A stretch of 64,000 nucleotides of DNA, taken from positions 992,001 through 1,056,000 of the forward strand of contig CM022372.1 in the NCBI GenBank assembly GCA_011800155.1, given 5' to 3'. Below the pieces are notes generated by a model. It was not told the DNA's origin, made no database searches, and saw only the letters and a program-made list of their open reading frames with translations. The translations under genes were made by a program, and so were the position numbers. The DNA is from Flammulina velutipes. Its lineage: Eukaryota > Basidiomycota > Agaricomycetes > Agaricales > Physalacriaceae. Shown piece after piece: positions 1 through 64,000 of this stretch (its first letter is position 1; each line of letters starts with the position of its first letter).

Positions 1-23
1 CCCGTACAACGGATACCATCCGC

Positions 24-558
24 TCAGATCGATGTAAGAACGTATAAAACGGGCCATAGTGTACGGTTTGTAAATCCATCGCGCCGTATACTGTCGCACG
101 TAGCTGATGAGTGTGAGTTAGAATAAAGCGCGAATATGACCGTATCATACCGTTCTATTTCTATCGTAATGGGATCCCAGTCAGCTTCTTCAAACGTGTC
201 AATATTCCCCGAGGTCAACTGCAATACGAGCACTGTCCCAAACCATACACCGCCGTTGCCTGTCATGCTTGACAGTCGTTCGTTCTTAGCATTTTTTTGA
301 TCAGCTGGCGCCACATGTTGAACGAGACTATGCAAAATAGCGTAGTGTATGTTGCCTCCAGAACTCAAACGTGCGGAGGCGTCGATCCTATTGAAAGACG
401 ACAGGTACTGACTCTCGTAGACATCCTCGAGATACGCGCTGACGTCCTGGTTGAACAATTTAGGAGAGCAACGGGGTGATGTGAGAAGAACGATGATTGG
501 GTCCCAACTGTGCGCTTCGAACAACAAAGCTTTGACGGTGTTTCCCTCACCAGCAGTC
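24..558 (-). CDS. 3'-terminal exon of an unknown spliced gene
   Basis: An open frame of about 178 codons runs from a likely splice acceptor (TTTTTAG ending at 559) to a stop at 24. It has no ATG near its 5' end, so it is a last exon rather than a whole gene. A small possible upstream exon begins with ATG at 726 (starting MARDLVYIYS), only two bases after the stop of the neighbouring F-box gene, but I could not join the two in frame with a convincing donor. I recognise no domain. It sits at the head of an F-box/LRR array on the same strand but lacks the tail those genes share. It could be a decayed family member or an unrelated gene. Confidence 0.4.
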
Positions 559-728
559 TAAAAATAAACATTACTAATGTTAACGTGTCGATCCAGCGGA
601 TATAGGATGAGATATGATTACATTACCGCATTGCTTGGATATACATATCGCGTTGGTTAAGTTATCCATAATATAGATTGAGAGACCATTTTCATGCGAG
701 TATATATACACAAGGTCACGAGCCATTA

Positions 729-1975
729 CTAAAATAAGTCGACATGTAATACAATATCAGTGTCAACTGGATCGAACGTCATTTGACGTCTCGCGATCCA
801 ATCGAGCCAATAGCCCTCCTTACCCTCCCACCTTGGTTTACCGTCGATCACTAAATACATAGCATGGCGCCTGAATGAACGAAAGCGGTACAATGCACGG
901 CATAATTGAACCCAGGCATCGTGGTCATCTGGATTATCATATATGTGGATCTCCAAATAAAGTAAGCGCGTTGAAAGTCGACTGCGCCAGTTTTGGATCG
1001 TTGAAGCGATGCTCTTGGCTTGCAGCGGCGCTCCTTCAAATTCAATCGTTCGCAGTTCCCGCAAAGGAGGCACTTTGACCGTTACAACGTCCGTTTCGAA
1101 TACGCGGTCGGTATCGTCGACTGAGCTAACGCCTTCTATTTTGTCGGTTTTTTCGAAAGGTCCTGTTAAACATGATGAGCAATCGATCGAGCAATGCAAG
1201 AATACTAACGCTGGCCATACGAAATCAGAAGTTCCTGGACTACCGTCGTCGCCTCTAGCAACGCGCACACAAAATCTGACTGATCTGGTGCCACTTTGAT
1301 ATGGAGAACTGTCAGGGTCTGACAAGCGACGAGCAATACGTCGCGTATAGGTTTGAACGACAAGATAGTACGTCTCTTGCCATACGCCATCGCACATAAC
1401 ACGTCCAATCGGCTTGCGACCGGTAACGGTGACCAGAGTCCATTCGTCGAATCACCGACAATTACTGTTTGCTCGGTAAACGACAACGACTTCAATTTTC
1501 TATTGCATATCAGCACGTCGTGCAAGGCGGAACTGAATATTGCGCATCTAGAAAATTTCAACGTCTTCCTAGACGTTAACAAGCGCCATGGACCCCATGG
1601 GAAAGGCAAAGCACTTCCCTCGAAAGTTATTTGATGAAGTGATGCTCCCGTGTCGCAACGCCTTCCAAAGGCCTCCCAAAGATGAATGTCGTGAAGTCCA
1701 CGTATATGCACGAGTCGTACGTTATGTCGAATGAGTGAGTTTCGTTCGATTATGTTGCACCAGTCCGATACAGTCCTATGGGGTCCGGTTGAAGCGCACA
1801 CAACACGACTGAATAGTAAGCGTCGAGTAGCCACGTAGAACTTTGAGTTTATGAGCGAAGCGTTTTTGTAAGAGGCAGTGGTTGGGGGTAAGAACGATAC
1901 AATAATATCGCATGTTTCCAAAGCGAGAGTGGACAGCGAAGACACCGAGGTAATGTTACCAAAGTTGTCGTCCAT
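729..1975 (-). CDS. F-box/LRR-like protein, diverged member of a tandem array
   Basis: Two exons. Exon 1 starts at ATG 1975 and runs to a donor near the codons for ISYGQ; an intron of roughly 50 nt (GTTAGT...TTTAACAG) joins it to a second exon ending with the stop at 729. The product is about 390 residues. The N-terminus (residues about 10-55) has the spacing of a degenerate F-box, followed by irregular leucine-rich stretches such as LKSLSF and LTVLHIKV. Many basidiomycete F-box proteins have this layout and are thought to select substrates for SCF ubiquitin ligases. The F-box here is weak, so Skp1 binding is inferred. It is on the same strand as three relatives downstream in this window. Confidence 0.6.
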
Positions 1976-2076
1976 CTTGAACGCGTCAATTAGTACACAC
2001 CTAGAACATATGTAAACAGATACATACCTTCGCTACTTACTGGCTATGATCAGAGCGGTCGTAGCCAATCGCCTTA

Positions 2077-2127
2077 GAGGTTACCGATAGAGGGAGTTTA
2101 CCAATAGAGGGAGGTTACCGATACAGT
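2077..2127. repeat. Three 17-bp tandem repeats
   Basis: Three adjacent 17-bp units read gaggttaccgatagagg, gagtttaccaatagagg and gaggttaccgatacagt. They lie in the promoter-side spacer upstream of the F-box gene that starts at 1975. They may be a replication-slippage product or a cluster of protein-binding sites; nothing else marks a function. Confidence 0.75.
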
Positions 2128-2212
2128 GTGGACACGGTTGGCTCACGTTGAAAATGTGATGTACATATTTATGGTCAAGTCGGTGCATTATGTAATACAA
2201 ATTTCAAAGGGG

Positions 2213-3627
2213 CTAATCAGATGACGGTGACTCAACTCGGAACTTCCACAAAGAGTCATCCACACACCGCCGCCACACCGCGAGAAATTGAAGACGTACC
2301 TCAATCAACTCCGTTTCGATTGGTAAATGACTCAAGTATAATTGGAAATGATCTCGGACAGCCTTTGTTTTTTTCGGTCCCGGACCAACAGGGTACATGT
2401 GCAGTACTCTCAGGTGGTGCAGAACGGTCATGTCTTGCTGAAAGAATGATACAATATCAGACTGTTCGTTGTTAGTCTTGCATTTAATATAAATTGTAAG
2501 TAACACACCTTATTTGGCTTATCAGTTGAGAAGTAGTTCAACCTTAAGTCCTCGACGCGTGGAAATCGGTTGACAGCTAATTTGAGAACTGCAGGTTTCC
2601 ACCTGATCACCGTAATTTCGAATGATTGTAGATCCGGCATATAGGGCACGTTCCGTTCAATGGAACCTATGTCCACGATAGTGTCGATGACAACGTGGCG
2701 TAAAGTTTGACAGCACTGTTCCAAAATGCCGGCGTGAAATTGTCCGCAATAGGTAGAAAGTGAACGAAATCCGAAGCGAATGCAGGTGGCGGCAAATAAT
2801 GACAAGTTGACGAAATGTAGCGTTTTCACGGTGCCCGCGAAACGGTTCGTCCAGGATGCAACTCGTATTGCGTCTATGTCCGTGACGTATTTCACGCCCT
2901 CGAGCTCCAGAGTCGTTATGGACAGAACCGCTTGCGGTATATCCAGACTGGTTAGACGTCTAATTGTAATGTCATCAACTGACAATCGGAGAATAGACAA
3001 GTTGCAGGCATCCACCAGGAAGAGAAACCCGACGTCAGTTGAAATCGTGTCTGACGATTTTGCTGGTGGGCCACGGGACTCTATCACGTCCAATTCGGCG
3101 ATCCGTAGTTTCCGAAAACGATCGGCCAATGCATTAGAGCATCCAGGGAGCTCGCAGTTCCAGAAGGCCAAGACATGAAGTGAAGGCAAAGAGCAAATAG
3201 TGTCGTATAAATCGAACGATGCGTCAAATGAACATCCGACGAATCGTAGTACGGTTAAATTGATGAACAAGCCCAGTTTTACCAGAACAACAGTCGAGGT
3301 AGATGGAGTGGACTGAGCCACAGCGATACTTTTTGGAAGCGCCGTTATTGTATGGTTGTCCGGTGATACATTCCACAATAAAGAAGATATTGTGGAACAG
3401 TGGGTTACGTTCCACGCAGTGCATCGAAGTAGTACGCGCTGTACATACAAACAGGCCCGTCGAGAAGTACGAATCAGATTGTAGATGTCTGGTACGGCCA
3501 GCATAGACGCGATAAGACACCATATTTCGAGTGGCAAGCGGATAAAGTGTGAACAAGATGTTTGTCTCCGCTGCACGCGTGAACGTTGCTCTGCCACTTG
3601 AGAGTCGTTCACATCGAAGTCGCGCAT
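2213..3627 (-). CDS. F-box/LRR protein
   Basis: ATG at 3627, stop at 2213. One clear intron (donor AATAAG|GTGTGT, acceptor CTTTCAG|CAAGAC near 2440) joins a long first exon to a short C-terminal exon. The F-box is at about residues 27-60: FIRLPLEIWCLIASML followed by VPDIYNLIRTSR. After it come leucine-rich segments (LTVLRFVGC, LHVLAFWNCEL, LSILRLS, LQSFEITV) that look like irregular LRRs. The product is about 450 residues. It is the best-preserved F-box of the array and shares its C-terminal pattern (a leucine/valine strand, then a Trp-Arg-Arg motif) with the gene ending at 6633, which supports common descent. Confidence 0.72.
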
Positions 3628-3887
3628 CCAATAAGTAGGACAAGGTCGACAACCTGTCGATGCCCGTGGCTTATATATATCTCCAGTCTCTCTGCAATTG
3701 ATATAATGGTTAGTTCAATAATGATCGTACTAAACAACTTACCGGTAGATAAGCATACCACATTTTTCATGGTGACGAAGAACGTAATGCATGAGAATGC
3801 ATGGTTCGCGTACAGCTTTATATAGTAGTGTTACACGTGATTAAATATTTATCCGAAAAGGTACGAGAAACGGTGCGAATCAACACG

Positions 3888-3931
3888 TTGATCGTGTCGC
3901 TGTCGATCCTTGATCGTGTCGCTGTCGATCC
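3888..3931. repeat. 22-bp perfect tandem duplication
   Basis: The 22-bp unit ttgatcgtgtcgctgtcgat+cc occurs twice in direct succession (3888-3909 and 3910-3931), followed by a partly palindromic aaacgatcgtcgttc. It lies between two F-box-like genes and has no coding potential. Confidence 0.85.
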
Positions 3932-3994
3932 TTAAACGATCGTCGTTCCTGATCTACGTTTTACGGAAATGTTACCAAGAAAGTAAGCTCGTTC

Positions 3995-5239
3995 TTATTT
4001 AAAATTCAGATACATTTTCTCCATTCTAGAACCTGATCTAGAAGTCACAGTCCATGCTTCTACCTCGAACCGACTTGATTCGGAACGGATCGTCCTATAA
4101 ACTGAATCCCGAATGAAAGTCAAGTAAGACCGTGAACTTTGAGAGTGGGTCAGTACACAATAATCTGTCTGAACAAACGACTCACGTTCCGTATGGTGAT
4201 TTTGATCGCAATATGAAGCATACAGATACATACTGAAGGTGTTGCCCCCCTTTCAGTAGTTCGTGAAGTGCAACCCAGTGAGTACGTTCGAAGCATGAAG
4301 CATACACACGAATGTGAAGGGTCTCTATAAACGGAGAGCTCAAAGCCCACGATATGATGTTGTTGCGCTGCTTAGAAAAATCATTTGGGAAGCAGTTGAC
4401 TTTAATCGATCTCAGCAATGCCATATCAACCAGGGATACACTGTCGAAAGGGAGAGGCTTTCTAGCTGTGACATGCGTGAGACGAAATGACCTAAAGCGT
4501 ACAACGCGAACGTACTGGATTGAATGAGAGACAGACACGTGAGCGTCTTTTTGAAATCGATTATAGTCCGAAGTCCCAATTCGGATTGGGCGGCAATGGA
4601 GAAGTGTTCGATGGGTGATCGTAAAACTACATCGTTGAGCCAAAGAAGTGATATGGCTTCGTCGACATGGTTCAACGGCAAGAACGAGCACCTAATGAGA
4701 GTGTTTGAAACGTTTCCCTGGTAGATGCGAGAGGGAACGAATTCGGTTGCAAAAATGACGAGGTTGTGCATATGAACGGCGTAACGCGTTACGACATTTA
4801 TGCTCTCGCCCGACGTAGTGCAATTCATCAAACGCACGTCGCCTACGTTTCGGACCAGTCCGTCGAGCACGCCGACTCGTAGGGTCGTGGTGTTTATCGA
4901 GTCGAGTCGCAGCATTAGATGTGAAGGATGATGCAGTTGACCCAACATGTCAAAAAGTATGACGACGGTGTCGAACTCGGCCTCATTGTCCACGTTCGTT
5001 ATGTCGACTTCGTAGATGTACGACACAAGTTTTGCGTGAGTAGGTATGCCGAAGAACGAAGAAGGGGGTTTTGTAGACGACAGGCTCAAACGATTCCACA
5101 TACGGTGGCGACAAATCGGCAGGAACACGGAATTAACCGTGGACAAAAGGATAGCGTCAGCCAGAGTCCAGATAAACTGTGTAGCTACCTCTTCAAGAAC
5201 GAAAAAGGGTAGATAAGGGTCTAGAGCGTTTGAATGCAT
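3995..5239 (-). CDS. F-box/LRR-like protein, C-terminus uncertain
   Basis: ATG at 5239. The first exon reads through a degenerate F-box-like start (residues about 8-55, LPFFVLEEVATQFIWTLADA) into leucine-rich sequence. A 50-nt intron (donor TCCA|GTACGT, acceptor GTCACAG|CTAG, near 4450) keeps the frame and leads into SLVDMALLRSIKV. After about residue 330 the ending is ambiguous: the exon can stop at 4182, or a third exon can run to 3995. The overall plan matches the genes at 729-1975, 2213-3627 and 6633-8060 on the same strand, so it is probably a fast-evolving paralog. Base composition resembles the rest of the array. Confidence 0.55.
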
Positions 5240-6632
5240 AATGATGCAAGTAAAGGTTGAGAGGTGTGGGATGACTCAAATTGCGCTACCATGCTATGGC
5301 TGCCTACGTATTTATATGATTTTTGGAAATGCCGCGCCATTCGACACAAGTAACTATATACGACAATTATTTTCGTATGACGGCAACTGACCTCTCGTCA
5401 AAAATAAAATTGCGCCACATCGACTAACGTTTCGGTATAGTACTGATATGGTCGTGTTTAGTATCGTCACGGGAGCATGCCGAATATTCAAATATTCAAT
5501 GTTACAGTGCTTCGGGTCATGACATGGGACCTAAACCACAAGTAAGACCTCACTGAAACGCGACGAACCAAAAAGATGGATAACATTACGATCAATCCGT
5601 CGTTACACCACGTGTCACGAAAATAAAGTGATCGAACCACGAAAAGTCATATGATTTGTATTACGCCACACTAATAACATCGGTCGTCGTCCGTGTTTCC
5701 GGATAGACGATGTAAAGTTCTACATGTGATCATACATGTCTCGGATCACATTATACTATTGTGTCAAGTTACGAATCTCAAGACCAGCGCCACATTAACG
5801 AAAGTTTTGGATCCATTGTCGACATGTCTGAAAACGACACATTTTCCATTTCAAACTTTTATAAATCGGGGGATAGATGTAATATACTATAGCAGCTCTT
5901 TTACACCGCCTGACCATATTATCAACCAGTGACGATATAATTGCGATGTGAGTCAATGCGCGTACGGGGAACGAGGGCCGACGTGTGGACGGGTGACGAT
6001 ACAATTGCGACGTGAGTCAATACGCGTATGATCGTTATCAGTACGAGTCAATGCATGTATGATCACAAGGAGTTATGACGCATGTATCGAACAGTCTACA
6101 AAGGGGGTTTTTAACACGTCGATACCAATCAAATGACTACTAATTCAATTGTAAGTCGACATGTGCATGCGCCACATGAACAGATTATTGTAACGATCAT
6201 CGACACATGCAAAACATTGTCATTAATTTACACATTAGCTCTATAAATAGTTGATAAACTGACGGATAGACCCAATAGAGTAGAACAGCTGTTTCTACAA
6301 TAACGACCATGTTACATTCAGTGACGACACGATCACGACATGTGCCGATTCTAATTCAATCCATTCATAGGTATGACGCACACACGAAATTGTATACGAA
6401 ATGTATTATGCGCGTTGTTTGCGGAAGGTTTAATTGACAGGCACATCTCGGATTAACTCGATACAGTTAGACGCGAAACCGATTTTCAAAGACCATTTTC
6501 GTACAGTAATATACACGCGTGATTGGGATAATACGGACAATAATAGGATTCTGTAATGTACAAGCAGTCATAAGGTCAAGAGGACACAAAACGTACCAGT
6601 TCATATTGCTAAAAGTACATACGTAGTTTCAT
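5240..6632. other. AT-rich spacer with a dispersed direct repeat
   Basis: No convincing gene. A 34-bp segment (gacgatataattgcgatgtg..., 5931-5965) recurs with three changes at 5995-6028, and a shorter piece (gagtcaatgc) recurs again near 6046. Short open frames here have no recognisable product. It separates two F-box-like genes. Confidence 0.6.
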
Positions 6633-8060
6633 TCACCAAGATGGCTTCTCGACATGCATGACCCATTCATCGTCAGATGGATCGCGCTTCCAAACAGCGT
6701 TTAGCTGCAAACACACCTCCAGCAGTGACCCAATTTTCTTCATTCTGGTAAACCCGTCCGTCAGGTACAACGTTAACGCCCGGTCCTTGTTGGTGGTGTA
6801 TAGATGTAACACCCGCAGGTTGGGAAGTCTAGGCAAGAAACGGAACGGAAATGCGCTCAGAAATTCCTACTGCAACGTCAATATCATGCAATAGGTTAAG
6901 GATGAACGAACCTGTGTAGGAGGATCACCTCCAACGTACGATATCCTGAGTTCCTCCACTCCGGGAAATGTCTGAACAGCGCAGTGCATCATTTCGACGT
7001 CCCAGCACGACAGAACGAATCGCGCGTTTTGAAGCAAAGGTAGAAACAACGGCATATGACGTGCCAGATGATCCGGGAAAATGATGCCAGAGAAAACAAT
7101 ACCAGTAAGATGCGCGGCGACATTGAGGGACTTCAACGACTGAATGTCGCCGTGATATGTTCTGAGGTTGGGAAGAGGAGGATGGAAAGGGACGGCGGGT
7201 AGGACTGTCCACGGTAACACCCGGAAATGTTCCAGGGAGTTGAAATTGCTGAGAAAGCGTGCTGTAGACTGCCTGAACTCGTCAAGGATTGCGATGAAAG
7301 GTAGACGTAGCACGGACGCTATCTCGAGCATCCGTACGTTGTTGAGTGAATGCGGGACGGCCTTTAAAATGTTGTTTAGTACATGGCGAGAAGTATAGAC
7401 GTTCCAATCCAGACGAAGAACATTGAGACGGGGTGCCGTGATGAGATTCAAGGCACCAAGTCGGTTGTGGGACGGTAAAGAGGACGTTGGCCACGTCAGA
7501 TCGAGGAGGTCAAGCTCCTGTATAGGAAGGGTGGAGAAGCGTGCAATGTCGGAATTGGAACACGTCGGCATGGCGCAATCGTAAAACGATAGATATGTCA
7601 AGTGTTCGAAAGATTGAATGGCGTCGAATACGATGGAGTTCTCAACAAAAGAAAAATGAGCAAATTGGAAAGTGCGAAGATTGACGAACTCTCGAAATCG
7701 AGGTGCAACAAGTAGAAGCGTGTCGACTATTTTGTGTCTCGACTGGATGGACAGTACGCGTACCGCGTGACTTTTTGTGGTATCGTTATATCTGTCCGAA
7801 CTAGCGTCAAGAACAGATCGACGATTCACGTTCCATCTCTGTGCGCGAAGTAGAGGAAGGATGGTGACGGAGTAGAAGAGCTTGCTCGTGCATGACAACT
7901 GATGAAGATCAAAAGCGTCCAAATAAGAGCAAACCTCGGACCACATCTCCGTGGGGAACGATGGCGTTCGACAAGGTGCGTTTCGCAATAGAACACGACG
8001 AACGTCGTGGACGAGGTGTTTGCTGAGAAGTAAAGCAGAAATAGGAATGTTCATGTGCAT
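6633..8060 (-). CDS. F-box/LRR protein
   Basis: ATG at 8060, stop at 6633, with one intron near 6850-6910 (donor CCTACACAG|GTTCGT). An F-box-like segment at residues about 30-75 (SFPTEMWSEVCSYLDAFDLH) is followed by leucine-rich strands: LTYLSFYDC, IQELDLLDL, LNVLRLDW, LRTYHGD, VEELRISYV. The product is about 450 residues. The C-terminal exon ends with a Val-Trp-Lys-Arg segment and a Trp-Val-Met-His-Val strand, matching the paralog ending at 2213. It is probably a substrate receptor for SCF ubiquitin ligase by family analogy; the substrate cannot be guessed. Confidence 0.7.
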
Positions 8061-8291
8061 GTCGTCCCACTCATTACGGATACTACATGTATCGGTCAGC
8101 GCGGTTTAAACGAATGTTCATCTTAACTCACGGCAAGAACGAAGGCATACGCAGTTGCATACTTGTGTGATAGGTAACGGGCGACAATTCAGAGGAGACA
8201 ACAGATCGCTTAAATAGTATAGGCATCTCAATAGTCACGCCACCTAATAACGAGATACAATTACATTGCACGAATTTCAAGAGAACATTTG

Positions 8292-9053
8292 TCAGAAGAA
8301 TAGATCAAAATATAGGAAGTTTCCTGCGTCATCCACCGGTCGATCTAATACAGTTTGTCCTTCTCTGTCCCGAAAAATGAGACCGTCAGATATGGTTCGT
8401 AAGACGGGGCAAAATGTGGGACGAGTTTCGATTGCTCGACGGCAAGTCGGGCACTCATACATGCGTACCTGTTCGTCCGTATATTCAAGCTCGTCAACAT
8501 ATTCCATGTCGTTGGCAGAGCTCAAAAGAACATCAGAACGAGGGAGCAAGGCCATAAGAGGTTGGGGGTTGAAATCATCATCCGCTCGTCGCTCGTCTGC
8601 AAACTTGAAGAGATTTAGGAGGCAATACTCGCAGAAGACATGACCGCATGGCGATAGGCTTCATTGATGTCAGAACGATACCGTCAATACATAGTTTGAC
8701 TTACACGCATGGTCTGTCAACCGTATCGGTGCATATGGCACACAACGTCTCTTGGTACAGGAATTCCATGTCCTTGGAGGCGAATACGTTAGTAGTATCA
8801 CGAAATAGAGCAAAACACGCTTACCTCCTCAACGTGTCCCTCGATGTTAACGATCAATCTTCCCAACTGCTTGTTCTCCACTCGCAAACTGATCAATCGA
8901 TTCTTAATGCGGTGTATAGTCTGACGAAGTGTAGTTATCGACAACGAGACAAATGTAAATGCATACCTTAACTAGAATAGCGTTCTCTTGAACGAGCAAA
9001 CTGTCATTTCTTGCGGAGGTTCTGGTGCGACCGCCAGGAGGGTCTGCAGGCAT
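8292..9053 (-). CDS. RING-finger (C3HC4) protein, putative E3 ubiquitin ligase
   Basis: Four exons give about 204 residues. Exon 1 (8967-9053) starts MPADPPGGRTRTS; exon 2 encodes a 32-residue heptad-like segment (RLISLRVENKQLGRLIV) likely to form a coiled coil; exons 3-4 encode the RING. The zinc ligands are in order: CAIC, then SPCGHVFCEYC, then CPTC, which fits C3HC4. The exon 3/4 junction falls inside the ring (GCGT|GTAAGT...GAAG|CC) and splicing restores PCV-LSPCGH. The C-terminal 55 residues are unassigned. A RING beside a set of F-box genes suggests ubiquitin-related roles, but the proximity may be chance. Confidence 0.78.
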
Positions 9054-10234
9054 CGTCGAATATTACGAACCCAATCAGATTAACAGGTGGACATTATATA
9101 ATAAACTGAACTTCATACTCAATACCCATGATCTGCACATAATATATTAAACACGCACGCTACATTCAAATTTTATACAAGACATACGCTGGTCAACTTG
9201 AAATAAACGAGTTGCGCCTGGACCGTGGGAAACCCAACGTAGTTGTTCGCGGATGGCCATTGATCCAACGGGATGACGCACAATTGCAGAATCTATGCGA
9301 TAATCCCCTGTGTACCTTTTCAACATTGTATCATGCGGTCTTCGTAGACCGTGCGGGTACTCTTTTTTTAAGTCACGGTCTCATTACACACATAAAAAGG
9401 TCACCTCGTGATAATCGACGACTTGCATCGGATCACATAAATGACGACGTCGTACGGACTCGTGCAGCGACGATAATGGGTAAACGTGGCAATGCGGTTG
9501 AGATCGCAGCCTATTTTTTTAAACATTACACAGAGCTCCTATAACCCAATTGCAATGGAGAACGCGACAAATCTGACCATAGGGGGAGCGTTCTCGAGAC
9601 CGTGATTATGAAATTCCAAAGGACGGTAATCCGACAATATACGATACAGGGTACTGTATTAATACGCAAGGGTACGTGGCGCAATGACACTGATATGTCC
9701 GAAACAGGAAAGGGTAGAAAACCCGGCTATTTGCGGCCTTCAACGAGTAGAGTTGGTACGCTGCACGTCGAGTTCAATGCAACGTTTTGGCGTGATATTA
9801 TTTATTTGTAGACAACTGGAAAAACGACATAACGAACACACTTTATCTGACCCTTACTAAACGTATCACGTAGTTCAATTCCATGTGGAACTGTCAGTAC
9901 TCGACGAGGAGGTACAACACAATTATTGCTCGATAAATACTAGGGTGGCAATTGAACAGGACATTCAACTAATTGCGACACCGTCTGATTATATCGTTCA
10001 ACATTTAAATCGTTTGTAGAACATGGTAACAGTCAAGGGGCAGGTGTAACCGTTGGACGTATGGAAAAACCGCGGGAAACCCCGAAAACGTGGGAAGATG
10101 ACAAATATCCAACGAAGTCGTTTGATTTTTTTTTTTTCCCTTCCTTTCTTTAACACGTCTCTCCGACTCATATTTTCAGTCAGTCAACGATACACACGCA
10201 CTGTACTAAGGTAAGCATTAACAGTATATTGATA
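9054..10234. other. AT-rich spacer, no supported gene
   Basis: Two short plus-strand open frames (9212-9544, 9602-9811) have no recognisable domain, no clear ATG context and no splice continuation. A T-rich/C-rich tract lies at about 10127-10150. The spacer separates the RING gene from the transposon-related island. Confidence 0.5.
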
Positions 10235-10243
10235 TCTATTACT
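10235..10243 (+). other. Candidate Helitron 5' terminus (A|TCTATTACT)
   Basis: Helitrons begin with TC and insert between A and T. At 10234/10235 an A is followed by TCTATTACT, similar to 5' ends of some Helitrons, and the matching 3' candidate at 24143 is followed by T. Short motifs like this occur by chance, so it is only a hypothesis to test against other copies. Confidence 0.2.
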
Positions 10244-10460
10244 GTGATTGTCAATGTTTTGTAACACATTCCGAACGTGATTTTTTTTTTATGTTACGCA
10301 CGTCTTAAATATGAGGTCCGCTATTGAAGACATGCGACACATAACGTTCTACAATTCTGAACATATATAGTTCACTTTGCTGACGTTTACATATCGTAGA
10401 ATACACCACAAAACAAGGCAAGTACTCGACACCGACAAGCTTCCACATACGTATATATAT

Positions 10461-10550
10461 CCTGGACGTTACCGTAAGACTGCTGCGGGCGTCCAGGTAA
10501 CGACGCGCATTATCGTGCAACAACGGTAAGACTGCTGCCGATGCACGATA
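10461..10550. repeat. Paired stem-loops, copy 1 (shared loop GTAAGACTGCTGC)
   Basis: Hairpin 1 (10461-10497) has stem cctggacg/cgtccagg; hairpin 2 (10511-10550) has stem tatcgtgca/tgcacgata. Both carry the same loop core gtaagactgctgc, closed by an inner three-base stem that is CCG/CGG in the first and CGG/CCG in the second. Different stems with preserved pairing around one constant loop indicate selection on structure, in RNA or in single-stranded DNA. It lies 306-395 bp upstream of the dioxygenase start codon. Confidence 0.8.
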
Positions 10551-10690
10551 GTACAAGTCCGCTTCATCGCGATACGTCGACACGCACAGTTCGTGAGACC
10601 ATGACTGAAGTGTCGTAGATTTACACCGCGACGGCACGCTGAGAAGGTACGCCTTTCAATTTTATTTTCCCGTATGTATATCCCATCTGT

Positions 10691-10780
10691 CCTGGACGCC
10701 ATCGTAAGACTGCTGCGAACGTCCGGTCATAGACGTGCACCCTCACGCAGTAACGGTAAGATTGCTGCCGATGCGTGAGG
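10691..10780. repeat. Paired stem-loops, copy 2 (shared loop GTAAGAYTGCTGC)
   Basis: Hairpin 3 (10692-10726) has stem ctggacg/cgtccgg with one G-T pair and inner stem TCG/CGA; hairpin 4 (10741-10780) has stem cctcacgca/tgcgtgagg and inner stem CGG/CCG. Order, spacing and loop match copy 1 about 230 bp upstream, so the pair is a tandem unit. Compensating changes between copies keep every stem. It ends 76 bp before the ATG of the dioxygenase gene, so it may lie in its promoter or 5' leader, or may be a transposon structural element. Confidence 0.8.
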
Positions 10781-10855
10781 TTACACGTCTTCACGTCGTC
10801 TTTTCTTGCGTTGTACCTTTTACCTTGCAGTACAATGTTGACCTCCTTCAATTAG

Positions 10856-12279
10856 ATGAAACAGTTGAAGGATATCGTTACGAATAACGCCAAACGAAAG
10901 CCAGAATTTCAAGACGGTATTGACAAGCCCAAACGTACACGTATAAGATCTGGGTCGGACGCCAACTGCGACGAAGAGACGTACGACAATTGTTCCAACC
11001 AAGACGAAGGGGAATCGGGAAGTGCAATGAACGAAACTGTTTTGACAATGTGCGACGTATACAAATACTGCGAGCAAGACACACAAGACGACAAGCAACG
11101 GTGCGATTACGATAGCTCCAATCATTACTGTTCCTAATATAGTAAACATAGGTCAGCCGAATGCAACTCTAAGCGACGATACACAGAGCATGACAAGGAG
11201 GTTAACTTTGGCAGAGAAGCCGCACGAGCCATTCAGACTGCGAAACTGCAGGGCAATACAAGTATCAGGTCAAGCGTCGCGAACATGTAGCACGAAGCTG
11301 ACTGACAAACCAGAAAAATGTACGGAATTTAACTTCCACAACGCAACTCAAGGTAACCAAAAGGATCGTACAAGGGAACTCAACGTCAAATACGCCCCGA
11401 AAGTTACGAGCCATTGGGACGACTTAACGCCACGACGTATGGTGTCAGCAGACAACGTAGACATCTTATTCTATTTGCCGAGATTCGTGAAAGAGACAGG
11501 CGCGGTACGATTCGATGCCGACTGTTTGAAACAGAAAAAACTGATTGTTCAAATAGACTCTCCTTACAGAACACTTGATAGACTTTGGTAAATCACAAAA
11601 ACTGTCAGTAGGAACAGGCGCAGATGGCAAGCAGCGTAATAAGGCAGCCGCCTTCCGAAAGACGAACGGTGCTGTCGTAGGTTGCTGCATTCTTGCCCGC
11701 GTTTGGCACGGAATCGGACATTCAGTACGCTCACACCTCCACTGAGCAAGAGTTGACACTAACGAACACAAGCATGAAGCTGGGACCATTTCCACTGCGT
11801 TTCTCCAGAGCGCGAGTGCGTACGGGAAATCAATGACACTTCTAAACGATCTTCGCTTTCTGTCAGTAAGAATCAACGCCGCACTTCAAAAAATAGACGT
11901 GAAACAGTCGAACGCGCTTTCCACCCTGGTTCGTCTAGCTGGAGAAAAATATCCCCACGTAAAGGCGTTGGCGGCTATCGACCCCCTACTTATGGAAGGA
12001 CGAGCCATACAATTCAACAGGCAAACACCACTTCACGCTGATAGACAGGATCCTCCTAACGGATGGGCGTTTATAGTCGTGCTTGGAAAGGTCACCAAAG
12101 GCACTATGTTCTTCCCTCGACTAAATCATCGCATTCGTTACATATCAGGAGACGCTGTCGCTGTACGTGGTAGACTGATACAGCACGAAGTTGAAGCCTG
12201 GGAGGGGGACCAAAGAATTTCAATCGCGCACTTTACGCATGACGCGTTGTGGAGGGAATTTGACATGGAGTGTCCTTGA
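10856..12279 (+). CDS. TET/JBP-like 2-oxoglutarate/Fe(II) dioxygenase
   Basis: ATG at 10856, stop at 12279. The last exon, from about 11773 after an intron with branch CTAAC and acceptor ACACAAG, encodes the catalytic double-stranded beta-helix. The iron ligands are visible as H-A-D at 12034-12042 and a distal His in LIQHEVEAWEGDQRISIAHF (His codon 12184), with the 2-oxoglutarate-binding Arg codon at 12214. The flanking text (NGWAFIVVLG, then GD.V.VRGR) is what I know from fungal TET/JBP proteins, which oxidise 5-methylcytosine or thymine in DNA. Five or so upstream exons encode a charged, basic N-terminal region; their exact joins are uncertain, total about 400 residues. It converges on the gene ending at 12460 and lies 2.3 kb from a Helitron replicase gene. 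A general 2OG oxygenase is the alternative. Confidence 0.72.
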
Positions 12280-12459
12280 AGTACCGATTTCTTTTATTTC
12301 GTAAATTACCATCAAATACGTACCGATTTCGTCGCTAAAAACGCGTAGAGTGCACGTTTAAGGAAAACGGTATGAAGAACATCGTCGTGGTAACGACAAT
12401 CTCATAAACAGGTGTAGGTACACAGTGAGGAAGTATAGTACATGAACATAAGGAATTCT

Positions 12460-14138
12460 TTACATAGCAAGACCGTCAAAATCAGGAGATAAAAGATGCG
12501 CCTGAGCAAGCAGCTCTTCGTCATTGAGCTCATTGGGCTCCATCGGTTTCATGTTGGCTGTGCTCGTGACTCCTAGAGGAATTTCGCACTTCATGTCAGA
12601 AGTCAGAGGCGAGCCGATCCCGAATCGGTCGTTATCGACAGGGCGTTCCAACAGAATGGCGAGCTGTATGTTTAGCGAAACACGCTGAGATTTGGGATGG
12701 AGAGGCCCAACGTTACCGTCTATCCATCCGCCCAAAGTAAACGCGACGAGGGCAAAGTCTCCAACGTCCATGTCTTGATCAAGACGAGTCAACGTGTTGT
12801 AGTTCGTGAGTTGAAAGATAGATCTTCCGTCGAAGAGAGGAACTGTACAACGTAAGCGACCACACGTATAATTTAACGATAGTATAGTCACCATCCTCAT
12901 CCCAAGGACGCGGCGCTGAACATACATTTAATAAATTTGGTACTAAAACATATTTGAAACTCACAAGGTCCATGTATCATGTTATTCGTGACGTTTCCTC
13001 TGGCAGGAGGGGTCTTCCAATTTTCGCCCGGCTTTCTCATTGTTGAAAAATTGATTCCGTCATGAGTTATGACAAAAACAGGACGCTTGAAGTCAAGAAG
13101 ACTGCCAATAGAAGAAACCATCCTCGGAAGGAAACGATGTATCGGTTGGATAGATAAGTCTCTGAAGTATTGGGTGCGCCCGGCGTTGTGCATGAGTTCT
13201 GAATGAACAACGCGTCCTACAACGAAGAAAGTAGAATCAATCTTGTACCTGTCAGACATTGAAGTCTCCACGTTAGCAATTACACGTCTAGACAACGAGT
13301 TGTTCTTTAGGACGATTCTTGAGTAGTCAGACGAATTGACGGAAAAGATGCTGGCCATGTTGTGACCTACGCCGGACGCAGAGTACCGCAGCAATCGTCT
13401 ACATTAAGTTCATGAATAGATATTAGAAACCAAAAAATTAAAACGTCACTTACAGCGCTTTTGATTGGTTAGTACCGAAATAATCCTCTATTTTGCAAAA
13501 CGGAAGATTGTCGACGTTACGTACTCCATCGTATCGAAAACCCTTTTCACTTACACGCTCTACTAGCGCAATTTTTGGGAGCGCGAAAGACAGTCTAACG
13601 GGATGACGATGAGAGAAAAGCAACGAGAAGACAATACACATACCTTGTACCTTTAACGTCACGGCCTACGCCCCCGTAATCTGCCGGTCTGTAGACGATT
13701 AACAGAAGGTACACCGACAAATCTGTTCGTTTACCTGTCGGTTGACTGTTCAAACACGTCTCCTTGTGTTCCATCAGTCGTCAAACGATCCTTGGTTTGG
13801 AATACACATTAGTATACCGTAAACGTTAGATGAACGGCATGAACTTACCGCAACTAGAGGGTTATCATATGTATTGGGTTTGGCGCCAGCCTCAACACGA
13901 GTAGACGGTGGACCATCGTCACTTGCTGTATCGTCAGCAGAATCCGTACATCTTTCAGCATCCGTGTTCCGCGATACAGCGGGTCTATGCGAAACACCAC
14001 TAGAGAGAAAATATTAACGAGCAATAATGAACGTACACGAGGAACGGACTCAGTCTTCGAGCGTTTACTCGATCTGGTTGTCTTTGAGTCAGCGGGAGAA
14101 ATTGGCCGTTTGTCGCCTGTCTCTGTAACCTTTGTCAT
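12460..14138 (-). CDS. Unknown multi-exon protein between the dioxygenase and Helitron genes
   Basis: ATG at 14138, stop at 12460, seven or more exons with introns near 50 nt. The first about 90 residues are disordered and basic/acidic (KRPISPADSKTTRSSKRSK), as in nuclear proteins. The middle exon (12955-13395) gives a folded-looking region (DRYKIDSTFFVVGRVVHSEL, then FKRPVFVITHDGI). The C-terminal exon follows a 49-nt intron (donor GAGGATG|GTGACT, acceptor TTGTACAG) and contains VGDFALVAFTLGGW and QRVSLNIQLAILLERP. I do not recognise the family. The strand-rich C-terminal part could be an OB-like fold of the sort used by single-strand-binding proteins carried on some Helitrons, but that is a guess. 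It ends tail-to-tail with the dioxygenase and shares a 400-bp divergent spacer with the Helitron gene. Confidence 0.6.
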
Positions 14139-14537
14139 GGCGAGGTCAGATAGTATAAGGGAACGGTGTACTCGTCGATAGCCAACGCCTGTTTTAAGCA
14201 AAAATTAGACGTCACAAGGACTGTGCTCATGACAGTAAAAATAGATGATTATCACGTCAAGACGCGTCAAATCAAATTTTATGATACCGAACTTTCGGAC
14301 CACCGGACCTTACGGTCATATGATTTACCGGACCTTGTTCTAATCCGCCACACTATTTGTGGCGCAAATCTGCTTATGTATGTGAAAAAGGTATACGCAA
14401 CGCATTTAACGGTAATTCCGTTGTTTCAAATATCAAAATATCATCACTCATGATCACATTCTCAAGCGACCGACGTCGTTAGTAACGTGTCTTTCTGTAT
14501 TTATAGAACGTATTCTGAGTTGCTTTTAGAACGAGCT
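14139..14537. promoter_or_regulatory. Divergent promoter region between the unknown gene and the Helitron gene
   Basis: The two genes start 399 bp apart in opposite directions. The interval is AT-rich and contains a plus-strand open frame (14166-14453) that I take to be chance. No individual motif can be named with confidence. Confidence 0.45.
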
Positions 14538-17500
14538 ATGTCTTCCTCCTCGTCATCGAATAAGCGACCACACGAACGCCACGGATGTGATACCGATCAT
14601 GAAGACACTTTACCACAGAAAAAGAGGCGACTGCCACACCCTATTAAGTAACCACAAACAGTTGTCCACCCATACCTTACAGGGGGCCGCATTACATTGT
14701 CTGTCTGTAATTGAGCCGTGCTCAAAGGTGAAGCCACAACTAGTTGTCAATTCCCTTATGTGGTAGGGCCCGCCAGAGGGAGCAGCTCTGGGGCGGGCGG
14801 GCTGGTCCATATATGGATAGACATTGATGGGAGCAGCTAGGGATTGATGGGGAGGGGGAGGGGGAGCAGGAGATGGGGAAATGTGGCCACACAGAAATCC
14901 GGACCTAGGGATTGATGGGTACTGATGTCATTGATTGACCAGGGGAATGGGGGATGGGGATAGGAATTGTGGCACCAGGAAAATCCGGACCTAGGGTTTG
15001 ATGGGGACAGGGGATGGGGGATGGGGACAGGGGAAATGTGGCCACAGGAAAATCCGGACCTAGGGATTGATGGGAACTGATGGGATTGATGGGGGAGGGG
15101 ATGGGGGATGGGGGCAGGGGGATTGGGGGCAGGGGACAATTGTGGCACCAGGATAAATACTGGGCTATTGCCAGGGTATGAGGAGGGTATGGGAGGGATG
15201 ATTGTAGGTTGAAAAATAAAATTCTTTCTAACTATCAGAAACATGAATGGGGATGTGGCAGCTACTGAAACCAATAATAAAACGATGTGTGGCGCATTTT
15301 TAATCGAGGAGCACATACCTCGGATCAACCTGGGGTTGTTCTAGATGTCTTCCTATTAAAAAATGGATGTGTGCAGCACAAAGAACCATTTAAAAACACG
15401 AAGATTTGGCTGAGAAACAAGCCAAACATTATTGAAAATTCATCAAAAAGCACCAAAAAGGGAGCAGCACTTTGCTCTCGCTTGGGGGTGACCTGGAACC
15501 ACTTGTAGGTCGTCCAGACACCTTTGGGGCATTGTATATGTCACTCAGTTAGGTCCCCAGGTCAACAGAACCCTTGGATATGATCAAAATGCCAAAAACC
15601 CGGACCACACAGCTTTGGGCCACACTATCAACTTGCCCTGACCTGGGGACACCTTATATTCGAAGATATATGTATATAATGCTCTAATCATGAGTTAGAT
15701 GAGGTCTGGAGTGTGAAAAATGCAGTCAAAACCTTGGATATACCCCAAATAATGTCCCCCAAGAAAGCACATATACCATCAACTTCCCCTGCCCTGTGGG
15801 TCGTCCCAATGTGTTCTATTATCATTATAGATGATGTATTAGCATCCCAGAGGTATCCCCAGTGTGTCAAAATGCGAACATTCATGATACAATAATTTAT
15901 ATCCCCTCCTTCTACACCAAGAACCACCCCAACTATCACACATCTGAGTGGTGGACTATTGATTTTAACATTATACAATGTGTTTTTAGCTTCCCAAAAT
16001 ATGTCCCAGGTTGAACACCCTTCAATATAGAGCATGGACATTTGAGAATTAGTACAAAGATCATATCCTCACCATGTACCAAAGGGGTGTATCTTCGAGG
16101 TCTACTTATGACCTGGGCCCCAAGATATCATCTAAATAATCTCAAATGACTATTAGAACAGTCCTAAAGATGTAGATATGCGAACCAATGAGTGTACTTG
16201 AGGAGGAAGGGTGAATAAGGGTTCACCTAGTATCCTGAATGTTCGCATTTTGACATACTGGGAACACTTCTGGGATGCTCAGACATCATCTATAATGATA
16301 ATAGAACACATTGGGACGATCCAGAGGTCAGGGGAAGTTGATGGTATATGTGCTTTGGTGAGGGACATTATTTGGGGTATCTCCAAGGTTTTGACCGCAT
16401 TTTTCACACTCCAGACTTCATCTAACTCATGATTAGAGCATTATATACATATATCTTCGAATATAAGGTGTCCCCAGGTCATGGCAAGTTGATAGTGTGG
16501 CCCAAAGCTATGTGGTCCGGGTTTTTGGCATTTTGATCATATCCAAGGGTTCTGTTGACCTGGGGACCTAACTGAGTGACATATACAATGCCCCAAAGGT
16601 GTCTGGACGACCTACAAGTGGTTCCAGGTCACCCCCAAGCGAGAGCAAAGTGCTGCTCCCTTTTTGGTGCTTTTTGATGAATTTTCAATAATGTTTGGCT
16701 TGTTTCTCAGCCAAATCTTCGTGTTTTTAAATGGTTCTTTGTGCTGCACACATCCATTTTTTAATAGGAAGACATCTAGAACAACCCCAGGTTGATCCGA
16801 GGTATGTGCTCCTCGATTAAAAATGCGCCACACATCGTTTTATTATTGGTTTCAGTAGCTGCCACATCCCCATTCATGTTTCTGATAGTTAGAAAGAATT
16901 TTATTTTTCAACCTACAATCATCCCTCCCATACCCTCCTCATACCCTGGCAATAGCCCAGTATTTATCCTGGTGCCACAATTGTCCCCTGCCCCCAATCC
17001 CCTGCCCCATCCCCCATCCCCTCCCCCATCAATCCCATCAGTTCCCATCAATCCCTAGGTCCGGATTTTCCTGTGGCCACATTTCCCCTGTCCCCATCCC
17101 CCATCCCCTGTCCCCATCAAACCCTAGGTCCGGATTTTCCTGGTGCCACAATTCCTATCCCCATCCCCCATTCCCCTGGTCAATCAATGACATCAGTACC
17201 CATCAATCCCTAGGTCCGGATTTCTGTGTGGCCACATTTCCCCATCTCCTGCTCCCCCTCCCCCTCCCCATCAATCCCTAGCTGCTCCCATCAATGTCTA
17301 TCCATATATGGACCAGCCCGCCCACCCCAGAGCTGCTCCCTCTGGCGGGCCCTACCACATAAGGAAATTGACAACTAGTTGTGGCTTCACCTTTGAGCAC
17401 GGCTCAATTACAGACAGACAATGTAATGCGGCCCCCTGTAAGGTATGGGTGGACAACTGTTTGTGGTTACTTAATAGGGTGACTGCCAACTAGAAGAGGC

Positions 17501-20500
17501 AAGTTTAATGTAACACGTATAACGAACTGGTCTCTAAATATGTTTTAAGACGCGAGCGAAATCGTTACTCTTTACGCTGTCAACTTGTCCGACGTACAAA
17601 AAACGAAGATTGTACACTTTATGGCGGATACTACTATACGAAACACCGATTTTAGACGTCTCAACGACATCGCGATCGAACACCGTTTTCGACAGCGGTT
17701 TTTCGACCACGACGATGCTGTTCTAAAACTGAAGTCGCACCGATGCACTTGGGAATGCCTAGTACGGTCGTCAGACACATACGACGACGTCAGGGGAGAT
17801 GAAATCGCAATGGACGTTGAAAGACGTACGAAGTAATACACCCAATTTTGCATCTACTAACTATACAACAGAATACTTGAAAAACCTGACCCCTCAACAA
17901 AAGACAGACTGTTTGAGACACTTTCTTCTCAACAAGCTACACAAAGTTTCCGATGTTCGTCTTACATCGCTTGCTATCGAACACGACGTTGTGCTATCAA
18001 TGGACGTCGATAATCCACTTGAATTAGCAGTGTCAAACTTATCGAGCCATTTGTGCTCGTCGTCGTGCCGTATACGCGAAGAGGACGCGCACTTTGCTAG
18101 ATTACCCCGTGAAGCTATGGACAGACAACGACTCAGACAGAATCAATTATCGGCTCAGAATACTTGCGACAATAACGATGTCAAAAACTGGAAGGAAAAT
18201 TGGCCCCAAATGGAGGAACAGACATCGTTAAACGAGGTATTATCGTTTGAAACGCATAATATTACAGAATACAATAATTGACGATAAAAACAGATTCTCG
18301 GGGAATTCTTAGACGCAACGTCAGGTGACGCTATTCGCACGGAACAGTGCTCGTTCTGCAACGCGACGCAAGAATCAGGAAGTGTCAAGAGAAGGGAACC
18401 CCACGAACTGGACATCACGATCCTGATCAATGCTACGGAACGTCTCCGTGCGATAAAAGAACAACCCCTTATAAAGTCGCACCAATTAATCGGAAACATG
18501 TACAACATATGCTCTTCATGCTGGAGCTGTACGAAGAGGGGCAAGTTTGTACGCGTACCGACCTTGAGCTGGGCAAATGGTTGTTGGATTGGAGAGGTGC
18601 CAGAAGAACTCGCTCGATTGACGTACGCCGAGGAACTCGTGATATCGAGAGCACACACTACGAAGTGCTGGATGAAGCTAAACGGTCAGGGTAGGTCGAG
18701 AGGCGCGTCTACTCAGAGAGCCGCATCAGGAAACGTTTGCATTCACCCGCACGAAATAACACACGTCGCCACCCGGCTCCCTCGTCCAATGAACAGCTTA
18801 TACGACGAAATAGTTGTCATATTCGTCTCGAACGACCAAGACGCGACTGCCAAATTGTTGAACAAGACTCCGCTGCTTGTTAGGAGAGGATTCATACTCA
18901 AAGCGCTGCAATGGTTGAAGAAACATAATCCGTTATACAAAGACATAGAGATCGACTGGAAGGCGTTGGCTGAATATCCGGACGACAACGACGGACATGT
19001 ACCCTTCCCAATAAACTTTCAAATCCCAAACTCTACCATTCACGGGCAGTCAGCAACGTACACGGGACACGGCGTTGATACGACAGAGGCTATGTTCGCG
19101 GACGCATCTTCAAGTAACGATGAATCAATACCTATGTCCGCAACAGGTTTGAGTCCATTTTATGTTACGTTGTTTAAATCTAAAAACATGGTCAAGGTAC
19201 ATTCGACGTTGACAGGACTGAACTATCCATCAATATACGGAAACTTGAAGCCTTGAAGCACTTAAAAAACAACGGACAGTTTTTAAAGACGTCAACTTCA
19301 ATGGACACCATAAATCCAAGGGACGACCCCACGGTATACGGTCTCTTGTGGCCTACGTTGTTTCCGTACGGCACGGGTATGTTCGAAGACCCCGTCAGAG
19401 AAACTTCGAGTTTCCAACACGTTGCTGTACACCAGCACGTCAAACACTGTTTGTCGCTCGCTGACCGTCGTTTCCAGACGCATCTATCATTCATATTTGT
19501 GATGCACAACATATTGATGATGAGGCGTTCTTCTTACAAGTCAAGACTGGCCGTACGCAGGTCCTGGTGGCCAGCCGCTATGGTTGCGATGCAAAACATC
19601 GATTCAGAAGTTCTAGAACACGTCCAGAAAACCTTTATTGACAAAAAAAGTAGGAAAGACTTCACAAGGTTTCAACCAGCAAACGACAGAGAGCAGGCAG
19701 TCATTAATGTTCTTCGTTTCGTTGAATATATGGACGACCATATAGAAGGTTCAACCGGTGAAGTGACGAGGATGCGCGAAGAGATTAGAGCGTTAACCAG
19801 ACTAAGTGGGACACCGTCTATATTCTTTACACTGAACCCCGCAGACGCACACAACCCGATTACTTCATTGCTAGCAGGCCATGATATCGACATAGACGCA
19901 CCGTTCAACCGTCCAGACGCTCGGTATACACCTTTCGACAGAGCGCGCATTTTATCGAACAACCCAGTTGCTGGAGCACGATTTTTCCACACTATTGCAA
20001 AGCACTTCATCGAGAAACTGTTAGGATTCAAAAGAACGAATCGAAGAGGGGTATTCGGTCGAGTAAAACATTATTATGGAGTAGTGGAAGCTCAAAATAG
20101 GGGGTCCCTCCACTTACACATACTCATATGGCTAGAAGGTGTGTCAAATGTCACTTTCTATCAATTACTATAATTATTGACAATCAAATCAGGCGCCTTA
20201 TCGCCTAAACGTTTGCAAGAGCGATGCGCACGAGACAACGAATTCAAAACTAGACTGTTCAAATGGCTGGAAAGTGTATTCAAACACTCACTACCCGCTC
20301 ACACACAACCGATCGACGGGACTTATATCGACAAGAAAAGATGCCTTTTAGGACGCCCACCTCATCCAAACTCTATGACGTTCAACGACGTCTCCCAGCA
20401 ATTCTTACGTGAGGTGCTCGATGCTTCTGACCAACAACACAGACACAGCGATACATGCTTCAAGAAAACATTGAAAACTATAGGTTCCTTGACAGAAGTG

Positions 20501-23500
20501 GAGCAAGACAATTTATGCAGGTTCAATCTACCCGCACCGTTGGTTCCAAACACCCACTTAGACGAGGACGGCAGGTTACACATCAAGCGTATGGATGGAC
20601 GTACTGTTGCGTACAACGACACGGTGTCTCTAGGCTGCCAATGCAATACAGACGCCAAGTTCATTGGTTCTGGACCACTGGGAATGGCCATGGCTATATA
20701 CATGACGAATTACACCGCCAAATCATCTCTGGACTCAGCTGTAGTAGTAAGCGCACTGACTGCGGCAGTTTCGGGTCTATCATCATTTCATGTCGGACGT
20801 AACACAACAGTTGACGAAGAAACTTGTAGACGCCTACTGCTAAAAACGTTAAACCAGATGAACGGACGACGAGAACTCTCCGCTCAACAGGTAGCGTCGA
20901 CGCTGTGTGGACATCCCAACCACTTCACGGACTCCCGTTTCGCAATTTTCTACTGGACAAACGTACTACAATGGCTCTCACCGTCTCACTTTCTAAAGTA
21001 TCGTGCACCTAACACAGAAAATTTGAGGTACGTTTTACGCTACCTACGAACTATACAGTAACCTTCACTCCATAGAACATCTGGAGAAGAGACGCAACGC
21101 CCTAGAGACGATCAAGATGCCGAAGATGCCGACGATCTAGTAATACTAAAAGAAGATAGTGTACTGCCACCCGCGGCTTCGCTCGCATACGACGTACTTT
21201 TCCGACCAGCTGCGCTCGCTGCATACTCCTTGTGGGACCTATGTGCCCATTACGAGAAATGTCCTAGACGTAAATATGCGACCCACACGAATTCTGATGT
21301 TAATCACGACGAACAGCAAAATGAAGGTAAGCACTATACATTTTTACGATCATTGATTGATACCTGTAACCTATAGACACTGCTCAACTCATATTCCTAC
21401 CAGGACACCCGCAGCATGATACACATGTTTTCAAGAGAAGGCAAAAACCTGTAGTACCCGTGTTGACGGGACAGGCAATCCCTCGACGTGACATAGAAAG
21501 TCAGGCCGAACAATACGCAATCGCAATTATGGCGCTATTCAAGCCATGGGATAGAAACGCTTGCGCTCCGTTGAAGCGGACTGACATAACTTGGCGAGAC
21601 GCTCTACACGCATTTATCGAAAGTGCACCGGCCGATTGTCTGGAGATAATGGACCATCTTCAAGAACAATGGGAGTGCAGACAGGCTGCTGACGATTACT
21701 CACACAAACTGAAGAAAACAGAGTATTTAATGTCGCCCAAAAACACCGAGATTGAACAAGGGTTGGATGAAGTGGACACGGCAGACGACCTACGATGGCA
21801 GTTAGGACAAGAGGACGTGGGAGGAACATACTCGACATGCCAAAACGATGAACATGACGATGATTTGGAGCTTTTTAGCGAATATAACGGTGGAAAATCT
21901 GGAGCGTCAACGGACACAGTGATAGCTATGGCAAAAGCTGCACGTCTATACGCTTCTTGCATCGTACCAACACATGACTTGTCCATGGTCAACTCGACAA
22001 TTAACAACATCGGTCCAGAAGATCGTACCCGTGGTGACATAGCAGCAGCCTACTTGGCGGCAGAAAAATCAGTGTTCAACACAAGGCGAACAAGTAAGTC
22101 TGTGCGTTCAAATGTAACATAATTTTATAGCTTACAATTATAAGATACTCAAAATGAGCCGCTGGTTGACAGAATGATCGAACAAATGGTCTATCCGCCC
22201 GGTTACCGAGACATAACCGCACAATTGACTACACTCCAACAAGAAAAGGACAAACTCAAATACAGGATGAGATCACGTTACGGTAACGACGCGCGCTGGG
22301 ACCAACTGAAAGAATGGCAACGAACGGCAATCGGATTATGCACCGTATACACTCTAAACAAACGTCAACGGATTGCATTTCTACTCATAGCTAACAGTCG
22401 GATGCAAGAGCTACACGATCCGTCGAGACAACCTTTCAGATTTATCATAGGAGGACCTGGAGGAACGGGAAAGTCCCACGTATACGATGCGGTCAAGCTA
22501 TTTCAAGAACTCATAGGGCGCCCACATGACATATCGTTTACTGCTCCAACAGGAGTTGCAGCAGCCAACATACATGGATCAACCGTGTACTCCGAGTTGT
22601 CTCTGTCCACCAGGTACGACTCTCTCATCAAGACGAACTCAAAATCGTTGGAAAACCTATCAAAACGATTGGCACCCTTGAAGGCAATCGTCATCGACGA
22701 GTACTTCTTTATGGGGTGTAGGGAGTTCGAAAAGATGTCCAGGTACATCAACCTCGGAAGACGATGTAACGACGATCCTTTCGGTAACTTGGACGTTGTC
22801 ATTTCAGGAGACGAGTATCAACTTTCTGGTCCAAAAATAACTCCTCTATTCAGCCGAACGTTTGATTCTCTACTGTCCGCGACATCAACTCTACAACCAC
22901 TCAGCCACGATACACGTAACAACCTCATAGGATTCAAGAATTATCGATCATTCAATAAGTGCGTCGTGCTGGACGAGATTGTTCGCCAAAAAGCCCCTCG
23001 CTTCACAGCGTTACTTAATCGTCTGCGAAGAGGTCTATGCACCACGGAAGGGATCGATAGCGACTTGTCCTACCTAAAATCGTTCCAGTTACCTTTAGGA
23101 GGTCAAGGACATCAAGAAGACGATTTCGTTAAATGGATTGCGAACGCTGAAACAGCATCGCCACTTATAACGTATACAAACTCGGTACGAAATGCCCATA
23201 ACTGGAACATGACGAAGACGTTCGCCAAAGCTACTGGTCAAGAATTCGTGTTATATTACGCGGAGGACTCTACCGGCAAAGGAGGGAACAGAACGGTACT
23301 AAGTGGACAAAACGCTAAGGACGCTTGGAACGCTACCATAAAATCGGAGGCTCAAGACCTAAGCGGACGTCTACCACTTGCTATAGGAATGCCTGTGATA
23401 ATAGTCGACAACATCGCAGTCGAGTTGAACGTGTGCAATGGTAGTAGAGGTGTTCTGCGCGGAATCAACTACTTCACAAGGAAAGGAAGACGGTACGCAG

Positions 23501-23958
23501 TTTCAGTTGACGTTGACATCCAAGCGTACAACAACCCCGACCCGCTCGCAATATTTCCTCACCGGGTGACTCTGCCAGCAGTGACGAAGACCATTCAATA
23601 CACGAACCACACTACAGGGAAGACTCACTCAGCGAGACGCCAACAAGTTCCCGTTATAGCAGGTTTTGCGTTCACAGTACACAATTCACAGAGTCAATCA
23701 CTGGTCGCCGCCACTATACATCTAGAAAGTAGCAGGAGTACGGCGTCAGCATACGTGATGTTGTCGAGGATCAAATGCGGAAAAGAAGGACCAACCGGCT
23801 TGCGAATACTGGGAGAAGTAACGGCGAAACAAATTACGACCCACGCATCTGAAGAGGTCAGACGTGAGGAAAAGAGACTGATAGCGATGTCGGATCGTAC
23901 CTTGTCGGAGGCTCCAGATGATTTAGATTGGTACATAGAATCAGGTGAAGAGTTATAG
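14538..23958 (+). CDS. Helitron replicase-helicase (DUF6570-like region, HUH Rep, PIF1-family helicase), split by an insertion
   Basis: The gene starts at ATG 14538 (MSSSSSSNKRPHERHG) and ends at 23958. The first exon is interrupted at 14637-17488 by another element. After that, at least eight short introns can be placed without breaking the frame. Domain order: a basic start; a cysteine pair region (EQCSFC and YNICSSCWSC) leading into a DUF6570-like part at about 18.5-18.8 kb; a Helitron_like_N part with TLFPYGTGMFED; the HUH motif HLHILIW (His codons 20111 and 20117); the two-tyrosine motif IYMTNYTAK (Tyr codons 20699 and 20711); then a PIF1-like helicase with Walker A GGPGGTGKS (about 22451-22477), Walker B VIDEYFF, and the late motif AFTVHNSQSQSL. 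It acts in the nucleus to nick, unwind and copy the element by rolling-circle replication. No stop or frameshift is needed outside the insertion, so inactivation looks recent. Confidence 0.82.
14630..14636. repeat. Left target-site duplication of the palindromic element (ACTGCCA)
   Basis: ACTGCCA directly precedes the left terminus CACCCTATTAAG. The identical 7-mer follows the right terminus at 17482-17488, as expected for a target duplication. One base further out, G is also shared because the element itself ends in G, so a true length of 8 cannot be excluded. Confidence 0.85.
14637..15893 (+). repeat. Left arm of the long inverted repeat
   Basis: It pairs with 16228-17481 read in reverse, with position sums of 32118-32121, so only a few bases of indels separate the arms. 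It includes a G-rich tract at about 14830-15190 built of ggggatggggg-type runs and three blocks containing atccggacctagg. Confidence 0.88.
16228..17481 (-). repeat. Right arm of the long inverted repeat
   Basis: Reverse complement of the left arm. The C-rich tract at about 16930-17290 mirrors the left G-rich tract, with a two-base length difference in one run. The terminal 17 bp GGTTACTTAATAGGGTG mirror the left terminus exactly. Confidence 0.88.
17482..17488. repeat. Right target-site duplication of the palindromic element (ACTGCCA)
   Basis: Second copy of the 7-mer found at 14630-14636. Removing the element and one copy joins the codons for KKRRLP to TRRGKFN in one frame, which supports this as the true insertion boundary. 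Confidence 0.85.
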
Positions 23959-24075
23959 ATACGTTTTATGCATTGAATCAGTTCATTGTATAAGTTGGTC
24001 TGAATGTCAATTCAGAACATACTTCGATAACAGGCGTAATACACTTGAAGGTCAAAGTTATAGATGGACAGAGCG

Positions 24076-24143
24076 TGTCGCGTTGCTGTGGTAGCGTGGG
24101 AAATAGTGACAGTAACATCACGCGACAAAACCACATGATCTGA
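24076..24143 (+). other. Candidate Helitron 3' terminus: hairpin followed by CTGA|T
   Basis: An 8-bp GC-rich stem tgtcgcgt/acgcgaca (24076-24083 and 24120-24127) has a second inner stem ttgctgt/acagtaa with one G-T pair. Twelve bases after the hairpin comes CTGA (24140-24143) followed by T. Helitrons typically end in a hairpin about 10-12 nt before CTRR and insert before T. It lies 118-185 bp after the helicase stop codon. Confidence 0.5.
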
Positions 24144-24274
24144 TTACAAACGTGACGTCAAATCGGCCGACATTTGGGGGTTCAAAGAAACAAAACGTAA
24201 ACGGTTTGTTAATTACCCCGGATTACCCTTACACAATTACTACTTAGTGCTACGACGCCACATCAAACGAGGAC

Positions 24275-24638
24275 ATGTCGTTCTCGCCGCCACGCCCATC
24301 CTCACCATCAGAATTCATTGCTAATGAACTCGAGTCCTCGCTCACAGAACAACTCTTCGGGATCAAATCATTCACTATGCTTACCTCGACGACTCGAACC
24401 GCTGCATCGGCCGACGTGACACTGCTAGACGACAGAACGATGCATGTTACATTAACAAGTAGCGGCTATACGGTGAGCCACAAGAATTACTGTCTTTGAC
24501 TGCTTAGGAAAATCATGACAGGCCGGCGGATTGGTTCCTCAGACCTTTGAAACAATAGAAGCATTGCTCGCGTCTATTAGTGACCTGTATAACGCGAAAC
24601 GGGCAGATTTGCTGTGGTCTAAATTGAATAACATCTAA
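24275..24638 (+). CDS. GSKIP-domain small protein
   Basis: Two exons give roughly 100 residues. Exon 1 starts MSFSPPRPSSPSEF; the intron (donor TATACG|GTGAGC, acceptor ATGACAG|GCC) joins it to an exon ending SKLNNI. The pattern VTLLDDRTMHVTLTSSGYT, then QTFETIEALLASISDLY, then a leucine-rich end fits the GSKIP domain (also in the N-terminus of Clu/TIF31). In animals GSKIP binds GSK3-beta and protein kinase A; in fungi the small stand-alone form is poorly studied. It is the first host gene after the Helitron, whose candidate 3' end is only 132 bp upstream, so its promoter may include element sequence. Confidence 0.68.
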
Positions 24639-24801
24639 ATTGTGTATTTCCGTTTCCACATTCACAATCGTTCGCGTATATCTAACCATGCTTACAGTTA
24701 CAAATTCTGTATGACATCCCTTTATCCACTGAGTACTGAGGCTCCATCACGAAGAAATATTCCATTGCGTTGTCATCTTTCTCTGATAGAATGCAGAAGG
24801 C

Positions 24802-26395
24802 TTACTCCTTCTTCTTCTCGCTCTTCTTGTCTTCTTTGTCGTCGACAACCTCCCCTTCGGTAGCGTCCTCCTCGCTTGTATCTTCCTCCTCCTCCTTCTT
24901 TGTGCCTTCCTCTTCGCCTCCAGACATATTCTCTGCCGCTGTCAGTATATCCTGGTGATATTTGTTGATTCCTGCCTCAATCTTCTTGGGAATACCCTGC
25001 ATTTGTTCCTTTGAACGCCGTCATCAGCAGGTGTCCGGGGAACAAGCAGTGAATTACATACCTCGAGAGTCGCAATCTTCTTCTTTTGCGCCTTCTTGGC
25101 ACAGTTCTTGGCCTCCTCTTTCGCTCTTTCCAAGGTCTTCTCTATCGCTGCACGGAAGCTCTTAGCCGTAGTAGCAACTCCACTCTTTGTCTTCTCAAGA
25201 TAGGCCAGCAATCCTTCATCGGCAGTTTCCTCTCCTGCCTCCTCCTCCGACCCTTCTGTTTCGTCTTCTTCTGCCTCCTCCTCCTCCTCTCCTCTCTTTG
25301 CGGTAGTAGAGCTCTCTTCTTCTTCTTCGTCCTCTTCTGCTGTGTCATCCTCCTCCTCCTCTTCCTCCTCTTCCTTCCCGGTGATCACAGAACTGGTAAG
25401 TTTGAGTTTCTATGATTTTCAACACAACTTCGACTAAATAGTGGACTAGAAACTCACGTCTTGGTACATTTGCGTCTCGATTTTCAGCATGTTGTTTTGG
25501 CTGGTCCCAATTTCGATTGGACCGTTCATCAGTTCCAATTTCCAAGCACTCTGCTTCTTTCCCTTAGGCTCTACGATGGCGACAAGTGAATCCAATATTG
25601 AGCAGAACTGATTTTCCCACATTGTCAAGTCGAAGACTTGAATCGGGACAATGTGATCTGTGTGTGTGAGTGGTTTACGCGCAACAGGAATAATCTGATG
25701 TACCACAGATTTCCTCCTCATTCCCTGCCGCTTCAGAAAGTGCTGTCAACTCTTTGTCAAGTCTTGATACTTGCTTCTTGCCGGCTGCTTTGGATTTTGG
25801 AGTGTACTTGCTGGTCCCTGTTGCTTCATCTTCAGCCGCAGCCTCCTTTGGATATCATGTTGAGCGTTCTTGATAGTAATAATAGGATCCAGAATCTCAC
25901 CCTCTTTTCCTCGGTGGTTTCGTCCTCCTCTGCTTCGGTGTCGTCCTCCTCTGCATCGGTGTCGTCCTCCTTTGCATTACTCTTGAACGCTTTGCAGGTC
26001 GTTGGTCGAGTCTTCGTTTCTCGAGTACGGCATAGGGTGCCAGCGCCTTTGGTTTTGGTTTTGGCGGCGCGAGCAAGTAGCTCTCTGCCTCTCTTGGATA
26101 CCTTCCCTCGACGGCATTTGCCCTATCAAGGTACATTGATAAGGATAGCTACCGGACATCGAGCCGTTACTACCTTTGCTTTGTCCTTGCTGCCAGTGCC
26201 TGTCGTTTTCTTGTCACTTGTGGTGGTTTTCTTGTCGCCACCAGTCCTTGCTTCCAGCGCCTATATAAGTGATTCAGATCGCGACAAGCACGAAGACATG
26301 TCAAATTCACTAACACGGCCGTCCTGCGGTGGCGTACCCATCACGAAGGTAACACTAACAGCCAGAAGCATGAAGTAGAAAGTTAACGGACGCAT
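24802..26395 (-). CDS. Secreted, highly acidic repeat-containing protein of unknown function
   Basis: ATG at 26395 begins MRPLTFYFMLLAVSVTFVMG, a convincing signal peptide. About six introns connect: a Lys/Thr-rich segment; an Arg/Lys-rich segment; three 21-bp coding repeats giving EDDT-AE units (about 25915-25985); a region with LDKELTALSEAAG; a hydrophobic part (MWENQFCSILDSLVAIV); a long Glu/Asp tract; a helical Lys/Ala/Glu segment (AAIEKTLERAKEEAKN); and a Glu/Lys-rich tail ending SEKKKE. About 410 residues. One junction (donor T|GTTGCG) is weak. I recognise no family. Charge-rich secreted proteins of this kind can bind ions or polymers, but nothing specific is shown. Confidence 0.55.
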
Positions 26396-26916
26396 TATGT
26401 CTGCCGGCCAGCGGGATAAGTACAGAGTAGTCAACCGTCATATCAGCTATGTATATAGCGACAGTAGTTGCACAGCTTGGGCAGCCGTTGCTGTGAGATT
26501 GGGGTTTTCGATCACTAAGAGTCTAAAACACAACATACCAAGACTCCAAGACTCCAAGGTCAAGACTATATTTATGCAAGTACTGTACTTGCGTTTCACG
26601 GCCTACGTTGCTAGTGAAGGAGCATGTCAATGCAATTACCATAGCTACGCCAACAAAGGTGTTAATCTGGGTTGCTACGGCACTCGTAGTGCATTGTCAA
26701 ACTGAGCAAGTACACATGAAACAAAGGTTAGAGTGTTATGCCGGAATCGAGGTAGACTTCTCTAAGTACGAGCTTTGATATGTAATCGTGGCGTAACATA
26801 ATGTGATGCTTTCTGTAAATGGCAAGCGATCACCAAATAAAATCCCACGAGTGACATTACTAGTAAGTATTGGTAGTCGCGCACTCTAGTCGTCGCTTTC
26901 CCCACCTCCACTAGAT
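26396..26916. other. Intergenic spacer, nothing supported
   Basis: A plus-strand open frame at 26397-26705 overlaps the promoter side of the secreted-protein gene and has no domain. I see no RNA gene or repeat here. Confidence 0.5.
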
Positions 26917-27827
26917 CTAACCGATATGTAGACCGTTACCTTCATCTCGATTGTGGAGAGCTTCCTCGTACATCGCCCTCGTGAAGACCCAATCCTCGTC
27001 ACTTCGAACTCTCCGGATAAGGTCTCCAATCCACTTCCTCTCCTCCTCATTCCTCAGGCAATTGGCCCACCACCTATCCATACTTCCAACTAGCATGCGG
27101 GATAAGAGCTCTTCATTCTCGCTTTGCTCGTTGAGGACGTGTAAAAGAAATCCAGCATTGAGACGTTCCAGCCCCATTTCAGAGAGGCATTTCAAGATGC
27201 GTGAGATACGGAGATTGTTGTGCGTCGATCCTGAAAATAAAGTTGTGATCAGCAGGAGTAGATAAAGAAAGAAAGAGAAGAGGTATTCCGTTAGACGTAC
27301 GCACGAGATTGCGGTACCGCGCTTCGTAGTGACGAGGAGGGAGCGCGCGCGAAACGAGGCCGGTCTTTTCATCCACCAGTCGCATGCCGTAGAAGTCTAG
27401 CATCATGCTATATGATCTTAGAACGCGTTTTATTACGTCGGGTGAAGACTTCATCGTCGCCAATTCATGTCGTTGAAGCGGTTGGGATTCATAATTCATG
27501 CCATGCTCCTGGATCGGAAAAAGCCACTGAATAAAACCATGTTTATATTCAAGGGTGTCGAAATCTCCCTCCCACCTACAGTAGTTATTAATCCAGAATT
27601 ATGAATGTGCTATCAACGAACACTTACTTGTCATGAAGAGCGTCGATAAACAGATTGTCTGGTTGACACGGAAGCTTGTTCGTATAAAATTGGAGATTGG
27701 AAGATAATGAAGCGTCGTCATCGTTCTGGGGATAGTTTTGGATGAATTCTTGCACGTCGCGAGGAATGTCAAGAGGCATGACGCGAAGAGACGCTGAACG
27801 GTGGAAGATGGTTCGGAACAAGTTCAT
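26917..27827 (-). CDS. Opioid growth factor receptor (OGFr)-like conserved-domain protein
   Basis: ATG at 27827, stop at 26917, three exons. Intron 1 (near 27568-27630) joins LFIDALHDK to WEGDFDTLEYKHGFIQWLFP; intron 2 (near 27232-27300) joins ARYRNL to a segment beginning near THNNLRISRILKCLSEMG. The whole conserved region is present: a Leu-x-Phe-Tyr-x-Asn-Lys start, the HGFIQWLFP core, LMDFYG-like MMLDFYGMRLVDEKTG, and LRISRILKCL. These match the OGFr conserved domain (PF04664). Animal OGFr binds met-enkephalin and restrains growth; fungal members keep only this N-terminal domain and their role is unknown. About 270 residues, no animal-type repeat tail. Confidence 0.82.
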
Positions 27828-28061
27828 TCGCAGCGGCGGCTCGGACCGGGCTATCCGATCCTTGGTCGCTCCCTACTCTCACCAAAGGCAACTTAGTCGT
27901 AACTTACAAACATCACAGCGCCGAGCTCGTTTAATGCCCTCTACTCTCAGCTGATTGGAAGCTCTGGCGCCAACCTACTCCGAAGAACTTTATTTATACT
28001 GGAACGATCCGAGTTTACACCCATACAGTTGTCCAACGTTCCACGGCCAAGTGAACGGAAG

Positions 28062-28614
28062 ATGCGTGTGAATCCACCACTAGTATGTGTCAAGCCCCGA
28101 GCTTATGGGAACTCAAATCTGGTACGATATACTTAAACATAATTCCTCTTCTGTATTCACTTGATCAGAAACTGCCCGTCCTTCGCTGTTGATTTGCGAA
28201 TATCTTCCACATATATCATCTCGGCGGGCTCCAGGAATCCATACGCAACCCATCCGGACCATTGATATTCTACCCAACGCCGCGTACCCTGACTGGACTT
28301 TCTCATTGGCCCACCGATCGCTCTCATGTTCGATCATCTCTCAGGCTACTTTGGCTTGCTCCGGAGTGACTCTAGGCATCATCCGATACGCGTACGAAGT
28401 TGGATGGAACGCCATTCTGTATGACCTACACTCCTACCCTTCAACGATCCTGGGCGCTGTATCCAATATCTATCGCCCCGTCGCGTGGAATCTTGCATTG
28501 GATATGGCTTCTGCATGGACGGCGAACTCGATCATGAATGAATTGTTCCCTCAAACTGTATTCAATCATATGCTGATAAGTCAAGTTGTTATCGATGCGA
28601 TGGACAGACGATAA
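28062..28614 (+). CDS. Unknown small protein, 5' end uncertain
   Basis: An open frame from an apparent acceptor (CTTGATCAG near 28166) to the stop at 28614 encodes about 145 residues: CEYLPHISSRRAPGIH..., then two mildly hydrophobic stretches around YDLHSYPSTILGAVSNIYRP and LALDMASAWTANSIMNE. The ATG at 28062 could provide the start if a weak donor is used, but the phase is not settled. I recognise no family. It lies 122 bp before the FKBP12 gene on the same strand. Confidence 0.4.
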
Positions 28615-28735
28615 CGGGCGTACGAGCCAAAAGACTACGATCACAAGACATCCTAATCTGATCAAAAATGTCGTTATAGCTGTCAGTATATAAAGGACAC
28701 GCAAGTAAAGGTTTTTTCATCCTTCTTCTCATACT

Positions 28736-29340
28736 ATGGTTCGTTCGGTCGAGTTGTTGTTCCGTGTATTGACTACTATTCTCTAGGGCGGTGTATCGAT
28801 CGAAACCCTCGTCGAAGGCGACAACCAGACGTTCCCTAGGCCGGGAGGTGAGTCTTGGGGTATCATTCACTATTCGTGTACTCAACAGCTATCCAGATAC
28901 GGTGCACATTCATTACACGGGAAAGCTTGGAGATGGAAGAGTATTCGATTCAAGTCACAGACGGTACGAAATTCAGCACAGCGATAACGGCCACTATCAT
29001 CAACTGACGCGCGGTTTAGAGGCCATCCCTTTACTGTGAAGATCGGAACGGGTCTGGTGATATTAGGGTGGGATGAAGGTACGTACTATTCAACCTTCCG
29101 ACAGCGTCACAAAGTTCTCAATCACGCTTTAGGTGTACCGAAGATGTCTTTGGGAGAGACAGCAGTCCTTACCGCCAGTCCAGAATATGTACGCGACTTC
29201 TATTCCCCCTCGCGATCTCAAAGTCTCATCTTTCCTAGGCATATGGAAGCGTCGGTGTACCTCCACTGATACCACCAAATTCGACGTTGAGGTTCGAGAT
29301 GGAACTGTTGAAGATTGACCGTGCAAAGCCCGAGTTGTAA
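28736..29340 (+). CDS. FPR1: FKBP12-type peptidyl-prolyl cis-trans isomerase
   Basis: Six exons encode about 114 residues, the normal length for FKBP12. The first coding exon is only the ATG (28736-28738); then [40 protein letters not shown], a segment with [37 protein letters not shown], and [20 protein letters not shown]. The active-site/drug-binding residues of FKBP12 are at the usual places: Tyr in HYTG, Asp and Phe in VFDSS, Val-Ile in the VIRGW-equivalent VILGW, and Tyr in AYG. It catalyses proline isomerisation in the cytosol and is the FK506/rapamycin receptor in fungi. Each junction is in phase. Name by orthology is inferred. Confidence 0.88.
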
Positions 29341-29857
29341 AATGGCCATCTCATCTTCGTCTTATCGTTTCAAATTTCCTACGAAGTCCCCTCATTCTCC
29401 TTGCTATCGTCACATCTCATCACATGTATTTCTCGTACCCATTCTACCAATCTTGTAAACACTACCCATTTCTGAGCCCCGGATCCTATACATTCTTCGA
29501 CGCGCCGCGTTGTGTTCATCACATGTGCCTATCTCAAATCTGGGGTACTTTTCAATTTGACGCGTCAATACAGTGTCAATACGTGTCATTCTGCACCCAC
29601 GCCAATCATGTCACGGATATTTCCCCAGCCATGGAAGTTCCAGAATAACGCGCCTGAGTCCACTTATCCGAAGCCTATTCAAACGTGTATAGCAGTCCCG
29701 AGGCGGACTGATCATCGATGGATGTGCGATGGGTCCCTTTAGATTTCTTAGAATATGAAGTGTGATGGAAGCTGAGTGTGCATCTATGTCCATGCAGAAA
29801 ACATCTAGATAAATCCAGGCCGGTAGAACAGTGTAGGTACGGAACTAACGAGCGAAA
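29341..29857. other. Intergenic spacer, nothing supported
   Basis: Overlapping short plus-strand frames have no domain. The interval lies between the 3' ends of two convergent genes and probably holds their 3' UTRs. Confidence 0.5.
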
Positions 29858-31721
29858 TTAAGGAATAATAACCTCATCCATGTCGTCGTCTTCATCTTCG
29901 TCTTCGTCTTCCTCAGCCATCGGCATGTCAATCGTCGGAGTCGCCGAAGCAGCCTGTGGTATTGAGCATGCAAGTGCAACGGGAGGGAATTCAACTGCAG
30001 CGGCAGCGGAAGAAGCCAACGCTGCCTGCATCCCTGCCTCGTGCTCCTGCGCGTACTCATCCAGCTGAGCGGCCAACAACGCCAGCTGCGCCTGCAACTG
30101 AGCCCGCACACCGTCTTCCCACTCCTTTTCTGCGACCTGCTCGGCCGTCTTCTGTTCTTGTTCACTGGAAGTGAGGCTGAGCAAGCCCTCTCGAAAGTTG
30201 ATCGTCTTGAGGATATGCTGAGCAGCCTGGTACGCGTCGCCGTCTTGCGTATTGTCGGGGTTTGGATCTGACACGCTAGATTGAGCGAAAGTGGGTTGCA
30301 TCGCCGTTGGAAAGTGATTGAGACCAGGGAACGATGTACGATTGAGAGGCGCATGTGTGAACGGCGAAGAGCGAGGGGGAGCAGCAGCGCCTTTTGGTGG
30401 TGGTTGGTTGACAACAGTCTGCGGTCGACGCGTTGGTTTGCGCGTTATTGACTAATAAGATGTAAGACATCGTTCATATATTCCAAAAGAAAGGGGCGTA
30501 CAGATGAACCAACGCCACTATAGTTGGGATTAACTCGATATTTGCCATTGTTGCCCTTTTCGAATCTTCCTTTTTTGTACGCCTTTTGTAAGGCCTGGCT
30601 GGCAGATGGCCGGAAGTTGGATTGCACAGGGTAGTGTGTCTGCATCCATGCGTAAATGTCCTTGGGCGCCACTCCGTCGGGATCGTGCGAGCCAGTGAGC
30701 GCCTCCACAATCATATCCTCGTAGCTGGGCATATCATCGTCGCGAGGATGAGGAGGGATCGAAGAGATTGATTCAGTGTCTTGGATGGTGGAGGTGGTTG
30801 CTGGAAATGTTGGTGGTGTATACGGCGTAACGGTTGGTTGATATGCTGCAGTCGCGGGAGGATGGGGGTGAGGATGGGGGTGAGGGTGAGGATGGGGCAG
30901 CGCATACGGCATGTGAGGATAATGCCCCCATAGATGTGGGTAGTACGAAGGCGGAGGAGGGTATGATTGGTAGCCATATGGTTGATGAGGATAACCAGCA
31001 TGCATCATAGCTATAGGGGCAGCTATTGGGTTAGGCGTCGGCGTAGGTACCGGTATCCCAGTAGGTGCAGGGACAACGGCAGGTGTAGATGGAGCACTAG
31101 GATTTGGCGAAGTAAGATCGGCAGCAGGAGCAGGAGCGGAAGCGTCCCCGGTGGTATCCTCTGGTGGCTTGGGATCCTGTGTTCCCGCATTGGCGTCCTT
31201 GCTTGCTATTTCCTTGTCCTTGTCGCCGGACTCGTCCCGATCTGCATTCTTTTTGGAGGCGTCCTCCAACAAGGCATCCATCACTTTAACTTTGTCGCCA
31301 TTTTCTGGTGCGCCGCCAGTGGGCGGCAGGACTAGCGGTACGCCGAGGATGGCATTTCTGAGGTTCTCGGGCCAGACCCAATTCTTGACATAGAGAGGAA
31401 CATGAAGCTCGAAGAGCAAGCAGATTTCGATGATCTGCGGTGGTGGTAGATCCGACAGATAGTTCCTCTTACCGTCGTATAATGAGGCTTATATTGACGT
31501 TGAGTAGATTGAAAGTGAGCCTCGAGGCGACATACATTGTATTTGGTGGAGAGATGAGGCAAACAGAGGATTGCCAGCATTTGCCTGCATCCTTCCGTCG
31601 AGCTGCACAGTTTTTCAGAACAAGGTTTGAATTCAAAGTCCGCATGTGGCTGTTCACGACAATCCTGCCGCATCGGCACGAACGCGGTCGACGCGACAGG
31701 GCGCGTCATTTCGAGCCATGA
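29858..31721 (-). CDS. Proline-rich protein with a linker-histone H15-like winged-helix segment
   Basis: Stop at 29858. A main exon (up to about 31480) encodes LPPPQIIEICLLFELHVPLY, an acidic/lysine region, a long Pro/Ala-rich region with a His-Pro run (PHPHPHPHPHP), and then a globular segment: MPSYEDMIVEALTG, APKDIYAWMQTHYPVQ, SASQALQKAYKKGRFEKG, KYRVNPNYSG. That order resembles the H15 domain of linker histones. A 50-nt intron (donor TCATCT|GTACGC) leads to a C-terminal exon with a Gln/Ala-rich helix (RAQLQAQLALLAAQLDEYAQ) and an acidic DEDEDEDDD end. Upstream, two short exons between 31480 and 31721 are likely but the first is uncertain. Probably nuclear and DNA-binding; a different winged-helix family is possible. 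Confidence 0.6.
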
Positions 31722-31865
31722 AGGTGCGTCCAGTTGGTATGTACATTCTATTTACAATTACATCTTGAGAATTAGGTTACAGTATGCTTTACTCCTTGGA
31801 TGTGCTGCAAGAACAATCAGTAAACTTGAAACGTGCATTATGTTTAAACGGTCCTTACATATGGG

Positions 31866-32402
31866 CTACTGCTTATCAGGATGGAGAGTTGCACGAGCTT
31901 CATCACGGTCAATTTGACCGTCAAATAGTAGTTGGCCCGTTTCTTTCAACTCCGGCTTGCCCAGGACCTTTACGGGCTATCAGTACGAGCGTAGATTGGG
32001 AGGAGTCGAGGTCAACTCACGGTACCGCGCGTTTTCTAGAGAAACAAAGACGCCATAATTAGCAGGCAAACATTAGAGCGGCTCAGTTCTACGCACCAGA
32101 GCGGCGCCTATATAACGGTCAGAAGGCCGCTATGAGAGCATCTATGGTTGACTTACCAACGACGCGTTCTTTGAAGGGGATCTTGTCTGCTGGAACTTCA
32201 ATGATACGGGGTGGTGTAGTGTGAGTGTCCCGAATAGCTCCCCCGCTACCTGGCTGTGTCGCTCCTAGAATAAATGGTAAGCGGTACGCCGAAATAACTG
32301 TAAGCGTTTTCAAGTGCCTTGTTGGGGAATGGTGTCGGATCTCGTGGGCTCGACAGTCTCGGAGGGGAGGGCGACAGTGTGGTTTGTGGTAGTTTGCGAC
32401 AT
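31866..32402 (-). CDS. Small protein of unknown family assembled from microexons
   Basis: Five exons add to exactly 107 codons (106 residues plus stop): 32318-32402 (85 nt), 32157-32264 (108), 32097-32107 (11), 32021-32035 (15) and 31866-31967 (102). The 11-nt exon supplies the end of a Gly codon plus AAL and the 15-nt exon supplies KTRGT, so the spliced product reads PFKERVVGAALKTRGTVLGK and continues to the stop. Intron 1 is GC-AG (CAACAAG|GCACTT...TTCTAG); the others are GT-AG with recognisable branch points (CTGAC, CTAAT, CTGAT). The N-terminal third is disordered; the second half is helical and charged. It reminds me of short CsbD-like fungal proteins, but I cannot confirm that. Confidence 0.72.
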
Positions 32403-32670
32403 GGTGGTTAAGAATGATAGGCTTGCAGCGAACGATCGCCTTTATATATGCTGCTTTTGCGCCACATCGTCATCATGACATCACTGACGATGCTCATTGC
32501 CCCAAAGCACTCGCCTCGAGGACAAGGCTGGTGCATAGCAATCATCGCAGTGCATACTGCGAAACAGCAATACCAACAAGGTTTAGTGGTCGCTGAAAGT
32601 AATGCGCATTCTTCATTGAGGTTTCCGCGTCCATTTGCATGAATACATTCATTTCAAAGATTTCCTACAT

Positions 32671-34275
32671 TCAACTACGGGATTGAGCACAAAGATGCTA
32701 AACGACAGCGTAAGAATATGTTAGCCCATTGAATTGGGGGACTCACATTAAGCTTGGTCGCATGGGTGATATTATGGGTTTGCGTACGGCAATTGTACCC
32801 GTACCAGCAATTTTCCTTGATAATATCTCCCGCTGCCGTCTTGCGCGCTAGCACCCACAAGTGTAAATGTGCTTGAACGAAGGTTGTCAAGCATGTAGTA
32901 CAGACAAGAGAGTCCTTCCGCCAGTGGCTGTAGTCGCTGGATTTGAGATCAAACATCTCGTTCAGGATAGCGGCCATGTAGTGCGATGAATGTCTAGCAG
33001 TATCCGCCACTTCCCATGCGAACCTCTGAGCAACGTCTTTATTGAAGGAGAGGTTTCCCGCCAAACGGTGAACGAAAGCAGAACGGCGGAAATCGACAAG
33101 GCCTTGCACGTAGTCCCAATCTGCAAATAGTAGCTAAATGACAATCGAAGTTCGTTCCAGGTTTGAAACCTACTTGATTCGTTCCATAGCTCCGTTCCTT
33201 GAGCGCCACTACATATCTCACCTAAAATTAGACAGCTATGAGTTTGCTTGAGCATGTATGTGAAGGCTTACAAGTATCATGTTCTTGAACAGATTCCAAG
33301 ATGGAATACCAGAGAGAATTGTCTCCTTGTGCTGGAGTTTTTGGTGGTGTTACCTTGCGCCTCTCCCATAGCTCCATGAGTGGTTGCGATACATAACCAG
33401 ACACTAGATCTCCGAATTCGCCAGGCGCGTCCGACACGCGTCCGTCCTCTGTGAGAGGCTCAGGTGATGCCGTTTCGAACGCCTTCAGCACATTCATAGG
33501 CCCCGAGAGTAACCCTAAATCGCGAATGTTTGCTGGAAACATGTCAGTACCAAAATCAGAGACTGAACACATCACATACTATCATCATTGTTGGCGCCTG
33601 CGTGAGAGGCCCACTGAGATAGATCGCTAAGGAAGTGTGACACAGCAAACAATTCGACCAATTCCTCTGGGTAGAAATCGTGGAAGAATGCCTGTCTTGC
33701 TTTGGATTGCCGTTCTATATTTCCATCCGAATCGTCTTCGATGTCTTCAATGAGATATTCATAGACGGACAGGTTGAAGATTTTGGAGAATAAGATCAAA
33801 CGAAAGACTGCACGACGAAATCGCCACGATTCGAGAGGGTTGAGTTTGCTTGTTTTACATGTTCGATCCTTCAACCTTGGATGGAAATGAGAAGAAGTTG
33901 ACGGAAGGGGGAGTTGACTAGCCTGTGACTGAAGATGTCTTCTAGTTTGCATGCACAGTTAGAGTAGTTTGTAAGAGTCTTTTGCTCGCTTTGAGATAGT
34001 GGCGGCCCCTCTACAGTCTCTACCGAAGCGTTAATGTCGATCACATCTTCCAAACCCACATCATAGCATTGGTTATCTGGATGTCGAATTGCTCTAATGG
34101 CTTGTGGAAGGGCTGGTCCAGCGAGATTCCACGCTATTCTGCGCTCAGTGGTCTGGGGATATTCCTGAAAGACAGCATAGACACGCTTAGAGACGAGAAT
34201 GAGCGAGTAAAGAGAACCATAGTCAGATGAGTGTTGCAGTATGCGCTCGAGAACGTCGTCAGGAAGGTCTTCCAT
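32671..34275 (-). CDS. F-box protein with a cysteine/histidine-rich C-terminus
   Basis: ATG at 34275, TGA at 32671, six exons, about 440 residues. The F-box is at the N-terminus: MEDLPDDVLERILQHSSDYG, then LYSLILVSKRVYAVF. The end carries a Cys/His pattern: CTTC, then CWYGYNCRTQTHNITHATKL, then NHLC after the last intron (donor AAGCTTAAT|GTGAGT, acceptor GTTTAG). I have the impression that this ending recurs in basidiomycete F-box proteins and could bind zinc. The first intron seems to use a GC donor (CACAG|GCTAGT), the only choice that preserves the frame. Likely a substrate receptor of an SCF ubiquitin ligase. Confidence 0.72.
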
Positions 34276-34537
34276 GGTAAAGTGCAAGGTGGTGGTCAAC
34301 GTTTAGAGTCAAGGTTGGGCGCTGATCGGGCGGGACCGCCTACATCAGGGTCGCGTGTCGCGTGTCACGATCATGATTCATGAATGCACCATTGCACGTT
34401 CGAACGGTTCGAACGCGCGTCGACGTCGAGAAGCTGCCACGCACCCGCCCCCCGGTGCAATAGATCGGATAAATTCTACTTGTATTACGAATTATTTCTC
34501 CGGTTTAAGAATATGATATATGCACAACATACATAGA

Positions 34538-36117
34538 TTATCGCATCGCATACAGATCCCCATCCATCTCCACGTCCCCATAGTCAGTGGGATATTGAAT
34601 AGGTCTCTGTGCACCACCTATCCCCGCCCCGCCCGCCGTGAATACCTCAGTTGTCAACACAATCGGTATGACCTGACGTAGCGGCGCAAACGGACACTTC
34701 GTTTGATCAGGTGGTGAAAACGTGAAGATTAAACAATCTTTCACGCGTAATCCCCCCGCTTTGAACCCTGTAGTCTTCACAGAGCTGCTTATCCTTATCT
34801 CTCCGTCAAATGCCACCCATGTGGGTGCGTCGCCCTACAAAACAGTTTAGATTGAGGAGAACAGAAAAGTCGGATAAACACCCACTGCGAGCGTAAAAGA
34901 GGTTACTCCGATGTCGTCCACCCGCCACATGCCCGTTTTCGTAGTCGAGATCATCGCATGTCGTGCGTCGACAGCTGTCTGACGCATCACCTGCACCTGA
35001 GTGGCACGCCTGCTATTTGGATTTGCCGACGGCGCATACGGGAGAAACGATGCGAGGGAGTAGACCGAAGATGAGAATATGAGGTGGAATGGGATCATTT
35101 GAGACATGCAGAACATGCGAGATGATGGGAGATACAGTTTGGAATGGATATCTGAGGTGTTCGATGACTTGCCGTGGATGACGGACTCGTGAAGTTGCCA
35201 TTCATGTGTGGGTATGTATCCGTTACGGCTGATGTGTAGAAGCGAGGGTATAGAAGCAATAGGATTGGTCCGTGGGTAGTAGATGAAGGTCGTCGCGAGG
35301 TCACTAATGAGTCATTGGTCAAGAGAATAATAGAACCGACCTATAAAAACACATACACGTCCGCTAAGCTTTTACCGAATAAAGATATGGAAATTGGAGT
35401 TGGCTTGATAATGCTTGCAGTGATACTATACTAGGATGCTATTCAGATCTGTCTTTGAAGTAAAAGACACATCGTACCTCTATTGTGGCGGTAAACCCTG
35501 GAATTCCTTCCAACGCGACATCATACGTCGGAGGTAAAGGCTTTCAACCGTCAACGGTTATAAGAATCCGATGATAACAACAAGGAATCAACGAGCTTAC
35601 ATAGACGTTATCTTCGTGAACAAAAGTAGACGGCAGACTGAGGCGAAAAGGTACAGTCGAAGGACACGGCGAATTTGAGGTAGCATCCCTCACCCAGAGC
35701 AACACAGTTTCTTGACACAGTTTTACAGAGGTTGTTCCGCCAGCTCCAATTTCATGCACTCTTAGACGTCCTTCAATCTGGCCGGTATCTGAGACTTTGA
35801 TACCCGGACATAATGGTCTAACCGCCACATACCTTTACTTCGACGCTCGTTACACCCTCTGTCTTGCTGAGTTCAATAGTTCCTACTATAGACGTACCGG
35901 AGGCATAGATCGGGAGTTCGACGCCTTCCCGTTGAGCAAACAAACGAAGGCGAATGCCTCTGCTTTTAGATTCCTTGACAAATTCGCCGGAAGGCCGAGC
36001 CGCTGGGATCCTACGTGATAGAGCAAGACGTTGTTCGTGGTATCGAGGCTCTGCAGAGTACGAAGGACTCTGAATTCCTTGACGCGCAGTATAGGCAGGG
36101 AGGCTAGATGTCGACAT
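34538..36117 (-). CDS. Arrestin-like domain protein (first copy)
   Basis: ATG at 36117 (MSTSSLPAY), stop at 34538, five or six exons. A disordered Pro/Ser start is followed by a beta-rich region: IRLRLFAQREGVELPIYASG, VGTIELSKTEGVTSVEVK, then IEGRLRVHEIGAGG, FRLSLPSTFVHED, LPPTYDVALEGIPGFTATIE, and later MIPFHLIFSSS. This order (SGxxVxGxVxL, LxPSF, IPFxL) is that of fungal arrestin-like N domains, which act as adaptors for ubiquitin ligases at membrane transporters. The second copy at 40787-42212 has the same exon plan. No PY motif was noticed. Cytosolic; partner unknown. Confidence 0.65.
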
Positions 36118-36644
36118 GGGGTCCGAAACACGGAGCAATGGGCTGGCTAGCTTTTAAGCATGGGCTGAAAAATCCATCCACATGTACTGTAAACCGGCTG
36201 CCGTATCGAGCTCTCGGCAACCGTTCGTTCCTCATGAGTGGTTGAAGAGAAGTACATACGCTCCTATAATGTTGAGGTACCCTGACAGTTATGACATCAG
36301 GTGATACACATCATGGAGTTCAAAGCTATTCGTAGAGCTCAAGGCGTGATGAGTTGATATCTTTGAGAGTCGAGGTTAACCAGTCGAAAGTAGCGGCGAC
36401 ATCGGGAAACGAGAAATAGCAAATGAAAGGAACGTCACGTCACGAGATATTGTCCTTATGCTCACCAGTAGAGAACCATTCAGAAGTTAATTTAAATCAA
36501 TACGAAGGTTCACCCCAACGTGATATTGATTCGAAATGTGCTCACTTCGAAAACACGTTTTGTCTATAGTCATTGTCTGAGTCACCTCTTGAATATGAGC
36601 TGTCCATCACCATAAAGTCTTGTGGCGGTCCACGTTGGAAGTAG
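36118..36644. other. Intergenic spacer
   Basis: No gene supported. It is the upstream region of the first arrestin-like gene. A minus-strand open frame beginning just beyond it (36542-36733) conflicts with the plus-strand model that follows. Confidence 0.45.
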
Positions 36645-36923
36645 ATGCCTGGAAACATAGAGGCAGTGGCCTCAAGAAGCATCACTGGTATTAGGAAGCG
36701 TACGAAATCGCCCCCATACATAAACGACACCAATGGGCATCCAAGTATACCGGAACGGTCAGCTCCCCAGTTTCAGGTGAGAACGACCGTAGGCACCGAC
36801 GCGAATGTGACTCACTACCCACCATTCTTGGAATCGAAGCAGCAAAACCCCTACCAATCTCCAGACAAACGAGTGCCGGCATTCGCATGGAGTCCGCGCC
36901 TCCCTCCGAGTCTGGTAGTCTAA
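36645..36923 (+). CDS. Possible small two-exon gene
   Basis: ATG at 36645 (MPGNIEAVASRS), with a strong intron of 66 nt (donor TTTCAG|GTGAGA, branch GACTCAC, acceptor GAAGCAG|CAA) and a stop at 36923; 70 residues rich in Pro, Ser and Arg. The intron signals are what supports this strand. The opposite strand has an open frame (36542-36733) that begins mid-way and has no good acceptor. It could also be an upstream part of the following gene's transcript. No domain recognised. Confidence 0.3.
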   Translation: MPGNIEAVASRSITGIRKRTKSPPYINDTNGHPSIPERSAPQFQVRTTVGTDANVTHYPPFLESKQQNPYQSPDKRVPAFAWSPRLPPSLVV

Positions 36924-36995
36924 CCATGCAACCGGCCTAGTTAGAGGGTATGAGTATATAGTCGCGGCCGTAGCGTTCGCGGTACATACACAGTT

Positions 36996-37811
36996 ATGCC
37001 CACATCCTCTCGGCTGAAGAGCTTGCGCTTCGACGACGACGCCAACGAGACCTATAGTGTCGTCCCACAGAAGAAGCAGAAGGCGGCACATTACACACCT
37101 GGAATCCTTCCAGTACCAGTGGCGTCTTATCAAACCCCCGTCGTCCGGAGTTGCCCGTCATTTGGTGTTCCACAGTATAGCTCCCAGTCGGGGTCTTTGT
37201 ACTATACCCCGCCTCATAGTATACCAGTCTTCATGACCAGTCATATACCCGCACTACCAACACACGCGCCAGCCCGTTTCGTCGTGCCGCAAGCGCCATA
37301 TCCGCCACGAGTCCCTCCTACACCAGGAATATGCACCGTTGAACTGCCGGATGTCGACGAAGAGCCTCAGCTCTGCTTTGATGGAGAGTCATCCCAAGCA
37401 CCACATCCGTCCGCAGATATGGCAGCGCTTCGGCTCGATTTCGGCAGTGGCTCAGCACTGGATTCATTGGACATGAAGACATCTATGAAACCCGCAACGA
37501 CGCCACCGTGCCTCACCATCATACTCACATCGGCACATTTCCCTTGGAGAATTACCGTCCGTGCGATAGAGGGATCGGTAACGGTTGGAGATGTCGTCGA
37601 GGCGATTTATACGGCTTTTAGGAAAATAGTGACGGAAGAAGAGTCCAAGGCGTTGCGACCATTGGGCTCGTGTCAGATGGATTTGGGCGTACGGCGGATG
37701 GATTTGTTGGATGGGAGAACTGTGTTCGCAGGGATCGACGGAGTTGACGAACGTGGAGCGTGGATTGTGTTGCTTCGGAGGAATAAGTCTAGTACAAAGA
37801 TAATGAATTAG
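36996..37811 (+). CDS. DUF6699-like protein
   Basis: Single exon, 271 residues. The N-terminal half is disordered and Pro/Tyr-rich. The C-terminal half carries a compact domain: CLTIILTSAHFPWRITVRA, VTVGDVVEAIYTAFRKIVTE, CQMDLGVRRMDLLDG, VFAGIDGVDERGAWIVLLRR. A segment with a Pro-Trp-Arg strand followed by a helix DVxxAIY is the hallmark I associate with DUF6699, common in basidiomycetes and of unknown function. It converges on the TatD gene 133 bp downstream. Confidence 0.68.
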   Translation: MPTSSRLKSLRFDDDANETYSVVPQKKQKAAHYTPGILPVPVASYQTPVVRSCPSFGVPQYSSQSGSLYYTPPHSIPVFMTSHIPALPTHAPARFVVPQAPYPPRVPPTPGICTVELPDVDEEPQLCFDGESSQAPHPSADMAALRLDFGSGSALDSLDMKTSMKPATTPPCLTIILTSAHFPWRITVRAIEGSVTVGDVVEAIYTAFRKIVTEEESKALRPLGSCQMDLGVRRMDLLDGRTVFAGIDGVDERGAWIVLLRRNKSSTKIMN

Positions 37812-37944
37812 ACGTCAATGACATATCGACAATGTAGCGTCATGCTGGTAATATCTGGAGAAAGTCGAGAATATATGAGGGACATGGATGGAAGATCGTG
37901 AATGAAACGAGCTTACAAGACTTCTAACAACTTTATGATGCCTT

Positions 37945-39025
37945 TTAAACACCATAAACCTTCCGCGCATTCTCTCTGCCAACTTTCAGAACCTTCTCAG
38001 CATTCCAACCTGTTCCCCACAGCCGGGCAACGAAGGCCGCCGTCCACGGGATCATGGCGCTGTGGGAAAGAGGTAGACGCCCCTTCATGCCTTCCAGAGA
38101 GCGGTAGATGGTGCTTGGAACCATGTAAGGCGCGTCTGTCTCCAGTAATATCCTAGGATCGTCGCCCATGCTCTTGACCAGTTCAGCTGTATCAAGGTTC
38201 GAGGCGAACGTAATTACGCCCGTGACGCCGATGTAAAGGTTGGGGAAATGATCAAGAAGCCGTCGTCCAAACGCGGGGTCGTCCGTGAAGCAATGTATAT
38301 GGATGCGCCAGTCGACAGGTACCACCTCTTTGAGAATAGCCTCTGTATCGGCATTTGCTTCTCTGCTGTGTATAGTCAATGGCTTCTTGAGTTCGATGGC
38401 AATAGCGAGTTGCTTTCGGAAGACGTCTCGCTGAATAGGTCGGGGGGAAGTGTCGTAATGGAAGTCGAGGCCTATTTCTCCTAGCCCTACACAACGAGGA
38501 TGCTTCATGGCTTCCCGGATGTCCCTCTCGACCGCAGGATTAAAATCCTTTGCATTGTGACTAGTGTAAAGGTCAGCCAATGCAGTCAGGAAAGAACAAG
38601 GAGATAACATACGGATGAACGCCGAGGACAAAGTTGTAGTTGAGACCATCAAACGCAGTATCAGCAAGCTCGCGCCACTGAGAGTTTAGGACAGGGGCTT
38701 CACACCAGACGTCGACGATGGAGTGTACGTTACGTCCTGCATAAACGTTGCGTACAAATTCTGCGATTGTTTTGTGCACGCCATTGGGATAGTTACGCCG
38801 ATAGTTTTGGAACGTCAAGAGCAAGTGTGTGTGCGTGTCAACGATATCTGTGTCTGAGAACCAAGGAATCTGTGAAGCTTTGTTCGGAGAAGGATGAGGT
38901 AGCAAAAGGAATGATTCGTCCGGAAGAGAAGATTTTTTGTTGCTGCTTTTGGACATTTTGAGTGTAGACGAGGTGAAGGAGCGATGTAAGACTTGTCTAG
39001 AAAGATGTCTGGTTGCAAAGAGCAT
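37945..39025 (-). CDS. TatD-family metal-dependent deoxyribonuclease
   Basis: Two exons. From ATG 39025 the N-terminus MLFATRHLSRQVLHRSF looks like a mitochondrial targeting sequence; a second ATG at 38957 (MSKSSNKK) would give a cytosolic/nuclear form. The intron (donor GTTCATCC|GTATGT, acceptor CACTAG|TCAC) lies near 38565-38620. All TatD motifs are present in order: DTHTHL, GEIGLDFHY, TIHSRE, HCFTD and ETDAP, giving the His/Asp/Glu ligands of a two-metal site in a TIM barrel. The family removes nucleotides from DNA ends and has been linked to DNA repair and cell-death DNA breakdown. About 330 residues. It is divergent from the gene at 39147 with only 121 bp between ATGs. Confidence 0.85.
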
Positions 39026-39146
39026 AAACTGAGTGGTTTTATTCAAAGTCAACCACTGCGATCGATGACTCGTTGAGAGTCATGCGGAATTAACCGGTGC
39101 CTTTTGATTGACTCGTTTGCCGATCACATCCGAGCATCTCACTTTC

Positions 39147-40490
39147 ATGCTTGCAACGTCGTCGCGTGTCACGAACGCGTTCAAATTCCCTCGCACTGCG
39201 CTACACACTGTGCCTTTCAACACTGATGATGGCGGAAATTACTTTGGAATCCAACAACGACGGCGGAAACAGATTCAAACCGTTCTCAATGATACGGGCT
39301 TCCATGACTTTCACATAATCGCCGACCATATTGGTGAAATGGGACTGCCAAAGTCTGTAGGCATGCTCCCGGCGCGTATACCCCTCGTATCCTCTGCTCA
39401 TCAATTTCTACGCGAAAAACAACCAGATCTGGCGTTTCAATGCTTAATCGCATTCAATAACCTTGGGCTCGATGTCACGCCGTCTATGCAGAGGACCACC
39501 AAGTACACAATGAACGCGCTACTGGAACGCGTGCAGGAGTCCAACGACTGTCCTAGGGGTCGCCAGTTCAACGACGAGCTAACGGTGAAGCGGATTAGGG
39601 ATCCGTGGCTTCGGAAAGCTCTACAAACATATTTAATAGCTGGCAGTCCTCCAGGACGTATGCGGGAGACAATCATACACGCTCTTCTTGAACGTGGAGA
39701 GTTCTACTCAGCCACGCTTGTCTTTCTCCATGGAATTCTGGCTGACCCGGTGTCAGAGCAAACTCACTCGCTCCATCCCCTCCAAGCATCCTTCGATACC
39801 CTCGTCACCGCTCTCGTCGCGGAGATGCCGTTACCCCGCGAAAACACAATCCGACATACCGTTTCTCAGTCAATCTGCTCCCTCGGAACACTTGCGCAGA
39901 TGCGTGCTTACCCCCGTGGTCTAAACATCGGGTCTCTAATCGACACTCTATTCGCCTACAAAGATCGGCAAGACCAGGTATGGGCACCTATAAACGTACC
40001 GCAGCGCTGCCCTACATTACGGATGTCAGAGGTCCCAAGAGCTCACCAGACTTTTGGAAGCTACGCTCATGGAATCCTCTTCTCCCTCGCACGTCGTCTT
40101 CCAAAATCGCAGCTTACTGCGGAGGCCCTCATCTCCCTCGTCGCGGGCCTTTGCGACGTTCGCTTAGATCCTATCCTTGCCGAGAGATCATGGAAGGCGT
40201 TACTCCTCAGTCATCTCCAACCTGCGAAATCTACGAATTTCCAGGATCTCGATGCTGAACGCGCATCCAGGTTGCAGACGTTTGTAGAACTGGCGCGCAC
40301 GAAGATTCAAACAGAGGGTGGTCGGGGACGGTTCGAGCGGATAGTGCTTAGAAGCAGATGGCTCGTGCAAGAGATGGAGGAACCTTACCGGCGGGGTTCG
40401 AAGGAGGATGTCATCGACCGTGTCCTTACTACGATCGTTCATTTGAAGGTCGATACGAAGAGCACCGCGTTGAGAAATAAATTTGTTTGA
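39147..40490 (+). CDS. Predicted mitochondrial helical-repeat protein
   Basis: Single exon of 447 residues from ATG 39147. The start MLATSSRVTNAFKFPRTALH has the Arg/Ser/hydrophobic pattern of a mitochondrial presequence. The rest is helical, with PPR-like stretches (AHQFLREKQPDLAFQCLIAF; IHALLERGEFYSATLVFLHG; SFDTLVTALVAEM), but the repeats are too irregular for a firm call. It shares a very short divergent promoter with the TatD gene, also predicted mitochondrial. It could act in mitochondrial RNA handling if truly PPR-like; this is inferred. Confidence 0.6.
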   Translation: MLATSSRVTNAFKFPRTALHTVPFNTDDGGNYFGIQQRRRKQIQTVLNDTGFHDFHIIADHIGEMGLPKSVGMLPARIPLVSSAHQFLREKQPDLAFQCLIAFNNLGLDVTPSMQRTTKYTMNALLERVQESNDCPRGRQFNDELTVKRIRDPWLRKALQTYLIAGSPPGRMRETIIHALLERGEFYSATLVFLHGILADPVSEQTHSLHPLQASFDTLVTALVAEMPLPRENTIRHTVSQSICSLGTLAQMRAYPRGLNIGSLIDTLFAYKDRQDQVWAPINVPQRCPTLRMSEVPRAHQTFGSYAHGILFSLARRLPKSQLTAEALISLVAGLCDVRLDPILAERSWKALLLSHLQPAKSTNFQDLDAERASRLQTFVELARTKIQTEGGRGRFERIVLRSRWLVQEMEEPYRRGSKEDVIDRVLTTIVHLKVDTKSTALRNKFV

Positions 40491-40786
40491 ATCTACTCGG
40501 AGCGGCCTACCCACTGCAGAACGGCAGTCTGGACGTTTACTGGGGACTTCGGCATCTAGATGCCTTGTCACCTACTTGTGTATAACTAGATGACAGCTTT
40601 TGACTTCCACGTCGAGGAAAGGGGCATCACAATTTTTGAATGCCTTTCAATAATCGTACAAATAAATGTGGTGTGGGTATGCTACAAGTGACTACCGACA
40701 CTACTGTGGTATAATACAAAGATCCCGTACGATAGTACCATGACATGTTCAATAAATTACAAATAATAGAAGTTTGGAGGAGCGCC

Positions 40787-42212
40787 CTAAGCTCGGTCTG
40801 GAGAATCTACCCAGGGGTCTGTGACAAGTCGTAAAGGAACATACTGTTGCGTAGAGAGGAATGGTGAATTTGGGGGAGGACGCAGTACAATGTGGAGGAA
40901 GTCCTGAGATAATGATGAGCCGATGTCACGCTAGACAGTAAACCTCACTAACCTTTACTGCAACGCCAGATGCGGAGAATCCACCAACGCACACGTCTGC
41001 GTTGCATTGGATCTCACCCTCCCAGTCGAGCACTTCGTCTTCCGATGGCGGCGAGGCCAGCTGAGAAGTACTCGGTGGCACGGGCCAGATTTTGCCCTCC
41101 CCAACAGTGATGTTTCGCCATGCCCGTGAACCATGTACGAGGGTTGTAATCTGACGGAGCAGTGTCACCGTGATGGGCGAGGTGGCCGAAGATGGGAGGA
41201 TTTTTTGTAGAGACGACAAGCTACCGCTCAGTTGGATATGGAAGGGGATGACATCGGAGATGGCAAATATTTGGGCGGAAGGTATGATGGTCTGGTGTGA
41301 CTCGTCAGTCAACTGGTAGAGGAAGAGATGACGAACGAGACGTACATTAATGTGGACGGGCGTAACGATCATGTTGGTCTTAATTTTCATGTCGATAATC
41401 GACTGGAACCATTCCTCAGGCGAAGACTTCAGACCACAGAAAAGTGGCACTGGTATAATCGGCCGATTAGGACGTGTCCGAGGATGGTAGTTCAGCGGAA
41501 TTCGGAGACTGTAAAAATGTTTATGGTTAGTGACAGGTTCAGGTGACAAATAATGAGGCGTACGTTTTGTTCTTGGAAATGAACGCGACATTTCGGCGGG
41601 CGAAGGAAACGTGGACAGCCAATGTATAGACAGATGTCACCATTATGCCGGGGGCACCTGAGACTATGAAGCTTGGCGGCAGTTGCACAGAGTTGCCACC
41701 GTCTTGGTATGTGGCGGGGAACGACAGCGTGAAAGGCAGGGATTCAGGACAGATATCGCCACAGCTGTTACGTGTGCTCCAGACTGTCAAGTTTTGTTGG
41801 ACCGTCTGAACTGAGGTAGACCCGCCCGCAGAATTTAGATAATCCAAATGTCCGGTCAGCTGTAGACCTTGTTTTAGTGATTGTGAGAACACCAAGACGG
41901 AATAAATACCTTCAGAGTCACTTGGGATACCAGTTCGTATTTGTCGAGTAGGAGGATGCCGTTGACTTTACTTTGTCGGCCAAAGGTTGGTACGGTGGCG
42001 CCATCTTCCTGGTCATGGAGAACGACAGTCACACTGCCGTTCTTCTTGATGAATGCCCCAGTAGGACGCGCTTCCCGAGCGCGAGGAGTGTGTTCGATGC
42101 GTTCTTCCCCACATGTGGGGTTGCAAGAGTAAGACGGGGGCGGGGAAGCTACGACGTATGGCGGAAGCGTTTCTTTCAAAAGCAGAAGGCTGTAGTTATC
42201 TTCTGTGGGCAT
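40787..42212 (-). CDS. Arrestin-like domain protein (second copy)
   Basis: ATG at 42212 (MPTEDNYS), stop at 40787, about five exons. A Pro/Tyr-rich start (PPYVVASPPPSYS) precedes a beta-rich region: GSVTVVLHDQEDGATVPTFG, VNGILLLDKYELVSQVTLK, LTGHLDYL, LPFTLSFPATYQDGG, LPPSFIVSGAPGIMVTSVYT, VIPFHIQLSGSL, then a C-terminal part ending VPLRLVTDPWVDSPDRA. It lines up feature by feature with the gene at 34538-36117, so the two are probably paralogs separated by about 4.7 kb with unrelated genes between. Likely adaptor for ubiquitin ligases at the plasma membrane or endosome. Confidence 0.65.
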
Positions 42213-42303
42213 TCGATGTGAGGAGGGAAGTTGAGACAAAGACGAACCTTTGTTCCTTTTAAATGAAGTGACAGCCCTTGTCCAAAGCGGGGGACCGTCA
42301 AAG

Positions 42304-42498
42304 TTACCTATGACTCACGATCAAGTTACCGTAGCTTGAGTTGCTCACTAAGCGAGGATCTTTCCAATCCCTATTCTGACTCGAAGACAGACCTGCGCCT
42401 CCGGCGATGGAATACAGCCAGGTGATGTGATATTTCAGAGATCCTGGTTCACCGGATTCTTCTTGTTGACTCGTATGTAGTGCCATTACTCCGTTCAC
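42304..42498 (-). CDS. Unassigned exon-like open frame
   Basis: About 64 codons (VVNGVMALHTSQQEE, then HITWLYSIAGGAG, then RDWKDPRLVSNSSYG). A donor-like ATC|GTGAGT sits near its end. I could not connect it in frame to the arrestin-like gene downstream or find a firm start upstream (42500-42725). It may be an exon of an unresolved small gene. Confidence 0.3.
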   Translation of the reverse strand: MNGVMALHTSQQEESGEPGSLKYHITWLYSIAGGAGLSSSQNRDWKDPRLVSNSSYGNLIVSHR

Positions 42499-42742
42499 AA
42501 CGCTGTACTGCCTTCAAAAAATTCATAGCAGCAAAGGAACTCAACAAGGGTATTATTGGCAGTCAAATACACCTCTTTGTAAGATGCAGGATGAATAACG
42601 CTCGATCCATAGTTGATTGAAATCTAACACAGAGGTGTCCAGGCACACACGTTTACACGTAGTCTGGAAACGGAAGACGTCAGATTTGCGGAATTTATAT
42701 AGACACAAACGCACCCTAAACGCCATCGACTATGAGAGTCAT

Positions 42743-43852
42743 TCAGGATGGGCGGGATGACAGCCTGGCTAATGTCTCTTCCAATCGTCGCGCACGTTCT
42801 GCATCCTCAATCTCCTCCCACTGGTCGTCCGTACTTCGATAGCTAGCAGGTCGCGACATATGCGAAATGTCACTACGGTTGGTAGCCGCGGACGTGGGTC
42901 GCTGCGCACGCAAACTGTCCCTCAAAAAGCCGGCTAGGAGTAGAGTGCTACCGCGAGTGTGGCCGTACGCAGGCGGCGGTGGCTGCGCGATGATATGATC
43001 CTCGACATCGCCGGTCCCTACGCCACTTTGAGCCAGCGCCGCAGCGTAAGTAGGAAGGGGTGGTCGATGCCAAGGTGCGTATGCCATATTCGAGCCTACC
43101 ATGGCGCGTCCTCGGGAGGTGGGTAGGATTTCTCCAGGATGCAAGTACGCATATCGCTCAGCGCGCACCCTGTAAACTCGACGTTCCAGAAAGAGGAGTT
43201 GCCCGAGGACGCCCACAGCAAAAACGACATGAACGAAAATAGATGAGGTGTTTCCTTCTTTTGGTTTCGCGTCGGATTCATCATTGTTTGGACGCATCAA
43301 GATAGTGACCGCGAGCCCCCAGATAGCGATGGTGGCCGCTACGAGGATAATCTGCGACAGGAGAGCAAGGATAGTGGGGAGTCTGATTCCTGCGTAAGAT
43401 GGGGGGTTTCTTGACTTCCAAAATTTACGATGCTTGCGCAGAGAATTTGAAGATGGAGCATCGGTGGTTGGGGGACTTTGTTGTTGTGAAAGAGTGTTGT
43501 TATCGGGCACAGGCGTTGGCGCGTCTCTGTCCGCGGGATGCCTGTCCTGCAACAGAGCTGGCTCTGGCACCGTGGGGGTGTCATTGTCCAATGCCTGCTG
43601 CGTTTCCGAGTACCCAAATTCCCCTCTCTTGACCGGTAGAGGCGCAGCCTGCGGGCGTTGTTCTGGGGTCGAACTTGAAGATGCTCCCGCAGTCGACGAT
43701 GAGGCGGTCGACGCCATCTTCTTCGAGCGGCTAAAATGAGCGAAAAGCTCTGCACCTGGCAAGCCGTAAACGTTTGTTCGTTAGAATAAGAAAATAATGA
43801 AGATGAAGGAAAGGAAAGATCAGCCTTGATGACCACTGTGGTCTGTCGCCAT
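42743..43852 (-). CDS. Two-helix membrane protein with disordered termini
   Basis: ATG at 43852 (MATDHSGHQ) with an apparent GC-AG intron (CATCAAG|GCTGATC...branch CTAAC...TTGCCAG|GTGC) leading to a long exon ending at 42743; about 345 residues. The N-terminal 120 residues are Ser/Pro/Thr-rich. Two hydrophobic helices follow, LPTILALLSQIILVAATIAI and a second around FVHVVFAVGVLGQLLFLERR. The C-terminal part has PPPPAYG and a charged helix (EEIEDAERARRLEETLARL). No family recognised. Without the GC donor the first exon cannot be joined in frame, but translation could instead start at the internal MASTASSS. Confidence 0.6.
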
Positions 43853-44144
43853 GTCAATCTGTTCCCCGCCGTCAGGAACGCACTACTCATGCCTACTGAT
43901 CCAACAACTGATCCGACTCATCTCCGAGAATCTTCAAGCACTCGTCAAGTAAGTACGACTAAGTGGCGTCGCAACTGCTTGAATCAAGTCAAGTTTACGA
44001 TATTGCACCATGTAAGAGGAGGCCAAAGGAGGAGACATGCAGGTACTTGGTGGTATCTTGTAAAAAAAATCGTCACATATTGGGTAGACGGGGGATTTGG
44101 GAGACTAGGCGGTATGTACTAAGGTAGCTAGCTGTGTTATTTAT

Positions 44145-46484
44145 CTAAATAGACATAGAACTTGACCCCACTTCTAATGTTGGAGATAGCATCAAAGGCG
44201 ACAGCGGTTGACCGAGTTCATCAGTGTCTCCAAACAAACAATGATCACCATTCTCCACTCCCGCCAGCTGACAACCCACATCCTGAAGAAGCACTGAACC
44301 TTCGCGGGTAGATGGATTCTGGGCCTGTGCCAAAAGTGGTACTGCCCCCACCGTTTGTTGTGTGAAATGAGCTAAGGGGTGGTTGAACGGGGACGGGAAC
44401 TGCGAGGGCGACCCAGGAGCATCCATGAAGTCAAGTGTCCGAGGAAGCAAGACACTTTCATCGTCTGTGTCTGATGCTATCGGACTCGGGGGTATGACAG
44501 GCGGTCCTGTTTCATCGAATGAAAACTCAGAGTACACGTCCGAGGCTGGGTTATCGAGCGAGTGGGTCCCTTCAAACTGTAACGGAGGAGGAAGTACGTG
44601 ACCAAAGTCTGTGTTCGACGATGATCCTAGATCCACTCCATAGTGATCAATAGGATAAATTTGGAACGGATGGGAAGAACCTGTCGCTGAGACCCCGACC
44701 CCAAGGGAGTTCGATGTTCCTGTGTGTTGCTGAGGATGGATAGGCGAGGACCAGATGTCATCATCGTCCGACAAGTCAGTCAGATCACTGTCATCATCCT
44801 CAAACCTCCCCATCCACGATGAAGGAGGATATAGAGGTCGGTGCTTTGGGGCGAGCAAACCGCTCGGAGTTTTCAGCGGGAAGCGTTTCTGCTCCTCCAA
44901 CCATGGGGCCGTGTAGAATGAATTTCCGGACATGTTCTCCGTCGTCCAGAACAGCAGGCCGCCTTCTCGCAAACTCTCAACCTCCGCCGTGAAGAGAGCT
45001 CGATCTGTTGCCTCATAGTGATCTTCAATGCTCATCCCCACATCATCAAGAACGTCGACTTTCCAACGTTTCGAGAGCTCAACGTCACGTCGAGATTTGA
45101 GCATCGCCGCAATGGCAGGTAAGATGGGGTGGATGGCACGACCAATGTGTAGTTCGATGGCGAAACTTGTGAGATGGGGGAGTAGACCAGCTGAGGAGAC
45201 CTGGCGAGTGAGGGCCCCGAGAAGGCGTCGTAGAACTTCAACATTAGGCCCTGAAGGCCATACGACCAGTTTGAGTTGAGTCAATGACTCGGCGCACAGA
45301 GGGAGGAAGCTGGATATGATCTTGTCTATTTCCTGATATAGTGCCCGAGTATCGAGTGTCACGGTGCGTAGAGCACACTGTGAACGGTGAACAAAGGCGA
45401 TCAGCGAATCCACGCCGGATGAAGATGGTACGGCGTAGCTGCTCATATGCAAGCCTTTGAGAGAAGGAATTGAGATGCAATTCAAGTGCTGGAGTGAAGA
45501 CAGGACGAGCTGCTCCAAATTGGCGTGTTCAACTATACGCTCCTCGAAGACATGAGTCCTCGTTGCAGAAACGAAGTGCAGCTGGGTGAGAGAGGCATGT
45601 CGTTCGAGGATATCTTTGATGGGATATGGACGGAAGGATTCCTTGCTTTCGAAGATGTGTAGATGGGTTAGACCTGTAAGATGGTTGAAACGGTCGAGTC
45701 GCTGGAGGCCAGTAATCTTGACCTTAGTAAGGGTAGGCGCCAGGAGGAGAAGGCGGAAAGGATCCTCGTCGCAGATAGATATCTCGCGTAGGCGGGGGAA
45801 TGCAGTGCCATGTCCCCATTCCACGGGGCGCCATTGGTAGTGAGTCTTATTAGATACCGAGAATGTCTCCCATCGATGCCAATGAGAATCGAGGAGATTC
45901 ATTATGTCTCTGAAAACAACGGAGCACGCATCTGTCGAGTCATACGGAATACCATGGTTCTGCATTTCGGGATAAGAAAAGTAGATTTGCAGTGGTTGAT
46001 CCCGGGAAAGTGACAGGTATCGAGAGATGGCATAGACTGCGGGATCTCTACGTGTTGGCCAAGACCTGACGACGAGGACTGCCCACAGCGAAGGGCTATT
46101 TGTGGCGATGTCACGCCACCAACGACAAACACGGAAGATGCGAAAACGCACTCCTTGGACGTCCAAGCAGCTATCGCCAACAATATCCGGAATGCATAGT
46201 CGGAAGATATGAAGGATAACCTCGTCGGGGAGGCGATGAATGGGGGCATGGACAGAGTTTCGTTGTTGGAGAGCATGCGACGCCGCAGTATGCTGGACGT
46301 GTAATGCAGACAGTTCGACGATAAGAGCATCCATACGGGCTTTCAGTTTTGCGACATCCTTCTGCAGAACAGCAGCCTCATTCTGAAAGATTGTGGCGTC
46401 TTCGGAGAGAAGTGGTTTATTGTGGCGGAGAATGTCATCCAGTGCCCGTTGACTGTATCCCGCTTGCATCGCTAAATAAGACAT
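44145..46484 (-). CDS. Large F-box protein
   Basis: A single exon of 779 residues from ATG 46484. A coiled-coil-like segment (residues about 30-70) precedes a canonical F-box at about 80-130: IHRLPDEVILHIFRLCIPDI, then FRVCRWWRDIATNSPSLWAV. The middle has LRR-like strands (FPRLREISICDEDPF, LTKVKITGL, LTHLHIFES). The last 220 residues are disordered and Ser/Pro/Asp-rich. This layout is very common in Agaricomycetes, where hundreds of such F-box genes occur; the partner is unknown. Unlike the array at 0-8 kb it has no introns and a clear F-box. Confidence 0.8.
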   Translation of the reverse strand: MSYLAMQAGYSQRALDDILRHNKPLLSEDATIFQNEAAVLQKDVAKLKARMDALIVELSALHVQHTAASHALQQRNSVHAPIHRLPDEVILHIFRLCIPDIVGDSCLDVQGVRFRIFRVCRWWRDIATNSPSLWAVLVVRSWPTRRDPAVYAISRYLSLSRDQPLQIYFSYPEMQNHGIPYDSTDACSVVFRDIMNLLDSHWHRWETFSVSNKTHYQWRPVEWGHGTAFPRLREISICDEDPFRLLLLAPTLTKVKITGLQRLDRFNHLTGLTHLHIFESKESFRPYPIKDILERHASLTQLHFVSATRTHVFEERIVEHANLEQLVLSSLQHLNCISIPSLKGLHMSSYAVPSSSGVDSLIAFVHRSQCALRTVTLDTRALYQEIDKIISSFLPLCAESLTQLKLVVWPSGPNVEVLRRLLGALTRQVSSAGLLPHLTSFAIELHIGRAIHPILPAIAAMLKSRRDVELSKRWKVDVLDDVGMSIEDHYEATDRALFTAEVESLREGGLLFWTTENMSGNSFYTAPWLEEQKRFPLKTPSGLLAPKHRPLYPPSSWMGRFEDDDSDLTDLSDDDDIWSSPIHPQQHTGTSNSLGVGVSATGSSHPFQIYPIDHYGVDLGSSSNTDFGHVLPPPLQFEGTHSLDNPASDVYSEFSFDETGPPVIPPSPIASDTDDESVLLPRTLDFMDAPGSPSQFPSPFNHPLAHFTQQTVGAVPLLAQAQNPSTREGSVLLQDVGCQLAGVENGDHCLFGDTDELGQPLSPLMLSPTLEVGSSSMSI

Positions 46485-46828
46485 TAAGTCAAGTTAAGGT
46501 TTGCATGATGACAAGACGCACCTTTCGTGAGCTACTAAAGATATGGAAGAGAGAAGCAAAGGACGTTGAACATGAGGCAGATCTATTGTGTGTCATTTGC
46601 TGTCATTTGGGCGGTGTGACATTGCCACCACATTACCCCATGAGCAGAGCTGTCTCAGGCTAGACCAGAAGAAACCTGATGCCGATGATGAACCAGGAAG
46701 AGCGGGGAATGTCACGCATTGTCACACGCGAAACATGAATTCAGATTAAGCTCTCCTCTCAGTCTCTGTGATTTGTCTGAAATCGTTCATCTGATATCAT
46801 GAATCACCAAATCGCTATGCTTCTTGAT
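46485..46828. other. Intergenic spacer, nothing supported
   Basis: A plus-strand open frame (46349-46663) is antisense to the start of the F-box gene and looks like chance. No repeats or RNA genes seen. Confidence 0.5.
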
Positions 46829-48677
46829 CTAAAAATCATCTACTTTACGCTCCTCCTTGGGTACAACAGGTCCCAAATCAACCACAGTATAAAATTCGAA
46901 ATCTTTCGTAGATGTCTGTCCGGCGCCCTTCTTGCTCGGCGAGGCATCAATCCCGTCGCCACCTGTGTCATCAGAGCGATACTGATATTTTACCAGCATA
47001 TTGAACTTTTTAGATATCAGCCTGACAGTCACTCGAAAGCTTGCGAACTCACCTTAACATTTCCTCTTGCTTCTTTCCCGAGTACTACCTCGCCTCCTAC
47101 GATCGTGAGGTTCGCCCGCTTTTCCAGTACACCCACAGTCTTGACTTTCGGCTTTTCCCTGTCCTTCTTTGGTCTGTGTCCAATGTCATCGTCATCCAGC
47201 CCGAACATATCGATATCCTCGTCCTCGTCGTCATATTCCCATGCTTCGGCAAAGGCTGCAATTGTGAAAGACGACGTCGGCAGAGATATGGCAAATGGTG
47301 GTCGGCGACCTTTCTCTTTGTCGCCAGAAGTATGCATTCGCTGTACCGATAACCGAACTTGGATAGGGTCGTATAGTGGGTTCGTGATGGACAGATGAAA
47401 GGGATATGTGAGCCCGGCCTGCATGAGCCCAGCGTTCGAGTCTTCCTCGACGGCAGCGGACGTGGATTTGTTCATGACGCGACGATCAACAGGAGGGACT
47501 TGCTGACGATGAGGTAAAGTCAAAATGACGGACGGGAGGTAGTTGGCAGCGACTAGCTTGATCTTGTATCGCACAGATTGAGCTTTCTGTTCGGGCTTGA
47601 TGAGAATATGTGTGCACTGGGGACATCGTTTAGATCGTTTGGAATGAAGCGGAATTCGTAGAGGTCGTAGTTCACTAGATCAAAGAGATTAGATATGCGC
47701 CATTGAAGATATCAAAGATGCTCACGAAGTCTGTAAAGGTGTGGCCCAACTAGATCCCCACCGCTGTTCTAAGGTGGCCACCTCTGATACTTCCTCCAGA
47801 TGTCTGATAAGTTCGACATCCTCTTCCCCACCGCCAGCATGAGAGCTGGAAATATTTAGACGCGTCTTGTACTCGGTCATCTCGTCCTTGTTTGCAGATT
47901 TGTCTTTATGCGCGCCTCCCCTTGCGGATCTGGCAAGCGGATTATATTTTGATACTCCAGGGATATCTCGCGAAAGTGCGGCAGTGGCAGCAGCTGTGAT
48001 GGAAGTAGAGTGAATGTGATGTGAGTGCGCTGCACTACTAGGCACAGCAGAAGAACCAGAACCAGAAGTTCGTAACACCGGCTCGAAATGCTCTTTCAGT
48101 CGGTCAAATTCCAATGAATCGGGTGCGGAGTCCTCAAATTTTTGCAGCTGGGCTAGTTCATTCAGCTGGGTGTGTGTACAAAGGATGGGAGACGTACCGG
48201 CGAGTCCAGTAGGCTTCTCAAAAGTGATGTTGAGTTCAGCAGAATCCCACCTGCAATGGTTACAGAATAAAAAGAACGGCGGTTCACCCACGCTTCCAAC
48301 TGGAATGGAGAGCCGGCCATCTCCTGGGTCTGGAGGATCTGAAGAAACAACGGATAGTGTATTGCGGCAGTTTGGACACATGAAGCAATTGCGGGCACAT
48401 CTAAGCGTCGTCAGTAAAGAACAGCAGTGTTCACAGCAGCACACCTGTTCTTCTCTGCTCGTACGCTGGCACTGGGTACCTCAAATAGACAGTTTGGGCA
48501 GTAGTATCCGCTGACTTCGACCGAGACGCATCGATTGCATCGTACCGCGTCGCATTCCTCGCAGAAAAACAGGTCGTGAAGATCGTGAAAGCTGTAAGAT
48601 GAAGAGGGTAGATGAGGAGGAGGAGGATTCTTCGAAGTTGCGCAAGAGCAATGGTATCTTATTGACGGAGCAGACAT
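46829..48677 (-). CDS. Dynactin subunit 4 (p62)-like protein
   Basis: ATG at 48677 (MSAPSIRYHCSC), stop at 46829, about six exons. The N-terminus carries the zinc-finger series of p62: HCSC, FFCEECDAVRCNRC, YYCPNCLFEVP, CFMCPNCRNTL and FFLFCNHCRWDS. A disordered linker follows, then LNISSSHAGG, an acidic segment EVATLEQRWGSSW, a second cysteine pair (RCPQCTHILIKP), LRPLRIPLHSKRS, and a beta-rich C-terminus. Order and length (about 550 residues) match dynactin p62, which caps the pointed end of the dynactin filament and helps cargo attachment for dynein. The C-terminus has an extra acidic DEDEDIDMFGLDDDD stretch. Confidence 0.85.
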
Positions 48678-49679
48678 GATTGTTGTGTCAGGCTGCATTC
48701 GAATTGAAATGGATCCACTGGCGCGCGCCTTATGTCATAATTTCTCACGGTCAATTAGTATGCGAACAAAGAGCTTTCGACTTCAAGTATGAATACGCCC
48801 ATAATTATGGAATGATTAGCTTTGTACGAGATTCAAAAACACTTACTCACCGAAGCTCTTACCCATAGGGTATATGTACCGCATCAACACCGTATCTTTC
48901 GTCGCAGAGCAGGGTAATGATTAAACCATAAGTCCTGCAGCTGCATTTTGACCTTTTCGTCTTATATAATGTCTAATATTTTCATACTATATTCTGTGCC
49001 TCTAGAGCTGGTTGAGAGTAACAACAAATAATTACAGTGTCAAGATACACCAGAATGGCGTTGAATGAACAACTGGAGCCGGGAGTCCCTTTGAGCGTGC
49101 CTTAAAATTAGAAGGTTGTTGAGTCAGTGTAGAGACAGTATATTCACTAATTTGAACGGCCGCATATGTATTTACGAACCATACGTGAGTATTAGTACAC
49201 AAAACGAAGAATGTCACGTTATTGTCGCGGTGTCACACACTGGTCACACGTTCTGCCTCGTTCTGCAGCGTTCTGCACGCGCGCACTCCAAAAAGGGTTT
49301 GGTATGGAGTAGACCTTCTATCAATATGCTTGAATTTATTTATGAAACAACTTGAGTCACGGGCTTAAGCGATTTCGTCCTGTAAATCTAAGTCTCAGGA
49401 ACTTGGGTCAAAGGACTTCTAGATCTGAGAAGTCCCCAAGAAAGAAATCTGATCTATGAACACATGCTAATGTTCTGATTTGGTCATTATATATCGGACA
49501 AGCCTCTTACGTGCCCTAGGGCTCACAACGCCACATAACGCCAAGTGTAGCGGAACTTGCCGTCAAATTGTGGCTGTACGATAAGATTACCCGAGTCAAA
49601 ATTCAATCTGCCCTCAGACAATGTTCGCCATCACTCTCAAAAACTTTACGGTCTCTGATCCAACGCTAACGAAAAAATC
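48678..49679. other. Intergenic spacer of 1 kb
   Basis: No gene supported. It lies between divergent dynactin p62 and queuosine-salvage genes and so contains both promoters. A small degenerate run gttctgc(ctc/agc/acg) repeats three times near 49247-49275. Short frames have no domain. Confidence 0.55.
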
Positions 49680-51147
49680 ATGGCCATAAAACTAGCCCAC
49701 CAGACGGAGATACCCGAAATAAACGAAAAGGTCGAACTTCCTCCTCCTTCCAGACCAAAGCGGATTAATCCAGTCGTCGAAAGTGCGGAGTACGCTCTCA
49801 AGGTACGTCTTCAAATCAATAGGGTTCTATGCTTCTAGAGCTCCTTGTATAGGCAACAGATATCGTGCAAATTGACGTCGGTGGCGTGGAAAGAGCTGCT
49901 AAACACGTAAGGACATGTGAACACACCTAGCGCTTTGTAACACCGCTAAATGGACATAGATCAACACTCTCCTTCTGGCCGAATCTTATTCCCCTCGGAC
50001 CTGGCGAACGCACCCCCTGCATATTCTTCCCCTTGAACCACACGGTCCACACAATAAAAGCGTGCTGAACTGGATATTCCTCATCTCTGCGCTAAACTTC
50101 AGCTTTTGGTCGGAAAAAGAAGGCACTGGCGAACGATACGGCGTGGAATGGCAAGCATCTTGGACGGATGAACGCAAGGTTGTTTACACCGGTTATTGGA
50201 GTCTCGTCGCGGCATTGAATAGAGGTAAGAAAATCTTGATGTCACCAGACGATGTCTTTCTGACCTTTTTGGAAGCCTTGAAGGACGACGGGATACCGAT
50301 TACCGATCCCAGCTTTTACGCGTCGGAGGAGCTATGCCCCGATTCTCTCATTGAGGCGACGTTCAGACCTGCGGCACAATCCACTGAAACTATCCCTTTG
50401 CTCAAAGAGCGCATTAAGGTCATGCGGGAAGTTGGCAAAGTTCTCTGTGAGGTACTCATTGTACCCGTGCGCACACTCTCAAATGATCTAACCACGTCAA
50501 AAGCATTTCCAAGGATCCTTCAGTGGTATGTTGGAGACACTCCAATGTAGACACGGAGGTGATGCCACGGCGCTCGACCTCGTACACATGGTTATCGAAT
50601 ATTTCCCGTCCTTCCGAGATGAGCACGTTTTAAACGGCAAGAAAGGTATACAAAATGCCTGTTTCCATCATTTCTACTTCAATTGACATGGCTGCTAGTC
50701 TGCATCTGGAAGCGTGCGCAAATCCTAGTCGCGGACACCTGGGCCGCATTTTATCCAGCCTGTCCGACCGACCTTCACCCTCTCTTCCCTGGCGCGCACG
50801 GAGCTCAAATCCACGATCTCACTATGTTCGCCGACTATCGCGTTCCCCAGATCTTACACCATCTAAACATCATCACTTACCCGCCTTCCCTCGTCAGGAA
50901 GTTGCGGGAAGGGGTTTACCTACCTAATGGATCTCCAGAGGAACTTAGCCTACGCGCAGCGAGTATCGTTGCCGTGGAGAGAGTCAGAGAGGTTATGGAG
51001 TCCGCAGGCGGGAGCATGAGCAGCGTGGTCATTGATTTTTTCCTCTGGGATTTGGCGAAGCGGATCGAGATAGGTGAACAGGAGATTGTGGGGATCGAAA
51101 CCCAAGAGATACTACCACCACACAGAACAAGAAGTATATGGTACTGA
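49680..51147 (+). CDS. QNG1: Queuosine salvage protein (queuosine 5'-phosphate N-glycosylase/hydrolase, DUF2419)
   Basis: ATG at 49680, stop at 51147, five exons, about 400 residues. The family's path can be read across exons: INPVVESAEYALK, INTLLLAESY, then NWIFLISALNFSFWSE, YTGYWSLVAALNRG, a GSFSGMLETLQ-type segment, FRDEHVLNGKK, then KRAQILVADTWAAFYP and LTMFADYRVPQILHHLNIIT, with SLRAASIVAVE near the end. The Phe-Trp, Tyr-x3-W-S-L and F-A-D-Y-R-V-P-Q motifs are typical of this eukaryotic family, which frees queuine from queuosine 5'-phosphate so it can be put into tRNA. Intron joins are all in phase. The presence implies that this fungus salvages queuine; the symbol is by family. Confidence 0.85.
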
Positions 51148-51425
51148 AGTATGATGTTGGCTACTATACACTAAACCATAATCAATTAATATTTAGAGAC
51201 GCTTCTAGTCTAACAGTAATTGAATGTCAACGTCTTTCGCCGGTGAGTCGTAAGGTCGTGCGTTGCACTAATCAGCGACCTGGGGAGGCGTAGAATTGTC
51301 AGGCAATATACATCCTAAAGCTGTTCAAACAATGTTCATCACTAGTAACGAGACGAGTTAGGTTGAACAATGAACCTTCCCATCGAATGGTTATTTCAAG
51401 GTACCTTATCAATAAGATATACACT

Positions 51426-53376
51426 CTACATATCCGAATTCGTCTGCCTGTCCACCTTGATAGTAATGCTTTGGTGCAGTGGAGTGTCCGCTGGGACTCT
51501 CTTGAGGTCGTTGAGGTTATAAGAGTTTTCCGAATGTGAATGCGGCTCCGCCTCCTGACGGGACAGCAATTGTGAAGAGGTAATAACCAGTCCGCTAGAC
51601 ATGTTGCCTTGGCGGATAGAATGGCGGACGTTAAGGGTAGCGAGGAGTGAGTTGGAATAGACTGTGGGAGGGGTGAGTTGGTAGAGCATCAAATGGTGAA
51701 TAAACATACGACGAGAAAGAAGGATGTAAAAGAGAAGGACGTATTGCGTTTCGGGGAGGACAACTGCCGTCACGAGAACGAGAATGGCGCACACGCTATC
51801 ACATGGCCGGTGAGCCATAATCATATAATTTTGCAGAGAACAAACCTCGTCATGGTTCCAGTCGTGACAGAGAAGACGACCTACAATATTATTCTTTAGT
51901 GAGGACTTGCGATGTTAGTCATCTGAATAGCGCACGATAGTTCGTAGGAGGTGATTCGTGCTTTGTAAACCCGATGAGACCAAGAAAGATGGGAAGCACA
52001 GACTCACGTACCTAGCGATTTTGCTCCGTCTGAGACCGAGGAGGAGGTATATCATAGCACCAGCTATGAGAAAATCGATACCCGCCGCCATACTGTTCAC
52101 GATGATGACGATGGGTCCAAGCGCCTTGGTGAATTGAGTCGAGTCAGGATTTTGGCCACTAAGCGGGAGTTAGCTATACATAGTCTGCGGGAGATGTCGC
52201 GGATACATGCATAATATGCATTGAGTCTGGACTCGATCAAGTCAGTGCAGGTTCTCCTAATGTGCCAGAGGGATGACATACATAGTTGGATACCTGTTAA
52301 CAGAGGTGAATCGGTGACGAAGGTTTGGGTGAATGTTACGCACCCTCTTGGGCACAGGCACAGGTCAGCTACCATCACATGTGAGTAGCTATGTAATTTC
52401 GGTGTGGCGACAGAAGCTCACGATGAAAAGAGGGATGTACCACTGCTTGTTGGCCACTGATAAGTTGTTTAGCAACGAACAAAACGGAATTGGGGTAAAT
52501 ACCGACATTTCCAGATACGCCACGTGTAGAACCTGTAGGATATGTTATGTAAAAAGAAAATCAACAGAAGGTGTGCGGGAAAGCGCACCCTTGGACAAGG
52601 AGAGTCACAAAGCCCTAAAAATTCAGTCTTACTCTTGCGATGTACAGATCGCACATTACCGTTGGATATGCCATTCCCTAGAGACAGAGTGTCAATTAGA
52701 CGCCTAGTAGGACGATCGAAAGAGATTGCTACGCACTAGATAGCTCCTGTAAAATGAACGTCAATCAGTATGTCTGTGTGTCAATGGGTTTTCACGCACG
52801 GAGGGAGGATGGCAAGCGCCGCTGCATCCCCGAAGTTGGTAACACAGAAGGTATATACTGCACAGATGGTGGGTTAACATAAGCCAAGGAGATGGAATAC
52901 CGAATCCTCACTCCAATGGGTCGTACAGACTTGGTGGACGAAGTCGAGCGCGACGACAAGGGCGACCTTGGAAACAGTCAAACCGGAGAATGGAGACGGT
53001 GACGAAAATGCCTGTGTACGAGAGCTTTCAGGGATAGTGTATCGTGAAAGTGACCGCCCTGGTTCGCGAAGAAGTACCATGCTTGGGAGAGGGTGACTAG
53101 GACGGGGAAATTGTTGAGAACCGTAACGAGGAGGTGAAAGTGGGCGTACTTCCGTGTAAGCTGTACTCGTGAGGGTCAATTTAACGAGACAAACTTGAAT
53201 TTTGGAACGTACAATGCACCCAGTACCATAGCTGGAAAGTGTCGTTGAATCAGCCTACTGTCAATGTAGACGAAAGATAGAGATATCCACCAATGAACAG
53301 GGCACCGAGCCTGAATCAACGTTAACAAGAGACATAACTTAGTAGAATGCACCTACGTGATGTCAAGCGCCGACAT
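51426..53376 (-). CDS. DUF6534-like seven-helix membrane protein
   Basis: Many small exons. ATG at 53376 gives MSALDIT, spliced to LGALFIGGYL (first helix). Later exons give QLWYWVHC, LTRKYAHFHLLVTVLNNFPV, LSQAWYFFANQGG, VALVVALDFVHQVCTTHW, LGPIVIIVNSMAAGIDFLIA, GAMIYLLLGLRRSKI, and a final exon with LTPPTVYSNSLLATLNVRHS before a hydrophilic tail ending at 51426. The conserved ending (Y-x-NSLLATLN-R-x-S-I-R) and the first-helix pattern LGALLLG are those of DUF6534 proteins, greatly expanded in mushrooms and of unknown function, possibly receptor-like. Several exon borders between 52100 and 53200 are approximate. Confidence 0.68.
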
Positions 53377-53859
53377 CGTTAGTGATTACTGCAGCGTTAA
53401 GACTTGGGGGAGGGTAAAACACAGTTGACAGTAGGCTGGGAATATAAGTACTTGCCAGTGAGGGAATCAAAGTCGAGCCTGAAAGTTATTGATGGTGTTG
53501 TTAAGAAGGGAAATGCAGCCGACAGTCCGGACGCGAAGAAGAATCATCGCATCTGAATTCTCACATGCCTCACTCTGGATGGCTGAAGAAGCGACAAGAA
53601 CATTTCTTCCGTTCACAGCACAAGGCTTGGAACATGGAGCTCGAATCGCGATTGTTTAAAGATTGAGTTTGGATCCTCGATCGATTGACGGAATTGAAGT
53701 CATCCTCCACCGAACATTCAGGCAAGCATATTCGACGCTATAAGTTGACCATTGTTCGCCCAAAACAGATACCGGACGGTACATATCTAGAAAGAACGCG
53801 TCAGAAAGAACCGCGAACGAACAAAATGCTCTGCATACAGATAATTAATGAACTGCTCA
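53377..53859. other. Intergenic spacer, nothing supported
   Basis: Promoter side of the DUF6534-like gene and 3' side of the LYR gene. Short plus-strand frames have no domain. Confidence 0.5.
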
Positions 53860-54448
53860 TCAGTAGATTCTTCGCTTTGGTTTTGCAGTCCCGAGGACAA
53901 GGCCGTCCCTCGCCTCGGCCATCCTGACCACCCTATTCAAAGCCCCAAAGGCATGTCCCTTGGCATTCTCAAGGACGAGCAACTCGACATCGCGTTTCTT
54001 CGACGGTGGGCTCGGTGGCTTGATCAGGTACTCTGCCTGTTGCGAGTCCCATGCCTTCAAGCGGGAAGGGGATATGTCGTTAATGTGTAGGTCTAGTAGC
54101 AGAGTGAGGTTCCTTGTCAGTTGGTGAGAGAGTCCACGCGTTTGAGAGGAGTTGTACATCAGTGAAAGCGTGTTGTCCACTAGAGTTTCGTGTTGATGAA
54201 TGGGATTATTAGGAAGGAGATAGGTAGGCCAGCGTACCTCGCCTCTCCCAGATATCTAACCAATATTGCATTTCGTCTTTAGAGGACCCGCCCTCCATCT
54301 TTCGGATGATGCTGGCCGCGGTTTCGAACGGCGTACGCCATAGATGTCGCAGTTGCTTTGTAGCAGACTTTTTGTGCAGAACAGCGCTTGAGCTTGTGCG
54401 CAAGACAAGTCGATACAGGCTGGTGAACGAGGCAGGCAGGCGTGTCAT
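53860..54448 (-). CDS. LYR-motif mitochondrial protein
   Basis: Two exons, about 175 residues. ATG at 54448 gives MTRLPASFTSLYRLVLRTSS, in which S-LYR followed by a helix with conserved Phe/Arg (LRHLWRTPFETAASII) is the LYR signature. The intron (donor GGCGAG|GTACGC, acceptor AACTCTAG|TGG) joins it to DNTLSLMYNSSQTRGLSHQ and a basic tail ending KPKRRIY. LYR proteins bind the mitochondrial acyl carrier protein and aid assembly of Fe-S clusters or respiratory complexes; which complex is served here is not clear. Its ATG lies only 61 bp from that of the BTB gene on the other strand. Confidence 0.66.
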
Positions 54449-54509
54449 GGCATTGATTCAGATGATGGTAAGAGGAAGAAAGAAAGGTGACTTCTTCTCA
54501 ACTGCTACC
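54449..54509. promoter_or_regulatory. Very short divergent promoter (LYR and BTB genes)
   Basis: The two start codons are separated by 61 bp, too little for two independent promoters, so transcripts probably overlap or one start is further inside. The tract is A/G-rich (gatgatggtaagaggaagaa). Confidence 0.45.
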
Positions 54510-55488
54510 ATGTCCCAAGCTCTCGACTCACCACCCCGTCCTTTCAAACGTCAACGAACTGAAGAAGGTCATGACAATTCTGAGACTGATATACAAGAAG
54601 ACGACACCTTCTGGTTTCCCGACGGAAATATCGTCCTCGTCAGCGAAGAACGGAAGGCATTCCGCGTTCATCTCGGAGTGCTCGCGATGCATTGCCAGTT
54701 CTTCAAGGACATGGTGAACAATGCACATGCGGACGGGACGCACGTGAAGCTGGAGGACACTTCACGGCACATCTTTTGGCTACTGTCCTTTATCTATACC
54801 CCAAAGTACGCGCGCGCAAAAGTCTGGGATCCCACTCAACTACTTCTCTAGTTTCTTTTCGCCTGGCTCCCAGACTCCATATGACCAACTTGACGGAATG
54901 CTACGCATCGGAACGAAGTACATGTGCGACCGTTTGCGCGACGCAGTCATCTCCCACTTGACGAAAATCTATCCTTCTGATCTCGACGCACTGGACGTCA
55001 AGTCTCCCCTCATACCTTCCGAAAACATTGACAACCACAGTCTGCTCGCCATTAGTATGGCACGTTCCGACAACGTATCCGAAATCCTCCCGGTGGCTTT
55101 TTGCTTCGCCACGACACTAGAATCATCCTCCATACGAGAACTTCATCCCGCTCTGACTCTTGAAGATGAACGGCTCATTCACATTGGTCACATTTACCTT
55201 ATCAAAGCCCTGACCAAGGAGGCATGGTCCTACGCGTCTCGCAGTGACCCGTTATGCTCTAAATCACAATGCGAAACGACAAGGGCCACAGTTTGTCGCG
55301 CGTTATCCACAATTTCTGCTTCGTCCGCCATCAAAGCTCTCCTGGAGGGCGTCCATCCTAGTCGTTCCATTGATCTTTCCAATCTTCTCTGTAAAGGTTG
55401 CCATAGGCGGTGGCAAGCTCACGAGATGGCGGAATACGAAAGAATCTGGAATGATTTACCCTTGTACTTCGATTTGCCACCTTGGTAG
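54510..55488 (+). CDS. BTB/POZ domain protein
   Basis: ATG at 54510 (MSQALDSPPRPFKRQR), stop at 55488, one 44-nt intron (donor CCCCAAA|GTACGC, acceptor CTTCTCTAG|TTT). About 310 residues. The BTB core is at about residues 28-100: TFWFPDGNIVLVSEERKAFR, then VHLGVLAMHCQFFKDMV, then IFWLLSFIYTP. A helical BACK-like region follows (MLRIGTKYMCDRLRDAVISH; LLAISMARSDNVSEILPVAF). Near the end, CKGCHRRWQAHEM has a Cys pair. Such BTB proteins are abundant in basidiomycetes and are thought to serve as cullin-3 adaptors or transcription co-factors; the target is unknown. Confidence 0.8.
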
Positions 55489-55527
55489 CGCAATGACAAT
55501 AGTATACAACTTTTAAAAATTCTTTGG

Positions 55528-56690
55528 TCACATTTTTGCAGTAGCGCTTTCGTCTGACACTCTGATCACAACTTTTCCAACGTGTTTCTGCGATTCGAGA
55601 TGGAGGTATGCTTTTACAGCCTCGTCAAACGAAAAGACCCTATCAATGACAGGTCTTGTCGTTTCCGGGTTCGCCTCTAGCATCCGGTTCATATCGTGGA
55701 AACTGACTTTTGTTCAGTAACAGCTTCAAGTGGATGTACCAAGGACTCACGACGCCACAGACCCGACCATGATCCCCCTGAGGTTGACGCTCTTGAAGAC
55801 CGAGCGACCAACAATATTGGCTAATGGAACATTCGTCTAAAAGCAGTTTCCGTTCGTACATGAGCCAATACGCATCCAACGACTTGCATACCTGAGCGAG
55901 AAACCCAATAAGATGGATGTAGCCTCCGAATCGAATTGCTTTCATAGACCTTTCCAGCGTCCCTGGCCCTCCAACCTGTTGAATTCCATGCGTAAGGATT
56001 ATACAGGACACACACTGTCGACTGACCTCAAGGATATGATCCACGCCTCTGCCGTTCGTGATATTCTTGACCTCTTCCTCCCAGTCCGGGGTATTGCTAT
56101 AGTTGATGAGATGCCTGGCACCCAGTTTCTTTGCAACTTCCAATTTCTTGTCAGAAGAGGATGTGACAATGACCGTTGCGCCAGAGGCCACAGCGAATTG
56201 TAGTCCAAATCTAAAAAGGTGCTCAATAAAAGGTGTTATGGATGACAAGACATACATAGAGACACCTCCCGTGCCAAGGACCAGGACAGTATCTCCAGCT
56301 TTGATTTTGGCGGGGCCATTGAGAGCGGTATAAGCAGTCAAAGCCGCACATCTGTGATTATGGCTGATTTACGCGTCAAGAACCATGATAGGGGAGATAC
56401 TCACGGCAAGGTAGATCCTTCCTCGTACGAAAGATGCTCAGGTATCTCCACCAAAGACTAGCCAGCATTAGCTTCACTGGCAAAACCACAGAGAAAGTCA
56501 GCTTACATGAGCTGGGAAAGTTCTGTATTGTGTTAACACCCCGTTTATGAAGCCACCCAAAGCAGTAGCCCCGATCATGGGGGTCATATCGCCGTAGATG
56601 TGGTCCAGGGCAAAGTTCGCACAGACACGGTCGCCTGGGGACCAGCTGGAGACTTCATCGCCCACAGCGATCGCAAGTGATAGTCAGAAC
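55528..56690 (-). CDS. Zinc-type/quinone-reductase-like alcohol dehydrogenase (MDR), apparently lacking its N-terminus
   Basis: Stop at 55528, five exons. The readable part begins VGDEVSSWSPGDRVCANFAL and continues through VEIPEHLSYEEGSTLPC, AALTAYTALNGPAKIKAGDT, VLVLGTGGVS (NAD(P)-binding glycine motif), VIVTSSSDKKLEVAKKLGAR, GGPGTLERSMKAIRFGGYIH, and FHDMNRMLEANPE, ending RVSDESATAKM. It is the MDR family of NAD(P)-dependent oxidoreductases. The usual first 80 or so residues (GroES-like start with NYRD and SDGAGEV motifs) are not found in any frame up to 57030; the last in-frame sequence before VGDEV looks decayed. So it is probably a 5'-truncated copy or pseudogene, unless a distant exon exists. 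Confidence 0.6.
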
Positions 56691-57033
56691 CAAGGTTTAG
56701 TAAGACGCGTCAAGGGTCCAATCAATGGACTCGGTAGATTATCCGGTAGTCAATAGCCGATAGCCGCTGGTGGGAATGTGGCGCCGCAAGATAGGAGGCA
56801 AAATGCCGTGAGAAAATGGTACATTCAAAGCTTGAACAATGCTAACAGCAAAAAATCATTATATTAGTCAATAGAGAACTGTGCTGCTTGCCGCCACTCC
56901 GGTTGCTTGTGTCCCGACTGCCAATGCCGTGGTCATATCATTATACACCAAGATAAAGCCCAATAAATACCACTAGATGAACGTAAAAGAAGTAATACGA
57001 AATTAGGAATGCCTTTGAAAGTTGAAAGAAAGC
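56691..57033. other. Spacer where the MDR N-terminus would be expected
   Basis: No coding continuation of the upstream MDR domain is seen. It has short AT-rich stretches and no repeat ends that would explain a deletion. Confidence 0.5.
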
Positions 57034-57844
57034 TTAGGATGAGTCATCGTCTGAAGTTATTGTCGCCATCTTGAGTTTGGACACTTTGCGTTCTATGCAG
57101 GAAAACTCGAGTATTTCGGCCAATGGCCGCGCCAATTGTGGGAGGTGGATGGAGCCCTAGCGATAGCGTTAGTGGCGCAGGATTCATTGATGAGCAGATG
57201 AGCTCACATGATCATCCTTCCAGCCAATCATGCCCACGAAGATATTACTGCCTTCAAGAGGGCTGCCCCATGTAGACGCGATATAGGAGGGAATGGCCTT
57301 GAGCTCTTCCCTCAGGAAATTAATGAGAGGGCGTAGCTGATAATCTATATCGTGTCCGCGCCGAACCGTTATGTAGACGAACTCGGTGACGGGCGAACGC
57401 ACAGAGTGAAAGAAAGCTGGCATATCATCGAAGCAAACTTCCATGATAGATGTGGGTGTATGCATGATATCCATGTGTAGGATGACGAGGTTGCCGTACG
57501 CTTCGGTTTCCGCGAAGTCTTGAAAATGCTTGAAGCTTTGCCATGCTGATGGAAAGCCCAATCGACTACAAGGCGTATAGCGATGCAAAAAGAAGGCTAA
57601 CCAGAGATGGTAACAGCAGAGTGGTCCTGGTCTCTGTTGTAGCCGTGGTGTATTCTTCAGAAGGAATTAAGTCAGTGGATTATGGATGTACATGTATAAC
57701 ACACCCAAGAAATCCGTCCTCCTGGTACTGCTCTCCAAGTGGTGGGCCGCTGACTGCAAGTTCATCCCGAGGGTGGCGTTTGAGGTATTTTTGTGCTGGA
57801 ACAAACCAGACGACTTCTGCAATAAAATGATCGTCGCGGTCCAT
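57034..57844 (-). CDS. Unknown protein, possible dimeric alpha-beta barrel (ABM-like)
   Basis: ATG at 57844 (MDRDDHFIAEVVWFVPAQKY), stop at 57034, four exons. Exon 1 ends EQYQEDGFLG; further exons give SFKHFQDFAETEAYGNLVIL, TSIMEVCFDDMPAFFHSVRS, VTEFVYITVRRGHDIDYQLR, LINFLREELKAIPSYIASTW, GSNIFVGMIGWKDDH, and a final exon GSIHLPQLARPLAEILEFSC. The sequence of a strand, a long helix, then a strand ending G-W-x-x-x-x-H repeats the pattern of antibiotic-biosynthesis-monooxygenase/stress-responsive barrels, but I am not certain. About 210 residues, likely soluble. Confidence 0.5.
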
Positions 57845-58576
57845 AGCAAGTTGTGTTCGGTCACAAACTTACGCCGCTCGCCGTCCAATCATAATCGATC
57901 AAACTGCGGTTGTCGGCAATTCAATCGGAAGGACCTCAGCGTTTGTGTAAAAGATTGCACAGCTCAGACGGGTTGTCAATGCGACTTTCAATCAAGTTCG
58001 ACATGATTAATGAGCTTCAAGGGCATGGGAGGGCACATGGATGATTCGGACCGAAATTGATCGATAAATGATGGGCCAATGAAAATACGCCTTTGGATGA
58101 TCTACCGAGAGATCTTATTGGCTCATCTGAAAATTTTCATCTTGCCGGTCCGCTTCTGCCTATCACCTCGAAGTAAGATGCGCGAGCGGCGGCGACAGTC
58201 TGCGACAGTTGGCCGATTCAAGGACCTTGAACGACACCGATGACTACTAGTACTTGTTACATGTGGACGATTGTGGACGTAAGGGATAGCTCGTGGTTTT
58301 GTCCGAAGGTACTACCCTTGCACAAACGACACTCACGCGGTTTCCACGAGCAGATTTACTATTCAGTGCGTGAGTTTCTTTATGGAGACTCTAGATGCTG
58401 ATCGCGAGAGCCTAGAGGTCTCTAATATTAGGAACAGTGCATAGTCCGTGCCGTAATCATATGATAATTTGTCCGCATCCGTTTCAGACCTTGAAAGCTT
58501 TTAAAGGACGAAAAATGACGACAGTTCCTTGCCTTTCTGCTCGAGTCAGTTTTGTCCACACCCCCCACCACCCCTC
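57845..58576. other. Intergenic spacer
   Basis: Divergent promoter region between the unknown barrel-like gene and the phosphate carrier. Contains a C-rich tract (ccaccccccaccacccc) just before the carrier start, which may be its leader. No gene or repeat supported. Confidence 0.5.
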
Positions 58577-59803
58577 ATGTCCAAAAAGCCCAAGCTATTC
58601 GTTGTCCCTCAGTTCTCCACGAAGGACTACTCGTCCTTCCTCCTTGCTGGAGCACTGTGTTGCACGTCAGTACTAGTCCTCTATTTCTTCCCAAAACTCA
58701 TCGTTCTCTAGGATAAGCCATGGCGTAATGACCCGTAAGCCCGCCCCATCCATCCATCCACAGAAATTAATCCTTCCACAGCTGTCGACGTCGTAAAGAC
58801 TCGCATCCAAATCGATCCGGCTTATAAAAGCTTCGGATTCGTTTCTGGGACCCGCTACATTATTGCCAAGGAGGGCCCGGCCGCTCTCCTAACAGGCTTT
58901 GGACCGACCGCCTTGGGCTATCTCGCCCAAGGTGGCGCCAAGTTTGCCGGGTACGAATACTGGAAAGGCGCTCTCGTCAAGGTCGCAGGCGACCAAGAGA
59001 CAGCTGTCAAATATCGGACTGCTATCTATCTTGGTGCAGCTGGCATAGCAGAGTGTGTACCCGTCTATTACCATCCAGTTTTCCGTCGTTAATGGTATCC
59101 AGGTTCTTCGCGGACATCCTTTTGACCCCGCTTGAAGCTACTCGCATTCGCATGGTTTCTGAACGCGGATATGCCAATGGCCTCGTGAGTGGCTTTACGC
59201 GACTCGCTCGCGAAGGCGGCCTTTCCCAGCTCTACGCGGGCTTCGTACCCATTCTGTGCAAGTCCGTCGCTTATATAAAGGTTTGTGAGCCTTGATACGC
59301 TGACTACATGCCCTTAGACAAATCCCCTACGCCATTGGCCAGTTCACTGTGAACGAATGGTGCCATGAGTTCGTCTCACACCGCACGAAACATGAGTTGT
59401 CTACTACGAGTAAAGTGGGCGTCGACCTTGGAAGCGGTATTATTGCTGGTATTGCCGCGGCTATTCTGAGCCATGTGCGTTGATTCATTCACTACAAATA
59501 CTTGTTTTTTTCTGATGCCCTGTAGCCTGCCGACTCTCTGCTCAGCCAGATCAACAAGGGACACGGTCCCACCGGCTCAATGCCCTATCGCCTCGCCACC
59601 TTAGCGCGAGAAGCTGGTTTCAAGGGTTTGTTCGCTGGTCTGGGACCGAGGATGGTCATGACTGCTGGCATGATCTCCTCGCAGTTCCTCATGTACGGTT
59701 ATGTAAAACGAGGTGAGATTTTTCTCTTCGCAGTTGTCATATATTCGCTGACGATTTTAAAGCCCTTGGTGCCCCTCCTGGCCTAGAAATCCACAAGGAA
59801 TAG
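58577..59803 (+). CDS. MIR1: Mitochondrial phosphate carrier
   Basis: ATG at 58577 (MSKKPKLFVVPQFSTKDY), stop at 59803, seven or so exons, about 310 residues. Three carrier repeats are present. Repeat 1 signature is pieced together by a short exon: LLAGALCCTISHGVMTPVDV, then VKTRIQIDP; repeat 2 has PLEATRIRMV; repeat 3 has PADSLLSQIN. PTALGYLAQGGAKFAGYEYW is a phosphate-carrier signature. It sits in the inner mitochondrial membrane and imports phosphate with protons for ATP synthesis. The C-terminal exon is only ALGAPPGLEIHKE. Yeast has Mir1 and Pic2; the symbol is by best guess. Confidence 0.85.
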
Positions 59804-60089
59804 ACGACGGACATATCTGTACAGCGTTAGATCTATAGAGTACTTACAAGTTCGCTGTGCAGTATTAGATCTAGATTATGCTAGATACCCCATTCGTTAA
59901 TTTCTATGGACATTGATCTTCTTTTTCACCGCAGGACACTTTGACCGCCCAAATAGCGCCACAGGGCGCCACAACGGAGTCGCTGTCCGGAAATTTCTCC
60001 ATCCCATCGGCCCGACTATAACAACCCGATCATCCGGGGCTGTTAAATACATCGTTTTCTCCTCGGTTCACAACGTATTCCGTCTCGCC

Positions 60090-61174
60090 ATGGCATCTTA
60101 CGCAGCATCACGCCTTTTCAGCCTAGATGGACTTGTCGCTATTGTCACCGGTGGCGGTACCGGCATCGGGTACATGATTTCGAAAGGCCTGGCGGAGAAC
60201 GGCGCAAAGGTCTACATTACTGGACGCAGAAAGGAGGTGTTAGAGAAGGTTGTGGCCAGTGGAAGTATCAAGGGGACAGTTATACCGTACGCTCTACCAT
60301 TTGGATCTCGTCTGATCTTTCGCGATTAACGGGGACGTGTAGATTGCAGATGGACGTGACGTCGAAAGCGAGTATCTTGGAAGCCAAGAAAGTGATCCAA
60401 GAACAGGAGGGAAAGCTTCATATTCTCGTGAACAAGTATATTTTTCATTAGTCTTCAATCTGGACGCGTCGTTTATTGGCTTTCCCTCAAGCGCAGGCCA
60501 GGTCGGACCCTCATCAAAGTGGTTCAACGACAAGTCGAATCCTCAGCACAAGAACGCCGAATCTGTCGGCATGGCGCTGTTCGAGGAGTCGCAGCAAGGA
60601 TGGGCGGACGTCTATTCCATCAATGTGCACTCCAATTACTTTATGACTACCGCGTTCTTGGGCCTTCTCGAAAATGGCACGAAGGCAACTCCAGGATATA
60701 CTTCGACAGTTATCAACACGACAAGCATTAGTGGCCTAACGAAATTAGCGCAGGAGCATGTACGTGATTGATATCTCATTGAACGTTGATTGGTATTGAC
60801 TTGAACCTTAGTTCGCCTATAACACCGCAAAGGCCGCTGCGTCTGCACTCACGAAGATGCTAGCGACTGAGATCGCTCTGAAGGGCATCCAGGTGCGAGT
60901 GAACGCGATAGCGCCAGGTGTATACGAGTCGGAGATGACCACAGACGTGATCACTCCAGACTTGGTGGACAAGGTTGGCAAAGGTGTGACACCAGTACCC
61001 GCCGGAAGACCAGGAACGTAAGTGGCGCTGTCAGCGATGGTTATGAAAGTGCTGATTCGTTGTAGTGGAGAGGAGATGGCCGCAACAGCTGTCTACCTAG
61101 CATCGCGATCTGGATGTTACATGAATGGGCAGGAACTAGTTATTGACGGAGGGTACCTAAGTGTGAATCCATAG
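60090..61174 (+). CDS. Short-chain dehydrogenase/reductase
   Basis: ATG at 60090 (MASYAASRLFSLDG), stop at 61174, five exons, about 300 residues. The classical SDR set is visible: TGGGTGIG (NAD(P) binding), LQMDVTS, NNAGQVGP (junction restored by splicing), the Ser in NTTSISG, and the catalytic Y-N-T-A-K (FAYNTAKAAASALTKML), then VRVNAIAPGVYESEM and the C-terminal NGQELVIDGGYLS. The substrate is unknown; the sequence style is that of fungal rhamnolipid/glucose-dehydrogenase-like SDRs. It follows the phosphate carrier by 286 bp on the same strand. Confidence 0.85.
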
Positions 61175-61511
61175 GATATGCTGGCTCTCCAATCAAGCTA
61201 GCTTGTTGGCTCAAGAATAATACCTCAACTCAACACTACTATAACACAGCGGAATAAATACTATAGTTATTGTCCATAAACAAATGATCGAAGACGCAGG
61301 GAGTGCGTAGGCGTAGGCGTGGTCGGCGGTATACCGTATGATAATATGTAGGTACATATTGTGAACAAGTCCCAGATAGCATGTAAGTCATTAATTGTCC
61401 GTCGAAGGATACAGCACGGACCAGCTGTCTAGCGTAGGGATAACGGTGGGGATAACGGGGAATTCAGATGCGCGGTAGGTGTAGGTCGTCACAACAACGA
61501 GGATTAATGCT
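61175..61511. other. Intergenic spacer between convergent genes
   Basis: AT-rich, with ggagtgcgtaggcgtaggcgtgg (a short tandem taggcg). Holds the 3' ends of the SDR and the beta-glucan synthesis gene. No gene supported. Confidence 0.5.
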
Positions 61512-63686
61512 CTAGCAGCCATCATATAGTCGATTCCTAGGGAACGTGAAACCTGCAGCGTCCCAAGTCGTGAAATTCGGGTTCATATACGCATCGATGT
61601 GACTAAGAAATTATCAGTGCCAGACGCGATGAGCGAGTGAGCGACTTACTCGTTAATGTATTTTGCTGTGGGGCGATTGGGAGGGTTGCATGTGATACCG
61701 TTTTTCGTACCAGCACGTTGGTATACCCGAACGTAGTCGACATACATCTTGCTTGGGAATTCCAGATGCATATAGTCTTGTTGTTGGAACGAAGGTGATA
61801 TTCCCAAGTTGAGAATGATGTACTGGAGAAACAGAATTAGAACGAGAGGAAATCTCATTGGGAAAAACATACCATTGGCTCTTCAGCAATTATCCTGTCT
61901 GAAATCTCCATCACAGGATCCGCTCGACTGGCACTTGGTAGGATCTTCCAGGATTGTTTACCCCCGCTGACCCACTCTATGAACCCATCGTCCCGATTAT
62001 CAGGGTCTGAGTACCACTCGAAACCGTAAGCGCCATAGGCCTCGTCGTTGTAGTGAGTCTTGTCAATCAAGGTCACAGCAGACACAGCCTGTTGATACAC
62101 GCCACCTTTGTAGGAGTTTATTGAGGTTATTGAGTCGTCGTAGATGGTGATATCGGAAGTTGAATTGTCGAATTCGTATTGATAGTTGAATGGAGCGACC
62201 TGGAAACTTTGAGAAACCTCTCCTTGCCAGAGTGAGACGTCGATCTGGTGTTCGATGATATCGATTTCCGGGACACCTCGTCCAATGTCGTTACTTGGTC
62301 CAGGATGGTCGCCTCCCGGACATGTACACGCTGACACGCGTTGTCCGGGTAGGTAGCTGACAGGAGTGCCAGATCTACTGCCTTCCAGAGCTGCTGCTGG
62401 TTCTCCGTCTGCCGTGGTTTGGTTGGGGAATGTGCCCAGGTCGCAAGAGTCATACGAATAAGGCCACATCCCCTCGTTAGTCGCGCCATATCCGGCGCGG
62501 CCTAAATTACCGAGTGTCCAAGCACCTGTAGATGTCGCTCGTTAACAAAAGGTATCTGCGAGACGATCTAACTCTTACCTGGCCATAATCCCGGAGCCTC
62601 TGGTCGACCGGGCATACTTATCGAGACTTCGATATAGCCGGTGTTAAAACAGAGCTTGTTCCACGATGTCAACATGCCTGCGCCCATCAGTGAAAGGCTC
62701 CAAGAGCGTGGCTGCGCACGTACCGCTTTTCCAGTTGAGATCATGGATAGACTCCTGGGTGATGGTAATCACTAGTTTGCCGTCCTTGGTGGTGATAGCC
62801 TGCAAGTCTACGATCAGTGTTTGCCAGGAAACAGAATGGTTGGTACGTACGCTGGGATCATACCATTCGAGATCTCCTGTTGGCCAGTAATGGATGTCAG
62901 CGGCCTCCCAATAAGGGTCTTCACCGGGGTAGAACGTCCGTCCTTCGAGCTCGAATTCATCGCTGAAGGCGAGGTTGTACTTTTCCCCGTCAAAGCCCGT
63001 TCTTGTGTAGGCCTCCCTGGGCGTGTCCTTGTCGATGAGCGATGGCAAGCCAGGTAGGTCAGGGACTTGTCCGGACCCATTGATACCGCCCAAGTTGAAG
63101 CCAGATACTGGAGGATCGTTGCGTTGGTAGTAGTCGATGATAGGATATCCGGCGAAGAGCGTCACAAGGCCTGCAACGAGAATAAAGAGAGCGCCGACAT
63201 TGGCCCAACCTCGGCTCGAAAAAATAGTGAACGAGCGGTCGAGTTTTGCGTCGCGCACGGGATCCGGATTGTGTAGTGCATCGTCGAGGTCCGGGTCGTT
63301 GTCCCATAGAGGTTGTACCGTCAGCGTATTCGGTTTGGTATTACTGAGCGATGACACCTCAGAAGGCGCAGCACTGAACCTCGATGGATTTGACATGTCT
63401 TTGCTTTGGTTTGGGTTATACTGTGCTATGCATAAGTCTTGAAATTGGCAACGTGTATCAGACGTACTGAGTATGGTCCATAGCCAGCCCCAATGGCGCC
63501 CGTCGCTACTCCCTGTGCTATTGCGCCTCTCCCATTGTGTCCGTTGGACGACGACGTTCGTCCTGGTTGTGTTCGCGGTTGTTGCTTGCTGTAAGCGGCG
63601 TGAGGCATCGTTGAGCGTGGACTTTGAGGAATGGCAGAGTAATCCTGGGTGCCCGTTTGGAGAGGCCGCCTCGAGCTGTTGGCCAT
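61512..63686 (-). CDS. Beta-glucan synthesis-associated GH16-like protein (KRE6/SKN1 family)
   Basis: ATG at 63686 ([20 protein letters not shown]), stop at 61512, about seven exons, near 620 residues. A disordered cytosolic start (ending GAGYGPYS, spliced to [15 protein letters not shown]) precedes one membrane helix ([20 protein letters not shown]). The lumenal part carries [46 protein letters not shown] then [20 protein letters not shown], and the GH16-type motif PEIDIIEHQ (Glu-x-Asp-x-x-Glu, all present). A type II membrane protein of the ER/Golgi needed for cell wall beta-1,6-glucan. Two N-glycosylation motifs (NHS, NST) lie in the lumenal part. Confidence 0.87.
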
Positions 63687-63930
63687 TGATCAAAGTGTGA
63701 CGAGGTCGACCCGATCTTTGGACATTGATCATACCACGCGACCGAAGTAGATGCCGATGGCGGCTGGCCATTGAAGGGAATTCTGGTGGCGCAAGTCGTC
63801 GTCCACCTACCTCAGTATTGTTTTCAAGCTCGGAGTGATCTGTCGCGAAAGTATTGTTTCCTGCTGAGATGCATAATCTTCTTTGACTGATTCTTGAACA
63901 ATGTATTAATTTGTGAACTTGGCTCTAACC

Positions 63931-64000
63931 TTACAAGAAGCCTGCCAAAACATCTGCTACATCTTCACCCAGGTACTTGTGCACATAGCCTGCAGCAAAA
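63931..64000 (-). CDS. Partial gene cut by the window edge
   Basis: The last 70 bases read FAAGYVHKYLGEDVADVLAG on the minus strand, ending in FL and either a stop (TAA at 63931-63933) or a donor (CTT|GTAAGG). Too short to name. Confidence 0.35.
   Translation of the reverse strand, partial: FAAGYVHKYLGEDVADVLAGFL

Follow-up and report, generated by a model that had tools for sequence, protein, structure and literature searches.

The window analysed here, 64,000 nucleotides of the 38.1-Mb Flammulina velutipes genome (C5:992001-1056000), contains part of a giant Helitron (positions 1..24212, + strand), delimited by its collinearity with a second copy at C1 and by its termini. By sequence comparison, RepHel-bearing elements lie at three unrelated places (C5, C1 and C6); their termini are shared or related, and none is flanked by a target-site duplication. 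In the window, a TET/JBP-related dioxygenase gene, an orphan gene and RepHel are separated by 181 and 399 bp, the spacings given in an earlier sequence-only reading. That reading had enclosed them in a 13-kb block from 10235 to 24143, but the C5 element is 26.9 kb long: homology to C1 continues through the window's left edge to a 5′ end at C5:989332, 2,669 bp left of the window, and the true right end is 24212. The C1 copy (22.7 kb) carries the three genes in the same order and is collinear with C5 over more than 20 kb, mostly at 65-74% DNA identity. The C6 copy (12.4 kb) has related termini and keeps RepHel together with orphan, RING and F-box genes, but lacks a dioxygenase of this kind. Rep and helicase motifs are present in all three copies, the dioxygenase occupies the same internal position in two of them, and C5 and C1 against C6 are a natural pair with and without the predicted enzyme.

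The dioxygenase gene (10856..12279, + strand) is intact and encodes 406 amino acids in five exons (10856-11100, 11152-11261, 11314-11504, 11557-11724 and 11773-12279), with four GT..AG introns of 48-52 bp. The H-A-D motif, distal histidine and arginine recognised in the earlier reading correspond to H326, D328, H376 and R386 of this model. Among 12 aligned sequences, the histidines of the facial triad and the 2OG-binding arginine are invariant, and the aspartate is present in 11 (asparagine in P0004). Pfam Tet_JBP matches the last-exon frame with E 1.7e-4 and the 406-residue model with E 4.6e-4, both below the curated cut-off; at E ≤ 0.1 the same profile finds 10 of the 12 family members, and two members from Jaapia are annotated PF12851 in the database.

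A profile of the 12 sequences run against the PDB retrieved CcTET of Coprinopsis cinerea (7vpn, 7w5p, 8jkk) as its top sequence match (E 4e-15). A fold search used a model of P0001, a relative 55% identical to the window protein; among named agarics, Hymenopellis radicata has the nearest relatives, P0001 and P0002. The 12 best PDB matches were CcTET chains (TM 0.44-0.49 by query, E 1e-10 to 3e-9, 17-19% identity), followed by four NgTET chains; because mean model confidence is low (pLDDT 56.5), only the ranking of these matches was used. The family nevertheless differs from its closest solved relative. The equivalent of CcTET Gly331 is aspartate in all 12 sequences, and that of Asp337 is alanine in 10 and valine in two, so that the residue marking AG-type enzymes (the CcTET group) is absent. 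Asp337 is essential for CcTET action on 5mC and not on 6mA, according to the main text of Kojima 2025 (PMC12730594). The HxE hallmark of Kojima's PE-type is also lacking, the window enzyme having HAD.

The dioxygenase frame is open in both the C5 and C1 copies. Over their full length the two proteins are 67.7% identical, with identities of 0.74, 0.82 and 0.40 at the three codon positions and a dN of 0.26 (dS was not computable); for the catalytic exon the values are 85% and 0.88, 0.92 and 0.47. The codon patterns of the predicted C5 and C1 element genes show purifying selection. Close relatives occur at C7:1351097 (73% amino acid identity) and C2:129509 (70%), and neither site was among the places listed for RepHel or the orphan gene. 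The C7 gene is intact, has the same intron positions and is sister to the element copies, which makes capture from a host gene plausible. Three further Tet_JBP matches lie elsewhere in the genome. The dioxygenase might be a passenger, captured by chance from this host family and of no use to the element, as the relatives and its lack in C6 would suggest. However, a useless passenger should have decayed, and in the catalytic exon C5 and C1 agree as well as they do in the Rep domain (85 versus 83% amino acid identity), with third positions near saturation; we therefore regard this explanation as unlikely.

Between the ends of the C6 element, neither inspection of frames nor tblastn with three full-length enzymes gave a convincing dioxygenase (best match 24 residues, E 0.91), and tblastn with the Clr2-like protein described below gave nothing convincing. 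The element family therefore does not strictly need the enzyme. Outside the C6 element, 3.3 kb to the left of its 5′ end, tblastn gave a weak dioxygenase match (E 0.013); the frame there resembles the other Tet_JBP subgroup by eye, and a 78-residue piece has no Pfam match.

RepHel (14538..23958, + strand) encodes DUF6570 (2.3e-38), Helitron_like_N (1.6e-33) and PIF1 helicase (9e-16) domains, in agreement with its initial identification as a Helitron replicase. The motifs HLHILIW and YMTNYTAK, which we take to be the HUH and two-tyrosine motifs, together with the PIF1-type helicase give the protein the composition expected of a Helitron. The window copy of the gene is broken by a 2.8-kb foldback transposon (14637..17481, no strand assigned) with arms of about 1.25 kb that are 98% identical, flanked by a 7-bp duplication, ACTGCCA, at 14630-14636 and 17482-17488; this insertion is not part of the presumed ancestral element. 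The orphan gene (12460..14138, - strand) has several exons and a start chosen by eye. Its frame 12900-13403 is listed at three genome places, which are the C5, C1 (one stop) and C6 elements. One matching protein is found elsewhere, and the hand-joined 320-residue product has no Pfam or PDB match.

Left of the dioxygenase lies a block of cargo genes, all on the - strand; several of the corresponding C1 frames hold stops. The leftmost gene in the window (27..2032, several exons) is of unassigned function: it is F-box/LRR-like by eye only and has no Pfam match, and its frames 27-557 and 1208-2032 are 73 and 72% identical in amino acids to the C1 copy, with no C6 match. F-box/LRR-like gene 1 (approximately 2216..3714), with sub-threshold matches to F-box (E 0.063) and F-box-like (E 0.025), is 57% identical to its C1 copy, a frame with one stop, and 33% to a C6 gene. 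The next gene (approximately 3998..5275), also of unassigned function, is 77% identical to its C1 copy; its frame 4415-5275 is listed at two genome places, both in elements, and the C1 frame holds two stops. F-box protein 2 (approximately 6636..8105) exceeds the F-box cut-off of 20.5 bits in both C5 (26.4) and C1 (28.7), and the copies are 57% identical. A RING-finger-like gene, a putative E3 ligase (approximately 8295..8971), matches RING models only below their cut-offs, at best with E 4.1e-6 and 2.2e-5, and is also found in C1 (53%) and C6 (40%). Frames 1208-2032, 4415-5275 and 6870-8105 have no PDB match.

Clr2 acts in heterochromatin silencing in fission yeast. A Clr2-like gene lies in the 2.7 kb of the C5 element left of the window, within a 2.5-kb stretch that is 99% identical to C1. 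Its product scores 33.4 bits for Clr2_transil (cut-off 27); for the Clr2 domain PF10383 the spliced model reaches 23.9 bits, short of the cut-off of 25, and one unspliced frame 28.0. The protein has no PDB match. A genome-wide search with the Clr2 family listed C6:500555 and C1:743260 and not the element copies, which mildly weakens the assignment.

Since these genes are of regulatory type and conserved in sequence, the cargo might instead be a cluster that benefits the fungus rather than the element. This is quite unlikely, as the orphan gene and frame 4415-5275 are listed nowhere outside the elements and only two dioxygenase-bearing copies were seen, in one genome.

The element ends are ATGAGGGG ... 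GGTTTGTTAA, which lack the 5′ TC and 3′ CTRR of canonical Helitron1. The 3′ terminal hairpin and end, GAAACAAAACGTAAACGGTTTGTTAA (24187..24212, + strand), are identical in C1, and C6 matches a 28-base stretch at 92.9%. The 3′ end is thus common to three loci (related at C6), and the 5′ end is the same at two and has a recognisable relative at the third. TAACAAACCGT, lying 30 bases in from the 5′ terminus, and its complement in the 3′ hairpin form an 11-bp inverted repeat, a match equalled by 15 of 20,000 random pairs. Helitrons move when RepHel makes a nick at the 5′ terminus and displaces a single strand as far as the 3′ hairpin, where it stops. A hairpin near the 3′ end, the lack of a target-site duplication and several insertions with the same ends are all observed here, as is the asymmetric terminal inverted repeat of Helitron2, a likeness judged on termini.

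That the Helitron carries the dioxygenase had been proposed from the window alone, and the recurrence at C1 of dioxygenase, orphan gene and replicase bears this out. As that proposal anticipated, the three genes keep company within this genome: the C1 copy has the same 3′ terminus, and the 5′ terminus is common to independent insertions. A 5′ end between 12279 and 14538, named in advance as evidence against carriage, is absent from all three copies, and C6 starts far left of 12279. An alternative is an ancient segmental duplication, in which C5 and C1 would be paralogous chromosome blocks with a Helitron and a dioxygenase inside them by coincidence. Collinearity that extends so far at roughly 70% identity, together with the stretch at 99%, would fit such an origin, but it is strongly disfavoured and very improbable, given that on each side homology breaks off at matching positions of the element, beside the hairpin end, that C6 has related ends in unrelated flanks, that the flanking 17.3 and 12.7 kb to the left and 9.8 and 14.6 kb to the right contain no C5-C1 match, and that CpG content shifts clearly at the left boundary, if less sharply at the right. 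Because the collinear C1 copy keeps the three genes together with the same 3′ terminus, the dioxygenase is almost certainly Helitron cargo and not a mere neighbour of RepHel.

Among known elements, the non-canonical Helitron2 element FoHeli of Fusarium, in the sections consulted of its report (PMC5148889), likewise has an asymmetric inverted repeat, end hairpins, several 5′ ends and no TC/CTRR pair. However, its asymmetry is reversed relative to ours, and it is about 5-11 kb long, against 12.4-26.9 kb here with many cargo genes. Another Helitron from a basidiomycete, HELPO1 of Pleurotus ostreatus, has captured between one and four genes and includes a 13.7-kb copy, but it has CTRR ends and captured genes downstream of RepHel, and the parts of its report consulted (PMC4289320) show no dioxygenase or Clr2 cargo.

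Both copies with the dioxygenase are rich in CpG, and C6 is close to the host level. Observed/expected ratios are 1.25-1.36 for the C5 element, 1.40 for C1 and 1.10 for C6, compared with 0.87-1.06 in 12 other stretches and 0.26 in the nested foldback. Medians of 1-kb bins are 1.31 (n=21), 1.38 (22) and 1.10 (12) for C5, C1 and C6 and 1.02 (39) for the host part of the window, although the two ranges overlap, with single C5 bins as low as 1.10 and host bins as high as 1.27. The RepHel interval alone gives 1.25, 1.33 and 1.09, respectively. Codon use as the sole cause was set aside because mostly non-coding element DNA gives 1.54, in a hand-picked sample of 4,558 nt that includes some exon; the dioxygenase introns alone (206 characters) give 1.17. 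C6, which lacks the dioxygenase, is also above the host, and C5-DNA-methylase domains are present in the host genome. The CpG excess lends indirect support to the escape from methylation proposed in the earlier reading. A ratio above 1 is higher than such escape would by itself lead one to expect, and may stem from a different history of mutation or from a foreign origin.

Taken whole, the explanation we favour, and consider probable, is that a giant, non-canonical Helitron carries the dioxygenase as cargo and that the enzyme and partner genes would counter host silencing; the anti-silencing role by itself we place at somewhat less than an even chance. The enzyme would oxidise a modified base on the element's DNA, leading to loss of host methylation marks. 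The Clr2-like, F-box and RING proteins would act on silencing from the chromatin or protein side, for example by drawing off a host SHREC-like complex as a decoy or through turnover of silencing factors, and RepHel would stay expressed. More doubtful, though possible, is a combined anti-silencing kit in which the dioxygenase opposes methylation, the Clr2-like protein interferes with or redirects a SHREC-type complex and F-box and RING proteins turn over silencing factors, all kept together by selection over long divergence with CpG-rich element DNA as the trace, set against the strong CpG depletion of another transposon in the genome. If true, this would be, to our knowledge, the first transposon known to target DNA methylation and heterochromatin together.

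The Arabidopsis VANDAL system, with its VANC proteins, differs from this Helitron in both proteins and transposon class. The two are alike in that VANC anti-silencing proteins are transposon-encoded and counter epigenetic silencing, as described in parts of two reports (PMC5735166, PMC10398659). The pairing of a dioxygenase with a Helitron, first taken to be new, had already been described: Kojima 2025 (PMC12730594), the sole study on the subject among the open-licence matches listed, reports in its main text fungal Helitrons encoding TET/JBP dioxygenases and proposes the same escape from methylation, so the principle of TET/JBP-bearing Helitrons is already known. Those Helitrons carry PU-type (rusts) or PE-type enzymes (HxE; Pezizales, Agaricus bisporus), whereas ours has HxD, and AG-type, CcTET-like enzymes are described there only from Kyakuja and Zisupton, whereas here an enzyme with CcTET as its closest solved relative but without Asp337 resides in a Helitron. 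A word search of that main text found no F-box, Clr2, RING finger, ubiquitin, heterochromatin or CpG. In the open-licence literature, nothing was found joining Clr2 with a Helitron, and no such element appeared among the matches listed for fungal Helitron cargo and F-box. What looks new is the CcTET-like HxD subtype without Asp337 in a Helitron (compared with Kojima's types by description), the element's size and its combined cargo.

This one genome holds two dioxygenase-bearing copies, a shorter copy without the enzyme and a CpG-depleted transposon family. We know of no demonstration that TET/JBP enzymes benefit a transposon; with copies that have and lack the dioxygenase in the same genome, such a benefit is testable by methylation sequencing alone. 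The Clr2-like and ubiquitin-ligase-type cargo suggests that rolling-circle transposons can assemble multi-gene counter-defence, and also that a fungal Helitron may keep whole intact genes, not only fragments.

The dioxygenase gene in the window (10856-12279, plus strand) is carried with a Helitron, as the sequence-only reading had proposed from its closeness to an orphan gene (12460-14138, minus strand) and a RepHel gene (14538-23958, plus strand). Whole-genome DNA searches of the source genome (38.1 Mb in 23 contigs, where the window is C5:992001-1056000) with the replicase, and with the dioxygenase plus orphan gene, led to the same second locus, on contig C1. The genes reported earlier were likewise borne out: profile searches matched Tet_JBP (weak, below cut-off), DUF6570, Helitron_like_N and PIF1 in their frames, and the dioxygenase gene is intact, with 406 codons in five exons. 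Its C1 counterpart is also intact and has the same layout. Window positions 1-24212 are collinear with C1:4214713-4235373 in pairwise comparison, and collinearity continues further left; long matching stretches of DNA are 65-74% identical, with a few short ones higher, and proteins are 53-85% identical, frame by frame.

Both copies, and a third on contig C6, have recognizable ends. The 3′ end, GGTTTGTTAA, is common to C5 (window 24212), C1 (4235373) and C6 (1733463), with sequences diverging beyond it. The 5′ end, ATGAGGGG, is common to C5:989332 and C1:4212665, where the flanks are unrelated, while at C6:1721039 the terminus has diverged to ATGAGTAGGGG, which precedes the same TAACAAACCG motif. 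Thirty bases from the 5′ end begins TAACAAACCGT, whose complement makes up the right-hand arm of the hairpin at the 3′ end; when internal stretches were paired at random as a control for this inverted repeat, 15 of 20,000 pairs shared an 11-mer in that way. The elements span 26,881 bp on C5, 22,709 bp on C1 and 12,425 bp on C6, and no target-site duplication was seen at the C5 or C1 insertion.

The element at C5 has a composite structure. Its first 2.5 kb (C5:989332-991823, left of the window) matches the 5′ end of the C1 element at 99.0% identity, so the 5′ end at C5 belongs to a C1-type copy; 0.56 kb of this segment repeats the DNA that comes next, at 73.7%, and no 5′ end belonging to the C5 copy itself was found. 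This structure is explained if the 5′ end of a C1-type copy recently moved, or was copied, into the C5 copy or next to it. Elements with several 5′ ends are described in Fusarium, in a report that attributes them to self-insertion (PMC5148889). A foldback transposon (14637-17481; 7-bp duplication, arms of ∼1.25 kb that are 98% identical, CACCC/GGGTG ends) lies inside the RepHel gene, and has relatives (94-96%) at C6:1699598-1700582 and C6:1704697-1705604. The C1 element contains an inverted duplicate (79%; C1:4216520-4216752 and C1:4224059-4224291) that is absent from the window copy.

Among the matches listed (E up to 10), close dioxygenase relatives occupy at least 4 of 11 places: C5, C1, C7:1351097 and C2:129509. 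RepHel and the orphan gene are absent from the listed matches at the latter two, and tblastn found no element genes at C7:1351097. The dioxygenase accompanies RepHel at no fewer than two of the five RepHel places listed, and the orphan gene occurs in at least three places listed, the C5, C1 and C6 elements. Two more, distant Helitron replicases lie at C7:893108 (43%) and C8:2009034 (38%), with no close dioxygenase relative nearby among the matches listed.

Between its ends the C6 element holds F-box, RING, orphan and RepHel genes; tblastn with full-length proteins found nothing convincing of a window-type dioxygenase or Clr2-like gene in its interior, and the frames of the C5 left block (27-5275) gave no hit there. 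The C6 and larger copies form a with/without pair, reflecting either gene gain by the larger form or loss by C6. Tet_JBP-like frames that belong to a different subgroup (H-x-D-x-x-D/N by eye) occur elsewhere, at C1:2940553, C8:958790, C6:2819659 and L031:9221-9754, the last outside the C6 element, 3.3 kb to the left of its 5′ end.

Nine further relatives of the dioxygenase were found, in Hymenopellis radicata (two, 55 and 54%), Jaapia argillacea (two), Mycena, Suillus and Lentinula (one each), plus two more. A profile of 12 sequences gave E 4e-15 against the Coprinopsis cinerea enzyme CcTET and 0.006 against NgTET, and a fold search with a low-confidence model of the 55% H. radicata relative ranked 12 CcTET chains highest, followed by NgTET, CMD1 and TET2. 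His326, His376 and Arg386 are conserved in 12/12 sequences and Asp328 in 11/12, whereas CcTET Gly331 is replaced by Asp and Asp337 by Ala (10) or Val (2). Asp337 is reported as essential for CcTET activity on 5mC, not on 6mA (Kojima 2025, PMC12730594). Given this replacement and the reported role, the window enzyme represents a distinct subtype of putative DNA-base dioxygenase. A tree of the 12 groups the C5 and C1 copies (100/100), then C7 (94/93), then Hymenopellis (98/98 for the five). Just upstream of the dioxygenase (10460-10774), an 85-bp unit in which the word GTAAGACTGCTGC recurs is present twice in direct orientation, its copies having diverged to 78%; they may serve as a regulatory or binding array. 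A further copy lies at C1:4224840-4224932.

The 5′-most element gene, open in C1 (4212866-4214473, 495 aa), is 99% identical between C5 and C1, with a single length difference that falls within an intron. It matches Clr2_transil above cut-off and Clr2 just below; Clr2 is described as a SHREC component needed for heterochromatin in fission yeast (PMC3903592). F-box 2 (6636-8105) scores above its cut-off, F-box 1 (2216-3714) and the RING gene (8295-8971) below theirs.

Between C5 and C1, identity at the three codon positions is 0.74, 0.82 and 0.40 for the dioxygenase (catalytic exon 0.88, 0.92, 0.47), 0.84, 0.94 and 0.41 for Rep, and 0.78, 0.88 and 0.46 for the helicase. Dioxygenase dN is 0.26; the program returned no dS, as expected at saturation. 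Third-position identity is higher in the left block (0.48-0.63, excluding 732-1451 at 0.66, 0.85 and 0.71, probably not the coding frame) than from F-box 2 rightwards (0.36-0.47), which points to a mosaic history. In C1, stops interrupt four of eight matching frames from 27 to 8660 (1 to 3 each) and none of six from the dioxygenase rightwards; some stop-bearing frames may be introns or overlapping non-coding frames.

The genome encodes C5-DNA-methylase domains (five stretches above cut-off). The two parts of the C5 element have CpG observed/expected ratios of 1.36 and 1.25; the ratio is 1.40 in C1 and 1.10 in C6, against 0.87-1.06 in 12 comparison stretches, two of which overlap and several of which were chosen for Tet_JBP or Helitron fragments. 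Two other Helitron loci gave 0.97 and 1.00, and the nested foldback is strongly depleted (0.26). Medians of 1-kb bins are 1.31 for C5 (1.10-1.66, 21 bins), 1.38 for C1 (1.21-1.75, 22), 1.10 for C6 (0.99-1.24, 12) and 1.02 for the window's host part (0.76-1.27, 39). Rank tests, in which neighbouring bins are not independent, gave p ∼1e-9 (C5), ∼1e-10 (C1) and 0.003 (C6) against host bins, and ∼4e-5 (C5) and ∼3e-6 (C1) against C6 bins. The RepHel interval alone gave 1.25, 1.33 and 1.09 (C5, C1, C6), and the increase is abrupt at the left element boundary, weaker at the right. In this comparison of two copies with one, high CpG in the C5 and C1 elements is consistent with long protection from methylation. 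However, protection alone does not explain values well above 1, and C6, without the dioxygenase, is also slightly raised.

Helitrons with TET/JBP genes are already reported from a rust, from Pezizales and from Agaricus bisporus (Kojima 2025, PMC12730594). A review cites fungal Helitrons of 14 kb and maize Helitrons of 39 kb that hold captured gene fragments, and terms full-length gene capture exceptionally rare (PMC6431247). The 99% identical 2.5-kb segment is a sign of the family's recent activity. As far as our literature searches go, novelty lies in a dioxygenase of this subtype carried by a Helitron, in the retention of many genes over a long time, and in the presence of a Clr2-like partner.
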